Below are positions 1 through 64,000 of a stretch of 64,000 bases of DNA, one piece after another. Within the stretch, counting starts at the first letter, position 1. Each line of letters opens with the position of its first letter. The stretch comes from Gammaproteobacteria bacterium (GTDB taxonomy: Bacteria; Pseudomonadota; Gammaproteobacteria; Pseudomonadales; Azotimanducaceae): positions 1 through 64,000 of the forward strand of contig QJYB01000118.1 in assembly GCA_003247835.1 (NCBI GenBank), given 5' to 3'. The position numbers and the translations under genes were made by a program. A model generated the notes under the pieces. The model worked only from the letters and a program-made list of their open reading frames with translations, had not been told where the DNA came from and ran no database searches.

Positions 1-1
1 G

Positions 2-118
2 AAGTACTTCGGTACCGAAGCGCAACCCAACCTGCCCGCCCGCTCCGCTTTTCAGGTGGCGGGACTGGCGGCGCCCGGCATGCTGGTGGAAATCGAGGTG
101 GTGCTGGCCCGTCCTTGA
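2..118 (+). CDS. RidA (YjgF/UK114) family protein, C-terminal end only
   Basis: The first 38 codons read KYFGTEAQPN at one end and VEIEVVLARP-stop at the other. This is the typical end of Rid-family proteins, where a conserved Arg (here in LPARSAF) binds the carboxylate of imine intermediates and the chain closes with an (V/I)E(I/V)E(V/A)-A strand. Family members hydrolyse reactive enamines and imines such as 2-aminoacrylate, or have related roles in amino-acid and pyrimidine metabolism. The start lies outside the window, so subfamily and substrate cannot be judged. The gene runs into the bidirectional hairpin just downstream. Confidence 0.8.
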   Translation, partial: KYFGTEAQPNLPARSAFQVAGLAAPGMLVEIEVVLARP

Positions 119-157
119 CATATCTACTCACGGAACCCGCCTGCTGAGCGGATAAAA

Positions 158-183
158 AAAAGGGCGTCTTGCGACGCCCTTTT
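158..183. terminator. Bidirectional intrinsic terminator
   Basis: Perfect 11-bp stem (AAAAGGGCGTC paired with GACGCCCTTTT) around a TTGC loop. On the minus strand it is followed by a run of eight T residues, on the plus strand by TTTTCTT. It lies between the convergent RidA-family gene and the TonB receptor and should stop transcription from both sides. Confidence 0.85.
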
Positions 184-206
184 CTTCAGGTCGACTGAAA
201 GTCGAA

Positions 207-2993
207 TCAGTCGAAGTTGGCCTGCAGCCGCACGTACCAGAAGCCACCGTTGATGCCCCAGTGTGAGGAATCGGTGTACTTCTCGCCGGAGTTGTCGGAG
301 AAGTCCGGTCCGGCCGTATTGTACGCGTCTGCCGGCGCGTCCTTATCGAACACGTTGTAGGCACCCACGGCAATGGTGTAACGCTGCGCGAAGGTGTAGG
401 CAGCCTCCGCATCGAACACCCAGCCGCCCTTGTAGCAACCGTCTTGCGTGCAATCCACGGTGTAGGTCGTGCCGCCATCCACGTAGGTCGGATCATCGCT
501 GTAGTTGCCGGTGGTCCAGTCATCGTAGTAGTTGGCACGGAACAGGACGCGGAAGTCACCAATCAGATGATTGATACTGAACGTGCCCCGGTTGCGCGGG
601 TTGTACTGCTCGAGCTCGAGCAGCCGGTCACGGGAAACTTCCTCGCCTGCGTCCTTGACCGTGGTCTTGGTCCAGTTCCACGCCGCGGAGAAGTTGGTGA
701 TGCCGATGTTGCCCCAGTCCTGCACGTAGGTGGCGACGAAGTCCACACCCTCGGTATCGGTCTTGAAGTCGTTGGTGAAGAAGGACACCGAGGACAGGTC
801 CGCGGCGCCGCCCACACCCAGCACGACCAAACAGTCTGCCACCAGCAACCCGTCACAGCCCACACCTGAAGGTGCCAGGGTGGAGGTGATGTCGATGCTG
901 CCGGTCTGAGCGATCCGGTCATTGAGCTTGATCTTGAACCAGTCCACCGTCACGGTCAGGTTGTCCGTGAGGTCCCAGGCCACACCCAATGTGTAGTTGT
1001 CCGCCGTTTCTTCTTTCAGCGGCTCGGCACCGAGCAGCTCCGCCACCGGGTTGGTCGGCGGAATCTGCCCACGCTGCTGCAGCTGACCGTCCTCCACCAC
1101 CGTGGACACCTTGGTCACGTTGGACTGACCCGGTGTCGGGGCCCGGAAGCCGGAGCTGATGGAGCCGCGCACCGCGAAGCTGTCGGTGAGGGCCCAGCGG
1201 GCCGCCAGCTTGCCGTTCAGCGTGTCACCGAAGTCCTGGAAGTCCTCGTAGCGCAGCGCAGCGTTCAGCGTCACGCCTTCGATGATATCCGTGTCGAAAT
1301 CGGAGTAGACGGCCCAGTTGGACCGATCCCAGACGCCCTGCTGAAGCGGGCTGAAGCCGGCGAAGCCGTGCGCGCCCACGGACAGCCCCACCATCTGGGT
1401 ATAACTCCCGTCCCCATTCTGGGCGTAGTAGTTACACGTGTCGTCCGGATCGCCCTGTAGGCAGGTCAGGACACCACTGCCGTCGTCCACGTTGGGAACG
1501 CCGGCCTGGAAGGCATAGGGGCCTGATTCCCAGGACGGAATGTCGCCGATGTCGATTCGGAAGCTCTCCACCCGGTACTCGGCGCCGAAGGCGATGTTGA
1601 GATCCGAGTAGAAGGCATCCACCGCCAGCGGGTAGACGAAGTCCAGGTTGTAGCTCTGATCGAACTGGGTGTAGGAGCCGAGCTCGAAGGCGGTCGGGGA
1701 CTCGTTGCCAAGCGACGGGTTCCAGGTGTTGCTGATCCGGTAGTCCGACTTGTTACGACCCAGGTTGATGCTGGCGTCGTAGGACAGGCCGCTGTCGAGC
1801 TCACCACGCACACCGAGCACTCCGGACATGTCGTAGATGCTGCCGCCGAAGGACGGGGTGTAGCCACCGGGATACAGGTTGTTGGCGACCCAGCAGTTGC
1901 CGGGCAGCGCGGCCAGCGCAGCATTGTCCGCATCCACGGCCGCCTGATCCGTCGGCGTACCACCGGGGCTCTCGAGCGCCGGACAGTTCGAGACGTAGCC
2001 GCCGGTGCCTTCGCCGGGGAAGTTCAGGTCGATGATCGCACGGGTACCGCCGCTGCCGCCGCTGGTGAACACACCGCTGCGCGCATTGGGGTTCCGGTAG
2101 AAGAAGCCGCCGTCCACCTTGCGCTCGGCGTAGTTACCGAAGCCGTAGACGGTCATCTTCTCCGTCACGTCGATGCCGGCGTTCAGGAAGAAGGCCCAGT
2201 CGTCGCGGATTTCCGGTGAGCCCCAGATCTGCGCCGGCTGCTTCACGTCCGTGTTGCCGGTGTCGATGAGCGCCTGGGCGTCGGTACGCGGCAGGCTGCG
2301 GCTGGTGGCATCCTTCTCGACCCACTGCAGGGTCGCGTTGGCAAAGCCATCCGGCCCGAGCGGCGCACCCCAGTTGATGCCGAACTGCTTGGAAGCCCCG
2401 TCCTTCTCGTAGAACTTGCCGTACTTGCCGTCGAAGGTGAGGCCCTGAGCGTTGTCCTTCGTCACGAAGTTGATCACGCCGGCGATGGCGTCCGAGCCGT
2501 ACTGGGCGGCCGCACCGTCGCGCAGCACCTCAACGCGGTCGATGGCCAGCGCGGGAATCCCCGCCACGTCAGGGCCCTGGGAGCCGGCTGCCAGCGAGCC
2601 GCCGAGCTCGGCAATGACCGAGGCACGGTGCAGACGCTTGCCGTTGACCAGGATCAGTGTGTCGTCCGGCGGCAGGCCCCGCAGGTTGGCCGGGCGCGTC
2701 AGCGTCGCGGCGTCGTCGATCGAATTGTTGCCGACGTTGTAGGACGGCAGCAGATTTCTCAGCAGCTCGTTCATGTCGGATGAACCCTGCTGTTCGAGCT
2801 CCGTGCCGTTCATCACGTCGACGGGCACGGGGGAGTCGGTGGCTGTGCGGCCGGCGCGGCGCGAACCCACGACGACCACTTCTTCGATGCTCTGTGCGCC
2901 TTCCTGTGCCAGCGCTACCGGTACGGCAACGGGTGGAAAGAGCAGCGCACCGATGAGCGCGACTCTTGTCAGCGAGCCTTTCGATTCACTCAT
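207..2993 (-). CDS. TonB-dependent outer-membrane receptor
   Basis: 928-residue ligand-gated outer-membrane transporter driven by TonB-ExbBD. Residues 1-30 are a signal peptide ending ALAQ. A TonB-box/plug start follows (EEVVVVGSR, 37-45). The plug shows the usual blocks NLRGLPPDDTLILVNGKR and VEVLRDGAAAQYGSDAIAG, and the rest is a long beta-barrel ending in an aromatic strand (WYVRLQANFD). The large extracellular loops contain paired cysteines (around CNYYAQNGDG and CTQDGC). Length fits the 'TonB-dependent receptor plug' group that takes up diverse organic substrates, not only siderophores. The ATG has a good GGAGAG ribosome site. It is divergent from an exported amidohydrolase that might process the imported compound; the substrate is not predictable from sequence. 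Confidence 0.93.
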   Translation of the reverse strand: MSESKGSLTRVALIGALLFPPVAVPVALAQEGAQSIEEVVVVGSRRAGRTATDSPVPVDVMNGTELEQQGSSDMNELLRNLLPSYNVGNNSIDDAATLTRPANLRGLPPDDTLILVNGKRLHRASVIAELGGSLAAGSQGPDVAGIPALAIDRVEVLRDGAAAQYGSDAIAGVINFVTKDNAQGLTFDGKYGKFYEKDGASKQFGINWGAPLGPDGFANATLQWVEKDATSRSLPRTDAQALIDTGNTDVKQPAQIWGSPEIRDDWAFFLNAGIDVTEKMTVYGFGNYAERKVDGGFFYRNPNARSGVFTSGGSGGTRAIIDLNFPGEGTGGYVSNCPALESPGGTPTDQAAVDADNAALAALPGNCWVANNLYPGGYTPSFGGSIYDMSGVLGVRGELDSGLSYDASINLGRNKSDYRISNTWNPSLGNESPTAFELGSYTQFDQSYNLDFVYPLAVDAFYSDLNIAFGAEYRVESFRIDIGDIPSWESGPYAFQAGVPNVDDGSGVLTCLQGDPDDTCNYYAQNGDGSYTQMVGLSVGAHGFAGFSPLQQGVWDRSNWAVYSDFDTDIIEGVTLNAALRYEDFQDFGDTLNGKLAARWALTDSFAVRGSISSGFRAPTPGQSNVTKVSTVVEDGQLQQRGQIPPTNPVAELLGAEPLKEETADNYTLGVAWDLTDNLTVTVDWFKIKLNDRIAQTGSIDITSTLAPSGVGCDGLLVADCLVVLGVGGAADLSSVSFFTNDFKTDTEGVDFVATYVQDWGNIGITNFSAAWNWTKTTVKDAGEEVSRDRLLELEQYNPRNRGTFSINHLIGDFRVLFRANYYDDWTTGNYSDDPTYVDGGTTYTVDCTQDGCYKGGWVFDAEAAYTFAQRYTIAVGAYNVFDKDAPADAYNTAGPDFSDNSGEKYTDSSHWGINGGFWYVRLQANFD

Positions 2994-3300
2994 ACGTGTA
3001 ACTCTCCAGTTAATTCAGGCGCTTACGCGCCTACTCTCTCTCGTTGTCAGCTCGTTTGGGGAGCACTTTCGAGGCGGCCCACTCTGTCAAACAACAGAAC
3101 GGAAATAGACCCCTACACCCCCTCACGGAGTTGACCCGGGCGGGAGATTAACTCATCGGGAAACGAATCGAAACATGTTCAGAAACAAACGGTAACAGCC
3201 TCAAACGACCGGGAATGCTCCCGCGACCGGGAACGTCCCCGGGTTGAAATCGCCGCACGCCCACGCCAGAGTCGCGGCTCGTTCGTTCCGTACAGCAACC
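2994..3300. promoter_or_regulatory. Divergent intergenic region with leader hairpin
   Basis: 307 bp between the divergent receptor and amidohydrolase. On the receptor side a perfect palindrome AGGCGC-TTAC-GCGCCT (3017-3032) would form a hairpin in the receptor mRNA leader just upstream of its ribosome site. A minus-strand TTGACA (complement of 3085-3090) could be a -35 element, but no good -10 follows at 16-18 bp. No gene is seen here; an in-frame TTG at 3244 would only extend the amidohydrolase. Confidence 0.35.
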
Positions 3301-5142
3301 ATGCACCAGCCCGTCCAGATCCAGCGACCGTTCATTTCCATCCGATGGCTCGTCATCGTCATGCTGGCCTTCCAGCCCGTGTGCGTCCTCGCCAGCGAGC
3401 ACGCCAACGCAGACCTTGTGCTTACCAATGGCCGTATCTACACCGCGGACGCCGATCGTCCGTGGGCAGAGGCAGTGGCCGTCGGCGGCGAGCGCATCAT
3501 CGCCGTGGGCAGCGCCGCCGAGGTGGCGGCCACCATCGACGGCGACACCCGGGTGATCGATCTCCAGGGCGCGTTCGTAAGTCCGGGTTTCAACGATGCC
3601 CACGTGCACATGGATGCCACCGGCATGCTGCTCACCGGCGTCAACCTGCTGGACGTGCACGAAGCCGTGGCGTTCGCCGAGCGGATTCGCGGCGCCACCG
3701 GACGACTGCCGCCCGGCAGCTGGATCGTCAGGGGAGACTGGGGCGCCTATGAGCAGTGGGGGCAGGGTTCCAGCGGCCAGAGCGGCTCCGGCGCCACGGC
3801 AGCAGCCGGTCCCTTCACGCCCGATCGACGGCTGATCGACGACTTCACCACCGAGCATCCCGTGCTGGTGAATCGCTTCGACCGCAGCATGTTTCTCGCC
3901 AACGCGCTGGCCCTCGCGCTCGCCGGCATCGACGAGGACACGCCGGACCCGGTGGGTGGAGAGATCGAGCGGGATGCAACAGGCCGGCTCACCGGCATCC
4001 TGCGCGGCAGCGCCGTGGATCTGGTGCAGAACGTCATTCCGCCCATGCCCTTCGACCAGCGCCTGGTCGGCGTGCGCGCCGTGCTGAAGGAGGCCCGAGA
4101 AGGCGGCGTGACCACTATTCAGGATCTGAGCAGCGCGGAGCAGCTGCGCGCCTATCAGGTCGTCAAAGCAGCGGGTGAGCTCACGGCACGCATCATGATC
4201 CGACCGAACATCTTCCAGGTGGATCACGTTGCGGCGCTGGGACTGACCCGCGGTTACGGCGACGACTGGCTGAAACTCATCGGCTACAAGGGCTGGGTGG
4301 ACGGCATCATGGGTAACTCGAGCGCCATGTTCTTCACACCCTACGACCACGATCCGGACAATCGCGGCGCGCTGCGACCACCCATGCTGCCCGAGGCGGA
4401 GGAAGGCGCCGCCTTCAGCATGACGGCGGCCGACCACTACACCAAGTGGCCACCAGGCAACATGGAGCACCTGATCGACGCGTGGGTGGATACCGGGGTG
4501 CCTCCGCACATCCATGCGATCGGCGATCTGGGCAACCGCATCCTGCTCGACATCTACGAGCGCGTGCTCACCAGCCGCAACCTGGTGGGTTCCGACCACC
4601 GTTGGCGCGTCATCCACGCCCAGGTGGTGGCCGAAGAGGATTTCCCCCGGTTCGGTGCCCTCCACCTGGTGGCCGAGGTGAATCCCTACCACGTCTCCGA
4701 CGACATGCGCTGGATGGAGGAACGCATCGGCGCGAAGCGATCGGAGGGCGCCTATGCCTTCCGCAAGCTGAAGAACGCAGGAGCCGTGCTCATTTTCGGC
4801 AGCGACTCCCCCGGCACCAACGCCGCCCGTTATTACCTGAGCCCCGTTTACGGTCTCTATGCTGCCGTCAGCCGGCAGACGCTGAGCGGCGAACCCGCGG
4901 GTGGCTGGTTCCCCGATCAGCGGCTCAGCATCGAGGAGGCCATGGACGCGTACACCCGCGCACCGGCCTGGGCATCCTTCGAGGAAGACATCAAGGGCAC
5001 GCTGACGCCGGGGAAGCTCGCGGACATCGCCGTGTTCGATACCGACCTGATCGCCGCCGGTCACGAAGCCCCCGCCCGACTGCTCGATGCCCGCGTGCTC
5101 TACACCATCGTCGGCGGACGCGTCGTCTACGAGGCGCAATAG
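3301..5142 (+). CDS. Exported amidohydrolase, YtcJ-like (Amidohydro_3)
   Basis: 613-residue metal-dependent hydrolase of the amidohydrolase superfamily. The proposed ATG opens a signal peptide (positive start, hydrophobic WLVIVMLAFQPVCVLA, cleavage about residue 31). Then come the beta-sandwich entry LVLTNGRIYTADAD, the metal-binding H-x-H in NDAHVHMDA (101-103), the later His in HAIGDLGN, and the catalytic-type Asp in GSDSPGTNAAR. The C-terminus closes with the typical GKLADIAVFD sandwich strand. YtcJ-type enzymes act on amides, carbamates or cyclic amides; the substrate is unknown. An in-frame TTG at 3244 would add 19 polar residues and spoil the signal peptide, so 3301 is preferred. arfB follows 3 bp after the stop. 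Confidence 0.88.
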   Translation: MHQPVQIQRPFISIRWLVIVMLAFQPVCVLASEHANADLVLTNGRIYTADADRPWAEAVAVGGERIIAVGSAAEVAATIDGDTRVIDLQGAFVSPGFNDAHVHMDATGMLLTGVNLLDVHEAVAFAERIRGATGRLPPGSWIVRGDWGAYEQWGQGSSGQSGSGATAAAGPFTPDRRLIDDFTTEHPVLVNRFDRSMFLANALALALAGIDEDTPDPVGGEIERDATGRLTGILRGSAVDLVQNVIPPMPFDQRLVGVRAVLKEAREGGVTTIQDLSSAEQLRAYQVVKAAGELTARIMIRPNIFQVDHVAALGLTRGYGDDWLKLIGYKGWVDGIMGNSSAMFFTPYDHDPDNRGALRPPMLPEAEEGAAFSMTAADHYTKWPPGNMEHLIDAWVDTGVPPHIHAIGDLGNRILLDIYERVLTSRNLVGSDHRWRVIHAQVVAEEDFPRFGALHLVAEVNPYHVSDDMRWMEERIGAKRSEGAYAFRKLKNAGAVLIFGSDSPGTNAARYYLSPVYGLYAAVSRQTLSGEPAGGWFPDQRLSIEEAMDAYTRAPAWASFEEDIKGTLTPGKLADIAVFDTDLIAAGHEAPARLLDARVLYTIVGGRVVYEAQ

Positions 5143-5145
5143 GTA

Positions 5146-5571
5146 GTGACGGACGCCTCCGACGAGCTGCCGGATCCGGATGTGCCCGAAGAAGCGGTCA
5201 CGTTCCAGTTCGTGCGTGCCCGCGGTGCAGGCGGCCAGCACGTCAACAAGGTGTCCTCCGCCGTTCAGCTGCGCCTGAGCCTCGGCCGCACGACCCTTCC
5301 GGAAGCCGTGAAAGCAAGGCTGCGGCGACTGGCGGGATCGCGGCTCACCGGCCAGGACGAGGTGCTGATCTTTGCCGACGGCTACCGCTCCCAGCTCCGC
5401 AACCGGGAGGCTGCGCTGGCGCGGCTCGCCGAGCTGGTCTCAGCCGCCCGCACCGCGCCGAAGAAACGCGTGGCCACGAAACCTTCCCGGGCGCAGAAGC
5501 AGGCGCGTCTGCACACCAAGAAGCGTCAGGGCGAAACCAAGAAGCTCAGAGGTAAACCCCGCCTGGATTGA
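5146..5571 (+). CDS. arfB: Alternative ribosome-rescue factor ArfB (YaeJ-type peptidyl-tRNA hydrolase)
   Basis: 141-residue protein with the class I release-factor catalytic loop GGQHVNK (GGQ at 29-31) and no codon-recognition domain. It ends in the basic tail ([24 protein letters not shown]) that in ArfB threads into the empty mRNA channel of stalled ribosomes. Role: releases nascent chains from ribosomes lacking a stop codon. Length matches E. coli YaeJ (about 140). The start is GTG, 3 bp after the upstream amidohydrolase stop, so the two are probably co-transcribed although functionally unrelated. Confidence 0.93.
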
Positions 5572-5601
5572 AGCACGGCACCTGGCGGTCGCCTCGCGGT
5601 C

Positions 5602-5610
5602 TGCGATAAT
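5602..5610 (+). promoter_or_regulatory. Putative extended -10 element for ygiQ
   Basis: TGCGATAAT matches an extended -10 (TGnTATAAT, one mismatch) 32 bp before the chosen ygiQ start. No clear -35 box is visible, as expected for an extended -10 promoter. It also argues against using the ATG at 5609, which overlaps it. Confidence 0.4.
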
Positions 5611-5641
5611 GCCGCAGCCGACACCAACCACACTCCCAGCC

Positions 5642-7866
<2,225 letters not shown>

Positions 7867-7870
<4 letters not shown>

Positions 7871-8301
7871 CCGTTCTGTCGCGGAATGACGCTGGTGGTG
7901 AGCCGGGCCAGGCACAACTTCCGGCCTGCCTCGTCGATGATGTCGATTTCCCAGAGATGACCGCTGCGCCCGAGATGCGCGGGACGCGCGGTGCCGGTCA
8001 CGCTGCCCTCCGTCGCGCCACGCAGGTGATTCGCCGACAGCGCCGTACCGACCGCCAGGAACCTGTCCGTATCGATGACGGCCATGGCGGCGGCGCTGCC
8101 CAGAGTCTCGGCGAGCAGCAGTGACGCGCCGCCGTGCAGCAGGCCGTATGGCTGCCGCGTACGGGCATCCACGGGCATGGTGCCACGGATGAAATCGTCT
8201 CCCACCTCGACGATCTCGATGCCGAGTGCCGAGCAGGCCGTGTCGCCGTGGATGCGGTTGAGGAACTCGGGCGTCGGCCGCTGGTGCCAGATGCTGCTCA
8301 T
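7867..8301 (-). CDS. PaaI/YdiI-type hotdog thioesterase
   Basis: 144-residue single-hotdog acyl-CoA thioesterase. The motif [18 protein letters not shown] holds the HGG turn and catalytic acid (E in LAE) of the YdiI/PaaI/MenI group, and NHLRGATEG is the strand that lines the CoA site. Likely hydrolyses aromatic or medium-chain acyl-CoA. It lies 43 bp downstream of the FAD monooxygenase on the same strand, and a TesB-type thioesterase lies just upstream of that, so the three probably form a transcription unit for an acyl or aromatic acid pathway. The specific substrate is not readable. Confidence 0.87.
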
Positions 8302-8344
8302 CGACGCGCCCTATGGCGCCCATCGGCCTGTAATTTTTTTCGCT

Positions 8345-9598
8345 TCATCGACGCGCCACCTGATCCCGGCTGAAGCCGGCGATGCGTTTGTAGGAATCGG
8401 CGATTTCCCGGAGCTCCGCTTCCGAAAAGTGGTCGTGGATATCGTCGAATCCGTCTGGACAGCGCTCCTCGACGAGCCGCAGGACGATTTCCGGCCCCGT
8501 GGCCCGGTTGGTCAGGGTCAGTGCCCGCGTCGGCTCGAGACGCTCGGCTTCGTAGTCCGTGAATGCCTTTGTCACGTTCCCGTTTGCGGCGAGCGCCCGC
8601 TCGAGGGCTACCGCGTCCAGCACACCCTGTGACGCACCGTTCGAGCCGTTGGGTCGCATGGCGTGGGCGGCATCACCGAGCAGCGTGATGCGCCCGAACG
8701 ACCAGCGCGCGACCGGATCGCGATCCACCATGGGAAACTCCCAGCAGACCTCCGCCCGCTCGAAGAGGTCGGGCACGTCCAGCCAGTCGAACCGCCAGTC
8801 CTGAAAGTGATCCAGAAAGTCCGCCTTGTTGCCGACCCGGTTCCAGTCACCCTTGTTGGCAGGCAGCTCCCTGGGTATGGCCAGCTCGGCGATCCAGTTG
8901 ATGAGCTGCCGCGACTCGTCCACCCGGCCAATGGGATAGATCACCGCCTTGCGTTCGTCGTTGCCGATCATCACCATGGTCCGGCCGTCCGCAAACGGCT
9001 CGCTCACCGTCACACCACGCCAGAGCACCTGGCCCGCATAAACCGGATTGCCCTCGTCGGGATAGAATCCGGCACGCACCGTCGACATGATGCCATCCGC
9101 ACCCACCAGGCAGTCGGCACGCACCGTGTCGAGGACCGCACCCGTATCCGGATCGGCAAAACGGGCCGTGACTCCAGCTTCGTCCTGATCCGCGGCGACG
9201 AACCTGTGCCCCGTCACCACCGACCCGGCGCCGAGCCGGTCCCGTACCGCTTCGAGCAGGATCATCTGCAGCTCACCGCGGTGAATGGAGTACTGCGGGC
9301 AGGGATAGCCCGCATCGAGACCCCGTGGCTCGGACCAGATGGTCCTGCCGTCCTTGGCGTGATAGCGCAACGATCCGGTGAGGATGGCCTTATCCTCCAG
9401 CGCCGCCTGAAGCCCCAGGTCGATGAGTTCTCTGACCGAGTGCGGCAGCAGGTTGATGCCGACCCCCAGGGCACGCAGCGTCCTCACCGACTCGTACACC
9501 CGCACCCGGCATCCGCCGCGGTGCAGGGCGAGCGCCGTCGTCAGGCCGCTGATGCCCGCACCGACGATGACCACGTCGTGCGCTGATTCCGTCGTCAA
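8345..9598 (-). CDS. FAD-dependent aromatic-type monooxygenase (salicylate/PHBH fold)
   Basis: 417-residue group A flavoprotein monooxygenase. Features: Rossmann GAGISG near residue 13-18, a central DCLVGADGIMSTVR (DG motif for FAD/NADH), and GDAAHAMRPNGSNGASQGVLDA near the C-terminus, which binds the FAD ribityl. These enzymes hydroxylate aromatic or related rings with NAD(P)H and O2 in the cytoplasm. The start is read as TTG at 9598, preceded by GGAGG with suitable spacing and placed right before TTESAHDVVIVGAG. Longer open frames upstream overlap the TesB gene and lack family similarity. Flanked by two thioesterases on the same strand. Confidence 0.88.
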   Translation of the reverse strand: MTTESAHDVVIVGAGISGLTTALALHRGGCRVRVYESVRTLRALGVGINLLPHSVRELIDLGLQAALEDKAILTGSLRYHAKDGRTIWSEPRGLDAGYPCPQYSIHRGELQMILLEAVRDRLGAGSVVTGHRFVAADQDEAGVTARFADPDTGAVLDTVRADCLVGADGIMSTVRAGFYPDEGNPVYAGQVLWRGVTVSEPFADGRTMVMIGNDERKAVIYPIGRVDESRQLINWIAELAIPRELPANKGDWNRVGNKADFLDHFQDWRFDWLDVPDLFERAEVCWEFPMVDRDPVARWSFGRITLLGDAAHAMRPNGSNGASQGVLDAVALERALAANGNVTKAFTDYEAERLEPTRALTLTNRATGPEIVLRLVEERCPDGFDDIHDHFSEAELREIADSYKRIAGFSRDQVARR

Positions 9599-9651
9599 GC
9601 TCGCCTCCGCCTCACATTCCCGCGTCCGTGTCCGTGTTCTCTTCACCCGCC

Positions 9652-10482
9652 TCAGCGCTGGCGCATCAGGCCTTCCTGCATGGTGGACGCCACCAGTGTG
9701 CCGTCCGCGGTGAAGATCATGCCCCGATTGTAGCCCCGTGACTGGGATGCGGACGGAGAGTCCAGTGCGTACAGCAGCCACTCGTCCACCCGCCAGCGGG
9801 TGACGGGCCTGGCGTGGAACCACATGGCGTGGTCCAGGCTCGCCATCTGCATCCTCTCCCGCACCATCACGTCCCGGTGCGGCAATCGGGCGGTGCCGAG
9901 CAGCGCATTGTCCGACTCGTACACAGCGAGACAGGCATGCAGCACCGGATCGTCGGGAACCGATCCGTTCGCCCGGAACCACATATCCTGGTACGGCGGC
10001 TGCGCCTCGCTGCTCGACAGCCGCTTGTGGTCGTGCCGCCAGCCGAGGAACGCCCAGGTACGCATCTCTTCCGGCACCATGGCCTCCGTCGGCGGCTGGC
10101 GGGGCGGCATGTCCACCTGATGGGCGAGCCCCGGCTCCTCCACCTGGAACGACGCGTCCATGTTGAAGATCGCCTGGCCGTGCTGAATCACCACCACCCG
10201 GCGGGTGCTGAACGAGCGGCCGTCGCGGATCGGTTCAACGTCGATGAGCGCCGGCACCGCCGGATCTCCGGGACGCAGAAAGTAGCCGTGCAGCGAGTGC
10301 ACGAACCGGTCATCGGCAACCGTGTAGGCGGCCGCGCGCAGCGCCTGGGCCATGATCTGCCCGCCGTATAGCCGGTGCTCCCGATCCTGCGGGTGAAAGG
10401 CGCGGAACAGGTGTTTGTCGATCCGCTCGAGCGTCAGGAGCTCGAGCAGTTCTTTCAGCGCCGGGCTCGTGGGGGTGCCCAT
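9652..10482 (-). CDS. tesB: Acyl-CoA thioesterase II (TesB family)
   Basis: 276-residue double-hotdog acyl-CoA thioesterase. Visible family blocks: LYGGQIMAQALRAAA and VHSLHGYFLRPGDPAVP in the first hotdog, and SLDHAMWFHAR with WLLYALDSPSASQSRGYNRGMIF in the second, which carries the catalytic Asp and Ser/Gln region. It hydrolyses medium- to long-chain acyl-CoA to free acid and CoA. Length equals E. coli TesB (about 286). Start taken as ATG 10482 (MGTPTSPALKELLELL), which fits the family N-terminus; an upstream extension to 10551 adds unrelated basic residues. First gene of the leftward thioesterase-monooxygenase-thioesterase set. Confidence 0.92.
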   Translation of the reverse strand: MGTPTSPALKELLELLTLERIDKHLFRAFHPQDREHRLYGGQIMAQALRAAAYTVADDRFVHSLHGYFLRPGDPAVPALIDVEPIRDGRSFSTRRVVVIQHGQAIFNMDASFQVEEPGLAHQVDMPPRQPPTEAMVPEEMRTWAFLGWRHDHKRLSSSEAQPPYQDMWFRANGSVPDDPVLHACLAVYESDNALLGTARLPHRDVMVRERMQMASLDHAMWFHARPVTRWRVDEWLLYALDSPSASQSRGYNRGMIFTADGTLVASTMQEGLMRQR

Positions 10483-10559
10483 TCCTTGATTCCGATCCCG
10501 AAAAAGGGTTGGAATCCTAAGCGAAGCGCGCTTCTCAATCACCCCGAGCAACCGAGACG

Positions 10560-11501
10560 ATGTCAGATAACGCCAGCAAGACCGAAGCCGATCCCGACCG
10601 ACGTCCCCGGGTGGTGATCGCCGGTGGTACCGGTTTCATCGGTCGCCGGTTGTCCGCCGTACTCGGCGGGTCAGGACACGACGTGGTGGTGCTGTCCCGC
10701 GCCGCCGCGCGGCCGCCCGTGGGACCCGTCCGCTTCGTCACCTGGCAGGGGGTTCCGGCCACGGGCGATGACGCCTGGAAAGGAGAGATCGAAGGCGCCC
10801 GGGCGGTGATCAATCTCTGCGGCGAAACCATCGGTGGTCCCCGCTGGACGGAGGCGCGCAAGGCGGCGCTCATCGAATCGCGGGTGGCGCCCACCGCGGC
10901 GCTGGTGGACGCGGTGAACGGTGCCCGGCATCCGCCGTCGGTCTTCGTTCAGGCATCCGGTGTCGGTTACTACGGCACCGGCGAGCGCACAGTTACCGAG
11001 CAGAGTCCCGCGGGCGAGGATTTCCTCGCAATGCTGGCTGTCCGGTGGGAGGCGGCGTTGGCGGAACTGCGCCCGGACGTCCGACCGGTGATCGCCCGGC
11101 TGGGGGTGGTACTCGGACGCACCGGCGGCGCGCTCGCGCAGATGCTCGTGCCGTTCAGACTGTTCGTCGGCGGCCCGATCGCCAGCGGCCGCCAGTGGTT
11201 GCCCTGGATTCACCTGCACGATGCCGCCGCGATACTCGCCGGCTTCGTCGACGATGTGGAAGCCAGCGGTATCTACAACGTGGTGGCACCCCAGGCGGTG
11301 CGGAACTCGGAATTCGCCGCCGCCGTAGGCGACGCGCTGCACCGGCCGACCTTCATGTTCACTCCGCGGTTTCTGCTCAACGCTCTGCTCGGTGAGCAGG
11401 CGACCCTGCTCTGCGACGGCCAGCACGTCGTCTCGGAGCGCCTGAGCGGGTTTCCCTTCACCTACCCCACCCTGGCCGAGGCGCTCGACAACCTCACCTG
11501 A
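10560..11501 (+). CDS. TIGR01777 (YfcH-like) NAD-dependent epimerase/SDR-family protein
   Basis: 313-residue extended SDR. VVIAGGTGFIGRRLSAVL (N-terminal Rossmann GGTGFIG), NLCGETIGGPRWTEARKAALIESR and VFVQASGVGYYGTG are hallmarks of the YfcH/SULA family, and DUF1731 is the usual C-terminal part (FTPRFLLNALLGEQATLL). The family binds NAD(P) and the substrate is unknown; some members act with cell-division or sugar-nucleotide functions. Start ATG 10560; the ribosome site is weak. Divergent from tesB. Confidence 0.88.
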   Translation: MSDNASKTEADPDRRPRVVIAGGTGFIGRRLSAVLGGSGHDVVVLSRAAARPPVGPVRFVTWQGVPATGDDAWKGEIEGARAVINLCGETIGGPRWTEARKAALIESRVAPTAALVDAVNGARHPPSVFVQASGVGYYGTGERTVTEQSPAGEDFLAMLAVRWEAALAELRPDVRPVIARLGVVLGRTGGALAQMLVPFRLFVGGPIASGRQWLPWIHLHDAAAILAGFVDDVEASGIYNVVAPQAVRNSEFAAAVGDALHRPTFMFTPRFLLNALLGEQATLLCDGQHVVSERLSGFPFTYPTLAEALDNLT

Positions 11502-11529
11502 CGCCGAGGGCCGGCCGGATCGCGCGGGC

Positions 11530-11535
11530 TATACT
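11530..11535 (+). promoter_or_regulatory. Putative -10 box of the Tat amidohydrolase gene
   Basis: TATACT lies 26 bp before the ATG, followed by the strong ribosome site AAGGAGGA (from 11546). A start of transcription near 11542 would give a very short leader. No convincing -35 box is seen. Confidence 0.4.
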
Positions 11536-11561
11536 CGGCCCGACCAAGGAGGAGCGATTCC

Positions 11562-13043
11562 ATGACCCGACCTGTCGACGATCCGGATCCGGAAGGCCTG
11601 CGGCTGCCCGTCAAGATCGACACCACGTCCAACGGTGAGTTCGTTCCCGTGCCCCTGTCCCGAGCCAATCGCGAAGCCAACCGTCGGGCACTGGAGGCAG
11701 CCACGATGAATGCGCGCCGGACGGGACAGAGCCGGCGGCGCTTTCTGACGACCAGCGCGGGTGTGGCGACCACGCTGCTCGCCATGAACGAGGTCAACGC
11801 GGCCAGCGGGGCAACGGCCGGTTTCTTCGACATCGCAAAGGAGGCCGCGCTCGATCCGGCCCTCGCCGCCGCTACGGTGGACGGCAACGAGTTCATCTTC
11901 GACGTGCAGGGCCACTACGTGGACCCGACCGGATCCTGGTTGAGGCAGGTGCCGGAGTTCGCCAGACCGTTCTCCGAGATGCCCAAGGCCAACTGCGAGC
12001 TCAACTATCCCGGTGACCCGACATCGTATCTCGACTGCCTGGGACCGAAGGAATTCATCAAGGACGTGTTCCTCGATTCCGACACCGATCTGATGGTGCT
12101 GTCCTTCGTGCCTTCCACCGCGGATGGGGAGCCGGTGACCATCGAAGCCGCCGACGCCACGCGCCAGATCGTCGACGAGCTGGAAGGCAGCAAACGCCTG
12201 CTGCTGCACGGCCGCGTCAACCCCAATCAACCCGGCGATCTGGAACGCATGGACACGCTGGCGGAGACCTGGAACATCTCGGCGTGGAAGACCTACACCC
12301 AGTACGGACCCGAAGGCAGGGGATACTACCTCTCCGACGACGTGGGGCTCGCGTTCATCGAGAAGGCCCGCAGCCTGGGCGTGAAGGTGATCTGTGTTCA
12401 CAAAGGTCTGCCGCTCGGCCGCAGCTCCTACGAGCACAGCAAGTGCACGGACATCGGTGTAGTGGCAAAGCAGTACCCGGACGTCGCCTTCATCGTCTAT
12501 CACTCAGGCTACGAAGCGGGTCAGATCGAGGGACCTTATGCCGCCGCAGCGAGTGGCGTGGACACGCTTGTCAAATCCCTGCTCGACAACGGCGTAGCAC
12601 CCAACTCCAACGTCTATGCCGAGCTCGGTAGCACCTGGCGCTTTCTGATGCGTGAGCCGGGACAGGCCGCGCACGTGCTCGGCAAGCTGCTCAGATACTG
12701 CGGCGACAGGAACGTGCTCTGGGGCACCGACTCCATCTGGTACGGCTCCCCCCAGGATCAGATTCAGGCGTTCCGGACCTTCCAGATAGACCCCGAGGTG
12801 CGGGAGAGCAACGGTTACCCGGAGCTCACACCAGCGCTGAAGGCCGGGGTCTTCGGCCTTAATGCGACGGTCCCCTACCGGATCAGCGCAGAGGAAGTGC
12901 GCCGGCACGCCGCTGCCGACCCGCTGGCCACTGCCCGGGTGGATTACCGGAGCGAACCGACGCCCCATTTCGGTACCTACGGACCGAAAACCCGGCGTCA
13001 GTTCTTCAGCCTGCTGGCGCGCAACGGCGGACAGCGCAGCTGA
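11562..13043 (+). CDS. Tat-exported amidohydrolase (Amidohydro_2 family)
   Basis: 493-residue TIM-barrel metal hydrolase/decarboxylase-type protein. A twin-arginine motif SRRRFL (58-63) precedes a hydrophobic stretch TTSAGVATTLLAMNEVNAAS, so it is probably exported folded to the periplasm. The barrel shows DVQGHYVDP (in place of the usual H-x-H), ICVHKGLP, YHSGYE and the metal Asp in WGTDSIWYGSP. The Tat signal sits 55 residues in; an ATG at 11706 would give an ordinary Tat leader, but the excellent AAGGAGGA site belongs to ATG 11562. It may act on a compound taken up through the outer membrane; the substrate is unknown. Divergence of the first metal motif could mean a different metal set. 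Confidence 0.82.
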   Translation: MTRPVDDPDPEGLRLPVKIDTTSNGEFVPVPLSRANREANRRALEAATMNARRTGQSRRRFLTTSAGVATTLLAMNEVNAASGATAGFFDIAKEAALDPALAAATVDGNEFIFDVQGHYVDPTGSWLRQVPEFARPFSEMPKANCELNYPGDPTSYLDCLGPKEFIKDVFLDSDTDLMVLSFVPSTADGEPVTIEAADATRQIVDELEGSKRLLLHGRVNPNQPGDLERMDTLAETWNISAWKTYTQYGPEGRGYYLSDDVGLAFIEKARSLGVKVICVHKGLPLGRSSYEHSKCTDIGVVAKQYPDVAFIVYHSGYEAGQIEGPYAAAASGVDTLVKSLLDNGVAPNSNVYAELGSTWRFLMREPGQAAHVLGKLLRYCGDRNVLWGTDSIWYGSPQDQIQAFRTFQIDPEVRESNGYPELTPALKAGVFGLNATVPYRISAEEVRRHAAADPLATARVDYRSEPTPHFGTYGPKTRRQFFSLLARNGGQRS

Positions 13044-13118
13044 GCGCATCGACGCCGCTGGGAGAGCGGCGCGCGCCCGCGGTAGCGGTGGTCACGCATT
13101 CCAAATCAAGGAACGATC

Positions 13119-15293
13119 ATGGAACGACTCTGCAGAATCCTGCTCCTGACGCTCATCCTCCCGGCAACAGCCGATGCGGCCTGCGATGACGACGACGACG
13201 ACGGCCTCGACGTCGCCCTGGTGCTCTCCGGTGGCGGCGCGCTGGCGACCACCCATATCGGCGCCATCGAGGTCATCGAATCGCTCGGTATTCCCATTCA
13301 CTGTGTGGTGGGCACGAGCATGGGTTCCGTGGTCGGCGCGCTCTATGCGTACGGCTACCGAGCCGCGGAGCTCCAGACCATCTTCCGCGATAGCCGCTGG
13401 CCGGAGATCTTCGCCGGCCAGGTGAATCGCGAAGACGAGCCGTACCTGCGCAAGGAGCAGGACGCGCTCTACTTCAGTGGCTACATCGCCGGCGTCGACA
13501 GGCAGGGTCTGCGACTGCCTGGTGGGTTCCGGCACATGGGCGGCCTGAAGACGTTCTACCGTCAGCTGCTCAGCAACGTGCCGGTCGAGTCGGATTTCGA
13601 CAACCTGCCCATCCCGTACCGCAGCGTCGCCACCGATCTGGCCACTGGTCAGGCGGTAGTGCTCGGCGAGGGTGATCTGGTACTGGCCATGCTGGCCAGC
13701 ATGGCGGTACCCGGAGTGTTCGCGCCCCGTGAGGTTGATGGCCGCATGCTGGTCGACGGCGGTCTCGCCGAGCAGCTGCCGGTGCAGACCGCGCGCGCCA
13801 TGGGCGCCGACCTGATCATCGCGCTCGACACTACCGTCGAACCTCCGGTACCGGCACCGGACTGGTCCGCCGCCCAGGTCGCTCAGCAGCTCATCCGGCT
13901 GACCGTCTGGCAGAACTGGCTGGCGAGCCGCGCCGAGCTCACGGAAAACGACGTCCTGATCCGACCGGATCTGGACGGTCTCAGCACCTCGAGCTTCGGC
14001 CTCGCGGAGGTGGGTTTCCAGTCGGGACGCGAGGAAGCCCGACACTACCGGCAGGCACTGCTCCGCATCCGCGCGCTGGCCGCGCCCCAGCAGAAGGTGC
14101 AGCGTGACAGGAGCGTTCCCGCGCCCGTCAATCTGGTGCTGGAAAACAGGACCGTGCTCGACGACAAACTCATCGAGCGGAGATTCCACTACCGGCCGGA
14201 AGATTTTGCCGAGCCTGAGAAGAGCAGACGTAAGCTGGACGATCTGATGGCGTTCGGCGGTCTCCAGCAGGCAGACCTGGCGGTCGTCGACGACAACACT
14301 GCCCGGCTGGCCACACGGCCCCTCGACCTGGGCCGGAACCTGCTGAGCGCCGGATTCCGCGCCTCGAACAACCTGGAGGGCGACAGCACCTACGAGCTGC
14401 GAGGGCGATTCACACGCAGGCCCTTCGCCGGCAGCGGCAGCGAGCTGCGTATCTCAGCAGAGATCGGCACGGACATCGGCGTGCTGATGACCTACTACCA
14501 CCCGCTGGGTCCGGAGAGCCGCTTTTTTCTCGAACCGTCCATCGGCTACGTCGGCGAGCAGATTCTGCTGGACTTCGAATCAGAGCGCCTCGGCGTGTTC
14601 TGGCGCCAGACAGCGGCAGCCCAGCTGCGTCTCGGCCGCGAGCTCGGTGACTGGGGCGTGCTCGGCATCGATGCCATCGCCAATGCCAGCCGCATCCAGA
14701 CCCAGGTCGCCATCGCCCCGCTCGGCGTCGACAAGGACCGTTTCTACGGCGCCGGAGCTTTCTTCGGCCTGGATACCCTCGACAGCACGGACTGGCCCGA
14801 GCGCGGCTGGCAGATCCAGGGGGAGTTCCAGTGGCTCGAGGAGCAGGAGACACACGGTGACAGCGACCGATACCGGTTCCGCCTGCTGAAACCCGTCTCT
14901 CTCGGCCGTTTCGGCGTGCTCTTCAAGGCGGAGAGTGAGGTCGTCGAGAACGACGCCGACAACCCCACCACCGTCCTGCGACTCGGCGGCTTCCGGCGGC
15001 TGACGGCCTACGGCGAGAATTCGCTGCTGTCCGACGACTACCAGATCGCCAGCGTCGAGCTGTACCGGCGGCTGAACCCGTCCACGGCCCTCGTCTCCGT
15101 ACCGCTGTACATCGGAGCGCTGGTGGAATACGGCAACGTGCACCTGCAGCTGCTTGGCCAGGACATCGGCGGGCATACCGTGTCGTACAGCGCCTATCTC
15201 GGTATCGAGACCGCGCTCGGGCCGCTGTTTTTCGGCGGCGGCACGTCGGACGAATCCTCGACCCTGTTCCTGCACTTCGGGCGGTCGTTCTGA
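13119..15293 (+). CDS. Patatin-like phospholipase fused to outer-membrane barrel (PlpD/type Vd-like)
   Basis: 724 residues: signal peptide 1-20, an unusual acidic run CDDDDDD, a patatin domain (about 30-330) with nucleophile elbow GTSMG (Ser67) and catalytic DGG (213-215), then a POTRA-like linker and a C-terminal 16-strand-type barrel ending FLHFGRSF with terminal Phe. This is the architecture of PlpD-type type Vd autotransporters, lipases carried to the surface. Oddly, the first motif reads GGGALA (38-43) where patatins have GGGxRG, so the Arg of the oxyanion loop is absent. It may be a lipase with a changed oxyanion hole or an inactive enzyme. It follows the Tat amidohydrolase by 75 bp. 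Confidence 0.87.
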   Translation: MERLCRILLLTLILPATADAACDDDDDDGLDVALVLSGGGALATTHIGAIEVIESLGIPIHCVVGTSMGSVVGALYAYGYRAAELQTIFRDSRWPEIFAGQVNREDEPYLRKEQDALYFSGYIAGVDRQGLRLPGGFRHMGGLKTFYRQLLSNVPVESDFDNLPIPYRSVATDLATGQAVVLGEGDLVLAMLASMAVPGVFAPREVDGRMLVDGGLAEQLPVQTARAMGADLIIALDTTVEPPVPAPDWSAAQVAQQLIRLTVWQNWLASRAELTENDVLIRPDLDGLSTSSFGLAEVGFQSGREEARHYRQALLRIRALAAPQQKVQRDRSVPAPVNLVLENRTVLDDKLIERRFHYRPEDFAEPEKSRRKLDDLMAFGGLQQADLAVVDDNTARLATRPLDLGRNLLSAGFRASNNLEGDSTYELRGRFTRRPFAGSGSELRISAEIGTDIGVLMTYYHPLGPESRFFLEPSIGYVGEQILLDFESERLGVFWRQTAAAQLRLGRELGDWGVLGIDAIANASRIQTQVAIAPLGVDKDRFYGAGAFFGLDTLDSTDWPERGWQIQGEFQWLEEQETHGDSDRYRFRLLKPVSLGRFGVLFKAESEVVENDADNPTTVLRLGGFRRLTAYGENSLLSDDYQIASVELYRRLNPSTALVSVPLYIGALVEYGNVHLQLLGQDIGGHTVSYSAYLGIETALGPLFFGGGTSDESSTLFLHFGRSF

Positions 15294-15352
15294 GCCCGGC
15301 CAGTGCGCTACCATACGCCGCCCGCCACCTCCAAGGATGAGGACCTGTCTCG

Positions 15353-15952
15353 ATGAACAAGACGTTACCGGTCACCGCTCTGCTCAGCACGCTGCTGGTG
15401 CTCGCCGCCTGCTCCAGCAGCCCGTCGATCAGGAGTGACTTCGACTACAACCACGAGATCGATTTCACGCAGTACCGGACCTACGCCTTCATCTCCGATC
15501 ATCCCATGGCGGTCAGTCAGGCTCAGGGGGCAGTCAGCCCGCTGCTGGAAGGACGCATCATGGAGTCGATCCGTATCGCCATGAACGCCAAGGGCTACAA
15601 CGAGGTGAAGGACGCGGAGTCTGCCGACGTCGCCATCGGCTTCACCATCGGGACACGGGATCAGATCAAGGTGGATTCCTATCCGGCCAGCTACTCGGCC
15701 GGGTTCGCGCGCCGCGGCTACTACTACGGCTACGGCATGGGTACGGAAACCTACGTCCGCCAGTACACCGAAGGACAGCTGGCCATCGACGTCTTCGACG
15801 TCAGGAGCCACACGCCCGCTTTCCACGGCATCGCCAGCAAGCGGATCTCGGAGTCCGACCGCAAGGACCAGCAGCCCGTGCTGAACGCGGTCGCCGCCCA
15901 GGCACTGGCCGCGTTCCCCGCCACAGGCGGCAGCGTCGTCCCGAAGAGCTGA
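15353..15952 (+). CDS. DUF4136 lipoprotein
   Basis: 199-residue lipoprotein: signal peptide with lipobox LAAC (Cys at 20) then a DUF4136 domain recognisable by SDFDYNHEIDFTQYRTYAF near the start, VAIGFTIG in the middle and LAIDVFDVRSHTPAFHGIASK towards the end. Family members are small envelope proteins of unknown function. A Gly/Tyr-rich patch (RRGYYYGYGMG) lies mid-protein. A DUF4136 gene next to an outer-membrane protein gene is common, but no functional link is established. Confidence 0.85.
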   Translation: MNKTLPVTALLSTLLVLAACSSSPSIRSDFDYNHEIDFTQYRTYAFISDHPMAVSQAQGAVSPLLEGRIMESIRIAMNAKGYNEVKDAESADVAIGFTIGTRDQIKVDSYPASYSAGFARRGYYYGYGMGTETYVRQYTEGQLAIDVFDVRSHTPAFHGIASKRISESDRKDQQPVLNAVAAQALAAFPATGGSVVPKS

Positions 15953-15961
15953 TCTCGCCGG

Positions 15962-16717
15962 CTAGCGACGGAAGTCCGGCTGGGTCCGATCCAGCCGACG
16001 CAGCAGCGCCTCCCAGAGCAGATCGCGCACCGGCGTGACCCCGACGCCCGAGCCGAACAGCGCCGCGGTCTTCTCCATGATCTTGTCGGAGATGTGGATG
16101 AGTGGCGCATCGCCGGTTTCCGCCGCAACCTGGATCTCGCAGGCACGCTCGAGGTTGTAGAGCGCCTGAAAGGCCAGCGACACCGTGGCACCCACGGTGA
16201 TCAGGCCGTGATTGCGCAGGATCATGTGCCGCGCCTCGCCCAGATCCGCCTGCAGACGGGGCGCCTCGGCCGGATCGAGCACCACGCCCTCGTAGTCGTG
16301 ATAGGCGAGCGAGCCCGCGACGATCATCGACTGCTGCGAGACGTTGCGAAGCCCCTCGACGCGACTGGCCACCGCGGTACCGGCCACGGTGTGCACGTGC
16401 GCCACGCAGTTCACGTCCTGGCGCGCGCTGAGTATGGCGCCGTGGATGACGTTGGCCTCCGGCGAGATCTCGTAGTCGCTCTCCAGCAGCTTCTGCCCCC
16501 GGTAGTCGACCTTGAGCAGGCTGGACGCCGTAATCTCCTCGAAGAGCAGCCCGAACGGATTGATGAGGTAGGCCTCCTCACCCGGCACCCGGCAGGAGAT
16601 GTGGGCGAGCAGCAGGTCGTCCCAGCCGTAGTCGGCGACCAGACGATAGAAAGCCGCGAGGTCCTGGCGCGCACACCATTCCGCCTCGCTGACCGACTTC
16701 CGCAGGTTGATCGTCAT
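15962..16717 (-). CDS. Class II aldolase/adducin family protein
   Basis: 251 residues of the Zn-dependent class II aldolase/adducin fold. The metal ligands are visible as H-x-H in CVAHVHTVAG and a third His in LRNHGLITVG; the catalytic-type Glu sits in SPEANVIHGAIL. Family members cleave or isomerise sugar phosphates or act on keto-acids, and many in catabolic clusters are decarboxylases or lyases of unknown substrate. It is convergent with the DUF4136 gene and divergent from the CoA ligase, with about 140 bp between, so it may share regulation with the latter. Confidence 0.85.
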   Translation of the reverse strand: MTINLRKSVSEAEWCARQDLAAFYRLVADYGWDDLLLAHISCRVPGEEAYLINPFGLLFEEITASSLLKVDYRGQKLLESDYEISPEANVIHGAILSARQDVNCVAHVHTVAGTAVASRVEGLRNVSQQSMIVAGSLAYHDYEGVVLDPAEAPRLQADLGEARHMILRNHGLITVGATVSLAFQALYNLERACEIQVAAETGDAPLIHISDKIMEKTAALFGSGVGVTPVRDLLWEALLRRLDRTQPDFRR

Positions 16718-16860
16718 CGCACCCCATCCTTCCCCGGCACCATGCCGATTCTACCCCGCCCGCGCGCGTCTGCTCACGCGCCGGAACCGGGCTTTCCCGG
16801 AACCCGCAGACACGGTATTTTTTCCCGTTCGTTCGACTTCTGGCATCTCGGGGGACATTC

Positions 16861-18483
16861 ATGAGCAGTATCTATCCCTGGAACTACGGCGACATTCTGG
16901 AGGCCATCGACGCCACGGTTCCGAAGGAAAGACCGGCATTCATTCACGGTGAGCGCATCATCACGTGGGGTGAGTTCGCCACACGCAGCAATAACCTGGC
17001 CCGGGCCCTGCTCGCAGGCGGGGCGGGTAGCGGCGACAAGATCGCCTTCTACCTGCGCAACTGCCCGGAGTACGGAGAGGGCATCGCCGCCGCGTTCAAG
17101 GCCCGTCTCACCCACGTGAACGTGAACTACCGCTACGTGGACCACGAGCTCGTCTATCTGCTCGACAACTCGGACGCCACGGTCGTGGTCTACGGCGCCG
17201 AGTTCACGGAACACGTCCGCCACATCCGCGGCAAGCTCCCCAAGGTGGCCCAGTGGATCGAGGTGAACGACGGCTATGCCGGCGAAGACGGCGCCGTCCG
17301 CTATGACGACCTGGTCACCGCAGGAGACGGCAGCCCGCTGGCCATGGAAAGATCCCCGGACGACCTGCTGTTCCTCTACACCGGAGGCACCACTGGAATG
17401 CCCAAGGGCGTGATGTGGCGACACCAGGACCTCTGGTGCGTGACCGGAGCGGGCGGCAATCCCCGGGCGGGTATCCCGCCGGCGCCGGATCTCGATACCT
17501 ACATCAGACGTCTCAGTGGGGAGGCGCCGCCCGTGAACCTGCCCCTGCCACCCATCATGCACGGCACCGGTCTGCTCGCCGCCATCGGCGCCATGTCCCG
17601 CGCCGGCAGCTGTGTCACCCTGCCTGGTCGCAGCTTCGAGCCGGAGCAGGCGCTGGCCGCCATCGACCGGCACAAGGTCACGGCCGCCACCATCGTCGGC
17701 GACGCCTTCGCCCGGCCCATGCTGGAGGCGCTGGATGCGAATCCCGGCAGGTACGACATCTCCTCGCTCCGCGTGATCAGCTCCTCAGGCGTGATGTGGA
17801 CCCGCAAGATCAAGGAGGGCCTCATCCGCCACAACCCGGAGCTGATGCTGGCGGACGGCTTCTCCTCTTCCGAGGCCATCGGTCTCGGCGCATCGATCAC
17901 CACCCGTGAGGCATCCGTGGACGTGGCCAAGTTCACCCTCGGACCCACCTGCAAGGTCTTCGATGAGCATTTCCGTGAGGTCGGTGTCGGGGAATCCGGC
18001 ATGGTCGGCGTGTCCGGCTTTCTGCCCATCGGTTACTACAAGGACGAGGAAAAGAGCGCCAGGACTTTTCCGGTGATCAACGGCGTGCGCTACTCCATCC
18101 CCGGTGACTGGGTGCGTATCGAGACGGACGGCTCACTCACCCTGCTGGGACGCGGCAGCAACTGCATCAACACCGCCGGTGAGAAGGTCTACCCCGAAGA
18201 GGTGGAGGAGGCGCTCAAGCACCATGAATCCGTCTCGGATGCACTGGTGGTGGGGCTGCCGGATGACAAGTGGGGTCAGTCCGTGAACGCCGTGGTCTCC
18301 CTGCACGACGGTTACGCGCTGGATGAGGTGGCGCTGAAGGACTTCGCCCGCCGGGAGCTGGCCGGCTACAAGCTGCCCAAGCGCATCCTCGCCAAGGACG
18401 ACCTGGAGCGGGCTCCGAACGGCAAGGCCAACTACAAGCTGATCCGCGAGTACGCAGCGAAGCAGCTCGCCATCGAGCTCTGA
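16861..18483 (+). CDS. FadD19-like acyl-CoA synthetase
   Basis: 540-residue ATP-dependent acyl-CoA ligase (ANL superfamily). The P-loop reads LFLYTGGTTGMPKGVMWRH; the GVMWRH ending is typical of the mycobacterial FadD19/FadD17-type steroid side-chain ligases. INGVRYSIPGDWVRIETDG, LGRGSNCINTAGEKVYPEEVEEAL and the late Lys in PNGKANYK complete the adenylation and thioester motifs. It activates a bulky carboxylic acid to its CoA thioester in the cytoplasm; a sterol or terpenoid side chain is an inference from similarity only. Neighbours (crotonase, aldolase, TetR regulator) fit a beta-oxidation or retro-aldol side-chain route. The stop is 9 bp from the convergent crotonase stop. Confidence 0.9.
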   Translation: MSSIYPWNYGDILEAIDATVPKERPAFIHGERIITWGEFATRSNNLARALLAGGAGSGDKIAFYLRNCPEYGEGIAAAFKARLTHVNVNYRYVDHELVYLLDNSDATVVVYGAEFTEHVRHIRGKLPKVAQWIEVNDGYAGEDGAVRYDDLVTAGDGSPLAMERSPDDLLFLYTGGTTGMPKGVMWRHQDLWCVTGAGGNPRAGIPPAPDLDTYIRRLSGEAPPVNLPLPPIMHGTGLLAAIGAMSRAGSCVTLPGRSFEPEQALAAIDRHKVTAATIVGDAFARPMLEALDANPGRYDISSLRVISSSGVMWTRKIKEGLIRHNPELMLADGFSSSEAIGLGASITTREASVDVAKFTLGPTCKVFDEHFREVGVGESGMVGVSGFLPIGYYKDEEKSARTFPVINGVRYSIPGDWVRIETDGSLTLLGRGSNCINTAGEKVYPEEVEEALKHHESVSDALVVGLPDDKWGQSVNAVVSLHDGYALDEVALKDFARRELAGYKLPKRILAKDDLERAPNGKANYKLIREYAAKQLAIEL

Positions 18484-18492
18484 GCGGCGCCG

Positions 18493-19233
18493 TCACGCGG
18501 CGCCAGGCAGCCTGACCCGCGTATCACCCCGCTGCCGGTAGGCGGCAGGCGTCAGCTCCGAATCGATGGCGTTGCGCATGGCCGCCATGGCCGGCCCCCT
18601 GAGCCGCGCCTTGGCGGCGGCGTGGGCGGCTGTGTCCAGTGCCATCAGCTGCCCGAGCCGATCGCCGAGCAGCGCGTCCAGCTCGCCGGCATCGACCACC
18701 TGGTCGAGTAAGCCGGCGCCGAGCGCCTCATCCGGCTCGAACATCTCACCCAATGTCACCGTCCGGCTGAGCCAGGCAGGATGCAGGCGGCTGCGCGCCA
18801 GCTCCACGGCAAACCCGGGCGGCGTGATCCGGATCGCGACCTCGTTCAGCCCCATTCTCCAAGGTCCCCGCGAGGCGATACGGAGGTCGCTGGCGAGCAG
18901 CAGAAAGGTTCCCATGGGAAAGGCATGACCTTCCATGACCCCAACCGTCGGCAGCGGAAAGGCCATCAGGCGCAGCGCCAGCTCCGCGCCGGTGCGCACC
19001 ATCGCGAGGCTCCCCTCGGCGTCGTTGGCCGCAAACACCTTCAGATCGAAGCCGGCCGAGAAGATCCCCGGCCGACCTGAGCGCAGCACGACCACCCGGG
19101 CTTCGTTCCCGGCGCGGCTGAACGCGTCGTCGAGTGCTGTGAGCATCGCGATGGACATGACGTTCACCTTGCCATCGTCCATGGTGATGCGCGCCACACC
19201 ATCCGACATTTCGTAGGTCACTGGGCCAGACAT
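18493..19233 (-). CDS. Enoyl-CoA hydratase/isomerase (crotonase) family protein
   Basis: 246-residue crotonase-fold protein. The first oxyanion-hole strand is GIFSAGFDLKVF; the second is altered to GHAFPMGTFLLLASD where GxAxGGG is usual, and the acid in LNEVAIRI (position of Glu164) is kept while the Glu144 position is not. That pattern points to an isomerase, hydrolase or other crotonase rather than a classical hydratase. The ATG at 19233 has a strong GGAGG site; an in-frame extension to 19374 crosses the TetR operator and is rejected. Divergent from the TetR-type regulator and probably repressed by it. Confidence 0.88.
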   Translation of the reverse strand: MSGPVTYEMSDGVARITMDDGKVNVMSIAMLTALDDAFSRAGNEARVVVLRSGRPGIFSAGFDLKVFAANDAEGSLAMVRTGAELALRLMAFPLPTVGVMEGHAFPMGTFLLLASDLRIASRGPWRMGLNEVAIRITPPGFAVELARSRLHPAWLSRTVTLGEMFEPDEALGAGLLDQVVDAGELDALLGDRLGQLMALDTAAHAAAKARLRGPAMAAMRNAIDSELTPAAYRQRGDTRVRLPGAA

Positions 19234-19268
19234 GACTGCCTCCGGTTCGATTGATCTGGACGCCAGCA

Positions 19269-19301
19269 TTGACAGCTGAATTAGACCAGTCAACATAGTT
19301 T
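19269..19301. promoter_or_regulatory. TetR operator (LmrA/YxaF-like box) overlapping divergent promoters
   Basis: TTAGACCAGTCAACATAGTT at 19281-19300 closely resembles the box I recall for Bacillus LmrA/YxaF repressors (core GACCAGTC followed by an A/T-rich CTATATTT-like tail). A consensus -35 TTGACA (19269-19274) precedes it in the direction of the regulator, with CATAGT (19294-19299) as a possible -10 at 19-bp spacing. On the opposite strand TTGACT (complement of 19288-19293) could serve the crotonase gene. A repressor bound here would block both promoters. Confidence 0.6.
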
Positions 19302-19324
19302 CCACGAGATGAGAGAACAGCTCG

Positions 19325-19918
19325 TTGCCGCGACCGCCGAAACACCGAAAACCCATCATCGACGCCTCCGTCACCCTGTTCCGGCGCCACGGCTACGGCG
19401 CGACCGGACTCAACGACATCGTCGAATGGAGCGGCGCGCCGAAAGGATCGCTCTATCACTACTTCCCGGGCGGCAAGCCGTCCATTGCCGTCGCGGCGGT
19501 TGAGGAGGCGGGACGTCGCGTCGTCGCCACGCTCGAAACGCTGGCTGCGGAAACCACCTCCACCGGCGAGCTGCTCTGCGCCCACGCCCGACTGCTGTCC
19601 CGCTGGATGGCGAAATCCGGATTCAGGGACGGCTGCCCGATGACCACCGTGCTGCTCGAGCTCACACCGGCCGACCGGTCGGTGAACGAGGCTGGACGGT
19701 CGGCCTACGACGCCCGCATCCGCATCCTGACTCAGAAGCTCCGCGCCGACGGTTTCGACGACGCGCGCGCCACGCGGCTGGCCTCGCTGTGTACGGCCGC
19801 GCTGCAGGGTGCGCTCATCGAGGCGCGGGTCCGGCGTACCGGAAAACCGCTGATGATCGCGGCAGAGGAGCTGTCTCGGATGCTCGAAGAATCCCTCAGG
19901 CCTCGAGCGCCTTCATGA
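19325..19918 (+). CDS. TetR/AcrR family regulator, LmrA/YxaF-like
   Basis: 197 residues. N-terminal HTH reads IIDASVTLFRRHGYGATGLNDIV-WSGAPKGSLYHYFPGGK, with the GSLYHYFPGGK ending that marks the LmrA/YxaF branch, and the C-terminal domain has the branch's CPMTTVLLEL. The first possible start in frame is TTG at 19325 (a TGA lies at 19310). Likely represses itself and the divergent crotonase through the box at 19281-19301. In Bacillus this branch responds to flavonoid- or drug-like ligands; here a pathway intermediate is plausible. Its last 23 bp overlap the convergent nucleoside hydrolase. Confidence 0.88.
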   Translation: MPRPPKHRKPIIDASVTLFRRHGYGATGLNDIVEWSGAPKGSLYHYFPGGKPSIAVAAVEEAGRRVVATLETLAAETTSTGELLCAHARLLSRWMAKSGFRDGCPMTTVLLELTPADRSVNEAGRSAYDARIRILTQKLRADGFDDARATRLASLCTAALQGALIEARVRRTGKPLMIAAEELSRMLEESLRPRAPS

Positions 19919-20909
19919 TCAGCGCCAGAGCCGCAGTGGCGTCGATGTGGAATGCCACATCGATCTGCGGAGTGACGTGCCGGGCGGCATGGCGCTGGTC
20001 GAATACCGTCATGCCCCGGGTGAGCGTGCCCGTGAGCTCCACCGCCGCAGGCAGCCGGTGGAACTCGAAAAGGGACGGGTGCGTGACGGCGAGCACCGCA
20101 CAGGGATCGTGCAGAGCCGCCGCGGCGCGCCCCCGCAGCTCGGTCATGCGCCGGTGCAGGTAGGTGATCACCTCGGCGGCGAACCGCGCCCGGGACGTCG
20201 CCATGGCAGAGATCCGCTCGAGCAGTTCCGCCGAAGTCTCGACCTGGTGGGTGAGATTGAGCCCGCACAACCGGATGTGCGCACCGGAGCGGATCACCAC
20301 ATCCGCCGCTTCGGGATCCGCCCAGACGTTGAACTCCGCGGTCGCGGTGACGTTCCCGCCGGTGGTGCTGCCGCCCATGATGGAGATGCCGGCAAGTCGA
20401 TCCGCAAACACCGGGTCCCGGCGGATCGCGTGTGCGACGTTGGTCAGCGGACCGATGGCGACCAGCCACAGGTCCGGATATCGCTGCGATGCATCGATCA
20501 GAAATCCCGCCGCGTCATCGCCACTCTGCGCCCGGCCCGGCTCCGGCAGGGTGACGCCGTTCAGGCCGGTCGCACCGTGGACGTGGGTGGCATGGGGAAC
20601 CACACCATCGGCAGGCAGTACCAGCGGGCCATCGGCACCGGCATGAACGGGCACCTCGAGGTTCGCGAGGGTCAGCACCCTGAGTGCGTTGTTCGTCACG
20701 GCACCAAGTGGCGCGTTGCCACTCACCGTGGTCACGCCGACAACATCGCAAACGCGGCTGGCCAGCAGCAGCGCCAGCGCGTCGTCGTGTCCAGGATCGC
20801 AGTCGATGACGATCTTCACCCGAGAAGCAGTCGCCTCCGTCCTAAGCGACTGCGAAGCAGTCGCCTCCATCCTAAGCGACTGCGAAGCAGTCGCCGTTTC
20901 CTTTCCCAT
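19896..20909 (-). CDS. Inosine-uridine-type nucleoside hydrolase
   Basis: 337 residues from ATG 20909. The Ca2+-binding N-terminal signature DCDPGHDDALALLLA and the block LWLVAIGPLTNVAHAIRR are typical of the IU nucleoside hydrolase family, which splits ribonucleosides to base and ribose; FNVWADPEAADVVIRSG supplies the second metal-site Asp region. The first 30 residues (TATASQSLR-MEATASQSLR-TEATASR) come from a 30-bp tandem DNA repeat and are foreign to the family. GTG at 20819, right at VKIVIDCD, gives the normal length (307) but lacks a well-spaced ribosome site, so the start is uncertain. Confidence 0.9.
   Translation of the reverse strand: MGKETATASQSLRMEATASQSLRTEATASRVKIVIDCDPGHDDALALLLASRVCDVVGVTTVSGNAPLGAVTNNALRVLTLANLEVPVHAGADGPLVLPADGVVPHATHVHGATGLNGVTLPEPGRAQSGDDAAGFLIDASQRYPDLWLVAIGPLTNVAHAIRRDPVFADRLAGISIMGGSTTGGNVTATAEFNVWADPEAADVVIRSGAHIRLCGLNLTHQVETSAELLERISAMATSRARFAAEVITYLHRRMTELRGRAAAALHDPCAVLAVTHPSLFEFHRLPAAVELTGTLTRGMTVFDQRHAARHVTPQIDVAFHIDATAALALIMKALEA
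20824..20895. repeat. Tandem 30-bp repeat with internal palindrome (2.4 copies)
   Basis: Two full 30-bp units (20824-20853 and 20854-20883, one mismatch) and a 12-bp partial third unit. Each unit carries the inverted repeat GCAGTCGC...GCGACTGC around an 11-bp loop, like REP-type hairpins. The 30-bp period keeps the nucleoside hydrolase frame open. Confidence 0.85.
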
Positions 20910-20935
20910 TCTTTATGACATCATAGGCGGTCATC

Positions 20936-21229
20936 ATGGACCATCTTCAGGAATCTGCTGCCGCGCTGCTGCTCCGATCACCACGATTCTCGGTGACCCG
21001 GGTCATGGAGCTGCTGGATATCAGTGACGCCGAGTTCCGGGAACTGATCCAGAGCAATCCGCGGGTGTCCGAGCTCCTCGAGAAGCGCCGTCGCGGTGAG
21101 CTCGAAGTGGTGGAGCCCGAGCTGCGTACCTGCCCCGGTTGCCAGGATCTGTTCATTCCCTACGGCGGGGCACGCTGCTGTTCCGACGAGTGCACACGCA
21201 TCACCCGCATTTCCGGGCGGCGTCGCTGA
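20936..21229 (+). CDS. Small zinc-ribbon-like hypothetical protein
   Basis: 97 residues, not assigned to a named family. The N-terminal two thirds are helical and acidic/basic (VMELLDISDAEFRELI, LLEKRRRGELEVV); the C-terminus holds a likely Zn site CPGCQDLFIPYGGARCCSDEC and a basic tail TRITRISGRRR. The layout recalls small DNA- or RNA-associated zinc proteins, but there is no proof. It begins 26 bp from the divergent nucleoside hydrolase ATG and is convergent with the CBS gene. Coding seems likely because of the well-formed cysteine pattern. Confidence 0.6.
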   Translation: MDHLQESAAALLLRSPRFSVTRVMELLDISDAEFRELIQSNPRVSELLEKRRRGELEVVEPELRTCPGCQDLFIPYGGARCCSDECTRITRISGRRR

Positions 21230-21244
21230 AGGTCCCCGGCAAGC

Positions 21245-21664
21245 TCACTCCCCGCCCCGGCTCGGGAACCAGGCGCTGTCCGTCAGCGCCCTGAGCACGT
21301 CCCGACGACAGAGCAGACCCACCAGCACGCCGCCGTCCACCACGGGGAACCGGCGATGCGACGATTCCACGAATCGCTCGGCCACGTCCATGAGACTGTC
21401 GTCCGGATGCACGGTCTCGAGGCTCCGTGTCATGAAATCACCCACGCTGCCGACGATCTCGTCGAAATATCCGGCCTGAGTTCCGACTCGGATGATGTCC
21501 CTTTCGGTCAGCATGCCGAGCAGCTGCCCGGCATCGTTCACTACCGGGAATCCCGAAAGGTCCTCTTCGACAAGGAGCCCGACGGCCCGCATGATTTCCA
21601 TGTCCGGCGTGACCGTGCGCACTTCTGTCGTCATGTAGTCTCTCACCCGTCGCGGTTCCACCAT
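21245..21664 (-). CDS. CBS-domain protein at the end of the nqr operon
   Basis: 139 residues made of two CBS motifs: RRVRDYMTTEVRTVTPDMEIMRAVGLL...GFPVVNDAGQLLGMLTERD and DFMTRSLETVHPDDSLMDVAERF...RFPVVDGGVLVGLLCRRDVL. Such stand-alone Bateman pairs bind adenine nucleotides (AMP, ATP, NAD-type ligands) and modulate partners. The start is 4 bp downstream of the nqrF stop, so it is co-transcribed as a seventh gene. A role in sensing adenylate or NADH state for the NQR complex is an inference from position. Confidence 0.88.
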   Translation of the reverse strand: MVEPRRVRDYMTTEVRTVTPDMEIMRAVGLLVEEDLSGFPVVNDAGQLLGMLTERDIIRVGTQAGYFDEIVGSVGDFMTRSLETVHPDDSLMDVAERFVESSHRRFPVVDGGVLVGLLCRRDVLRALTDSAWFPSRGGE

Positions 21665-21668
21665 GACG

Positions 21669-22916
21669 TCACCCCTTGGTCAGACTGCCGAAGTCGTCGA
21701 AATACACACTCTCCCGATCCACCCCCAGATCCTCCAGCATGGCAAGAACCGCGCTGCTCATCACAGGTGGCCCACAGAGATAGTACTCCGCTGATTCCGG
21801 ACTCGGATGCCCTTTCAGATAGGCTTCGAAGACGTGCTTGTGGATGAACCCGGTAGCACCCTGCCAGCCGGAATCCGGTGCAGGATCCGACAGCGCCACG
21901 TGATAGGAAAAATTGGCGTGCTGCGACTCGAGTGTGCGGAACTCGTCGGCGTAGACGAGCTCCAGCTCGTTGCGACACCCATACCAGAGGCTGATCCGGC
22001 GACGACTCGACCGGCCGATGAGCTGGTCGCGGACGATGGCTCTGAGGGGAGCGATACCCGCGCCGCCGCCGATGAGGATCATTTCCCGGTCCGTGTCCCG
22101 TGCGTGGAACTCGCCGAAGGGACCGGACACCACAACCTCGTCCCCGGCCTTCAGCCCGAAGATCCACGACGACACCCTGCCGGGCGGCGTGTCGGGTGGC
22201 GCGGTCACCGGCGGCAGCGCGATGCGGACCACGAGCTGGATGACGTCAGATTCCACGGGTGGATTGCCGAGGGAGTAGGCCCGGGTCGTCGGCTCGGCGA
22301 TGGTCACCGAATGCCTGAAGAGCGCGAGCCTTTCCCACTCGCCCCGATAGTCCGGGTCGATCTCGAACTCCCGGAACCGGACGGTACCCGCGGGCGCCTC
22401 GACGAGCACATAGTCGCCGGCCTCGAAGGTCAGCCGCTCCCCGTCCGGCAGACTCAGGCTGAGCTCGGTCAGATAGGTGGAGAGGTTCCGGTTCGAGACC
22501 ACCCGGCAGCGCCAGCGGCCGGCTTCCAGCACATCCGCCGGGACCTGCACCGCGAGGTCATCCCGCACCCGCAGCATGCAGGCCAGTCTGAATCCCGCCG
22601 CCGCGTCCCGCCGGTTCACGTGCTGCATCTCCGTCGGCAGCAGGTGTCCACCGCCACGGGTGACCTGCACCCGGCACTGGCCACAGGTGCCGCGGCCACC
22701 ACAGGCCGCGGGCAGGTGGATGCCCGCCGCATCGAGCGTTGCGAGGAGCGAGTCGCCCGACGTGACGGCCAGGTCGCGCTGCCCGTTCACCGTGATCGTC
22801 ACCGGTCGTCGCAGCGTGAGCCGGCGACGGACCACCAGCACTGCGCCCGACAGCGCGGCCACGAGCATCGTGAACAGCATCATCGGCAGCAGGAAAGGTA
22901 GCGCGTAGGACAGCAT
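21669..22916 (-). CDS. nqrF: Na+-NQR subunit F (NADH dehydrogenase, 2Fe-2S/FAD)
   Basis: 415 residues. One N-terminal membrane helix (LPFLLPMMLFTMLVAALSG), a plant-ferredoxin-type 2Fe-2S domain with C-x5-C-x2-C (ACGGRGTCGQC) and a later Cys in FRLACML, then a ferredoxin-reductase-like module: FAD strand TTRAYSLGNPP, NADH-binding GGGAGIAPLRAIV, and YLCGPPVM near the C-terminus. NqrF takes electrons from NADH and passes them via FAD and 2Fe-2S into the NqrD/E iron site. The start at 22916 gives the standard NqrF membrane anchor, and nqrE ends 1 bp before it. Length is near normal (about 408). Confidence 0.95.
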   Translation of the reverse strand: MLSYALPFLLPMMLFTMLVAALSGAVLVVRRRLTLRRPVTITVNGQRDLAVTSGDSLLATLDAAGIHLPAACGGRGTCGQCRVQVTRGGGHLLPTEMQHVNRRDAAAGFRLACMLRVRDDLAVQVPADVLEAGRWRCRVVSNRNLSTYLTELSLSLPDGERLTFEAGDYVLVEAPAGTVRFREFEIDPDYRGEWERLALFRHSVTIAEPTTRAYSLGNPPVESDVIQLVVRIALPPVTAPPDTPPGRVSSWIFGLKAGDEVVVSGPFGEFHARDTDREMILIGGGAGIAPLRAIVRDQLIGRSSRRRISLWYGCRNELELVYADEFRTLESQHANFSYHVALSDPAPDSGWQGATGFIHKHVFEAYLKGHPSPESAEYYLCGPPVMSSAVLAMLEDLGVDRESVYFDDFGSLTKG

Positions 22917-22917
22917 A

Positions 22918-23526
22918 TCAGGATGCCACGCCGGCCAGCCCGGCAAAGCCGAAAGCCAGCAGCCCGGCAATGATGAAGGCGAGGCCCAGACCTTCGAGAC
23001 CGGCAGGGACGTCGCAATGACGCGTGCGCTCACGCAGCGCGGCAAACAGCACGATTGCCACGGCCCAGCCGGTACCCGAGCCGAGCCCGTAGGCCACACT
23101 CTCGGTGAACGTGTAGCTGCGCTGCACCATGAACAGCGTGCCGCCGAGAATGGCGCAGTTGACCGTCAGCAGTGGCAGGTAGATTCCCAGGCTCTGCTGC
23201 AGCGCAGGAGCGTAGCGGTCGAGCACCACGTCGAGAATCTGCACCGTGGCAGCGATTACACCGATGAACGTGACCAGCCGCATGAAGGACAGATCGAGCT
23301 CCGGCAGACCTGCCCAGCCGAGTGCGCCCGGTGCGAGCAGCAGCTGATCGATGGCGTTGTTCAAAGGCACCGTCAGCGTCTGTACCGCGATCACGGCGAT
23401 TCCGAGCCCGATGGCCGTCTCCACCCTTTTCGACACGGCAAGGTAGGTACACATGCCGAGCAGGAAGACGAGGGCCAGGTTCTCCACCAGCATGGCGGTG
23501 AGTGCGATGTCGAAGAGTTGCCTCAT
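22918..23526 (-). CDS. nqrE: Na+-NQR subunit E
   Basis: 202-residue membrane protein with six helices, matching NqrE. It keeps both cysteines that with NqrD hold the intramembrane iron-sulfur centre: Cys26 in LLGMCTYLAV and Cys124 in LTVNCAILGG. VPLNNAIDQLLL and the ending GLAFIIAGLLAFGFAGLAG are typical. NqrE and NqrD are inverted-topology homologues that alternate access during Na+ pumping. ATG overlaps the nqrD stop in ATGA. Confidence 0.95.
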   Translation of the reverse strand: MRQLFDIALTAMLVENLALVFLLGMCTYLAVSKRVETAIGLGIAVIAVQTLTVPLNNAIDQLLLAPGALGWAGLPELDLSFMRLVTFIGVIAATVQILDVVLDRYAPALQQSLGIYLPLLTVNCAILGGTLFMVQRSYTFTESVAYGLGSGTGWAVAIVLFAALRERTRHCDVPAGLEGLGLAFIIAGLLAFGFAGLAGVAS

Positions 23527-24182
23527 GACGACGTTTCCCGATAACCCGCACGCACCGGGGGATATTCGCGAACCTCGGCCTGCCGGGGCAGAAGGCTCCG
23601 GATGGCCCAGATCAGGAAACCGATCAGGAAAAAAGCACTCGGCGCGTACAGCATCATGTGGTTGGTGCGGAACCAGCCGCCGGCCTCGACCAGAGGCAGG
23701 ACGGGGTGGTCGAAGAGCGTGCCTGCTCCCAGCAGTTCCCGGATCGCCGCCACACCGATCAGAATGATCGCGTAGCCGAACCCGTTACCGAGCGCGTCCG
23801 CCACGCTCTCGAGGGGCCCATGGCGCAGTGCAAATGCCTCGGCGCGTCCCAGGATGATGCAGTTGGTGATGATCAGTCCGACGAACACACTGAGCACCTC
23901 GGAGATTCCCGGCGCGTAGGCCTTCAGGGTTTCATCGACGACGATGACGGCGGAAGCGATCAACGTCACCTCGAGGATCAGCCGGATGCTGTTCGGCAGC
24001 ACGTGCCGCAGCAGACTCACCATCAGGTTCGAGAAGACCAGCACCGAGATCACGCTCACCGCCATGATCAGCGCCGGCTCCATGGAGCGGGATACCGCCA
24101 GCGCGGAGCAGAGACCGAGAATCTGCACGGTGATCGGATTCTCGCTGACCAGCGGCTCGGTCACGTAACGGACGAGACTCAT
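23523..24182 (-). CDS. nqrD: Na+-NQR subunit D
   Basis: 219-residue integral membrane subunit, six helices. Start block VTEPLVSENPITVQILGLCSALAVS and ITNCIILGRAEAFAL contain Cys25 and Cys108, the expected ligands of the iron centre shared with NqrE. ADALGNGFGYAIILIGVAAIRELLGAGTL is a strong NqrD/RnfE signature, and GWFRTNHMMLYAPSAFFLIGFLIW fits NqrD rather than RnfE. Overlaps nqrC by 4 bp. Confidence 0.95.
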   Translation of the reverse strand: MSLVRYVTEPLVSENPITVQILGLCSALAVSRSMEPALIMAVSVISVLVFSNLMVSLLRHVLPNSIRLILEVTLIASAVIVVDETLKAYAPGISEVLSVFVGLIITNCIILGRAEAFALRHGPLESVADALGNGFGYAIILIGVAAIRELLGAGTLFDHPVLPLVEAGGWFRTNHMMLYAPSAFFLIGFLIWAIRSLLPRQAEVREYPPVRAGYRETSS

Positions 24183-24910
24183 GGCGTCATACCCTCCCGT
24201 CTGGCGAGCGCAGTGAGTGCCCTCGCGTAGCCATCTTCCCCGAGCCAGGCCCTGACCAGGCGTCCCACGGCCCTGGAGCTGACGGTCGCCCCGGTGATCG
24301 TATCGACCCTGTACTCGGCAGGCACAGACGGATCGTCGCTGACATCAAAGATCAGATCACCGCCTGCGTTCCTAAGCCGCTTGCCCGGCCAGAGCGAGAG
24401 CCATTGCGGATTCTGGATACGGTCACCGATGCCGGGCGTCTCGCCGTGCTCATAGACAACGAAGGCCGCCACGGTGTTGAGGTCCGCTTCCAGCGCCAGG
24501 TAGGCATGGATGGTCGACCACATGCCTCGCCCGTCTACCGGCAGCACCACACGCACGAGCCTTCCCGACTCGTGGCGCAGATAGATAGGCACCTCCGGCG
24601 GCACAGTGTCACCACCGGCCGCCCAGTGATCGAAACTGTAGCCGTCCACACCCTCGACCACCGCACCGGTGCCGAGCTCGATCACCTCCGCATCGAGGCT
24701 CAGGAAATCGCTGACCACCGTATCGTCGGACGCGTCTGCGCTGGCGAGTCCCGCTGCTTCGACGATGGCCCGGTTCCGCTCGACTGCCGCATAGGCCGCC
24801 TGCACCGGGCGCAGCAGGTGAACGGCAACAGTCACCATGGCCGAGCAGAACAGCGCCACCCCCACGGCCACCAGCATGGTGCGTCCCGCGGATTCCTCGC
24901 CCGTGTTCAC
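24179..24910 (-). CDS. nqrC: Na+-NQR subunit C (FMN-carrying)
   Basis: 243 residues: one N-terminal helix (TMLVAVGVALFCSAMVTVAVHLL) and a periplasmic FMN-binding domain. MWSTIHAYLALEADLNTV and FVVYEHGETPGIGDRI are family blocks. The flavinylation motif reads DTITGATVSS (203-212), close to the family's SGATLTS, with Ser where the second Thr usually stands. Covalent FMN would need an ApbE-type transferase, which is not in the window. Stop and start overlap both neighbours by 4 bp, so translation is coupled. Confidence 0.93.
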   Translation of the reverse strand: MNTGEESAGRTMLVAVGVALFCSAMVTVAVHLLRPVQAAYAAVERNRAIVEAAGLASADASDDTVVSDFLSLDAEVIELGTGAVVEGVDGYSFDHWAAGGDTVPPEVPIYLRHESGRLVRVVLPVDGRGMWSTIHAYLALEADLNTVAAFVVYEHGETPGIGDRIQNPQWLSLWPGKRLRNAGGDLIFDVSDDPSVPAEYRVDTITGATVSSRAVGRLVRAWLGEDGYARALTALARREGMTP

Positions 24911-25950
24911 GACACGTCTCCGGCCACCCGGTACCGGCGCAGCACCAGGTGGTCCATGATCGGCACGGCGAGGCCCGCCAGCAGCAGCGCGAACAGTGAT
25001 CCTTCCGGATGAACCGGATCCAGAACACGGATGATCACGGTGAGCGCCCCGAACAGCGCGCCGTAGAGCCAGCGTGTACTACGCAGCAGCGGCGCGGGGC
25101 TCGGATCCGTCGCGAGAAAGGCCAGTGAGAAGGCGAAGTTACCGAGCAGCACGTGTCGCCAGACTTCGAGCTGCGCCAGCGGATCGGCAGCGCCCCACCT
25201 CAGCACCGCACCACTGACGAGAACCCCCACACCAGCTCCGGCGAGCACACGCCAGGAAGCGATGCGACAGACCACGAGCATTAGAGCGCCGAAAAGGCAG
25301 GCGAGCGCGGAGGTGGTGCCGATGCCGCCGGGCACGATACCGATCAGCGCCTGCATAACCGCCGGCGCATCACCGCCGCTGTCGACCGTCTGCGGCCAGT
25401 CGCCGACCACCGTGCCCGGCACCGCGAGCGCCGACGTGAGGAACTCCGGATAGCTGAAGTGCACGAACAGCACGCCGAGCAGCGCGGGATTCACCAGATA
25501 GCGGCCGGTACCACCGAAGATATGCAGACCCACCACGGCACCGAAGCTCGCTGCCAGAGCCGCCACACCGAGGGTGGTTCCAGGCGGCAGCAGCCAGATC
25601 AGCAGCCAGGCACTGGTAAACCATCCGGCATCCACCGGTCTGTTCCGCATCCGCGCGAACACGGCCGCCCAGAACGCGGAGGTACCGATCGCAACGGCGG
25701 CAAGCGGTACCACCGTGCCGAGTCCCATGACCGCCGCCACCAGCACCCGTTCCGCCGCGGCCGACGGATCGGCAAGGTTAGCCACCACGCCCAGCCAGGC
25801 CGGCACCATCTCCACCAGACCACCTTCGATGGCGAGCAGCGTCTGCCAGCCGAGATTCCAGGTCCCCAGCAGCGCGGCTGGGAGCGACGCCAGTACGAAA
25901 AGTCGCATCACCGATCGGGTCCGCCAGGCTGCGTGGACGTGTGGCCGCAC
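24907..25950 (-). CDS. nqrB: Na+-NQR subunit B, variant without SGAT motif
   Basis: 347-residue membrane subunit. Identity is clear from LHIFGGTGRYLVNPALLG, IPGxIG-like VPGGIGTTSALACL, RIASWRVLAGAGVG, LLGNFAFSLAFLATDP and IIRVLDPVHPEGSLFALLLAGLAVPIMDH. Two departures from Vibrio NqrB (about 415 residues): the N-terminal 50-60 residues are missing, and where FMN is bound to Thr in DGFSGATAL this protein reads VDSGGDAPAV (189-198). NqrB is the quinone- and riboflavin-binding core, so electron transfer here must differ or skip this FMN. The start is GTG 25950, right after the nqrA stop, with GGGAG upstream. Confidence 0.93.
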   Translation of the reverse strand: MRPHVHAAWRTRSVMRLFVLASLPAALLGTWNLGWQTLLAIEGGLVEMVPAWLGVVANLADPSAAAERVLVAAVMGLGTVVPLAAVAIGTSAFWAAVFARMRNRPVDAGWFTSAWLLIWLLPPGTTLGVAALAASFGAVVGLHIFGGTGRYLVNPALLGVLFVHFSYPEFLTSALAVPGTVVGDWPQTVDSGGDAPAVMQALIGIVPGGIGTTSALACLFGALMLVVCRIASWRVLAGAGVGVLVSGAVLRWGAADPLAQLEVWRHVLLGNFAFSLAFLATDPSPAPLLRSTRWLYGALFGALTVIIRVLDPVHPEGSLFALLLAGLAVPIMDHLVLRRYRVAGDVS

Positions 25951-25952
25951 CG

Positions 25953-27182
25953 TCAGCTCCCGCGGCGGAGCAGATCGAGTGTGCGTTCCAGCGCGGCGCC
26001 GTAGTCGAGCCGGGCGGGACAGAGATAGGCGCACAGCGCCAGATCTTCCGGCGCGAGGCAGGTGGCGCCGAGCGCGGCTACCGTTTCCGTATCCTCCACC
26101 AGAATCGCCTTGAGCAGGGGAAGCACCGGCACGTCCAGTGGCCACACCCGCTCGAAGAGCTCGAGCGAGAGCATGCCCGAGCTGTCCGGCACTTCGGCGG
26201 GCGCTGCTTCCAGCACGCTCACCTGCTGGTGATAGCGACCGAGAAAGGCCGGCGCTCTGCCGCTTTCCCGCCCGGAGAGCACCGAACCGGAGATGACGCG
26301 AGCGCCGTCCGGCAGCGCGCCAGTCAAACCGTCCAGCGACGCGCCCATGAGGGTTCGGACCACACGACCCTGCGGCAGGCCGGGACCGGCGACGGTCACG
26401 GTTCGGTCTGCGCTCAGGCGTCCGGTCAGGAACAGAGCGCCGATGGCGATCACATCCTGATAGCCCACGTACCAGACCGGAGACTGCGGCGCCCTTCTCC
26501 CCTGCTGGCTGGCGATCCCGTAGATGAGCGTGCCGGGCAGGCCCGCCGGATGTGGTCCGCTGACCCGCACCGGCACGATGGTCGCGGATTCCGGGCAGGA
26601 CAGGTCCGCGTCGGATGCCATGCACACGTAACAGGTCTGTACCAGCAGCGACAGGCGCGAGATCCCCTCCCGGAACTCCTCCGCACGGGCCTGGACAAGG
26701 GGTGCCGGATCCGGTGCAAGCGGGTTGGTATCGAGCGCCACGACGCAGAGCGCGTTGGCGGTCTCGTCCGGTCCGGGAATCCTGTCGTAGGGCCTGGCAC
26801 GCAGCGCGGCCCACAAGCCGGCCGTCTGCAGCGCCTCGCGGATCTCCTCCGCGGAACCCGGTGTCCCCCGGAGCACGGTGGGGTTTGGATGGCCGGCATC
26901 CACATCGATGACCACCGACTCGAGCCGTCGTCTTGGACCCATTTCCACGGCGCGCACACGACCCGCCGCCGGTGCCGTGAAGCGCAGCGCCGGATTGGTG
27001 CGGTCCGTGAACAGCACGTCTCCCCGCCGCACCGTATCACCGACGGCAACGGCGGGCTGGGTCCGCACCGTCGGGTAATCCGCTCCCAGCAGGGCCACCG
27101 CAGCGGGCTGGACGTCGATCACGTCGACGGGCGTCGGCCCCAGCGCCAGGTTCAGACCATCATGGATCTCGAGCTGTATCAT
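25953..27182 (-). CDS. nqrA: Na+-NQR subunit A
   Basis: 409-residue cytoplasmic/peripheral subunit, first gene of the operon. VQPAAVALLGADYPTVRTQPAVAVGDTVRRGDVLF and FTAPAAGRVRAV form the lipoyl-like domain with the GxxG turns seen in NqrA; VWYVGYQDVIAIGALFLTGRL and RTLMGASLDGLTGAL are later family blocks. It has a short cysteine pair near YVCMASDADLSCPE. It is somewhat shorter than typical NqrA (about 446). Start ATG 27182 (MIQLEIHDGL). The gene is divergent from a decaheme cytochrome gene 160 bp away. Confidence 0.93.
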   Translation of the reverse strand: MIQLEIHDGLNLALGPTPVDVIDVQPAAVALLGADYPTVRTQPAVAVGDTVRRGDVLFTDRTNPALRFTAPAAGRVRAVEMGPRRRLESVVIDVDAGHPNPTVLRGTPGSAEEIREALQTAGLWAALRARPYDRIPGPDETANALCVVALDTNPLAPDPAPLVQARAEEFREGISRLSLLVQTCYVCMASDADLSCPESATIVPVRVSGPHPAGLPGTLIYGIASQQGRRAPQSPVWYVGYQDVIAIGALFLTGRLSADRTVTVAGPGLPQGRVVRTLMGASLDGLTGALPDGARVISGSVLSGRESGRAPAFLGRYHQQVSVLEAAPAEVPDSSGMLSLELFERVWPLDVPVLPLLKAILVEDTETVAALGATCLAPEDLALCAYLCPARLDYGAALERTLDLLRRGS

Positions 27183-27342
27183 GCGAAGATCAGTCAATCC
27201 GGGGTCGCGACCAGCGGCCAATGTTCGTCGAAACCGATATGAGGGGGCATTAGGTGGAACCCCCGGTATGGATCGGAGCCACAGTCTGCCATGGTGCCGC
27301 AGGCAAAGAAGAAATGCTGTCAGCGAGGGAGCGCATTGCCAC
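27183..27342. promoter_or_regulatory. Divergent control region between nqrA and the decaheme cytochrome gene
   Basis: 160 bp that must hold the promoters of both operons. A GGGGG (27243-27247) ... CCCCC (27260-27264) inverted repeat lies near the middle and could be an operator or leader hairpin. No consensus -35/-10 pair stands out on either strand. The in-frame region upstream of 27343 could be read as an N-terminal extension of the cytochrome, but it would hide the signal peptide. Confidence 0.35.
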
Positions 27343-28245
27343 ATGCCGAACATGCTATCGGAGTACGTCGGAACCGCTGAAACCACAGCGCGCTGGCGGA
27401 TCCGCGGGGGATTCCTCCCCACAGGATTCGTCATCCTTGCGATAGTCCTGGTCACTGCGGACCTGGCGGTCGCCGCCGACGTGCCCTGCGGCGCGTGCCA
27501 TGCCGAGGCGGCGGGCAGCCTGTCCGGTACCCCGCACGGCGTTGCGCTCGACGGCAACTGCACCGCCTGCCACGGTGACGGCACCGCACATCTGTCGAGC
27601 CCGTCCGCGGCCACCATCCGCACCTTCTCGTCGGAACCGCCTGCCGAGCAGAACGCGGTCTGCACCGCCTGCCACCGTGAAGAAGAGCTCGCGCAGACCA
27701 CTCCCCACTCGGCTGCCGGTCTCGCGTGCACGAGCTGTCACACGATCCACGGTAAAAAAAAAGTCCTGACGCTGCCGGCGGGTTTTGAGCACGTCGCCGA
27801 GGGCTCGAGTGCATGCTTCGAGTGCCATGAGGCAGTATTCAGTCAGTTCGCCTTCAACGAGCGGCACCGGCTGGCCGAAGGCGCGGTCACCTGCACCTCC
27901 TGTCACGACCCCCACAATCCGCGACACGGCATGGCTCTCGGCGGCTTCGACGACGACACCTGCGCCGCCTGCCATGCCGATCTCACCGGTCCGTTCGTCT
28001 TCGAGCACGCCGCTTCCCGTGTCGAGGGTTGCACCGCCTGCCACGAACCCCACGGCAGCCCCAACCGTCATCTCCTCAAGTTCCAGGCCGTGGGTTCCCT
28101 GTGCTACTCCTGCCACGCGGAGGTCGCGCAGTTCCACCTGGGATTCGGACCCGCAGGGCCGCCGCGATTCAATGAGCAGACGGTCTGCACCAACTGTCAC
28201 GTCGCCATCCACGGCTCCAACCTCGACCCCCAGTTCCTGAAATGA
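27343..28245 (+). CDS. Decaheme c-type cytochrome, MtrA/PioA/DmsE type
   Basis: 300 residues with a signal sequence (GFLPTGFVILAIVLVTADLAVA-A) and exactly ten CxxCH haem sites: CGACH, CTACH, CTACH, CTSCH, CFECH, CTSCH, CAACH, CTACH, CYSCH and CTNCH. Distal His residues appear in CHTIHG, CHDPHN, CHEPHG and CHVAIHG. This is the size and haem count of MtrA/DmsE/PioA periplasmic cytochromes, which sit inside an outer-membrane barrel and wire the periplasm to the outside. The barrel gene follows directly. ATG 27343 is chosen because it opens the signal peptide; there is a GAGGGAG stretch 11 bp upstream. Direction of electron flow cannot be read from sequence. Confidence 0.92.
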   Translation: MPNMLSEYVGTAETTARWRIRGGFLPTGFVILAIVLVTADLAVAADVPCGACHAEAAGSLSGTPHGVALDGNCTACHGDGTAHLSSPSAATIRTFSSEPPAEQNAVCTACHREEELAQTTPHSAAGLACTSCHTIHGKKKVLTLPAGFEHVAEGSSACFECHEAVFSQFAFNERHRLAEGAVTCTSCHDPHNPRHGMALGGFDDDTCAACHADLTGPFVFEHAASRVEGCTACHEPHGSPNRHLLKFQAVGSLCYSCHAEVAQFHLGFGPAGPPRFNEQTVCTNCHVAIHGSNLDPQFLK

Positions 28246-28254
28246 GGATCTGAA

Positions 28255-30114
28255 GTGCGGCAGCCTATGAACACACTCGTCCTCAGGGGATTCCTTGCCG
28301 GCAGCCTCCCCCTGCTCTCCGCCGGTGCGCTCGCGTCGGAGTTCACCGGGCTCATCGACATGGGCGTGCGCAAGGTGAATGTCAGCGGCGACGAGAACAA
28401 GTACCGGCAGCAGCTCAACCTGGACAGCGGTCCGCGCCTCCTTGGTCTCGAGCTCGCGTTCGAGCCCGGGACGGGCAGCGGCCAGGCGCCGGATCGGGTC
28501 GCGGTCAGCGCCTATGGTCTCGGCGGCGACCCCTACTCGAGCATCGAGGCGGAAGTCCGGAAGTACGGCGCGTACGACTTCGAGTATCAGCACCGGGAGT
28601 CCGAGTACTACTACGACGACCTCCTCATCGACCCCGCGGATATCGTTCCGAGCGCGTCGAACGGCGGCGACTACCGGACCTTCGACCTGAAGCGGGTGCA
28701 GGACGCCGCGGATTTCCAGATCCGGCTCACTGACCGGGCCAGGCTCAACCTCGGCTTCGACCGCTACCAGCGGAGCGGCGCAAGCACCTCCCCCATCGAC
28801 ATCGCCCGGGAAGAGTTCGAGCTCGACGCGCCCGTCGACGAGGTGCTGCAGACCTACGAGGCCGGTTTCCGCTACGACTGGGAACGCTGGAGTCTCAAAT
28901 TCGATCAGCGCCGGCGCGAGTTCGACAGCAAGGCCAGCGCCTTTCTTCCCGGCGCTTCCGAAGGCAGCGATCCGGTCGCGCCGACGCGGCTCACGAACTA
29001 CGTCCTCGATCAGCCGTACAGCTACGACACGAGCGAAAGCCAGCTCGGGGTCAAGGCCCGCCTCTCGGAGCGCTGGAAGGTGTCGGCCGATGTTTTCTAC
29101 GCCGATCTCGACATGGACTTCGATGTGCGCGAGACGGTCCAGGGCACGAACTTCGACGGAACCGATCTCGCGGGCACCACCAATGGCGGCGGCGACGCGG
29201 ATCGGCAGACCACGCAGCTCTTCCTCACAACCAGTTACGACGTCACGAACCGGGTCCGTCTCACCGCCAGCGTCCGCGATCAGTCTCTCGACCAGGATGC
29301 AGCAGGCCTGTTCGGCGCTGCCGTGGGTCTTTCCGACTGGAAAATGGACACGACCGGCTACGCGCTAGGGGTGGAGACTGTCATCGGCGACGCGTGGACA
29401 GTGAGCGGCGGCTGGACAGGGGAGTCGCGCAAGACCCGCTACTCGGCCGAGCAGGATACCGTCACTGCCGGCGAGGACGTGAAAACGAAACGCGACGGAG
29501 TCTATGCGCTGGTCACCTACCGGCCGGGCAGCCACTGGAACTTAAGCTTCTCGGCCGAGGACAACGGTATCGACGACCCCTTCACCCTGGCCTCACCGAC
29601 GGATGCCACTCGATTCCGCCTGCGCGGCAGCTACCGGTGGGACCTGGGGCTGTCGCTGACAGGCACGTACACGTACCGCAAGAACAGGAACGACCAGTCG
29701 AGCTGGTCCTCGAAAACCGAGCAGGCCGACTTCCGGCTGTCCTACCAGAACGGGCCGCTGACCGCCGCCTTCGGTGCCTCTTTCGTCGTAATCGACCGCA
29801 GCATGGATCAGCTCGTCACCGGCGGCACCCGTCAGGATCTGTTCCTGATCCGTTACGACGCGGATGCGGATACCGTGGACGGATCGATCCGCTGGGCGGT
29901 GAGCGAGCGGCTGGCCCTGTCTGCCAGCCTGCGTGACTACGACAACGAGGGCAGCTTCGCGGTGGAAAGGCAGGACGCGCTGCTTGGTGCGCGCATCGAT
30001 CTCTCCCGGGGATTCGGCCTGGACCTGTCCTACCGCTACGTCAACTTCGACGAGGACGACCTGGAGAATTTCGACGCCGACATCTGGCAGGCGTCGCTGA
30101 TCTTCGACTGGTAG
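28255..30114 (+). CDS. MtrB/PioB family outer-membrane beta-barrel
   Basis: 619 residues: signal peptide ending AGALAS, then a short N-terminal segment (FTGLIDMGVRKVNVSGDENKYRQQ) and repeated amphipathic strands to the final SLIFDW with C-terminal Trp. The opening E-x-x-G-x-(V/I)-(D/E)-x-G and the many D-rich turns match MtrB/PioB porins that sheath a decaheme cytochrome. I see no cysteine, so it lacks the CxxC of Shewanella MtrB. GTG 28255 has GAGG 7 bp upstream, overlapping the cytochrome stop; ATG 28267 is possible but has no ribosome site. No gene for an MtrC-like surface cytochrome follows. Confidence 0.87.
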   Translation: MRQPMNTLVLRGFLAGSLPLLSAGALASEFTGLIDMGVRKVNVSGDENKYRQQLNLDSGPRLLGLELAFEPGTGSGQAPDRVAVSAYGLGGDPYSSIEAEVRKYGAYDFEYQHRESEYYYDDLLIDPADIVPSASNGGDYRTFDLKRVQDAADFQIRLTDRARLNLGFDRYQRSGASTSPIDIAREEFELDAPVDEVLQTYEAGFRYDWERWSLKFDQRRREFDSKASAFLPGASEGSDPVAPTRLTNYVLDQPYSYDTSESQLGVKARLSERWKVSADVFYADLDMDFDVRETVQGTNFDGTDLAGTTNGGGDADRQTTQLFLTTSYDVTNRVRLTASVRDQSLDQDAAGLFGAAVGLSDWKMDTTGYALGVETVIGDAWTVSGGWTGESRKTRYSAEQDTVTAGEDVKTKRDGVYALVTYRPGSHWNLSFSAEDNGIDDPFTLASPTDATRFRLRGSYRWDLGLSLTGTYTYRKNRNDQSSWSSKTEQADFRLSYQNGPLTAAFGASFVVIDRSMDQLVTGGTRQDLFLIRYDADADTVDGSIRWAVSERLALSASLRDYDNEGSFAVERQDALLGARIDLSRGFGLDLSYRYVNFDEDDLENFDADIWQASLIFDW

Positions 30115-30167
30115 GAACGGCGGGCGGTCCCGCGATACCGGCCGATGCTTCGTGCTAACGTTGCCGG

Positions 30168-30644
30168 ATGCGAAGGAGAGCGAACACACTGCTGGTGCTC
30201 ACCGTTGTGTGGGTCGGCGTGCCGGTTGCGTACGGATCCGGGGAAACGGAGCCGTCTGCCGTGGCCCCGGCGCCGAGTGCCAGCCTCGTCATCGAGCTCA
30301 CCGGCATGACGAGTGACGAAGGTCCGGTCGTCTACGCGGTCTGGTCGGGTCCGGAGCACTGGCTGGAAGCAGGCGCGATCCGCGAAGGGAAGGTGCCCGT
30401 CGAGAACGGTACGGGCACCATCACCCTGGCTGAGATGCCGTACGGGGAGTACGCGGTTTCCGTCTACCACGACAGGAACGGCAACGGGCGGCTCGACACG
30501 GGATTCTTCAGGATTCCGAAGGAGCCAATCGGCACCTCGAACGATGCGAAGATCCGCTTCGGGCCACCACGCTACGAGGATGCGGTCTTCGTTCTCGACC
30601 GTCCTGAAACGACGATCACCATCGCGGTTCACAAGGTCTTCTGA
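30168..30644 (+). CDS. DUF2141 secreted protein
   Basis: 158 residues: signal peptide (LLVLTVVWVGVPVAYGS) and a DUF2141 domain recognised by VIELTGMTSDEGPVVYAVW, MPYGEYAVSVYHDRNGNGRLDTGFF and RIPKEPIGTSNDA. The family adopts a transthyretin-like fold and has no known activity. It sits 53 bp after the barrel gene on the same strand and may be a periplasmic or outer-membrane accessory of that pair; this is a guess from position. Confidence 0.82.
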   Translation: MRRRANTLLVLTVVWVGVPVAYGSGETEPSAVAPAPSASLVIELTGMTSDEGPVVYAVWSGPEHWLEAGAIREGKVPVENGTGTITLAEMPYGEYAVSVYHDRNGNGRLDTGFFRIPKEPIGTSNDAKIRFGPPRYEDAVFVLDRPETTITIAVHKVF

Positions 30645-30671
30645 TCAGCTGCATATAGATAAGGGGGAGAC

Positions 30672-31556
30672 ATGCAGTCATTCGAAGGAAAAACGGCATT
30701 CATCACCGGCGCCGCCAGCGGTATCGGGCTCGCGCTCGCGGAAAGGGCGGCTGCCGAGCGGATGAACGTGGTGCTGGCGGACATCGAGGAGGAGGCGCTC
30801 GCCCGGGCCGTCCGGAAGATAGAGGAGCGTCAGGTGCGAGCTCTGGGCGTACCCGTCAACACCATGCTCGAGGAGTCGGTGGACGCTGCGGCAGAGCGGG
30901 CGATCGCCGAGTTCGGCCGGGTGCACCTCGTCTTCAACAACGCAGGGGTGGCCAGTACCAGAAGTGCCGGCAGGGCGCTCTGGGAGATTTCCGACAAGGA
31001 CTGGGACTGGGTGATGGGCGTCAACTTCTACGGCGTGCTCTATGGCATCCGGGCCTTCGTGCCGCACATGCTGGAGCACGGCGAGTCGAGCCATATCGTC
31101 AACACCGCCTCGCTGGCGGGTGTTTTGCCCGGCGGCGGTACCTACGGGGTGAGCAAGCACGCCGTGCTGGCGATGACCGAGGGCCTGCAGCGGGACTTCG
31201 CCGCCCGCGGCGCCAACATCAACGCGTCGGTGCTGTGCCCCGGATTCGTCAACACAAACATCCACCGTGCCGAGCGCAACCGCCCTGTGCTCGTGGCGGC
31301 GGACAGCGCCAACCCGGAGCTCGAGCAGCAGGGGACGGCCTTCATGAGCGACCTGCTCAGCCACGGCAAACAGCCGTCCGAGATCGCGGACATCGTCTTC
31401 CAGTCGATCCGGGAAAACCGCTTCTACATCCTGCCGCATCCGGCCTGGGACGAGTTCGTCAGAAGCCGGGTCGAGCAGATCCTGGCCCGCGGGCCGGTCG
31501 CCTCCACGGACATGATGGAGATGCAGCGCCGCCGCGAGGCGGGTGAGGTCTTCTGA
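30672..31556 (+). CDS. Classical SDR oxidoreductase
   Basis: 294-residue short-chain dehydrogenase. Cofactor motif TGAASGIG (residues 12-19), NNAG (LVFNNAGVAS) and the catalytic Tyr-Lys in YGVSKHAV with the Ser in NTASLAGVLP. An Asp after the second strand (VVLADIEEEAL) suggests NAD+ rather than NADP+. The substrate is an alcohol or ketone of unknown nature. ATG with strong AGGGGGAG upstream. Its last codons precede nudC by 7 bp. Confidence 0.9.
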   Translation: MQSFEGKTAFITGAASGIGLALAERAAAERMNVVLADIEEEALARAVRKIEERQVRALGVPVNTMLEESVDAAAERAIAEFGRVHLVFNNAGVASTRSAGRALWEISDKDWDWVMGVNFYGVLYGIRAFVPHMLEHGESSHIVNTASLAGVLPGGGTYGVSKHAVLAMTEGLQRDFAARGANINASVLCPGFVNTNIHRAERNRPVLVAADSANPELEQQGTAFMSDLLSHGKQPSEIADIVFQSIRENRFYILPHPAWDEFVRSRVEQILARGPVASTDMMEMQRRREAGEVF

Positions 31557-31563
31557 GGACCGC

Positions 31564-32520
31564 ATGAGCTATCCGCACGTCTTCTCGGGCAACCCCCTGG
31601 ACAGGGCCGATGTCCTGCGCCGGGACGAGACCGCCCTGGCCGACGCGGCGGCCGCCGCGGAGAGCCGCTATCTGCTGTTGTGGAATCTGAACGTGCTGAT
31701 CATCGAGGATCATGAGGCCCCCGCCATCGCCTGGCTGACGGCGCCAGACGTCCAGCGCCTCGAAATCGACACGCCGCCCGTGCTGCTCGGTCTCGATCGG
31801 GGCGTTGCCCACTTCACGCTGGACGTTTCCGCGCTCGGCGACCCCCTGCACGAGCTCAACCTGGGACCACCCTGGCAGTTCGCCGATGCGCGGGCCGCCG
31901 CGGCACGGCTGCCCATGGCGGAGACCGGCATCCTGGCCCAGGCCCGTTCTCAGGTGGACTGGCACCGTCGTCACGGATTCTGCAGCGTCTGCGGCACCCG
32001 TACCCATCAGTTCAAGGGGGGCCACGTCCGCCGCTGCAGCGGCTGCGGTGCCGAGCACTTTCCCCGCACGGACCCGGTGGCCATCATGCTGATCGTGGAC
32101 GGCGACCGCTGCCTGCTCGGCCAGTCCGCCGGCCGGCTCGCCCGCACCGGCATGTACTCGGCGCTGGCCGGCTTCATCGATCAGGGTGAGTCCATCGAGG
32201 AAGCCGTGCGTCGGGAAGTGCTGGAGGAAGCGGGCATCCGGGTCGGCCGGGTGCGCTACCACTCCTCCCAGCCCTGGCCGTTCCCGTCGTCGCTCATGAT
32301 CGGCTGTCACGGCATGGCGGAGAGTGTCGACATCCGCATCGACCAGGAGGAGATGACCGACGTGCGCTTCTTCGCGCGGGACGCGGTCCGCGCGGCCATG
32401 GATCGGTTGCTGGCCGGCACGCCGGCGGCGGATCCCACGGTGTTGAAGGTGCCGGGGCCCATCGCCATCGCCCACCACCTGATCCGGGCCTGGGTGGACG
32501 GTGAGGTCGACTTCGCCTGA
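31564..32520 (+). CDS. nudC: NAD+ diphosphatase NudC
   Basis: 318-residue Nudix hydrolase that splits NADH to NMNH and AMP and, in E. coli, removes NAD caps from RNA. The zinc ribbon is CSVCGTRTHQFKGGHVRRCSGC, then FPRTDPVAIMLI and the Nudix box GFIDQGESIEEAVRREVLEEAG (G-x5-E-x7-REVxEEAG). SQPWPFPSSLMIG is the NudC-specific SQPWPFPxS motif. Start ATG 31564 (MSYPHVFSGNPLDR) with GAGGA upstream; a GTG at 31543 would overlap the SDR. Function in the cytoplasm. Confidence 0.95.
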   Translation: MSYPHVFSGNPLDRADVLRRDETALADAAAAAESRYLLLWNLNVLIIEDHEAPAIAWLTAPDVQRLEIDTPPVLLGLDRGVAHFTLDVSALGDPLHELNLGPPWQFADARAAAARLPMAETGILAQARSQVDWHRRHGFCSVCGTRTHQFKGGHVRRCSGCGAEHFPRTDPVAIMLIVDGDRCLLGQSAGRLARTGMYSALAGFIDQGESIEEAVRREVLEEAGIRVGRVRYHSSQPWPFPSSLMIGCHGMAESVDIRIDQEEMTDVRFFARDAVRAAMDRLLAGTPAADPTVLKVPGPIAIAHHLIRAWVDGEVDFA

Positions 32521-32546
32521 GCGCGTCCTGCAGGCGACGGAAAGAC

Positions 32547-33830
32547 GTGTTAAAAAACCAACCGAGTCCCGCAGCCGAGAACCGTCCCTTGAGCACGCCG
32601 AAGCGTCACCTCAGCAGAACCCGTCTGACCTGTGTCTGGGCGGTGCTGCTCATCACGGTGCCGCACGCCACAGCCGCCGAGCTCACCCTGCCCCCGGGAT
32701 TCACCGCCTCTGTCTTCCACGAGGGCGTCGGCCCCCGCGCCCGCCACATCGCCGTGCGCGCCAATGGCGATGTCTTCGTCTCACGGAGGACGGGCGAGCT
32801 GGTGGCACTCAGGGATGCGAACGGCGACGGCCGGGTCGACGAGATCGAGCGGCGCAAGCTGCCCGTCACCACCGGGCTGCGGATTCAGCCGCCCTTCCTC
32901 TACTTCTCCGACGATCAGAGTGTGCATCGCATGCTGCTGGACGACGGGCTGATGCCATCAGCTGCACCCGAGCTCATCGTCAGCGGTTTTCCGAAGCAGG
33001 GCTCCCACGCCACCAAATCCATCGCGTTGAGCGACCGTGGGGATCTCTTCGTCAATGTCGGTGCGCCTTCCAACGCCTGCCAGCAGAAGACCCGCTCGCC
33101 CGGCTCTCCGGGAATGGATCCCTGCCCGCAGCTCGAGCGGCAGGCCGCCATCTGGCGCTTCGACGCCAACCGGACGAACCAGCGGCAGCCCGATGGCGAG
33201 CGCTTCGTCACCGGCACACGTAACGTCGTCGCCATGGCCTGGCACGATGACGCGCTCTATTTCGTGATGCACGGCCGGGACCAGCTCTCCACCCTGTGGC
33301 CTCGGCTGTTTGACGATGAGGACAGCGCCGAGATGCCCGCCGAGGAGTTCCACCGGGCCGTGGCGGGCGCCAACTACGGCTGGCCGTTCACGTTCGTGGA
33401 TCCCCGATCGGGCAAGCGTCTGGTGGCACCGGAGTATGGCGGTGACGGTGTCAAAGAGGCTGATGCCGACCGCTACCAGAAACCTCTTTACGCCTATCCC
33501 GCCCACTGGGCGCCGAATGCGCTGCTGTTCTATACCGGCGATGCCTTTCCGGCCCGTTACCGCGGCGGCGCCTTCATCGCCTGGCGGGGTTCCTGGAACC
33601 GGGCGCCGCTGCCGCAGCAGGGTTACCGGGTCACCTTCCAGCCATTCGCGGCCGGAAAGGTGACCGGTCCGCCAGAGGACTTCATGCGGGGCTTCGAGGG
33701 CACGGAGGTGCTTCAACGACCGAGCGACGCCACATGGCGGCCCGGTGGCCTGGCCACAGATCCCGGCGGCGCGCTCTATGTACTGGAGGAGAACGAAGGC
33801 CGCATCTGGCGGGTGACCTGGCAGGGGTGA
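32547..33830 (+). CDS. PQQ-type glucose/sorbosone dehydrogenase-like beta-propeller
   Basis: 427 residues: signal peptide (TCVWAVLLITVPHATAAE) and a six-bladed propeller of the GSDH/sorbosone dehydrogenase type. Visible blocks: LPPGFTASVF, RHIAVRANGDVFVS, ALSDRGDLFVNVGAPSN, RNVVAMAWH, GANYGWPF and GLATDPGGALYVLEENEGRIWRV. Such periplasmic enzymes oxidise sugars with PQQ, but many homologues have no proven PQQ use. The GTG start at 32547 precedes the signal peptide by about 25 residues; TTG 32589 would give a normal-length leader. The start is therefore uncertain. Confidence 0.85.
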   Translation: MLKNQPSPAAENRPLSTPKRHLSRTRLTCVWAVLLITVPHATAAELTLPPGFTASVFHEGVGPRARHIAVRANGDVFVSRRTGELVALRDANGDGRVDEIERRKLPVTTGLRIQPPFLYFSDDQSVHRMLLDDGLMPSAAPELIVSGFPKQGSHATKSIALSDRGDLFVNVGAPSNACQQKTRSPGSPGMDPCPQLERQAAIWRFDANRTNQRQPDGERFVTGTRNVVAMAWHDDALYFVMHGRDQLSTLWPRLFDDEDSAEMPAEEFHRAVAGANYGWPFTFVDPRSGKRLVAPEYGGDGVKEADADRYQKPLYAYPAHWAPNALLFYTGDAFPARYRGGAFIAWRGSWNRAPLPQQGYRVTFQPFAAGKVTGPPEDFMRGFEGTEVLQRPSDATWRPGGLATDPGGALYVLEENEGRIWRVTWQG

Positions 33831-33837
33831 GCAGCCC

Positions 33838-34581
33838 ATGAACGAGATCTACACCACCTTCGCCGCCCTCTACGACGCCGCCTTCAACTGGGAGGTGGAG
33901 GGGGAGGTCGGCGCCATCAGCGGCCTATCCGGGCTCGAACGCGGCCGGGTGCTGGAGCCCATGTGCGGCAGCGGCCGGCTGCTGCGCGGCTTTGCCGCTT
34001 CCGGCTTCGACACCGTAGGGGTGGACGCATCCGCCGAGATGCTGGCACTGGCTGAACGCCATTACGAGGATCAGGGTTACCAGGGCACCTGGATCCGTGC
34101 CGACGTAAGGGATTTTTCACTGGACGAAGCCTGCGACCTGGCCGTGTGTCCCATCAACTCCCTCGCGCACCTGCCAACCGAGGCGGACATGCTGGCCCAC
34201 CTCAACGCCCTGTCGCGCAATCTCTACGAGGGATCGAGCTACTGGGTGCAGCTGGATCTGTACGATCCCGGCGCGACCGGTGCGCGCGAGGAGTGGGAGT
34301 TCGACTATCTCGGCGAAAGCGTGCTTACGCAGTGGGCCAGAACCGGCTCCCACGACGGCATGGAGACCCACGTCACCCGCTTCGTCTTTCCCGACGGCCG
34401 CGTGATTGAGGAGACCTACGAGATGAAGGTCTGGAACTACACGTCCTGGCAGCGGCTGCTCAACCGCTCCCCCTTCCAGCTTTCCGCGGCCTACGAACCC
34501 GGCAGCTTCAATCCCCTCACCGTCAGCGGAGCACTGAACAGCGAGCGGCTGTTCTGGCAGCAGCTGGTGAAGCTGCATTGA
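33838..34581 (+). CDS. Class I SAM-dependent methyltransferase
   Basis: 247 residues. Motif I VLEPMCGSGRLLRGFAASGFDTVGVDASAEML (first strand, glycine loop and acidic end of strand 2) and motif II/III WIRADVRDF... DLAVCPINSLAHL are clear for a class I Rossmann methyltransferase. The methyl acceptor is unknown. It starts 7 bp after the PQQ gene stop, same strand, so it may be co-transcribed. Confidence 0.88.
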   Translation: MNEIYTTFAALYDAAFNWEVEGEVGAISGLSGLERGRVLEPMCGSGRLLRGFAASGFDTVGVDASAEMLALAERHYEDQGYQGTWIRADVRDFSLDEACDLAVCPINSLAHLPTEADMLAHLNALSRNLYEGSSYWVQLDLYDPGATGAREEWEFDYLGESVLTQWARTGSHDGMETHVTRFVFPDGRVIEETYEMKVWNYTSWQRLLNRSPFQLSAAYEPGSFNPLTVSGALNSERLFWQQLVKLH

Positions 34582-34583
34582 AC

Positions 34584-34602
34584 GTGTTCGGCAAGCGAAC
34601 AC
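34584..34602. terminator. Hairpin between convergent genes
   Basis: GTGTTCG (34584-34590) pairs with CGAACAC (34596-34602) around GCAAG. It sits exactly between the methyltransferase stop and the LLM oxidoreductase stop. No T-run follows on either strand, so it may be a weak or Rho-assisted terminator. Confidence 0.45.
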
Positions 34603-34606
34603 AATC

Positions 34607-35413
34607 TCACAACGCGATTGCTGCCAACGCCTCCAGGCGCTGCACGTACTCCCCGAGATCCTGATAGCGCAACCCGCAGACAAGTCGCTCGACGCCGAGC
34701 GCCCGGTAGTCGTCGATCAGCCGACGGACCTCGTCGGGCCGCTCGAGCGGCAGCCCCGTCATGACCGTCACCGGTCCCGGGGTGGTACCTGCTTCCCGGG
34801 CCAGTATCCGGAACTGCTCGAGATGCCCGGCAAGGGTCGCCGGATCGCGGGCCATGGGCAGCCAGCCGTGGCCGAAGCGCACGGCCCGTGCGAGCGCGTG
34901 CGGCACCCCGCCACCGATGTAGATCGGCGGTTGCGGTGGCCTCGGTTTGAACAGGAACGGCTGGCCGTTGCTCGTCACCACATCGCCGGCGAAGCATTCG
35001 GCGAGGAATGCCAGCACCTCGTCCGTGATCCCGCCGCGCCGATGACGGTCCACACCCACGGCGCGGAACTCCGCATCCATCCAGCCCACGGCCACCCCGA
35101 GCAGCAGCCGGTTGCCGGTCAGCTCGGCCACCGTGGCGATTGCCTTGGCGGTGGGCAGAGCCGGTCGATAGGGCAGTATCAGCACGCCCACACCGAGCCT
35201 GATCCGCTCGGTGGCGCCACCGAGCCAGGCCAGGGTGGTCAGCGGATCCGTGTAGCGGCCGCTGCTGCCTTCGGCATCGTCCGGTGGAATGGCGATGTGA
35301 TCGGTGATCCAGACGGACTCGAACCCCAGTGCCTCTGCCCGCTGCGCACCGGCGCGCAGCGTAGCCGCATCGCTCTGCGGGCCCATGTTGCGCAGGGTTA
35401 CGCCTATATGCAT
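34607..35413 (-). CDS. LLM-class F420-type oxidoreductase (TIGR03619-like)
   Basis: 268-residue luciferase-like monooxygenase-fold protein. WITDHIAIPPDD, TLAWLGGATERIRLGVGVLILPYRPA and LLLGVAVGWMDAEFRAVGVDRHRRGG are family signatures; the group binds F420 or FMN. Actual F420 use needs the cofactor pathway elsewhere in the genome. Start ATG 35413 (MHIGVTLRNMGP) lies 19 bp after the CDF gene stop; the upstream extension MRRRKHVRIDR has no support. Last gene of the leftward phaC-phaZ-CDF run. Confidence 0.87.
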   Translation of the reverse strand: MHIGVTLRNMGPQSDAATLRAGAQRAEALGFESVWITDHIAIPPDDAEGSSGRYTDPLTTLAWLGGATERIRLGVGVLILPYRPALPTAKAIATVAELTGNRLLLGVAVGWMDAEFRAVGVDRHRRGGITDEVLAFLAECFAGDVVTSNGQPFLFKPRPPQPPIYIGGGVPHALARAVRFGHGWLPMARDPATLAGHLEQFRILAREAGTTPGPVTVMTGLPLERPDEVRRLIDDYRALGVERLVCGLRYQDLGEYVQRLEALAAIAL

Positions 35414-35432
35414 GCGGTCGATCCGGACATGT

Positions 35433-36053
35433 TTACGTCGGCGCACCCCTCATCTCCTGCGTGGCGCGACGGAGAACACGGGTGGCCGATTTCAGGAAAA
35501 CGACGAGCAGCACCATGGCAATCAGCACATCCGGCCACGCGGAGTCGAACAGCCATACCGCCACGGTTGCCACGATCACCGCCAGACCATCGACGATATC
35601 GTTACGCGAGCACTCCCACATGGATTCCATGTTCAGATCGTCCTTCCGGACCGGATACAGCAGGCGCAGACAGACCAGGTTCGCCGCCAGATTCAGTGAC
35701 GCCGCAACGCCCATGGATTCGAATACCGGGGTTTCCAGGCTGGTGAGCCGCCACGCTATCTGGACCGCCACGGCGAGCGCCGCCCCGAGGATCAGCAGGC
35801 CCTTGAAAAAGGCGACCCGCGCCTTGGTCACCGGGGACGCCCCGACCACTGCCAGGCTGAGCCCGTAGGTCATGGCGTCACCCAGATTGTCCAGGGTACC
35901 CGACAGCAGCGATGACGAACCACTCATGACGGCGCCAGCCACCATGACGACGAACGTCGTGACGTTGATCGCCAGGACGGCAACCAGCACCCGCCGGTGA
36001 CGCTGCTCGAGTGCGCCCGCGTCGATACCAGCTTCGCAGCAGTCGTCACTCAT
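35433..36053 (-). CDS. Short cation diffusion facilitator-type transporter
   Basis: 206 residues with about six helices and no C-terminal cytoplasmic domain. The TM2 metal pair is D-x3-D (Asp55, Asp59 in GTLDNLGDAM). In TM5 the usual H-x3-D is N-x3-D (Asn151, Asp155 in SRNDIVDG), a change that may alter metal choice. The N-terminus carries a Cys pair (DDCCEAG). CDF proteins exchange Zn, Mn, Fe or Co for H+. The start overlaps the phaZ stop in ATGA. Confidence 0.83.
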   Translation of the reverse strand: MSDDCCEAGIDAGALEQRHRRVLVAVLAINVTTFVVMVAGAVMSGSSSLLSGTLDNLGDAMTYGLSLAVVGASPVTKARVAFFKGLLILGAALAVAVQIAWRLTSLETPVFESMGVAASLNLAANLVCLRLLYPVRKDDLNMESMWECSRNDIVDGLAVIVATVAVWLFDSAWPDVLIAMVLLVVFLKSATRVLRRATQEMRGAPT

Positions 36054-36922
36054 CCCGGTCGCGCTCCTTCAGCCGAATGCAGAGAACTCACCGTCCTCGA
36101 CGCTGATCCAGCTGCATCCGGCGCAGACAAAACTTCAGCATCCAGAAACCCGTCGATTTCCGCGCACACCCGCTCCAGGCGGGTCAGCACGAACAGATGG
36201 CCACAATCATAGAGGCTGAGCCGGGCATCCGGCAGCCTTCGCGCCAGCAGCCGGGCGTTGGCGAGGGGAATGATCGGATCGTCCTCCCCCGCCATCACCA
36301 GCGCCGGTGCCTGGATACGGTGCAGAAAAGGCAGGCTCGTCCAGCCGGACAGCGCGTAGAGCTGACCCAGATAACCGATGATGGACGGCGGCGTCATCTT
36401 CCTCGCATGCCGCTCCCTGAGTACCTGGTCGCCGCGGAAGTCGCCGCCGTAAATTTCACCGGCGATCTGCCGGAAGTAGCCGGCACTCAGATAGCGCCAC
36501 GGTGTGGCCATGCGCAGCATGACCGTCGGTCGCGGCGGCACCATCAGCGTACCTGGCGACGTCGCGGCCAGAACGAGCCGATCCGTAACCTCGGGATACT
36601 GCCAGGCGAACTGCTGAGCGAGCCCGCCACCCCAGGAAATACCCATGACGTGGCACCTCTCGATCTCCAGCGCCTCGAGCAGTCGCCGGGCGAGCCGCGC
36701 GAACTGAAACATGCGCCGCGGCACGAGCGAGTTGCTGGAACCGCCGACCCCCGGCAGGTCGAACGTCAGCACCGGCACCTTCAGCGTCTCGAAGAGCGGG
36801 TGCAGGAGTCCCGCGGAGGCGCCGATGCCATTGAAGATCAGCAGCGGTGTGCCGGGACGATCCAGCTCGGTCACCACCCGCAGGCGATGGCCGTCGACGC
36901 CCAGAAAGCGATCCCGAATCAT
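36050..36922 (-). CDS. phaZ: Intracellular medium-chain-length PHA depolymerase
   Basis: 290-residue alpha/beta hydrolase closely matching Pseudomonas-type PhaZ: LLIFNGIGAS, FDLPGVGGSSNS, nucleophile elbow MGISWGGGLAQQFAWQYPE (Ser96), RLVLAATSPGTLMVPPRP, acid region MAGEDDPIIPLANARLLARRLP and the His in CGHLFVLTR. It releases 3-hydroxy acids from stored PHA granules. It is 41 bp downstream of phaC, the standard partner. Start ATG 36922. Confidence 0.9.
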   Translation of the reverse strand: MIRDRFLGVDGHRLRVVTELDRPGTPLLIFNGIGASAGLLHPLFETLKVPVLTFDLPGVGGSSNSLVPRRMFQFARLARRLLEALEIERCHVMGISWGGGLAQQFAWQYPEVTDRLVLAATSPGTLMVPPRPTVMLRMATPWRYLSAGYFRQIAGEIYGGDFRGDQVLRERHARKMTPPSIIGYLGQLYALSGWTSLPFLHRIQAPALVMAGEDDPIIPLANARLLARRLPDARLSLYDCGHLFVLTRLERVCAEIDGFLDAEVLSAPDAAGSASRTVSSLHSAEGARPG

Positions 36923-36963
36923 CGCGGCCGCGGGCTCATGAACGCACCTGCTCGAAGCCCCAG

Positions 36964-38637
36964 CTATTCAAAGACATAGCTGCCCGGCGCCGGTGCGAGC
37001 TCCGGGTGCCGGTCGCTGCCGAACGCCACCGGCGAGTCCATGTCGTCCGGGTGCAGTGCTTTCAGCCAGTCCGCCCAGTAAGGCCACCAGGAACCGGCAT
37101 GCTCTTCCGCCTGTCTGCGCCAGGCGTCTGCGGAAGGCGGGTTCTGCGGATTCGTGTAGAACTTGCGCTTCGATGCCGCAGGCGGATTGATCAGGCTCTG
37201 GATGTGACCCGCGGTGCTGAGCACATAGGTCACCTCGCCGCCCAGCAGCTGGGTGGTCCGGTAGCAGGCCTGCCACGGAGTGATGTGGTCCGTGGTGCCA
37301 CCTGTTACGAAGGTGGGTACGGTTATCCGTTTCAGGTCGATAGGGACACCCTTGATTCTGAGCTCACCCTGACGGGTGAGCAGGTTGTCCTTGAAGACGT
37401 CGAGAAAGTCACTGTGCAGCCTCGCCGGCAGACGGGTGGTGTCGTTGTTCCAGTAGAGAATGTCGAACGCCGGTGGCGTCTCGCCGAGCAGGTAGTTGGA
37501 CACCACGTAGTTCCAGATCAGGTCGTTCGGCCGCATCCAGTTGAAGATCCGCGCCGTGTCGGCCCCATCCAGAACGCCGGCACGTGCGGACTTCTTGCGT
37601 GCCGCCTCGATCGCCTCATCACCGGCAAAGAGCCCGATCACCGAATCCTCCACCGCTGGCTGCAGCACGTTGACCATCAGAGTCAGCGACGCGACCTTGC
37701 CGAGATCGTCCCGGCCGGCGAGATACCCGAGCGCGGTGGCCAGCGTGATACCGCCCGCGCAGGCACCGACCACGTTGATCCGGTCCGCCCCGGCGACCTC
37801 CCGGGTCACCTCCACGGCCTCATCGAGGGCCAGCACGTAGTCGTCCAGTCCCCAGGCGCGATGCTCCGGTGTCGGGTTGCGCCAGGACACCATGAACACC
37901 TGGAAACCCTGGTCGAGCAGGTATCCCACCATGCTCTTGTCCGGCGCCAGGTCGTAGATGTAGTACTTGTTGATCTGCGGCGGCACGATGAACAGCGGTT
38001 GCCCATGCTGGCGATCCGTTCTGGGCTGGTACTGGATGAGCTCCAGAATCTCGCTGCGATGAATGACGGCACCGGCCGTGTTGGCGAGGTTCCCACCCAC
38101 CTTGAAGGCCGACTTGTCCACCTGGCTCGGCATGCCGTGGTTGTGGCGGAGATCGTCGACGAAGTTTTTCAGTCCCGCCGCCAGGCTCGAGCCACGGCTA
38201 TCGAACGCCTTCCGGAGCGCCGCCGGATTGCCGAGCAGGAAGTTCGATGGCGCCAGCGAATCCACGGCCAGAGCGGTGACGAACCGGGCCCGATCGAGCT
38301 CTTCCCCTTCGAAGCCCATGGCCTCGACCCACTCGCCAAGCACCGCACTCCATGCCACCCAGCCCTGCACCAGACGTGAGTACAGCGGATTGTTCTGATA
38401 CCCCTCGTCCAGAAAGCGCCGATCGCCCGGCGCAGGCCGCCTTTCGGAAGAGCCGAACAGGACGCGGACCAGCTCGCCGTTGAACCTGAGCACGTGCTCC
38501 GCCGCGAGCACCGGTTGCAGCATGGCTGCCTGCAGGACCGCGGCACCCGTGCGCGCAAGGTCCTCCAGATTCACCCCGACGATGGGATTCAGCGTGACGA
38601 CGTGATCGTCGACCGACTCCTGCCCTTCCTTCGCCAT
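36964..38637 (-). CDS. phaC: Class II poly(3-hydroxyalkanoate) synthase
   Basis: 557 residues, the size of Pseudomonas PhaC1/PhaC2. Lipase-like box GACAGG with catalytic Cys293, Asp450 in GGTTDHITPWQACY and His478 in STAGHIQS complete the triad. RFLDEGYQNNPLYSRLVQGW, PSNFLLGNPAALRKAFDSRG and VPPQINKYYIYDL are class II blocks. It polymerises 3-hydroxyacyl-CoA at the granule surface. Upstream is an IPNS-like dioxygenase on the same strand, downstream phaZ. No phasin, phaD or phaR is in the window. Confidence 0.94.
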   Translation of the reverse strand: MAKEGQESVDDHVVTLNPIVGVNLEDLARTGAAVLQAAMLQPVLAAEHVLRFNGELVRVLFGSSERRPAPGDRRFLDEGYQNNPLYSRLVQGWVAWSAVLGEWVEAMGFEGEELDRARFVTALAVDSLAPSNFLLGNPAALRKAFDSRGSSLAAGLKNFVDDLRHNHGMPSQVDKSAFKVGGNLANTAGAVIHRSEILELIQYQPRTDRQHGQPLFIVPPQINKYYIYDLAPDKSMVGYLLDQGFQVFMVSWRNPTPEHRAWGLDDYVLALDEAVEVTREVAGADRINVVGACAGGITLATALGYLAGRDDLGKVASLTLMVNVLQPAVEDSVIGLFAGDEAIEAARKKSARAGVLDGADTARIFNWMRPNDLIWNYVVSNYLLGETPPAFDILYWNNDTTRLPARLHSDFLDVFKDNLLTRQGELRIKGVPIDLKRITVPTFVTGGTTDHITPWQACYRTTQLLGGEVTYVLSTAGHIQSLINPPAASKRKFYTNPQNPPSADAWRRQAEEHAGSWWPYWADWLKALHPDDMDSPVAFGSDRHPELAPAPGSYVFE

Positions 38638-38691
38638 GATCCTGTTCCCCTGTCAGACATCATGAGCGAACCATCATAGATCAGATACGGC

Positions 38692-39642
38692 TCAAGTGCG
38701 GAAACGGGAAATCTGGATCTCCTCGCCGTAGTTGGCGTAATCACCGGCGGCGCGGCCGGCACGGAACTCGCCCCAGTTGATCGCCCGGTAACGGGCGGGA
38801 TGACCGGCGTCCACCACACCGGGTAACGGTGCGTAATCCGTCTCGTAGCTCGGGTTGTAAAACAGCGGCGCGCTGTAGCGCTCAGCGTTGGCGCTGGCCA
38901 GCACCCGGTGCACTGGCGCTGTGTATCTGTCGTTCGACCAGACCTGAACGATGTCACCGATGTTGATCGTCAGCGCGCCGGATACCGGCGCGACCGTATG
39001 CCAGGCATCGTCGTGCAGGAACTGCAACCCGGGCTCCGCATCAGCAAGCAGCACCGTGAGCGCACCGGCGTCCGTGTGATGGCTGATGCCGAGATGCGAT
39101 TCGGGACTTTCGCACACAGGATAGTAGTTCAACCGCAGAAAGCTCGTGTGCTCCTGCTCGAAACCTCCGGAAAGAAACCGGGGCGGCATGCCCAGGTTGC
39201 TGCTGATCCCTTCCAGCAGCCTGGCCGCCACCTCACACGCCGCCTGGTAGAACGCCTCCACCGCCTCGCGGAAGCCCGGCACGTCTTCCGGCCACTGCGG
39301 CCGGCTGCCGGACATGGGGCCTTCCGAGGCTACCGGGCCCACATCGAAGATCTCCTTCCAGTCGCGGACGTTCTTGGTGAGCTCCCGGTCGAAGTACCCC
39401 CATGCATTTTCCCGTGTGCGCTCGATACGACGCTTAGCAGCCTCCGGCTGGGCGAAAAGCCGCCGCATGGCATCGAGGGTGGCGTCGAGCACGTCGTCCG
39501 GCACGCCGTGGTTGATGATCTGAAAGCAGCCCCAGGTCCGGCAGGCGGCATCAAGCGCCGCATACCAGCCGGTTTCTTCGAACCGCGCCACGTCGATGAC
39601 AGGCAGCGCCGCCAGCGTTTGCCGATTCCTGTCCTGCTGCAT
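38692..39642 (-). CDS. 2-oxoglutarate/Fe(II) dioxygenase, isopenicillin-N-synthase-like
   Basis: 316 residues. N-terminal DIOX_N block (IDVARFEETGWYAALDAACRTWGCFQIINHGVP) and the C-terminal jelly roll with Fe ligands H-x-D (GISHHTDAGALTVLLAD) and H in PVHRVLASANAERYS; the R-x-S of RYS binds the 2-oxoglutarate carboxylate. YYPVCESPESHLG is the substrate/2OG-binding strand. The substrate is unknown; many bacterial members act on small amines, amino acids or purine-type compounds. ATG at 39642 is divergent from the M20 peptidase. Confidence 0.88.
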   Translation of the reverse strand: MQQDRNRQTLAALPVIDVARFEETGWYAALDAACRTWGCFQIINHGVPDDVLDATLDAMRRLFAQPEAAKRRIERTRENAWGYFDRELTKNVRDWKEIFDVGPVASEGPMSGSRPQWPEDVPGFREAVEAFYQAACEVAARLLEGISSNLGMPPRFLSGGFEQEHTSFLRLNYYPVCESPESHLGISHHTDAGALTVLLADAEPGLQFLHDDAWHTVAPVSGALTINIGDIVQVWSNDRYTAPVHRVLASANAERYSAPLFYNPSYETDYAPLPGVVDAGHPARYRAINWGEFRAGRAAGDYANYGEEIQISRFRT

Positions 39643-39682
39643 TGCGTCACTGCCTCGGTCGCGTCCCCGGAAGGGGGCTGAC

Positions 39683-39688
39683 TATAAT
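39683..39688 (+). promoter_or_regulatory. Consensus -10 box, leaderless arrangement
   Basis: Perfect TATAAT ending 6 bp before the ATG of the M20 peptidase. Transcription starting the usual 6-7 bp downstream would begin at or beside the start codon. No -35 consensus and no ribosome site are seen. Confidence 0.55.
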
Positions 39689-39694
39689 CCAACG

Positions 39695-41161
39695 ATGAAG
39701 AAAATCCTGTTGAGCCTGGGCGGGGTGCTTGCACTGCTGGTCGCCATCGTCGTCGCCCGCACCCTGCTCCACACGCCGGAGGCGCAGGGCAACGCGGAAC
39801 GCGTGGTCATCGATCTGGATGAAGGCGCCATCGCCGGCAGGCTGGCGGAAGCCGTCCGCTTCCGCACTGTCTCGCATCAGTCTCCGGCAGATTTCGATTC
39901 CGCCGAGTTCCGGGGCTTCGTCGACTGGGTGGCATCACGCTATCCAGCGCTGACCGCCTCAGCAGAGCGGACGTTGCTCGGCGACTACACGATGCTCTAC
40001 CGCCTGCCCGGCAGCGATCCGTCTTTGCAGCCCGTGCTGTTGACCGCCCATTACGATGTGGTGCCGGTGATTCCCGGTACCGAGTCGGACTGGCAGGCAC
40101 CGCCGTTCGCAGGGGAGATCAGAGACGGCATCATCTGGGGCAGAGGGACGCTGGACGACAAGAGTGCGGTGGTGGCACAGCTCGAAGCGATCACAGCCCT
40201 GCTCAAGACGGGCTTCCGGCCCGAGCGGACGCTATACCTGAGCTTCGGTCATGATGAGGAAGTCGGCGGTGTCGATGGCGCCGCCGCGGTGGCACGCCAC
40301 CTCGCCGATCAGGATATCCGACTCGCCTGGTCACTCGATGAAGGCTCCTTCGTCTTCGACGGCATGCTCCCTGGCGTAGAACCGCTCTTCGCAGCCATCA
40401 ACGTGGCCGAAAAAGGCAGCGTGACTCTGGACATCGTCGCGCATGCCGCTGGCGGTCATTCGTCCATGCCGCCCCGTCAGACCGCAGTGGGGATTCTCGC
40501 CGAGGCCATCACCCGGCTCGAGGACAACCCGGTTCCCGGCGGTCTTACCGGGCTTTCCGGTCAGATGTTCGACACGGCGAGCCGTTACATGCCTTTCGGT
40601 TACCGGATGCTGTTCGCCAACCGCTGGCTGTTCAATCACATGATCGAGACCCAGCTCTCCAACGTACCGTTCGCCAACGCCATGCTGCGCACCACCACCG
40701 CGCCGACCATGCTCTCCGGCAGCGTTAAGACCAACGTGCTGCCCATAGAGGCGGTGGCGACGGTGAACTTCCGCGTTCATCCGCGGGACACCGTCGAGGA
40801 CGTCATCCGTCACGTGCGTTCGGTTGTCGAGAACGATTCGGTGAGCGTGCGCGTTCCCGATGGTGGCGGTCTGGCTGCCTCCGAGGTCTCGGACTGGAAC
40901 TCACCGGGATTCAGAGTCGTGGAGCAGGCACTGCGCCAGACCTACGGCGATCTCGTGGTAACACCGGGCCTGATGATCGCCGGCTCGGACAGCCGCCACT
41001 ACGGCAAGGTGGCGGACAACGCGTTCCGCTTCAATCCCATGACCGTGACCCCGGACGACCTGACCGGTTTCCACGGCACCAACGAGAAGATCAGCGTCGA
41101 GAACCTCGCGCGGGGCGTGCGCACCTACATGCAGATCATCCGTCTCGGCACGGGAAGCTGA
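39695..41161 (+). CDS. Membrane-anchored M20 peptidase (PM20D1/CPS1-like)
   Basis: 488 residues. Residues 2-25 form an uncleaved-type signal anchor (ILLSLGGVLALLVAIVVA). The M20 di-zinc site is visible: His in LLTAHYDVVP, bridging Asp in WGRGTLDDKSAV, catalytic Glu-Glu in FGHDEEVGG, Asp in WSLDEGSF and the final His in DLTGFHGTNEKI. The dimerisation lid starts at KGSVTLDIVAHAAGGHSSMPP. The order and spacing follow PM20D1/CPS1, which make or cleave N-acyl amino acids. Likely periplasmic with an inner-membrane anchor. ATG 39695 is chosen because longer frames overlap the dioxygenase promoter. Confidence 0.9.
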   Translation: MKKILLSLGGVLALLVAIVVARTLLHTPEAQGNAERVVIDLDEGAIAGRLAEAVRFRTVSHQSPADFDSAEFRGFVDWVASRYPALTASAERTLLGDYTMLYRLPGSDPSLQPVLLTAHYDVVPVIPGTESDWQAPPFAGEIRDGIIWGRGTLDDKSAVVAQLEAITALLKTGFRPERTLYLSFGHDEEVGGVDGAAAVARHLADQDIRLAWSLDEGSFVFDGMLPGVEPLFAAINVAEKGSVTLDIVAHAAGGHSSMPPRQTAVGILAEAITRLEDNPVPGGLTGLSGQMFDTASRYMPFGYRMLFANRWLFNHMIETQLSNVPFANAMLRTTTAPTMLSGSVKTNVLPIEAVATVNFRVHPRDTVEDVIRHVRSVVENDSVSVRVPDGGGLAASEVSDWNSPGFRVVEQALRQTYGDLVVTPGLMIAGSDSRHYGKVADNAFRFNPMTVTPDDLTGFHGTNEKISVENLARGVRTYMQIIRLGTGS

Positions 41162-41175
41162 TTCAGCGCGGGCCT

Positions 41176-41210
41176 CGCTGGCGTAGTCCTGCGCCAGCGG
41201 AGACTACGCC
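41176..41210. terminator. Two mutually exclusive hairpins between convergent genes
   Basis: CGCTGGCG (41176-41183) pairs with CGCCAGCG (41192-41199), or GGCGTAGTC (41180-41188) pairs with GACTACGCC (41202-41210). The two stems share bases, so only one can form at a time. The site lies between the M20 peptidase stop and the oxidoreductase stop and has no T-run. Confidence 0.45.
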
Positions 41211-42793
41211 TAACGGAGGTCCCGGATCATCTCCACCGCCGCGTTATGACCCGGCGCACCGCTCACCCCACCACCTGGATGGGTACCGGAGCCGCAGAGA
41301 TAAAGGCCGCTGACAGGACTGCGGTAATCGCCGTGACCGAGCACGGGTCGCGCGGAGAAGAGCTGGTCGAGGCCCATGGCGCCGTGGAAGATGTCGCCGT
41401 CCACCAGGCCGAAATCACGCTCCAGATCGAGCGGCGACAGCGCCCGGTAACCGAGCAGCGAAGAGCGGAAGTTCGGCGCGTACCGATCCACCACGTCGAA
41501 GATGGCGTTCACCGCCGTTTCCTTCAGGTCGTCCCAGCTCTCGCCGTCCGGCGGTGTCGGCGCGAACTGCTGGCAGAAGAGGCTCGCCACGTGCTTTCCG
41601 GGCGGGCACAAGGTGTCGTCCACGGTGCTGGGGATGAGCATTTCCACGACCGGCTCGGTCGCGAAACCCTGACGCCGGGCATCGAAGTAGGCGTCTTCCA
41701 TATACTTCAGCGACGGCGCGAGGATGATGCCGGACCGGGTCCCACCGTGAAGATCGTCGGCAGGCACCGCCGTGAAACGCGGCAGCTCCGAGAGCGCCAC
41801 GTTGATCCGGAAGGAACCGGAACCGTTCCGGTAGCGCCGGATCCGATCCCGGAAATCCTGCGGCTGATGTTCGGCTCCCACCAGCCGCTCGAAGAGCAGC
41901 TTCGGATTGACGTTGGCGGCTACGGCGCGGGCACGCACCACCTCACCGTCCGCCAGAGTGACGCCAACCGCCCTGCCGTGCTCGACCAACACACCAGCCA
42001 CCGGCGAGCCGGTACGCACCACCACCCCGCGGGCTTCCGCCTCCGCACGCATCGCGGTGGTGATGGCCCCCATGCCGCCGATGGCATGACCCCACTGCCC
42101 CTGGCGGCCGTTCACCTCGCCGAACACGTGGTGCAGCAGCACATAGGCGGAGCCCGGCGCATAGGGGCTCGCATAGTTGCCGACGATGGCATCGAAGCCG
42201 AACACCGCCTTCACCGGCTCCGACTCGAACCAGTCGTCGAGGATCTCGCCCGCACTCTTGGTGAAGAGGTCGAGCACGTCGCGGTGTTCGGTGCGACTCT
42301 GTCGGCGGAACCGGTTGCCGAGCTCGAGCGCGCGGATCACGTCCCGGAGGCCACCGCCCACGTTCGGCGGTGTCTTCAGCAGCATGTCGCGGACGAGCCC
42401 GGCACCCCGTTCCAGCATGGCGTAGTAGTCGGGCAGCCTGGCCGCGTCGCGGGTCGAGAAGCGTGCGACCTGGGCCCGCGTCTCCTCCAGGTCCGCACCG
42501 GTACGGAACCAGTTGCCATCCGGAAGCGGCAGAAAGTTCGAGTAGGGCCTGAGCAGGATCTGGAGCCCATGCTCGTGAAGCCTCAGATCACGGATGATCT
42601 TCGGGTGCAGCAGGCTCACCGTGTAGCTCGCCACCGAGTTTCTGAATCCCGGATGGAACTCCTCGGTCACTGCGGCGCCGCCGACCTTGTCGCGCCGCTC
42701 CAGCACGATCACGTCGAGCCCTGCACCCGCCAGGTAGCAGGCACAGACCAGGCCGTTGTGGCCTCCCCCGATGATGGCAACGTCGTATCTCAT
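41210..42793 (-). CDS. PYROXD2/phytoene-desaturase-like FAD oxidoreductase
   Basis: 527 residues. N-terminal FAD site DVAIIGGGHNGLVCACYLAGAGLDVIVLERR with VGGAAVTEEFHPGF right after is typical of the CrtI/PYROXD2 group. WGHAIGGMGAITTAM and the C-terminal LYLCGSGTHPGGGVSGAPGHNAA complete the family blocks. Substrates are unknown; carotenoid use is not implied because no other carotenoid gene is near. Start ATG 42793; the open frame continues upstream into repeat sequence, which is not coding. Confidence 0.88.
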   Translation of the reverse strand: MRYDVAIIGGGHNGLVCACYLAGAGLDVIVLERRDKVGGAAVTEEFHPGFRNSVASYTVSLLHPKIIRDLRLHEHGLQILLRPYSNFLPLPDGNWFRTGADLEETRAQVARFSTRDAARLPDYYAMLERGAGLVRDMLLKTPPNVGGGLRDVIRALELGNRFRRQSRTEHRDVLDLFTKSAGEILDDWFESEPVKAVFGFDAIVGNYASPYAPGSAYVLLHHVFGEVNGRQGQWGHAIGGMGAITTAMRAEAEARGVVVRTGSPVAGVLVEHGRAVGVTLADGEVVRARAVAANVNPKLLFERLVGAEHQPQDFRDRIRRYRNGSGSFRINVALSELPRFTAVPADDLHGGTRSGIILAPSLKYMEDAYFDARRQGFATEPVVEMLIPSTVDDTLCPPGKHVASLFCQQFAPTPPDGESWDDLKETAVNAIFDVVDRYAPNFRSSLLGYRALSPLDLERDFGLVDGDIFHGAMGLDQLFSARPVLGHGDYRSPVSGLYLCGSGTHPGGGVSGAPGHNAAVEMIRDLR

Positions 42794-42849
42794 GGGCGCA
42801 CATGCTAGCCGTTTTCGTCGTGTACGGATCGGGGAACGTTTTAGGTTGT

Positions 42850-42892
42850 TTAGACCGGGGCTCGGGTAGTGGTATTCCGGGCCTCGGTCTAA
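42850..42892. repeat. Short inverted-repeat element (copy A)
   Basis: 43 bp bounded by TTAGACCG (42850-42857) and CGGTCTAA (42885-42892); the inverted match extends to 14 of 16 bp. The left half TTAGACCGGGGCTCGGGTAG and the following GTATTCCGGGCC are almost the same as the left end of the element at 43364. It may fold into a strong hairpin. Confidence 0.75.
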
Positions 42893-42923
42893 GCGATTCG
42901 TCGTTTTTCGATGCGCGTGTTCT

Positions 42924-42955
42924 GAGAACGGCCAGCGATCGCCCAGCCGGGTGCT
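42924..42955. repeat. Left arm of an inverted duplication around the small membrane gene
   Basis: Reverse complement of 43304-43335 with 29 of 32 matches. Read on the minus strand it encodes STRLGDRWPF, matching the STRLGDR-stop end of the small gene. Confidence 0.8.
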
Positions 42956-42988
42956 CACCAAACCGCTGACGCCGATCGCCGACGGGGT

Positions 42989-43327
42989 GTGAACCAGACC
43001 ACGGACGCAAGTCCGACATTGGCCGATGCTCGTCTCATGGACCGGTTCGTCTCCATCTTTCTGTTCTTCCTTGCTCTGGCCTGTCTCGGCGGTGCAGCGC
43101 TCCTGCTGCTCGGCGATTTCATCGAGTACCTGCAGGTGGGCCGATGGCGCGTGGAGACTCTGCTCGATTCCGGCTATCAGTGGCACCTGCTCAACTCGCG
43201 ATGGTTCCTGGCCAGCGAGCCAGGTGCGGCCATCCGCGAGGTGCTGCGGGTGGTGCCGACCTTCATCGCGCTGCTCGTGCTGTCGCCGGTGGCGTGGTGG
43301 TTCAGCACGCGGCTGGGCGATCGTTAG
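42989..43327 (+). CDS. Small two-helix membrane protein of unknown function
   Basis: 112 residues with two hydrophobic helices (VSIFLFFLALACLGGAALLLLGD and VVPTFIALLVLSPVAWWFS) and a polar middle with Trp/Arg. I do not recognise a family. GTG 42989 is used (weak GACGGGG upstream); ATG 43037 directly before MDRFVSIF would also work. The gene lies inside an inverted duplication and between two MITE-like repeats, and its leader arm is complementary to its own 3' end including the stop codon. Its helices and codon pattern look like a real gene, but expression is unproven. Confidence 0.6.
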   Translation: MNQTTDASPTLADARLMDRFVSIFLFFLALACLGGAALLLLGDFIEYLQVGRWRVETLLDSGYQWHLLNSRWFLASEPGAAIREVLRVVPTFIALLVLSPVAWWFSTRLGDR

Positions 43328-43335
43328 CCGTTCTC
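43304..43335. repeat. Right arm of the inverted duplication
   Basis: Pairs with 42924-42955 (29 of 32). It covers the last seven codons and stop of the small gene plus 8 bp. A second shared block, GAATCGCTTAGACCG, lies a further 22-25 bp outward on both sides. Confidence 0.8.
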
Positions 43336-43363
43336 CTGAAATACTCGTAACACGATGAATCGC

Positions 43364-43517
43364 TTAGACCGGGGCTCGGGTAGTTGTAGTCCGGGCCGTC
43401 AGAGCCGCAGCCGAAGGCGCCGAATTGACGGCGCGAAGCGGCGGCAAGTTCGGTAACTGAGGGCACCCCGGAGGGGCTGCGAGCAGGCCCGGAATACATA
43501 CCCGAGTCCCGGTCGAA
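43364..43517. repeat. MITE-like element (copy B), 154 bp
   Basis: Terminal inverted repeats of 32-34 bp: TTAGACCGGGGCTCGGG (left) against CCCGAGTCCCGGTCGAA (right), continuing inward to CCGGGCC/GGCCCGG. The inner 85 bp have no coding potential that I trust. No target-site duplication is obvious. It lies 6 bp from the stop of the DUF3482 GTPase gene and may act as its terminator. Confidence 0.75.
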
Positions 43518-43523
43518 ACACCC

Positions 43524-44915
43524 TCAATTCGTCTTCAGAGGCCTGGTCAGCACCCGGGCCACCAGCGCCACCAGCTGTTGCCGCAGCTCCGGGTCATCGC
43601 CCCGACTTCGCACCTGACCCATGGCACGGGCAAGGCTCCGGACCAGGTCGTCCGGCAGCATGTCCATGAGATTCTGCTCGCCTTTCACGGACACACTGAT
43701 CGCGTCCCGGTAAGCGTGGTTCCGTTCGGCGACGAGCTGGTGGTGCAGCCAGGCCCGTCCCAGCAGCACCCATGGAAAGTTCGGCGCCTTCACCGGGCCG
43801 ACCTGCACGACCTGGCCGCCGAGTGACTCGCCGAGGATCCGCACCCGGGCCAGCTCGCTGCCGCCGAGCCAGGCACCGGCGCCACCGATGAGCGCGCCGA
43901 TACCGGCGCCCAGCGCCAGCGACGCGCCACCTAGCAGCAGGTCGATACCACCGCCGGCCACCGCACCGGTCAGTACCCCGGTGATCACGAGCCGCTGCCG
44001 CGACAGCCCGAAGAGTTCCCAGCCCGTTTCCGTGAACAGATCCTCATCGATCAGCGTCTGTCCGGCCTCTTCACGCGCCAGGTCCTGATGCCGGTAGAAA
44101 CCCTGCACTGCTGCCCGGCACCGGTCCTCACGCCGCCGCAGCTTGCGCTTCAGCGCGTCCACCAGCTCCGCCTTGAGCGGCTCCAGCGGCGCACCTTCGG
44201 CCAGAGATGCCCGCTCCGTCATGACAAGCGAGTCGACGAGGCAGGCAGCAATCTCCGTCGCGCTCTTCTGCCGGCGTGAGTCACGCTCCTCGACCAGCGC
44301 CGTCACGGCCCGCTCGAGCGGCGCCCGCCAGCTGGCATCCAGCTCGCCGAAGGCACGGAGCAGTGCCACCCGGGTATCGAAGTCCGCGGCGACGGCATCG
44401 AAGACTCTGACGATGGAGAAGTACTGGTCCAGCGCCTGTCGCCATTCCGCCGTATGGTCCTCCTCACCGATCAGATTGATCAGCGCCATGCGCGGCCGGC
44501 CCGTCCACTGCAGGATCTGCATTTCCAGTTCGTACTCCGCTCCGTAGGGCTTGGAGCCGTCCACCACGTAGAGAATGCCGGCACCTTCGACGATGGGTCG
44601 CAGCAGCTCGCACTCGTCCCGGAACCGCTCGTCCGTGGCATGACTCGACACGAACTCGGCCACCAGCGCGGGTCTGGCGCTTGCCGTGGTCGCCCGGTCT
44701 TCCAGCCACTCGAGAACCGCACCCGCGCGCTGGAAACCGGGTGTGTCGACGAGCACGTACTGCGGTGTGCCGTCGATGGAGAAGGTGTGAGCGCTGGCCC
44801 GGCGCGTCGTACCCGGTGTCGGACCGATAGCCAGACGTTCGTCCTCGGCCAGCGTCGCAACGATGGAGCTCTTACCCTTGTTGGGATGACCGACGACTGC
44901 GAAGGTCGGAATCAC
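43524..44915 (-). CDS. DUF3482 GTPase
   Basis: 463 residues. The P-loop is GHPNKGKSS at the N-terminus, G3 is DTPG (VLVDTPGFQRAG); the G4 position reads INLIGEED rather than NKxD. A C-terminal DUF3482 region includes a glycine-rich hydrophobic hairpin (LTGAVAGGGIDLLLGGASLALGAGIGALIGGAGAWLGG class, about 330-370) that probably inserts in the membrane. The family pairs with DUF2868 proteins, as here, with GTGA start/stop overlap. The biological role is unknown. The GTG start 44915 places the P-loop correctly; longer frames run through the DUF2868 gene. Confidence 0.88.
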   Translation of the reverse strand: MIPTFAVVGHPNKGKSSIVATLAEDERLAIGPTPGTTRRASAHTFSIDGTPQYVLVDTPGFQRAGAVLEWLEDRATTASARPALVAEFVSSHATDERFRDECELLRPIVEGAGILYVVDGSKPYGAEYELEMQILQWTGRPRMALINLIGEEDHTAEWRQALDQYFSIVRVFDAVAADFDTRVALLRAFGELDASWRAPLERAVTALVEERDSRRQKSATEIAACLVDSLVMTERASLAEGAPLEPLKAELVDALKRKLRRREDRCRAAVQGFYRHQDLAREEAGQTLIDEDLFTETGWELFGLSRQRLVITGVLTGAVAGGGIDLLLGGASLALGAGIGALIGGAGAWLGGSELARVRILGESLGGQVVQVGPVKAPNFPWVLLGRAWLHHQLVAERNHAYRDAISVSVKGEQNLMDMLPDDLVRSLARAMGQVRSRGDDPELRQQLVALVARVLTRPLKTN

Positions 44916-46402
44916 GGGCCGCCTCCGGTCCCGGCGGCATCGCGCTCCGACATGGACGTAGCCTGCTGCACGTAGAGACGCGGGTCGGCATGCCGGGCCA
45001 GAAAGCCCGACCAGACCTGACGATCCGTAGCGTTGACCCCGTCTCCCCGGGTATCGATAGGCACCACGGTGATCACTACCGACTGTCCGAGCTTCTCCCT
45101 CAGCGTGGTCAGGAAATCCGCGAACTCGAGCAGTGGTGGTTCCCAGCCCTTGGTGAAAATCAACACTCTGGAAGGCGCGTCGTGCAGCGTGGCAAGCGCC
45201 GAGGTCATGCCGGCCTGCCCCGCGCGCGACGTCAGCGCCACGATCTGCCCGAACGGTCCACCGGCATGGGCGCGACCCCAGCGGCCGGCTGCCTCCGCAG
45301 GGAGCGCATCGTTCCAGATCAGCGCGACGGACGTGCTGCCTGGCTCGACGGCAGGGGGGCTGGCGACGTCGCCAGCCGAGTCCGCCGTGGCCCGGCTCTC
45401 TTCCGGGCCGAAGTCCACCCTGGGTAGGGTCAATCGGTCGAGCAGGGCAAGCACCTCCGGATCCTGACAGATCAACGAACGGGTGGCCGAGCTCAGCCGC
45501 CAGCGGCCCACCATCAGCAGCACGAGTCGAGGTAGCAGCCCCCATACCAGGATCGTGCAGAGCACGAACGGCCACCATCCACCCAGCTGCATGGCGGTTA
45601 ACTCGTTCACGGCGACGGTTTCAAGCCGGTAGAAGCGGGACGCCTCGACGAGCCCCAGGTCCGGTACCGCCGAAGGCAGCCAGCTCTGCCACGGCAGCGC
45701 GAGCACCTGAAAGGCGCGGGCGACGGCTTGGGCATCCAGATCGAGGGTGGTGCTCCAGCCGAAGGCCAGATCGGTAACCGCCACGAGCACGATGCCCGCC
45801 GTGAGCACCCCGGCGAAATAGCCCACCGCAAACCACTGAGTGAACACCACAAGCTGCCAGCGGGCGAACCGCGTCCGTCCGGCGGAGAACCCGCCGTACA
45901 GGCGCATGCCCGCATAACGGTCGAGCCAGGCGCCCACCCAGCGGCCCGGGTTGATCACACCGATGCCTTCCCGGAGCGCAGCAAGACCGGGAATGCGCAC
46001 GGGCAGCAGCAGGAAGACGAGAGTGAGCAGCAGCAGGAGGAACGGCGCGCCGACCAGCACTCCTAAGAGTCCCAGCAGGTTCACGGGATGGGTTCCGTCA
46101 TACGCGAAAGCCACGGATCCGAGGCTCACGCCGACCAGCAGACCAAGCAGCGCCAGCAGCCACGTTGCCAGTCGCGAGAGCGCGACGAGCCGCCGGCCGA
46201 GCGATGTCTCGTCGCCACTGACGCGGTTACCGTGGGCCGCCAGGCGCTCCCACCAGGCGAGCACCCGGGTCAGTGGTTCGCCAACTGCCAGCGTGCGGCC
46301 GATGCTCCGATCCCGCTGCAGCCGCGTCTCGTACGGCGTCTGCGCATCCGCGTCGAGCCAGCGGCAGATGTCCACCGCGTCCGCGAGCAGAGGATTGGTC
46401 AC
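44912..46402 (-). CDS. DUF2868 membrane protein
   Basis: 496 residues with four or five membrane segments (LATWLLALLGLLVGVSLGSVAF, LLGVLVGAPFLLLLLTLVFLLLP, VVFTQWFAVGYFAGVLTAGIVLV, WWPFVLCTILVWGLLPRLVLLMVG) and a C-terminal cytosolic domain. Start ATG 46402. DUF2868 proteins are conserved partners of DUF3482 GTPases in proteobacteria; the pair may be a membrane GTPase switch, but nothing is shown experimentally to my knowledge. Translation of the GTPase is coupled by a 4-bp overlap. Confidence 0.87.
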   Translation of the reverse strand: MTNPLLADAVDICRWLDADAQTPYETRLQRDRSIGRTLAVGEPLTRVLAWWERLAAHGNRVSGDETSLGRRLVALSRLATWLLALLGLLVGVSLGSVAFAYDGTHPVNLLGLLGVLVGAPFLLLLLTLVFLLLPVRIPGLAALREGIGVINPGRWVGAWLDRYAGMRLYGGFSAGRTRFARWQLVVFTQWFAVGYFAGVLTAGIVLVAVTDLAFGWSTTLDLDAQAVARAFQVLALPWQSWLPSAVPDLGLVEASRFYRLETVAVNELTAMQLGGWWPFVLCTILVWGLLPRLVLLMVGRWRLSSATRSLICQDPEVLALLDRLTLPRVDFGPEESRATADSAGDVASPPAVEPGSTSVALIWNDALPAEAAGRWGRAHAGGPFGQIVALTSRAGQAGMTSALATLHDAPSRVLIFTKGWEPPLLEFADFLTTLREKLGQSVVITVVPIDTRGDGVNATDRQVWSGFLARHADPRLYVQQATSMSERDAAGTGGGP

Positions 46403-46420
46403 GATCCGTCGTCGAGCGCG

Positions 46421-47548
46421 TCAGCCGGCAGCCGTCGGGCCGGTGGCCACACCACCGGTATCGTATTGCGGCGCGACCATCTGCATGAACCGGTGAATGT
46501 GCTCGAACGCCTCCCTGGCTTCCGGCAGCTGCGGCTCGAAGGCATGCCAGACGTGCAGCATGTGATGCCAGGTTTCCAGCGTCGCTTCGGAGCCTGCGTC
46601 CGTTGCTTTGTTGACATACCGGCGGGCATCGTCCAGCAGCATCTCCGCTTCGCTGGCGTGAACCAGCGTCGGCGGCAACCCGGACAGATCACCTCGCAGC
46701 GGCGAGACCCGGGGATCACAGGGATGCATCCGGTTGGAGAGCCAGGCGAACCAGGCCACCATCGCTCGAGGCAGACGCGTGATGCGACCGAACATGGGGC
46801 CCAGCATATGGTCAGTGGCGATGTTGCTCACCAGACTTGGACTCGAGAACGTGGCGTCCGTAGCAGGCGAGAGCGCTATGGCGCCGTCGGCCGCTCTGAG
46901 CCTCTGGTTCCTGGCCCAGGCGATCACCGCCAGTGTCAGGTTGCCACCCGCCGAGTCACCGGAGACAAACAGGGTATCGAGCGGTGTCGGACCGGACGGT
47001 CCGTTCGCGAGGATCCACCGGTAGGCCGTCTGGCAATCGGTGAGGCAGTCGATGCGCCGATGCTCGGGCACCAGCCGGTAGTCCACGGCGAGCACGCTGA
47101 CCCCCGCCATGCGGGCGTATTTGGTGGTGATCGGTCGATGGCTCTTCGGGCTGCCCATGGTGAACGCCCCGCCATGGAGGTAGAGCAGCCGCCGCCTCGG
47201 GTCCGAATGCTCGGCCACCACCCACTCACATGGCACGCCTTCGGCGGTCACCGGGGTGATGGTGATGCCGGTCAGATCCGCCGTGTCGCCCATGGCATCC
47301 ATGCCTTCCCGCATCCGATTGAGCCGGTCCCTGCCGCGGGTATCCTCTCCCGCCGCCGCCATGTTCGCCAGCAGGCCGATCACCTCGTGGTGCTCGGCGC
47401 TCGGCTCGCGCTGCCCGTGTGCATCGCTGCCCACCGCGGGCTTGTGACCGTGGTCGTAGCGGGACAGATCCTCTCCCTGAAGGTAGAAACGCGCCACCGC
47501 CCAGAAGGCCAGCACGGCCAGCGCGACGACGATCAGCAGTGTGGTCAT
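46421..47548 (-). CDS. Hormone-sensitive-lipase family esterase, membrane anchored
   Basis: 375 residues: N-terminal anchor (LLIVVALAVLAFWAVARFYL) and an alpha/beta hydrolase with the HSL oxyanion motif LYLHGGAF, nucleophile GDSAGGN, acid region ASEAEMLLDDA and His in LHVWHAF. It hydrolyses short acyl esters at or near the inner membrane. Start ATG 47548; the upstream open frame overlaps the divergent DsbA-like gene leader. Confidence 0.88.
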   Translation of the reverse strand: MTTLLIVVALAVLAFWAVARFYLQGEDLSRYDHGHKPAVGSDAHGQREPSAEHHEVIGLLANMAAAGEDTRGRDRLNRMREGMDAMGDTADLTGITITPVTAEGVPCEWVVAEHSDPRRRLLYLHGGAFTMGSPKSHRPITTKYARMAGVSVLAVDYRLVPEHRRIDCLTDCQTAYRWILANGPSGPTPLDTLFVSGDSAGGNLTLAVIAWARNQRLRAADGAIALSPATDATFSSPSLVSNIATDHMLGPMFGRITRLPRAMVAWFAWLSNRMHPCDPRVSPLRGDLSGLPPTLVHASEAEMLLDDARRYVNKATDAGSEATLETWHHMLHVWHAFEPQLPEAREAFEHIHRFMQMVAPQYDTGGVATGPTAAG

Positions 47549-47642
47549 GGTGCCCCCGGTTCCCCGATCACTCAGATTGAAACAGTTCCGGCGCAGTATA
47601 CGCGTCTGGTTCAGACGCGTATGGTGCCGCGCAGGAGCCACC

Positions 47643-48338
47643 ATGCACCCCGGGAAGGCCATGACACAGACAGAAGGCACGGATACGCCGCTCGTCATCG
47701 ACTACTACACCGATGTGCTCTGTATCTGGGCCTGGATCGCTCAGCGGCGGATCGAAGCACTGGCCGACGACTGGCACGAGCGGGTCAGCCTCCAGCACCA
47801 CTGCGTCAACGTGTTCGGCGACACCCGACGCAAGATGGCCACCCAGTGGGCCGATCGCGGCGGCTTCGACGGCTATGCCGATCACGTCCACGCGGTGGTC
47901 GCGGGCTATGAGACCGCCGCCGTGCATCCGGGGCTCTGGCGCACCGTTCGACCGACCACGTCGGCCAACGCGCACCTGGTGCTGAAGGCAGCGGATCTCG
48001 TCGCCTCGCCGGCTGTCATGGTGGATCTCGCCGGCCGTATCCGCCATGCCTTCTTCGTCGAGGCGAGAGACGTCAGCGACCTGTCCGTGCTCCTCTCCAT
48101 CGCCGGGCAGGCCGACCTTCCGGTGGTCGACCTGCAGCACACGCTCAACTCCGGCGAAGCCGCCGCCGCTCTGCTTTCGGACTACGACACCACCGAGCAG
48201 CACGGCATCAGGGGCAGCCCCTCCTGGGTGATGAACGGCGGCCGGCAGATTCTCTACGGCAACGTGGGTTACCGGGTATTGAACGCCAACGTGGAGGAGC
48301 TGCTGAGACACCCCGAGCAGGAGGCAAGCTGGTGCTGA
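47643..48338 (+). CDS. DsbA/FrnE-like thioredoxin-fold protein without CxxC
   Basis: 231 residues. DYYTDVLCIWAWIAQRRIEAL aligns with the FrnE/HCCA-isomerase start D-V-x-C-P-W-C, but the active site is CIWA (27-30), so only the first Cys remains. GIRGSPSWVMNGGRQILYGNVGYRVLNANVEELL carries the cis-Pro loop (GSPS) and the C-terminal helix of the family. With one Cys it could be a glutathione-dependent isomerase/transferase rather than a disulfide oxidase. ATG 47643 has a good AGGAG site; ATG 47661 is a second choice. Confidence 0.82.
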   Translation: MHPGKAMTQTEGTDTPLVIDYYTDVLCIWAWIAQRRIEALADDWHERVSLQHHCVNVFGDTRRKMATQWADRGGFDGYADHVHAVVAGYETAAVHPGLWRTVRPTTSANAHLVLKAADLVASPAVMVDLAGRIRHAFFVEARDVSDLSVLLSIAGQADLPVVDLQHTLNSGEAAAALLSDYDTTEQHGIRGSPSWVMNGGRQILYGNVGYRVLNANVEELLRHPEQEASWC

Positions 48339-48425
48339 ACCGACGCGACGGACCCCTGTAGGACGTCCCGTCGCTCTCGAGGCATCGCTGTCGTTATCAT
48401 CGCTTCCCCCGAAAAGGAGCACACC

Positions 48426-49442
48426 GTGAGCAAACCCCGCATTGCCATCAACGGATTCGGCCGGGTCGGCCGCACCATCACCCGCATCGCCAAGCTGCGC
48501 GGCCACTACGACGTGGTCGCGATCAACGACCTGGCGAGCCCCGAGGATCTGGCCTATGCCTTCCGCTACGACAGCATCCATGGCATTTATCCCGGCGAGG
48601 TGCACGTGGACGGCGACACCATGGATATCGACGGCGATCCATTCCGCGTGCTCAGCGAGCGGGACCCGGCCAAGGCACCCTGGAAAGAGCTGGGTGTGGA
48701 CTACGTGGTGGAGTCCTCGGGACAGTTCCGGCGGCTAAAGGATCTCGAGAAGCATCTGTCCGCGGGCGCCAGGCGCGTCATCCTCACCGTCCCCTGCAAA
48801 GACCCGCTCCCGGCCACGCTGGTCACCGGCGTGAACGATTACGTGATCACGGCTGACGCCACCATCATCAGCAACGCGAGCTGTACCACCAACTGTGCGG
48901 CACCCATGGCCAAGGTACTCCACGACGCCTTCGGTATCCGACGCGGGCTGCTCACCACGGTGCACGCCTACACGTCCGATCAGCGCCTCATCGACGCGCC
49001 GCACAAGGACCTGCGCCGGTCGCGCAACGCCGCGACCAACATCGTGCCAACCTCGACGGGGGCAGCCCGGGCCATCGGCCAGGTGCTGCCGGAACTCGAG
49101 GGTCGGCTGGACGGTATGGCCATTCGGGTGCCGGTGCCGGACGGCAGCCTGGTGGACCTGACCGTGGAGCTCGAGCGCGATGTAGACGTCGGCAGCGTCA
49201 ACGCCGCCATGGCATCGGCCGCGGCAGGCTCCCTCAAGGACATCCTCGCCTACTGCACGGATCCGATCGTCTCCACGGACATCATCGGCAATTCCCACTC
49301 GGTCATCTTCGACAGCCTGCTCACCCAGGTGCTCGAATCCCGCATGGTCAAGGTCATCGGCTGGTACGACAACGAGTGGGGTTACAGCACCCGGGTGGAG
49401 GAGCTCATCAGCCGCCTCGCCGGCATGGACGGCATCGGCTGA
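48426..49442 (+). CDS. gap: Glyceraldehyde-3-phosphate dehydrogenase, type I
   Basis: 338 residues. NAD-binding INGFGRVGRTITRIA, catalytic Cys in SNASCTTNCAAP, His in TTVHAYTSDQRLIDAPHKDLRRSR, and WYDNEWGYSTR at the C-terminus. The GTG start has AAGGAG upstream. An Asp near residue 33 (VAINDLASPEDLAY) suggests NAD+ preference. It could alternatively be the erythrose-4-phosphate enzyme Epd, but no pdxB or pgk is adjacent and the sequence reads as GapA-type. A bulged GC hairpin (around 48345-48375) between the DsbA-like gene and this one may end the former's transcript. Confidence 0.93.
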   Translation: MSKPRIAINGFGRVGRTITRIAKLRGHYDVVAINDLASPEDLAYAFRYDSIHGIYPGEVHVDGDTMDIDGDPFRVLSERDPAKAPWKELGVDYVVESSGQFRRLKDLEKHLSAGARRVILTVPCKDPLPATLVTGVNDYVITADATIISNASCTTNCAAPMAKVLHDAFGIRRGLLTTVHAYTSDQRLIDAPHKDLRRSRNAATNIVPTSTGAARAIGQVLPELEGRLDGMAIRVPVPDGSLVDLTVELERDVDVGSVNAAMASAAAGSLKDILAYCTDPIVSTDIIGNSHSVIFDSLLTQVLESRMVKVIGWYDNEWGYSTRVEELISRLAGMDGIG

Positions 49443-49487
49443 TCCGGCAACGAACGCAGCACAGACTGAAGCAATCAGGAGAAGATC

Positions 49488-50207
49488 ATGAAGGGACTCG
49501 ACACCCGTCACCGGTCCGGACGTTCACTGAGCCTGCTCGGCGTCGCGCTCCTCTGGGCACTGAGCCTGAGTGCCCAGGCGGACACGCCCGCCGGCGTGCA
49601 CGTCTCCGGACAGGGTACCCTGGAGGTGGCACCGGACATGGGCTACGTCGCGCTCCACGTCCGCCGCGACGGCACGGACGCGGCCACGCTGAAACGGGAC
49701 CTCGACAAGGTCGTGCGTGGCGTTCTGGCGCTGACGAAGCAGCTCGGTATTGCCGAGCGTGACGTCACCGCAACGGCCGTGAGCATCAGCCCCCGCTACC
49801 AGCGCCGGAACGATGAGATGGTCGTCACCGGTCTTACCGCCAGCCGCAGCATCGAGGTGACCCTCCGGGACCTGGACCGTTTCGGCGACCTGCTGAACGG
49901 CGCTCTGGACCTCGGCGTCAATAATCTGGATCCAATCCGTCTCGACACCTCGGAGCGCGCATCGCTGGAAGACAGAGCGCTGACACTCGCCATGGAGGAC
50001 GCCGCGCGGGAAGCCGCTCAGGTTGCCGCCGGATTCGGCGTGGCGCTCGGACCCGTCAGCGACGTGACCGTCGAGCAGCACAGCGCCCGGCCGAAAGAGG
50101 TGCGCATGATGGCCATGGCCGATACAGGCGGCGGCGATTTCAGCGCCGGTGTCATCACCGTCGAGCGGTTCGTGATGGCGACCTTCTCCATCGTTCCGGC
50201 TCAATGA
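49488..50207 (+). CDS. SIMPL (DUF541) domain exported protein
   Basis: 239 residues: signal peptide (SLLGVALLWALSLSAQA) and SIMPL domain with VHVSGQGTLEVAPDMGYVALHV at the start, VTATAVSISPRYQ and LEDRALTLAMEDAAREAAQVAAGFGV later. Family members are periplasmic or outer-membrane-linked proteins of unclear role, with reports linking homologues to oxidative stress. It has an AGGAGAAG ribosome site and follows gap by 45 bp. Confidence 0.88.
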   Translation: MKGLDTRHRSGRSLSLLGVALLWALSLSAQADTPAGVHVSGQGTLEVAPDMGYVALHVRRDGTDAATLKRDLDKVVRGVLALTKQLGIAERDVTATAVSISPRYQRRNDEMVVTGLTASRSIEVTLRDLDRFGDLLNGALDLGVNNLDPIRLDTSERASLEDRALTLAMEDAAREAAQVAAGFGVALGPVSDVTVEQHSARPKEVRMMAMADTGGGDFSAGVITVERFVMATFSIVPAQ

Positions 50208-50224
50208 GTCTGGCGGTCACCCCG

Positions 50225-51787
50225 TCAGGAAGAGAGCACCTGCGACGCGAGCGTATCGAGCGCGCCACCACTCAAGGGGCCTGAAGTATCCACGGTGATC
50301 ACCGGCTCGTCGTCCTCAGGCGCCTCGAACCGGCTGCGCTGCAGCGCCAGCACCGCCGGGGTTGCTTCGGAGGGATCGTCGCCTGCCACCGTGCGCGCTG
50401 ACACCCGCTCGTCGAGCACCGCATCCGGAGCCTGGCAGAGCAGGATGAGCATGGGCACGCCGAGCCGTGCGGCCAGCGCTTCGAACTGGCGTCGGCGGGA
50501 CCGCTCGATGAACGTGGCGTCGACGATGACGTGCTCGCCTGCCCTGAGCAGCCCCTCCGCTGATGCGGCCAGGTAGTCGAACGTCCTGTCGCTCTGCGCC
50601 GGATCGTAGAGCCCTGAATCGATACCGGAGCCGCTGCTCGCCAGCACACCGAGCCCCGCGAGTCGTTTCCTTGCCACGTCGGAGCGCAGCCGCACCGCAG
50701 GCAGGCGCGGCAGCAGCCGTGCCGCAAGGTAGGACTTGCCTGACCCGGACAGACCGCAGGTCAGGGTCAGCCGTCCGGCCGGTCTCGCCAGCCAGCCGCG
50801 GGCCCAGTCCAGATGCGCCGCGAACCGGTCCGCGGTGATCTCCGTCGGCTCCTGCACCCAGCGCAGCGCAGCCACCTTGGCGCGCACCACCGAGCGGTAG
50901 GCGGCAAAGTAGTGCAGCAGCTGCACGCCGTCATAGTCCCCCGAGCCCTCCAGGTAACTGTCCAGGAACCGGTAGGCGAGGCGGACCTCGCGCCGGAAGT
51001 GGCAGTCCATGAACAGAAAGGCCACGTCGCTCATGGTGTCGATCCAGCGCAGGTTCTCGTTGAACTCGAGACAGTCGAACGCGGTGACGGTGCCGTCGAT
51101 CAGGGCCAGGTTGGACAGATGCAGATCGCCATGGCACTCCCGTATCCAGCCGCCCGTCATGCGGGCATCGAACGCGCTTCTGAGTGCACGGCCCACCTCC
51201 CGCGCGCGATCGAGCGCCTCGGTGATCTGGGCGGCATGCCGTTTCGCCAGGCCCGTGTGGCCGATCTCCTCGAAGTTGTCTTCCACGGGTCCGAACACCC
51301 GACGCGGCACCGCGTCCGGTCCCGCCTCCAGCACCGGCAGGTTCGCGTGCCGTGCAGCCAGATCCCGACCGAAGACATCCAGCGCCGATTCCTCGAGCTG
51401 GCCGCGATCGAGCAGCCTGTCGAGGGCCTGCTCGGGATCGAACTGACGCATCTGCACCGCCCACTCGAGCACCGGATGTTCAGCGTCATCGTTTTCAGCA
51501 GCACCCACGGTTGGCCCCGCCGCGCCTCTGCGCACGGCCACGACCCCCAGGTAGAGGGACGGCGCGAAAGCGCGGTTGCAGCGTACCTCTTCACTGCAGA
51601 AGTGCCGGCGCAGATCCAGGGTGGAAAAATCCACAAAGTTGAATCGAACGGGCTTTTTCAGCTTGTAAGCGTACTGCCCGGTGAGGAGTACCCAGGAGAT
51701 ATGGGTTTCGATCAGCCGGATCTGACCGCACGGATGCGGATAGCTCTCGGCATCGAGCAGGCCGGAAAGAGAATCGGGTAGCGCCAT
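50225..51787 (-). CDS. Fused aminoglycoside-phosphotransferase-like and AAA P-loop kinase
   Basis: 520 residues in two parts. Residues 1-330 resemble APH-type kinases: catalytic CHGDLHLSNLALIDGTVTAFDCLEF contains the HGDxxxxN motif and the metal Asp. Residues 340-520 are a small P-loop kinase: Walker A GLSGSGKSYLA and an R-rich lid. The fusion matches COG2187+COG0645 proteins, common in proteobacteria and of unknown substrate. Start ATG 51787 near the upstream HTH gene on the same strand. Confidence 0.87.
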   Translation of the reverse strand: MALPDSLSGLLDAESYPHPCGQIRLIETHISWVLLTGQYAYKLKKPVRFNFVDFSTLDLRRHFCSEEVRCNRAFAPSLYLGVVAVRRGAAGPTVGAAENDDAEHPVLEWAVQMRQFDPEQALDRLLDRGQLEESALDVFGRDLAARHANLPVLEAGPDAVPRRVFGPVEDNFEEIGHTGLAKRHAAQITEALDRAREVGRALRSAFDARMTGGWIRECHGDLHLSNLALIDGTVTAFDCLEFNENLRWIDTMSDVAFLFMDCHFRREVRLAYRFLDSYLEGSGDYDGVQLLHYFAAYRSVVRAKVAALRWVQEPTEITADRFAAHLDWARGWLARPAGRLTLTCGLSGSGKSYLAARLLPRLPAVRLRSDVARKRLAGLGVLASSGSGIDSGLYDPAQSDRTFDYLAASAEGLLRAGEHVIVDATFIERSRRRQFEALAARLGVPMLILLCQAPDAVLDERVSARTVAGDDPSEATPAVLALQRSRFEAPEDDEPVITVDTSGPLSGGALDTLASQVLSS

Positions 51788-51808
51788 CCCGTGCAGGATA
51801 GCAGCCGG

Positions 51809-52204
51809 TCAGTCTGCCGTATCGGTGCCCAGCACACGCGCCAGCTTTTCGATGTTTTCCTGGCCGCGCCGCGCATCCCGGAGGGTCACGTCGTGCATCC
51901 GCTGATCGCGCTCGTTCACCCGGAGTGAGATGCTGTCGCCGACACGTTTGCGCGCCCAGCGGGAAAGATTCTGCTTCGGCAGACCGGTGGCCTCGGCAAT
52001 CTCCGCAATGCTCACCTCGGACTTCCTGCACAGCCGTGCCATACCGGCGGTAATGGCGAGCATCTCACCGAGCGTCATGCGTGCGCCGTGGCGGTCTACG
52101 AGCAGCCGCAGGACGTCTTCCAGTCGCTGCAGGGTCCGGTATCTCAGTTCCAGCGCGTCGTCGGGCTCGGAGGTACCTCCGCCGCCGTGAAAACGGCTTT
52201 CCAT
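51809..52204 (-). CDS. Small HTH protein (winged-helix-like)
   Basis: 131 residues. A helix-turn-helix is visible in LCRKSEVSIAEIAEATGLPKQNLSRWARKRVGD, preceded by a helical stretch LEDVLRLLVDRHGARMTLGEMLAI; this recalls small MarR/IclR-like DNA-binding proteins. The family is not certain. It lies 143 bp downstream of csrA on the same strand and 21 bp before the APH/AAA gene, so it may control that gene. Confidence 0.72.
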   Translation of the reverse strand: MESRFHGGGGTSEPDDALELRYRTLQRLEDVLRLLVDRHGARMTLGEMLAITAGMARLCRKSEVSIAEIAEATGLPKQNLSRWARKRVGDSISLRVNERDQRMHDVTLRDARRGQENIEKLARVLGTDTAD

Positions 52205-52347
52205 GCCCTGTCCTCCTACAACCGGGGCCCGGTTTGAGCCGCACCGGTCGAAGGAACATAGCGCGATTGGCAGGGTGGAACCACCTCACGAGTGTGGGGC
52301 GGTTGCAAGGTGGCGGAGCCGACGGACGCGCCGCCTGAAGTCACCGG

Positions 52348-52545
52348 TCAACCGGCGGCGTTCACCAGACGTGCAGACTCCTTTTCCGCACGAACGCGCT
52401 CGTAGATTTCTTCACGATGAACGCTGACGTTGTCCGGCGCGTGCACACCGATCCGGACCTGATTGCCCTTCACCCCCAGCACGGTGACCTGAATGTCGTC
52501 ACCGATCATCAGCCGCTCGCCCACCCTGCGCGTCAAGATCAGCAT
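52348..52545 (-). CDS. csrA: Carbon storage regulator CsrA
   Basis: 65 residues, [18 protein letters not shown] at the start and [22 protein letters not shown] in the RNA-binding core. Arg and Val/His residues of the GxxG-GGA contact (R44-type in [12 protein letters not shown]) are present. Homodimeric RNA-binding protein that blocks or stabilises GGA-containing mRNAs. ATG 52545 has AAGGAG upstream. No tRNA-Ser follows as in some relatives. Confidence 0.95.
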
Positions 52546-52851
52546 GATTACTCCTTGTATTGTGCCTGCTGCGGTCGCTTTCGGTTTGTTCTGCTCTTTT
52601 CCGGTTTCCGGCAGCGTGACTATCCCGGTATCACCTGGACAGCTGCCGCGTACCTGTCGTCGACTTCTCCGTCCGCGTACCCATAACTTCCAGGCACGGA
52701 ACGCCAACAGCGGGGATATGACACCACGATGACAGGCAGCGGACAACGTTAGTCCCGAATGAGGACGATTCCCGGTCTGATCCGGCCAGACTTCCGGCAC
52801 GGCGGGTCAGATTTTCGACACACCAGGCGCATTCGGCGCAGCGGTCGGGCG
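52546..52851 (-). promoter_or_regulatory. csrA upstream region
   Basis: 306 bp from the MscS-type gene stop to csrA. It should hold the channel gene's terminator and the csrA promoter(s). A 5-bp stem GTCTG/CAGAC (52775-52791) is too weak to call a terminator. No clear -35/-10 pair; no ORF or RNA gene is supported. Confidence 0.3.
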
Positions 52852-55269
52852 TCAGGCGTCGTTTCCGGTGCTGCCGCGATCGGCCGTCGGGAATGTCTTG
52901 ACGTAAACGTCCTGCTGGGGAAAGGGAATGGTGATGCCGGCCTCGGCGAGTGCCGCATTGATGGCCGAATTCAACCGGTGCGTCATGGTCAGACCCTGAT
53001 CGAAGTCGCTGATCCAGGCGAGGATCCGGAAATCCAGTGAGCTAGATCCGAAACCGCTGAAGATGATCAGCGGGGCGGGTTCTTTCAGCACGTCGGCATC
53101 GGCGTCGAGCACGGCGGTCAGCAGCTCGGTCACCACCTGCGGATCCGTGCCGTAGGCCACGCCGACGTTCAGCTCGAGACGCCGCTGCCGGTCCGACAGG
53201 GTCCAGTTGACGACCTGGTTGGAGACCAGGTCGCCGTTGGGGACGATCACCTCTGAGCCACTGAAGGTGCGAACCCGGCTGGTGCGGATACCGATCTGGG
53301 TGACCCGGCCCATGAGCGGACCGACCTCCACCGTATCACCGATCTGGATGGGTGCCTCGAAGATCAGGATCAGGCCGGACACGAAGTTGTTCACGACGTT
53401 CTGCAGACCGAAACCTATGCCCACACCCAGCGCGCCGACGATGAAGGCCAGGTTGGATAGATCCATGCCCATGGAGCCGAAACCAATGAGCAGGCCGAGC
53501 AGGATGATGCTGTAGTGAACGGTCATGGAAATGGTGTTCGGCACGCCGCGGGGCAGGTGCATACGTGGGAACACGTCCAGATTGAGCACCGCCCTGACCA
53601 TCCGGGAAGCCAGCACAGCGATCCACACGGCAAAAACGAACAGCAGCACACCCCCCAGAGACAGCGTGACGTCGCCGACGGAGAGCTCGGCGCCAACGAC
53701 CTCCTTCAGCGAGCCGAACAGCCAGCCGCTCAATCCGAAGGTATTGAGTGTGGCCCAGGCCCACAGCGTCAGTCCGACCCATACGAGGGGTTTCCTCAGG
53801 ACGCGCTCGAGCCGATAGCGGTTCGCCGCGATGGAGCGTATCCCGTCCAGCACGGGCAGACGCAACGCCACCTGAATGATTTCGCTTACGGAGCTGAAAC
53901 CGGCAAAGAGCACGAGAAACACCGCGGTGCTGTTGATCACCCCGATCACCAGATGCCTGGCCAGCGCCACGTAGCCGAGCACGTCGGCACCGATGCTCAC
54001 CAGCAGCAGGAATACCGACGCCGTCAGCACGCCGACGATGAGCCCGCGCGGTGACCCCCAGTCCACCACCGCCCGGGTCGCGGTGGGATGCCTGGCCAGC
54101 CAGGACAGCACGGCGAGGGACACAGCAAGGATCAGGTAGGCGATCCGGGTCACCTGCTCCAGGACTGGCAGGGTTTCCACGAACTCGTGCACCAGCGCGA
54201 TCACGACGAAGACGACCACACCGAATCGGATTCGCCTGGGTACGGATCTGACCAGAATGACCGCGGCGGTCAGCATGGCCGCCACCACGTAGATCACCCG
54301 CACCGCGGTTGGCGCACCCGCATAAACGGCAACGCCGATCAGCATCCAGATCAGGATGCCGGTGGGTACTGGTCTGGCCAGTGCATCACCCGGCGACTCG
54401 GTCGCCCGACGCAGTCGGAACAGCAGAAACAGAATCGCCGGGAGCAGCAGGAAATGACCACCGATGACCGTCTCCGAGGACTGCAGCCAGGTCCGGAAGT
54501 CCACCAGGAAGCTGCTGGTGAAGATCCGCCGGGACCGCTCGGTGGAGCGGCCGAGGTTCTCGCCGCTGATTTCCCAGAGACGCGGCGCGTTCTGCTCGAA
54601 CAACTCGAGCTGCAGCGACTTGCCGTAGCTGTCGATCCGCTCCGCGATGGGGGTGATGGTATTGCGCACGGACATGGAGGCGTCCTGCAGCTCGATCAAC
54701 CGGTTGAGCTTGTGGCTGATCTGATCCTTCACCTGAGCCGCCTCGGCGAGGATATCGTTCACCCGGCCGGCCAGGGCTGCCGGTAGGGTGGCGTTGTCCT
54801 GTTTCACCTGCTCCCAGCGACCAGTCAGCGTGTTGACCTCGGTGAGGAACCCCTCGAGCTGCTCGGCCCGTCCGGTCAGCTCATCGATGAGCGCCTGCGC
54901 CTCACTCGTGAGGCTCCTGGAGCGGACCAGGGCACCATCGATCTCGGCCGGATCGTCCAGCAGATCGTCCAGAGAACGGCCGGCGGGCAGCAGCTCCTGC
55001 ACACGATCACGCAGCGCGGCCAGATCCGCAGTCTGGTCGTCAGGTTCGCCCAGCGCTTCGACGGCGGCCTTGATCCGGTCCAGAGATGCCAGCGCCTCCT
55101 GGGACCGCACCGTGACATCGGACGCCGGCGGCTCGGGGGCGGGGGTTTCGGCAGTCGCGGGCTGGCTGGGCGCGGCCGCCTCGGCCGCCATGGCGACCCG
55201 GCAGACGCTCCAGAGGATCAGGGCGACCAGAATGAAACCTGGCCGCTTGAGCAGACTCGCGGCTGACAT
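52852..55269 (-). CDS. Large MscS-family mechanosensitive channel (MscK/YbdG-type with periplasmic domain)
   Basis: 805 residues: signal peptide (LVALILWSVCRVAMAAEAAA), a helical periplasmic region with coiled-coil character (about 50-240), then about ten helices. The last pore helices and the MscS core read IVGALGVGIGFGLQNVVNNFVSGLILIFEAPIQIGDTVEVG (TM3 glycine/alanine repeat) and VPNGDLVSNQVVNWTLSD. It opens under membrane tension to release solutes. Start ATG 55269 at the signal peptide. Transcribed in the same direction as csrA, 306 bp upstream of it. Confidence 0.9.
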   Translation of the reverse strand: MSAASLLKRPGFILVALILWSVCRVAMAAEAAAPSQPATAETPAPEPPASDVTVRSQEALASLDRIKAAVEALGEPDDQTADLAALRDRVQELLPAGRSLDDLLDDPAEIDGALVRSRSLTSEAQALIDELTGRAEQLEGFLTEVNTLTGRWEQVKQDNATLPAALAGRVNDILAEAAQVKDQISHKLNRLIELQDASMSVRNTITPIAERIDSYGKSLQLELFEQNAPRLWEISGENLGRSTERSRRIFTSSFLVDFRTWLQSSETVIGGHFLLLPAILFLLFRLRRATESPGDALARPVPTGILIWMLIGVAVYAGAPTAVRVIYVVAAMLTAAVILVRSVPRRIRFGVVVFVVIALVHEFVETLPVLEQVTRIAYLILAVSLAVLSWLARHPTATRAVVDWGSPRGLIVGVLTASVFLLLVSIGADVLGYVALARHLVIGVINSTAVFLVLFAGFSSVSEIIQVALRLPVLDGIRSIAANRYRLERVLRKPLVWVGLTLWAWATLNTFGLSGWLFGSLKEVVGAELSVGDVTLSLGGVLLFVFAVWIAVLASRMVRAVLNLDVFPRMHLPRGVPNTISMTVHYSIILLGLLIGFGSMGMDLSNLAFIVGALGVGIGFGLQNVVNNFVSGLILIFEAPIQIGDTVEVGPLMGRVTQIGIRTSRVRTFSGSEVIVPNGDLVSNQVVNWTLSDRQRRLELNVGVAYGTDPQVVTELLTAVLDADADVLKEPAPLIIFSGFGSSSLDFRILAWISDFDQGLTMTHRLNSAINAALAEAGITIPFPQQDVYVKTFPTADRGSTGNDA

Positions 55270-55341
55270 GACCGGCAGTTAGCGACTGGGACAGCGGCTG
55301 ATGTTAGGGCGCTCCCGGAACGGGAACAACCGGAACGGTGA

Positions 55342-57474
55342 TCAGCGCACGCGTCGTGCGCGATCGATCGGGACCACCCGTTCCTGCTCCGGGTTTGCCT
55401 GCGGGACACGCCGGGGCTCACCGATGAGGTAGCCCTGCGCGTAGTCGATGCCGATCTCGCGGATGACTTCCAGGGTCGCGGTATCCCCGACGAATTCCGC
55501 GATGGTCTCCTTGCCCATGATCCGTGCAATGTCGGCGATGGCCCGGACAATGGTCTGATCCACCTTGCTCACCGACAGCCGGCGGACAAAGGAGCCGTCG
55601 ATCTTGATGTACTGAACCGGCAGTCGCTTCAGATAGGACAGCGAGCTGTAACCGGTGCCGAAGTCGTCCACAGCGAACTCACATCCCGCCGCGCGCAGTT
55701 CCCTGATCTGAGGCACCGCTTCCGAGAAGCTCCCCACAGCCACCTGCTCGGTGATCTCGAAGATCGCCGCATCCGGCGGTACGCCGTGCGCCTTGAGCCG
55801 GCCGAGCACGAAGCTTGCGAGGGTGGTGTCAATGAAGGCGCTGCCCCCCAGGTTGATGGCAAAACGGACGTTCGGAGTCGTGCGCCGCAGGGCTGCCAGC
55901 TCAGCAAAAGCATGTTCGAGCACCCAGTGGTCGATGTCGCGCATGAGGCCGAACCGCACCGCTGCGGGAAGAAACTGATCCGGCAGATAGACCATCTCGC
56001 CTTCACGCAGGCGCACGAGCACCTCGTAGTGACGGATGACCCCGTCGGCCAGGTTCTGGATCGGCTGATAGTGGAGCTCGAAGAGGTCTTCCTTGAGCGC
56101 CCGTTTCAGTTTGCCCTGCCACTCCACGTCGCTTTTTATGGTCTCGATATGCTTCTCATCCGGCTGGTACCGGCAGGCCCGGTTGCGCCCCGTCGACTTG
56201 GCCAACCGGCAGGCAACATCAGCCTGCGAGATCAGCTCCTCCGGATTCAGGCGCGAGGTCTCCTCCACCATGGCAATGCCCAGGCTGCAGTTGGCCGACA
56301 GGGAAACATCGTCGTAGACAAGGGGAAACTCGCCCATCTCCCTGAGCAGCTTGTCTGCCATGGCATCGGCGTCCGACGCGCTGATGTCGGGAATGAACAG
56401 CACGAACTCGTCGCCGCCGAATCGGCCCAGCAGATCGTCGCGGCGGACATGCTGTCGCAACCGCGCACCCACCTGGACCAGCGCCTGGTCGCCGGCCTGA
56501 TGGCCATAGGTATCGTTGACATGCTTGAACTGGTCCATGTCCACGAACAGCAGGGCTCCATAGCCGGGGGTCGCCCCGGCCAGGCGTGCGGTGAGCTGCT
56601 CGATGAAATGATGCCGGGTCGCCAGGCCGGTCAGCGGGTCGAAGTTCGCCAGCTTCAGCAGGTGCCGGTCCCGCTCACGGATGCTGTCGAGTGCCGTTTC
56701 GAGCGCCTCACCGATGGCGGAGATCTCCCGATACCGGGAAGTCGGTATCTTGACGTCCAGGTTTCCCCGCGCGATGGACTCCAGCGGCTGCTGCATATCG
56801 GCGAGCGGCTGCACGGCCTGACGGATCGCAAGCCGGCCTGCGAGCATCAGCGTCAGGAAGGCGAGCATCACGAAGCCGCTTCCCGTTGAGATACCTGTCA
56901 TCAGATCGCGGTCGTAACCGCTGTAGTCGAGTCCGAGCTCGACGAATCCCACGACCGTGGTCGCGCCTTCGAGCTCGCTGAGGGTTTCGGCGCTGAACAG
57001 GTTGGCGGAGACGATGGACTCACGGGTGACCGCCTGGCTGATCCGCACCAGTGGATCACGATCGACGTCCATCCGGTAGCGCGGGCCGCCGGCAGCGCCT
57101 TCCGCCGATGCCTTCTCGAGGGCGGCGAACGTTCCGGCGTCGAGCTCCGGATACAGCCGCGGTTCGCCAGCAGCACTTTCCACGTAGATCACCCGTCCGT
57201 CGAGACCGTAGTAACGCACGTACTCGATCTCGTCGAAGCGCGACAGGTAGGTCTGCAGCTCGAGAAACCGCTCGTCCGCCGGATTGACGAAGAATCCTGC
57301 GCCCAGCGATTCCATCTCGCCGACCCAGCGCACCGCCCAGTCTTCCAGGTTGTCCCGCACCACCCAGTTGGATACCCACCAGACGCAGCCGATGGCGATC
57401 AGCCCGACGGCGAGGGCATAGGCGAGCTGAGAGACCAGAATCTCACGGACAATGGTGCGTTTCGACTTTTCCAT
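55342..57474 (-). CDS. GGDEF-EAL c-di-GMP protein with periplasmic sensor
   Basis: 710 residues: TM helix 12-38, periplasmic sensor about 40-195, TM 197-216, HAMP about 218-270, GGDEF domain (FDPLTGLATRHHF ... RFGGDEF at 351-357) and EAL domain. The inhibitory I-site RxxD is present in RRDD five residues before GGDEF. The EAL active-site set is largely intact: EVL (484-486) for EAL, NLGG, EITE, DDFGTG, KIDGSF and EFV. It can both make and break c-di-GMP. The start ATG 57474 lies 1 bp after the stop of the upstream lipoprotein gene. Confidence 0.92.
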   Translation of the reverse strand: MEKSKRTIVREILVSQLAYALAVGLIAIGCVWWVSNWVVRDNLEDWAVRWVGEMESLGAGFFVNPADERFLELQTYLSRFDEIEYVRYYGLDGRVIYVESAAGEPRLYPELDAGTFAALEKASAEGAAGGPRYRMDVDRDPLVRISQAVTRESIVSANLFSAETLSELEGATTVVGFVELGLDYSGYDRDLMTGISTGSGFVMLAFLTLMLAGRLAIRQAVQPLADMQQPLESIARGNLDVKIPTSRYREISAIGEALETALDSIRERDRHLLKLANFDPLTGLATRHHFIEQLTARLAGATPGYGALLFVDMDQFKHVNDTYGHQAGDQALVQVGARLRQHVRRDDLLGRFGGDEFVLFIPDISASDADAMADKLLREMGEFPLVYDDVSLSANCSLGIAMVEETSRLNPEELISQADVACRLAKSTGRNRACRYQPDEKHIETIKSDVEWQGKLKRALKEDLFELHYQPIQNLADGVIRHYEVLVRLREGEMVYLPDQFLPAAVRFGLMRDIDHWVLEHAFAELAALRRTTPNVRFAINLGGSAFIDTTLASFVLGRLKAHGVPPDAAIFEITEQVAVGSFSEAVPQIRELRAAGCEFAVDDFGTGYSSLSYLKRLPVQYIKIDGSFVRRLSVSKVDQTIVRAIADIARIMGKETIAEFVGDTATLEVIREIGIDYAQGYLIGEPRRVPQANPEQERVVPIDRARRVR

Positions 57475-57475
57475 G

Positions 57476-58462
57476 TCAGTAGCCGACCCCTGCATGGGCG
57501 TCGAATGCATCCGGATCCACGGACGAGAGGATGAGCTTTCCACTCAGTCGGCTGCGGACCCGCATCTCCCGCACCGCCCCGGCAGTGCCGTCCCGATTGA
57601 CCAGCGCGACGAGCGTCCGGGCGACGCTCACCGGGTCGGGCTGGACGTAGAGCGTGGCGCCGAGATTGAACATGACCGGGCTGTAAACAAGCATCTGCAC
57701 GTTATTGCTGCGTCCGTGATCGACCACCCGCTGGATGACGCTCGGGCTCAGCACCCGCTCGTCGGGGAGAAACACGAAACCATCGATCTTCGGCACCATG
57801 CTGCGGAAAGCGAGCAGCGTCTCCTGGTCGGAGTCCACCGTCCGCGCTTCGAGCACCAGACCGCGCGCGCGGCAGGCTGCAGCGAGATCTTCCATCCGGC
57901 GCCCCATCAGTGGACCGCCGATGACGCCCACGCGTTTCAGATCGGGATTCTGATGCGTCCAGTAGTCGAGCTGGACGTCGAACGGCGGCAGCGCATCCAC
58001 TCCCGGCGAGTCCCTGACATCATCGAAGACACCGGCATGCACCACGCGCACCCCGGGGATACCGCCTGCAGCCGCCAGCGCCGACGGGCCGAGCGCGATT
58101 ACATCCACCGGCGCCTCCCGGGCGAGACGGATGCTCACCGATCCGGCTGAACGGTGAGCGAGGTTGAGAATCCGGTAAGGACGGCCGAGCCGCGCCGAGA
58201 ATACCCGCAGCAGCTCGAGGTCTCTGTCCCGGTCGTCATCCACCACCACGAACATGGGCGCACCGGCGAATCGGGGTGTCGGTTGCTGTCCGGTTCCGTC
58301 GGGGACGTCCGCGGTCGCGACGGGCACCACGGCCTCCGTCTGATCCGGTACCGGATCAGACGCCTGCCGTGGTACCGGACTCGTGGCGCAACCCGCTGCC
58401 AGCAGCGCGCTGACGATCGCGGCGCAGCCCGCGCAGCCGAGGCCCGGTCTGTACAAGGCCAT
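57476..58462 (-). CDS. ABC-type substrate-binding lipoprotein (ABC_sub_bind)
   Basis: 328 residues: lipoprotein signal with lipobox LLAAGC, a low-complexity linker, then a two-lobe periplasmic binding fold of the ABC_sub_bind (TrpX/LuxP-like) family; RVGVIGGPLMGRRMEDLAAACRARGLVLEARTVDS and GFVFLPDERVLS are visible blocks. There is no permease or ATPase gene beside it. The tight coupling to the GGDEF-EAL gene suggests it acts as the ligand sensor for that protein's periplasmic domain. The ATG at 58462 sits after GAGGCGG; the longer form from 58507 is less likely. Confidence 0.82.
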   Translation of the reverse strand: MALYRPGLGCAGCAAIVSALLAAGCATSPVPRQASDPVPDQTEAVVPVATADVPDGTGQQPTPRFAGAPMFVVVDDDRDRDLELLRVFSARLGRPYRILNLAHRSAGSVSIRLAREAPVDVIALGPSALAAAGGIPGVRVVHAGVFDDVRDSPGVDALPPFDVQLDYWTHQNPDLKRVGVIGGPLMGRRMEDLAAACRARGLVLEARTVDSDQETLLAFRSMVPKIDGFVFLPDERVLSPSVIQRVVDHGRSNNVQMLVYSPVMFNLGATLYVQPDPVSVARTLVALVNRDGTAGAVREMRVRSRLSGKLILSSVDPDAFDAHAGVGY

Positions 58463-58680
58463 CCGCCTCACGGAAAACCTCGAATCTGCTTTCAGACGGA
58501 CGACCATAGCGGCGGAAGTGGCGGGAAACTGAGGACTGCATCACAGCCACGATGCTGACTGGTCCACGCAAGTTAATTGCTCGGATACGCTGGATTTTCA
58601 CAGACCTGCGACGCCATGCTGACGCCCGTCTGACAGAAGCTCAGCCAGATTGGAGCCGTCGATCACGCAGGGAATTCCCG

Positions 58681-58761
58681 ATGAAGCTGCAGAGCCGTTA
58701 CTTCGGACCCATCGCGGCGCTGGTAGTGACCTTGTGCCTCTGCTCAGCTCTCCTGAGCTGA
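58681..58761 (+). CDS. Possible 26-residue exported or membrane peptide
   Basis: Short frame opening MKLQSRYFGPIAALVV and ending LCLCSALLS-stop: basic start and one hydrophobic helix, like a signal peptide alone. It has an AGGGAA ribosome site 7 bp upstream. The stop falls inside the tandem repeat that follows, so it could be either a real small peptide or the cut-off signal peptide of a lost gene. Confidence 0.4.
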   Translation: MKLQSRYFGPIAALVVTLCLCSALLS

Positions 58762-58814
58762 GCCCTCAGCATCTCCTGAGCTGAGCCCTCAGCATCTCCT
58801 GAGCTGAGCCCTCA
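58751..58814. repeat. Tandem 23-bp repeat (2.8 copies)
   Basis: TCCTGAGCTGAGCCCTCAGCATC repeated at 58751-58773 and 58774-58796, with a partial third copy 58797-58814. Each unit contains CTGAG...CTCAG, so it may fold. It runs into the stop codon of the radical SAM gene. Confidence 0.85.
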
Positions 58815-59750
58815 AGTAGAACAGCTGCCGCCCCCGAGCACGCAGAACCGGGCGCAGTGCGGATGGTTCAGCGATACCGGCCGCAGGCTGTCGGCGAGCG
58901 TCGCCCCCAGGGAGAACGCTTCGCTGTAGGGCAGCAAGGTACAGGCCACCACCTCCGGTGCAGGCGCTCCCTTCCGGCGGACCACCATGCGGGCGCTCGC
59001 ACACATCATGTCCGCCGGATTCACGTCGAGGATGCCCCAGCAGGCGGTCGTGATCTCGGGCACGTCCGCCGTCTCGTCCATCTCCGGGAACAGCACCAGC
59101 TCCGACGGATCCCAGGCGTTCACCGGCAGACCCAGCGTTTCGAAAAGCGCCGCAAAGCCGCCGCGCAGCGTCGTCTCCGATTCTCCCCAGCGCGTACGAC
59201 CGGCAACGTGTACCCGGAAGCCCTCCGCTGCCAGCCAGCGTAACCCGTCCAGCGTCGGCTGCCAGGAGCGACGACCCCGTTCCTCCTCGTGATGCTTCTT
59301 CTCGAAATGATCGACGGAGACGCGCATCGTCAGCCGTTCGCCGTAACTCCGGTGAATCCCCCTGAGTCCGTCCGCGCACTTCATCATCGGCCGCATGGCG
59401 TTGGTCAGCACCAGCACCCGGAAACCATCGGCGAGGCAGTCCTCCAGAATGTCGAGAATGTCCGGATTCATGAACGGCTCGCCACCGGTGATGCCGATTT
59501 CGACCACCGGCAGCGCCGCCATGCGGATCTCGTCGAGCACCGCCGCCACGTCCGCCCGGGTCAGATAGCTCAGCCGGTCGTTCTTCGGGCTCGACTCGAT
59601 ATAGCAGTTCTCGCAGGTCAGGTTGCACAGGGTTCCCGTGTTCAACCACACCGTCGTCAGCGCGACGGGCGAAACGGTGGCGCGCGTCTGTCCGTCGGCG
59701 GTGACCTTCGGGTCCAGGAACCTGCCTGACTCGGTGGCGATCATCTGCAT
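58812..59750 (-). CDS. Radical SAM protein of unknown reaction
   Basis: 312 residues. [4Fe-4S] motif CNLTCENC near residue 42-49, GITGGEPFMNP (SAM-binding GGE) and a C-terminal part with clustered Cys (CTLLP, CARFCVLGGGSC) that could hold a second cluster, as in SPASM or Twitch proteins. It probably modifies a peptide, arsenical or small metabolite; no substrate peptide gene is obvious nearby. The start ATG 59750 is divergent from the transporter gene. The 3' end is formed by repeat-adjacent sequence. Confidence 0.85.
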   Translation of the reverse strand: MQMIATESGRFLDPKVTADGQTRATVSPVALTTVWLNTGTLCNLTCENCYIESSPKNDRLSYLTRADVAAVLDEIRMAALPVVEIGITGGEPFMNPDILDILEDCLADGFRVLVLTNAMRPMMKCADGLRGIHRSYGERLTMRVSVDHFEKKHHEEERGRRSWQPTLDGLRWLAAEGFRVHVAGRTRWGESETTLRGGFAALFETLGLPVNAWDPSELVLFPEMDETADVPEITTACWGILDVNPADMMCASARMVVRRKGAPAPEVVACTLLPYSEAFSLGATLADSLRPVSLNHPHCARFCVLGGGSCST

Positions 59751-59851
59751 GCTGTCGGGCCTCTCCGGTGCTGACGGGCCGGCTCTGGGGCAGCCTCGTC
59801 AGCCCGTGATCATGTCAGGTATCCTCCGGGGACTGAAGGGAGGGGACCCGT

Positions 59852-61327
59852 TTGTCGAACGCGCTGTCGAAGACCACGATCTACGCCCATGGCGCTCTGG
59901 GGTTGCCCCTTGCCGTCATCGGCTACCCCCTCGCCATCTGGATCCCCGCGCATTACTCCGGTGGCCTCGGCATCAGCCTCGCCGCGGTGGGCACCATTCT
60001 CATGCTCGCCCGACTCACGGACGTTATCACCGACCCCATCGTCGGCGAGATCTCCGACCGGATGCGCACGCCGTTCGGCCGGCGCCGGCCCTGGCTGCTC
60101 ATCGGCGCGCCCATCATGATGCTCGGCGTCTACAAGCTCTTCATCCCGGAGCCCGGGGTCGGGCTGGTCTACTTTCTGGTATGGCTGACGGTTTTCTTCC
60201 TCGGCAGCACGGCCATCGCCCTGCCGCACCGGGCCTGGGGTGCCGAGCTCTCCCCCGACTACCATCAACGCAGCCGCGTGACAGCGGCGCGGGAATTTTA
60301 CGTGCTGATGGGTCTCATGGTGGCGGCCGCCGTACCCATGATCGTGGAGATCCGGGCCGACGGCGGCTCGGGCGTGGCCCAGGTATTCACCACGCTGTGG
60401 AACGACGCCATCGGCGCGTTTTCAGGGGAGTTCAAGAAAACGATCGTCGACCGGGCCACGCTCACCGGTCCCGTGCTGGCAGGGCTCGCCTGGACCATCA
60501 TCCTGCTGCTGCCAGTGTGCGCAGCAGTGGTGCTGATCTTCGTCAGGGAACCACCATCTCAGCAGGGAGAGAAGCGCCCGACTTTCGTCGATGGCCTGAA
60601 GCTGGTCGCGAAGAACGGTCCCATGCTGCGGGTGCTGATCATCGCGTTGCTGGTGACCTTCGGTGAGGCGTTCCGCAACGCGGTGTCGCTCTTTTTCATC
60701 CGCGACATCGTCGGCGTGCCCACCATCGGCGCCGCGTACTTCTTTTATTTCATCGCGGGCTTAGGCGCCATTCCCTTCTGGCTCTGGCTCGGCCGCCTCA
60801 TCGGCAAGCACCGGGCGTTCATGTGCACCCTCATCACCGTCGCCACCGTCTCCGGCGCCAACCTGCTGCTCAGCTACGGCGACTACCTGCCCTTCTTTCT
60901 GCTCTTCATCGTCAAGGGTTTCTGCTACGGCGGTCTGCAGTTTCTGCCGGTGGCCATGATGGCCGACGTGGTGGACGTGGACGCGGCCAGAAGCGGCGGC
61001 CGTCGGGCAGGCACCTACTTCGCCTTTCTCGGCTTCACCGAGAAGATCGCCATCGCCTTCGGCACCGGCGTGTCGCTGAACATCGTCGGGCTACTGGGCT
61101 TCGACCCTTCCGGCGGGGTGGCGGCCAGCACGGAGATCGGCGTGCTGTCGCTGCGCCTCGTCTACTGCCTGGGTCCCATCGTCTTCTACGGCCTGGCGCT
61201 CAGGCTGATCTGGAACTATCCGCTGACGCCGCTCCGACACGCCCGGCTCCGGGAGCGGCTTGAACGGCGGGCCGCCCGCCTCGCCGGTGAGCCGGCCGCC
61301 GTGGACACCATCGCACAGGAACCCTGA
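59852..61327 (+). CDS. GPH-family (MelB-like) cation symporter
   Basis: 491 residues with 12 helices. RLTDVITDPIVGEISDRMRTPFGRRRPWLLIG is the diagnostic GPH/MelB cation-binding and loop motif, and DYHQRSRVTAAREF follows. C-terminal GGRRAGTYFAFLGFTEKIAIAFGTG also fits. It carries glycosides or other polar organics with H+ or Na+. The start is TTG 59852 with AAGGGAGGGG upstream. First gene of a rightward run with TauD, GNAT and GMC genes. Confidence 0.88.
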   Translation: MSNALSKTTIYAHGALGLPLAVIGYPLAIWIPAHYSGGLGISLAAVGTILMLARLTDVITDPIVGEISDRMRTPFGRRRPWLLIGAPIMMLGVYKLFIPEPGVGLVYFLVWLTVFFLGSTAIALPHRAWGAELSPDYHQRSRVTAAREFYVLMGLMVAAAVPMIVEIRADGGSGVAQVFTTLWNDAIGAFSGEFKKTIVDRATLTGPVLAGLAWTIILLLPVCAAVVLIFVREPPSQQGEKRPTFVDGLKLVAKNGPMLRVLIIALLVTFGEAFRNAVSLFFIRDIVGVPTIGAAYFFYFIAGLGAIPFWLWLGRLIGKHRAFMCTLITVATVSGANLLLSYGDYLPFFLLFIVKGFCYGGLQFLPVAMMADVVDVDAARSGGRRAGTYFAFLGFTEKIAIAFGTGVSLNIVGLLGFDPSGGVAASTEIGVLSLRLVYCLGPIVFYGLALRLIWNYPLTPLRHARLRERLERRAARLAGEPAAVDTIAQEP

Positions 61328-61328
61328 A

Positions 61329-62114
61329 ATGAACGTCACCCGCCTGTCCGCTCCGCTCGGTGCCGTCGTCGAAGGGCTGGACGTGCGCACCATCAGCGAC
61401 GCCACCTGGCAGGCTCTCAACGAGCTCTTCTGTGAGCATCACGTGCTGGTGCTTCCTGGTCAGTCGCTTACACCGGCAGAGCACATGGCCTTCGGCCGAC
61501 GCTGGGGGGAGCTGGTCAGGCATCCCTACGCAGGCCTTGAAGACCACCCGGAGATCATCGAGCTGAAGAATCCGGGCAAGCGCCGCGACGTGAATCAGCA
61601 CTGGCACTCGGACATGACCTACAACGAGTGCCCGCCCAAGCTGACCATGCTTTATGCGCTGGAAGCTCCGACACTCGGCGGCGACACGGCTTTCGCGAAT
61701 CAGCACCTGGCCTGGGCGGAGCTGTCCGATGGCATCCGTGCCACCCTGGACGGACTCGCCGCCGTGCACAGCGCCGAAGGACTGGCCGGCATCTACGGCG
61801 CGAATCCGAAGGAGGCACCCCGGGCCGAGCATCCGGTGGGACGGACACACGACGAAAACGGCCGTCGTGCGCTGTACGTCTGCCGCGCCTTCACCCAGCG
61901 GTTCGTCGGCTGGTCCCGGGAGGAAAGCCGGGGACTGCTCGAGTACCTTTTTCAGCACTCCGTGCGCCCCGAGTTCCAGGCCCGTCACCACTGGCGAGCG
62001 GGCGACCTGGCCCTGTGGGACAACCGGTCGGTGCTGCACTTCGCCGTCCACGACCATGGCGACGAGCCGCGGCTGATCCACCGGATACAGGTGGCCGGCC
62101 CACGGCCTTCCTGA
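61329..62114 (+). CDS. TauD/TfdA-family 2-oxoglutarate dioxygenase
   Basis: 261 residues. Fe ligands H-x-D in WHSDMTYNECPPKLTMLYA and a late His in LIHRIQVAG, with Arg region for 2-oxoglutarate; LWDNRSVLHFAVHD is a typical TfdA strand. Family members oxidise taurine, phenoxyacids or quaternary amines. The ATG 61329 lies 1 bp after the transporter stop, so the transporter probably brings in the substrate. Confidence 0.9.
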   Translation: MNVTRLSAPLGAVVEGLDVRTISDATWQALNELFCEHHVLVLPGQSLTPAEHMAFGRRWGELVRHPYAGLEDHPEIIELKNPGKRRDVNQHWHSDMTYNECPPKLTMLYALEAPTLGGDTAFANQHLAWAELSDGIRATLDGLAAVHSAEGLAGIYGANPKEAPRAEHPVGRTHDENGRRALYVCRAFTQRFVGWSREESRGLLEYLFQHSVRPEFQARHHWRAGDLALWDNRSVLHFAVHDHGDEPRLIHRIQVAGPRPS

Positions 62115-62125
62115 GGCGCGCGACG

Positions 62126-63349
62126 ATGTCCCGAATCGAGATCCGCCCCGCGACTGACGCCGAGATGGGTCAGGTGGGCCTCATCACCAGCTACGTCTAC
62201 GGCGGCGATCATGGCGACGGCGAGCGCAACAACGCCGCCATCAACAATCGCGCCGAGTGGACCCTGTGTGCGTTCGACGGGCCGACCATGGTGGCAAGCT
62301 ACGCGACCATCCCGTTCACCATGCGGGCCAACGGCTCGGCCATGGCCATGGGTGGCGTCTCCATCGTCGGAACGCTGCCGGAGTACCGCCGGCGTGGGCT
62401 GCTGCGCACCCTCACGGAGCAGTCGTTCGAGACGATGCGGGACAGGGGCCAGACCGTGGCGGCGCTCTGGGCTTCTCAAGCCGCCATCTACCGGCGCTTC
62501 GGCTACAGCATGTGCTCCGTCCGCCGCACCTACGAGATCGACACGGTGGATATCCGCCTGCTCGAGCCGCCGACGGACGACCTGGTGGTGGCCAGGGAGT
62601 CACCAACGGAAGCTTTCGATACGTTGAAGTCGCTGTATCGTGACTTCGTTGCGCACCGGACCTGTTATCTGCACCGCAGCTCGTTCCTCTGGCAGGCCAA
62701 CGTGCTGGCCAACCGTCCGGCGGACGGGCCGGTCCACGTGGCGGTCTGCCGAAGCGGCGATGGCCACCCGCTCGGCTACGTGATCTATACGCTGCGCGGC
62801 GGTGGCCGCGTGAATCACCCGGCACGGAGCCAGGAGATCGTCATCCGTGAGCTGGTGTGGCTGTCCGCCGATGCCTGCCGCGCACTCTGGACCTTCATTG
62901 CCCGCCACGATCTGGTGGGCCGGGTGCGCTGGGAAAACGCTCCGGCGGACGATCCCGCCTGGGAGCTTTTCGTGGAACCGCGCATGCTGAACGCCCGGGA
63001 TCGCGAAGGCGCCTACTTCCGCATCGTCGACGTGCCCGGGGCGCTGGCCGGTCGCGGCTACGACCGCGACGGCGAGTGTGTCATCGCCGTGGCGCCGGAT
63101 CGGGAAACACCGTGGAACAACGGCACCTGGCGGCTCAGCGTGACCGGCGGCCGGGCCGAGGTCAGACCTACGACCGACGCCGCCGACATCACCTTTACCG
63201 TCCGATCCCTCGCCAGTGCCTTCACCGGCTACCGCCGCGTGGGCTGGCTCGCGAACTGGGGACTGGCGGAAGGCGACACCGATGCCGTCGGTCGCGCCGA
63301 TGCGCTCTTCGGCACGCGCTACGCACCGTCCTGTCCCGACAACTTCTGA
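62126..63349 (+). CDS. Eis-like GNAT acetyltransferase
   Basis: 407 residues of the Eis/enhanced-intracellular-survival type: N-terminal GNAT with the acetyl-CoA loop TLPEYRRRGLLRTL (Q/R-x-x-G-x-G/A class), LWASQAAIYRRFGY, a second GNAT-like middle domain and a C-terminal sterol-carrier-like domain ending APSCPDNF. These enzymes acetylate amines on antibiotics or polyamines. The ATG 62126 has GAGG upstream, 12 bp after the TauD stop. Confidence 0.87.
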   Translation: MSRIEIRPATDAEMGQVGLITSYVYGGDHGDGERNNAAINNRAEWTLCAFDGPTMVASYATIPFTMRANGSAMAMGGVSIVGTLPEYRRRGLLRTLTEQSFETMRDRGQTVAALWASQAAIYRRFGYSMCSVRRTYEIDTVDIRLLEPPTDDLVVARESPTEAFDTLKSLYRDFVAHRTCYLHRSSFLWQANVLANRPADGPVHVAVCRSGDGHPLGYVIYTLRGGGRVNHPARSQEIVIRELVWLSADACRALWTFIARHDLVGRVRWENAPADDPAWELFVEPRMLNARDREGAYFRIVDVPGALAGRGYDRDGECVIAVAPDRETPWNNGTWRLSVTGGRAEVRPTTDAADITFTVRSLASAFTGYRRVGWLANWGLAEGDTDAVGRADALFGTRYAPSCPDNF

Positions 63350-63360
63350 AGACAGATCTG

Positions 63361-64000
63361 ATGAGCGACACCTGGGACATCGTCATCGTCGGCGCCGGCA
63401 GCGCCGGTTCCGCCATCGCCGCTCGGGCCAGCGAGGACCCGAACCGGACCGTCCTGCTCATCGAAGCCGGACCAGACTACCCGGACCTCGCCGCTACCCC
63501 GTTCGACCTGGTCAACAGCCACAACAACTCCTACACCGTGCACGACTGGGGCTTCGAGTACCAGCCGACCCGCGGCCGCAGCGTCAACTTTCCCCGCGGT
63601 CGGGTGGTGGGCGGCTCGAGCGCCGTGAACACCACCATCGCGCTCCGGAGCCTTCCGGAAGACCACGCCGAATGGGCCGACGCGGGCAATCCAGACTGGG
63701 CCTGGGAGAAGGTGCTGCCGGCCTACCGGCGCATGGAACGGGATCTGGACTTCGGGCATCTGCCCTATCACGGCGATGCCGGACCCATCACTATCCGCCG
63801 CTATCCGCAGAGCGAGCTCGAGCCGCAGCACCAGGCCTTTCTGGAAACGGCCCGGCTGCTCGGCTATCCGGACTGTCCGGACGCCAACGCGCCGGACAGC
63901 GTCGGCAGCGGACCGCAGCCCATGAACAAGCTGGGCAGACTGCGGGTCTCCTGCGCCGTGGGCTATCTGGCTCCCGCCCGGATCCGGCCGAACCTGACGA
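63361..64000 (+). CDS. GMC-family FAD oxidoreductase, 5' part
   Basis: The first 213 codons are in the window, cut by its end. FAD-binding DIVIVGAGSAGSAIAAR, RTVLLIEAGPDY and GRVVGGSSAVNTTIALR are typical of glucose-methanol-choline oxidoreductases (choline dehydrogenase-like group). It likely oxidises an alcohol group in the same pathway as the transporter and dioxygenase upstream. Starts 11 bp after the acetyltransferase stop. Confidence 0.9.
   Translation, partial: MSDTWDIVIVGAGSAGSAIAARASEDPNRTVLLIEAGPDYPDLAATPFDLVNSHNNSYTVHDWGFEYQPTRGRSVNFPRGRVVGGSSAVNTTIALRSLPEDHAEWADAGNPDWAWEKVLPAYRRMERDLDFGHLPYHGDAGPITIRRYPQSELEPQHQAFLETARLLGYPDCPDANAPDSVGSGPQPMNKLGRLRVSCAVGYLAPARIRPNLT

Follow-up and report, generated by a model that had tools for sequence, protein, structure and literature searches.

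A decahaem cytochrome and outer-membrane barrel encoded beside a divergent NQR operon in a gammaproteobacterium of the Azotimanducaceae

Genes of the conduit and of the divergent nqr operon

The stretch of DNA analysed here (the window) comprises 64,000 nucleotides of a gammaproteobacterium of the family Azotimanducaceae, whose draft genome consists of 129 contigs. It carries the genes for an mtrA-like cytochrome and an mtrB-like barrel and, divergent from these at a distance of 160 bases, a complete nqrABCDEF-CBS operon that the original prediction for this locus had left unmentioned:

21245..21664, minus strand: CBS-domain protein (PF00571), encoded next after nqrF in each of the five linked operons, as also in the congener G002 (synteny)
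21669..22916, minus strand: nqrF, NADH/FAD/2Fe-2S subunit (TIGR01941, 494.5 bits), four cluster cysteines retained
22918..23526, minus strand: nqrE, both cluster cysteines retained
23523..24182, minus strand: nqrD, both cluster cysteines retained
24179..24910, minus strand: nqrC, membrane-anchored periplasmic FMN protein with TGAT motif
24907..25950, minus strand: nqrB, short divergent subfamily, flavinylation threonine present (GIGTTS)
25953..27182, minus strand: nqrA, matched by NqrA models
27183..27342, no strand: divergent intergenic (promoter) region of 160 bases between nqrA and mtrA
27343..28245, plus strand: mtrA-like periplasmic decahaem cytochrome c, alternative start 27352, ten CxxCH and a signal peptide
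28255..30114, plus strand: mtrB-like outer-membrane barrel, alternative start 28267 (PF11854, 42.3 bits; AlphaFold2 model)
30168..30644, plus strand: DUF2141 protein, marking a site in common with G002 and elsewhere not conserved with the conduit

The ten CxxCH motifs and the signal peptide that had been ascribed to the cytochrome are indeed there: all ten motifs fall in a single 354-codon frame with its stop at 28245 and ATG candidates at 27343 and 27352, and the signal peptide (...LVTADLAVAA, followed by D) is without a lipobox. Every other frame of the window contains at most one CxxCH. By phmmer the protein matches MtrA (6r2q_A) at E=1e-25, and against the DmsE family model TIGR03508 it scores 179.8 bits, just below the cut-off of 192.2. 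Its structure model is poor (pLDDT 64.7), and the top match, still MtrA 6r2q_A (Z 7.8), is by itself no proof. No FNR-like box was found in 27000-27400.

The barrel lies directly downstream, as first described, with 9 bases between the two open reading frames. It has a signal peptide of its own and not a single cysteine, hence no CxxC, and so lacks, as had also been observed, the cysteine pair of Shewanella MtrB; this N-terminal CxxC of metal-reducing gammaproteobacterial MtrB is present in the MtrB-type barrels of Shewanella, Ferrimonas and G592, and also in DmsF. PF11854 (MtrB_PioB) matches the barrel weakly and in two pieces, which together give the 42.3 bits listed above, the MtrB/PioB NCBIfam model does not match it, and phmmer against the PDB found nothing. 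The fold was modelled by AlphaFold2 in a run with 16 relatives, yielding about 26 strands at a pLDDT of 88.8. The top PDB match of this model is MtrB 6r2q_B (Z 26.2, 3.5 Å, 547 of 649 residues), the second-best row following far behind at Z 16.7, and Foldseek against MtrB of the Mtr complex gives E 6.9e-17. Since MtrB is the best match at this score and over these 547 residues, the barrel as modelled is big enough to enclose the cytochrome, a point that had been put forward as a check of the original prediction. The locus is supported as an MtrAB-type two-component trans-outer-membrane conduit.

The linked NQR has its six subunits, nqrA to nqrF, in canonical order. NqrD, NqrE and NqrF of the window score over their equivalog cut-offs, and NqrA, NqrB and NqrC under them. 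The candidate explanation that this is simply the housekeeping copy was rejected, since C10 of the same genome carries an ordinary, separate NQR (and C31 an Rnf). A tree separates the linked NQRs, as a single clade with 100/100 support, from 14 housekeeping copies, to which NqrB and NqrC, the least conserved subunits, show mean identities of 34% and 32%, as against 51-56% for NqrD and NqrE; in NqrB, 43 of 132 positions that are invariant in the 14 housekeeping copies are altered in all five linked copies. The electron-carrying residues are nevertheless intact up to NqrC: the cysteine ligands of NqrF, NqrD and NqrE and the flavinylation sites of NqrB and NqrC are all present in the window, all five linked complexes retain the NqrD and NqrE cysteines as well as the four NqrF cluster cysteines, and the flavinylation motif of NqrC is kept at each of the seven loci with a linked nqrC. 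The flavinylated threonine of NqrB, retained in the window, is lost in G017 and G539. NqrB proteins without this threonine, with a deletion around the site, are encoded at L108:10614-11657 and L157:726-1748.

Relatives of the conduit proteins and other multihaem proteins of the genome

The locus had been taken for a conduit of the PioAB, MtoAB or DmsEF type. Of this reading the two-component layout stands, together with the lack of a surface cytochrome and of a CxxC, in which the window resembles PioAB and MtoAB, compared by layout description only (PMC5566968, PMC8805035). Placement with these systems is not supported: haem spacing, tree and barrel similarity put the proteins, among the references compared (MtrA and DmsE by name), in another branch. 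Haems 7-8 and 8-9 are spaced by 23 and 24 residues in the window cytochrome, as opposed to 22 and 23 in Shewanella MtrA, in DmsE and in alphaproteobacterial rows; the 23/24 spacing is common to the window, eight relatives in the family, one Aminicenantes row and eight Acidobacteria rows. In a maximum-likelihood tree of 79 cytochromes, whose named references include Shewanella MtrA and the DmsE of Ferrimonas and Shewanella, a branch supported at 100/99 parts 18 rows, among them the window cytochrome, from all 61 rows of the MtrA/DmsE type; the phylogeny once suggested as a check thus places the cytochrome outside these references. Similarity of the barrels singles out the same loci. One genome of the class has an MtrA identical to the one of a named Shewanella, which assigns the window to the Gammaproteobacteria. 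As judged by its sequence, the cytochrome belongs to a branch other than MtrA/DmsE, one that it has in common with Acidobacteria and Aminicenantes. Membership of DmsEF was rejected on the tree, on the score below the TIGR03508 cut-off and on context, no dmsAB being adjacent.

Closest kin of both window proteins are decahaem/barrel pairs of Acidobacteria and Aminicenantes (L014, L015-L017, L019, L021, L023, L028 and L035), which have the same spacing of haems 7-8 and 8-9 and, unlike the window, no nqr alongside; in two cases, L023 and L028, an OmcA/MtrC-type cytochrome is encoded upstream. At L015 (13125-15644) a monohaem cytochrome and Rieske/cytochrome-b-like genes lie downstream. With Shewanella MtrCAB (6r2q) the window has in common the decahaem cytochrome and a barrel of MtrB size; it differs in having no MtrC and no barrel CxxC, in cytochrome clade and haem spacing, in a barrel sequence that MtrB models hardly recognise, and in its link to NQR. 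Nor do its surroundings match those of the Fe(II)-oxidising systems to which the layout had been compared: the window conduit is flanked by nqr and CBS genes on one side and by DUF2141 and short-chain dehydrogenase (SDR) genes on the other, no pioC (HiPIP), cymA/mtoC or mtoD is linked to it, and its constant neighbour is an NADH-oxidising module.

Downstream of the barrel follow a DUF2141 protein, a short-chain dehydrogenase and a Nudix hydrolase and, in agreement with the original prediction, no MtrC-like lipoprotein. The 64-kb window holds no MtrC-like gene, and a search of the whole genome for MtrC/OmcA domains gave nothing above the cut-off. As the genome is 88.8% complete, the absence of an MtrC/OmcA surface cytochrome is likely, not certain. 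Multihaem proteins were searched for by a CxxCH pair pattern, which widely spaced haems escape; elsewhere in the genome such pairs occur on C36, C42 and C67 only. C36 (L008:5706-8138) encodes a TPR protein with eight CxxCH that is cytochrome c554-like, and C67 a tetrahaem c3. On C42 (L007:6582-14398) lies a PCC3-like cluster comprising an Fe-S/FAD oxidoreductase, a 282-aa membrane protein, two cytochromes with 21 and 17 CxxCH, and a porin-like protein of 828 aa, in agreement with PCC3 as described in PMC5566968.

Conduit and NQR across the family

Our survey covered 206 genomes (species) of the family. The barrel search yielded nine genomes at 610-1020 bits and six other matches at about 22 bits or less, and a profile of the linked NqrB scored 454-553 bits in exactly five genomes, the next best reaching 301. 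All five are among the nine conduit genomes, and the genes are adjacent in each of them; the probability of this co-occurrence is 4.3e-8 if the genomes are assumed to be independent, a statistic that relatedness inflates. The divergent arrangement of nqr operon and mtrAB is found in five genomes of three genera: in the window, G450 and G539 it lies on one contig, while G017 and G021 show the same arrangement across contig ends that share an exact overlap at the junction (77 and at least 60 bases). In G031 and G473, nqrC alone is divergent from the conduit, with no other nqr gene adjacent (L012:11559-12266, L109:4612-5319). In G512 and G536 the NQR is replaced by a ferric-reductase-like NAD(P)H membrane flavocytochrome (FAD and NAD domains), encoded upstream on the same strand (L111:9026-11598 and L112:8841-11724); a gene with a cytochrome b5 domain between flavocytochrome and conduit was confirmed by Pfam in G536 (L112).

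The congener G002 is without a barrel of the window's type, and its flanks match the window on both sides, one by genes for DUF2141, SDR, Nudix, sorbosone-dehydrogenase-like and methyltransferase proteins, the other by a run of genes matching window positions 9655-20912. Between these flanks (L164:6679-19621, on C42 of G002) lies another NQR operon, nqrA-F with a CBS gene, followed by genes for a decahaem cytochrome of the OmcA/MtrC type (TIGR03507, 480.6 bits), for one with six haems, and for MtrA and MtrB (PF11854, 457 bits). G536 has a second NQR about 10 kb from a tetrahaem-MtrC-MtrA cluster (L165:4197-10210 and L163:6043-10097, C75). From the G002 site and this second NQR it follows that NQR and Mtr-type conduits have been associated more than once in the family. 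The coupling of the present conduit to NQR is lineage-specific, since no nqr lies near its sister conduits in Acidobacteria and Aminicenantes.

Possible routes of electrons through the conduit

The conduit may be wired to a dedicated inner-membrane NADH oxidoreductase, electrons passing from NADH through NQR and MtrA to an outside acceptor, a reading for which we hold belief and doubt to be about evenly balanced. NADH would give its electrons to NqrF; by way of the iron-sulfur clusters of NqrF and NqrD/E these would reach, on the periplasmic side, the FMN covalently bound to NqrC, and from there the decahaem cytochrome seated in the MtrB-like barrel. With no surface cytochrome in between, the decahaem cytochrome would pass them on outside the cell to a metal oxide, a humic or flavin shuttle, an electrode or a partner. 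Because nqrC alone has been kept in two genomes (G031, G473), the simplest reading of the gene content is that NqrC would be the point at which electrons exit to the cytochrome. Outward flow is favoured because, depending on the lineage, the conduit has NADH modules or an NAD(P)H flavocytochrome next to it, and because the same NQR linkage serves an MtrC-bearing conduit in G002; for MtrC-bearing conduits and ferric-reductase-like NAD(P)H modules, outward flow is the normal direction. Export is favoured over Fe(II) oxidation by the NADH-oxidising nature of the conduit's constant neighbour, and since related species keep conduit and spare NQR side by side, the system probably draws its electrons from NADH rather than oxidising iron. 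We infer that NQR and conduit cooperate, that the flow would be outward, that NqrC and not the quinol pool would reduce the cytochrome, and that sodium pumping might persist. Against cooperation it must be said that linkage is not interaction, and that the window NqrB keeps its flavinylated threonine, so quinone reduction may persist.

The main rival is flow in the reverse direction, from an extracellular donor to NAD+, which fits the same gene set: the conduit would oxidise Fe(II), a reduced shuttle or a cathode, and the NQR, reversed on the sodium-motive force, would make NADH. NQR-type complexes are reversible in principle, and the conduit has neither surface cytochrome nor CxxC, as in MtoAB and PioAB. 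Such uptake also agrees with the PCC3-like cluster elsewhere in the genome, since clusters of this type were originally reported from Fe(II) oxidisers (PMC5566968). However, the cytochrome lies outside the MtrA/DmsE clade, and the same linkage extends to an MtrC-bearing conduit in G002 and to the ferric-reductase-like NAD(P)H module of G512 and G536; we consider uptake rather unlikely. A similarly low probability is assigned to co-regulation without cooperation, whereby the NQR would reduce ubiquinone and a dehydrogenase from another locus would supply the cytochrome with electrons of the quinol pool. That arrangement would be suited by the full set of NqrA-F with intact NADH-side residues, by the flavinylated threonine of the window NqrB, and by the precedent of Shewanella, where CymA connects quinol to MtrA (PMC8805035); yet the threonine losses in G017 and G539 and the nqrC-only loci in G031 and G473 are hard to reconcile with quinone reduction, a housekeeping NQR is already present, and no quinol dehydrogenase gene is linked.

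It is quite improbable that the conduit works for an extracellular enzyme or a partner cytochrome whose gene lies at another locus, in the manner of DmsEF or with the giant cytochromes of C42. The 21- and 17-CxxCH cytochromes of the PCC3-like cluster could be such partners, and an outer multihaem gene pairing with the barrel had been named as a finding that would speak against the original prediction; but that cluster owns a porin, three of the nine conduit genomes match its second cytochrome in full or in part and the other six lack it, and there are no dmsAB-like genes near the conduit. A chance neighbourhood or an assembly artefact, which might be suspected in a draft of so many contigs, is very improbable indeed and is refuted by independent genomes: the same divergent arrangement recurs in five of them, from three genera, on single contigs or across overlapping contig ends, with co-occurrence in five of five.

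In Mtr and Mto models, CymA-like proteins carry electrons between the conduit and the quinol pool. NQR goes unmentioned in a survey of the quinol oxidases and quinone reductases that take part in extracellular electron transfer (PMC6295460), and no report of an NQR linked to a porin-cytochrome conduit was found in the freely accessible literature searched. If the NADH-fed reading is true, a dedicated NQR would offer a route from NADH to the outside through an outer-membrane conduit, possibly a sodium-pumping one, and would help to explain the discharge of electrons by bacteria that have a conduit and no linked CymA or MtrC; it predicts that NqrC reduces the cytochrome, which can be tested in vitro.

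In the NQR route, electrons go from NADH to the extracytosolic flavin of NqrC and back to quinone (PMC10979944). Only tentatively do we propose that the linked NQR has taken on a changed role, exporting electrons from NADH independently of quinone, with the NqrC flavin reducing the cytochrome directly and perhaps with sodium pumping. By analogy, and with the same reserve, such an exporter might be a bacterial counterpart of Rnf-MmcA of Methanosarcina acetivorans, where a multihaem cytochrome encoded in the Rnf operon passes electrons to extracellular acceptors (PMC11024163; reviewed in PMC12174285). The likeness lies in the combination of an Rnf/NQR-type complex with a multihaem cytochrome; unlike the window, that system is archaeal, uses Rnf and not NQR, and has no outer membrane or porin. 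For two-subunit Nqr/Rnf-like complexes, in which the NqrB-like subunit is without a flavinylation site, one-way transfer from NAD(P)H to the extracytosolic side through an NqrC-like FMN protein has been proposed (PMC10979944). The linked complexes of G017 and G539, having lost the flavinylation site of NqrB, resemble these, which suggests a similar outward transfer, though the linked complexes have the full set of six NQR subunits and are associated with an outer-membrane conduit.
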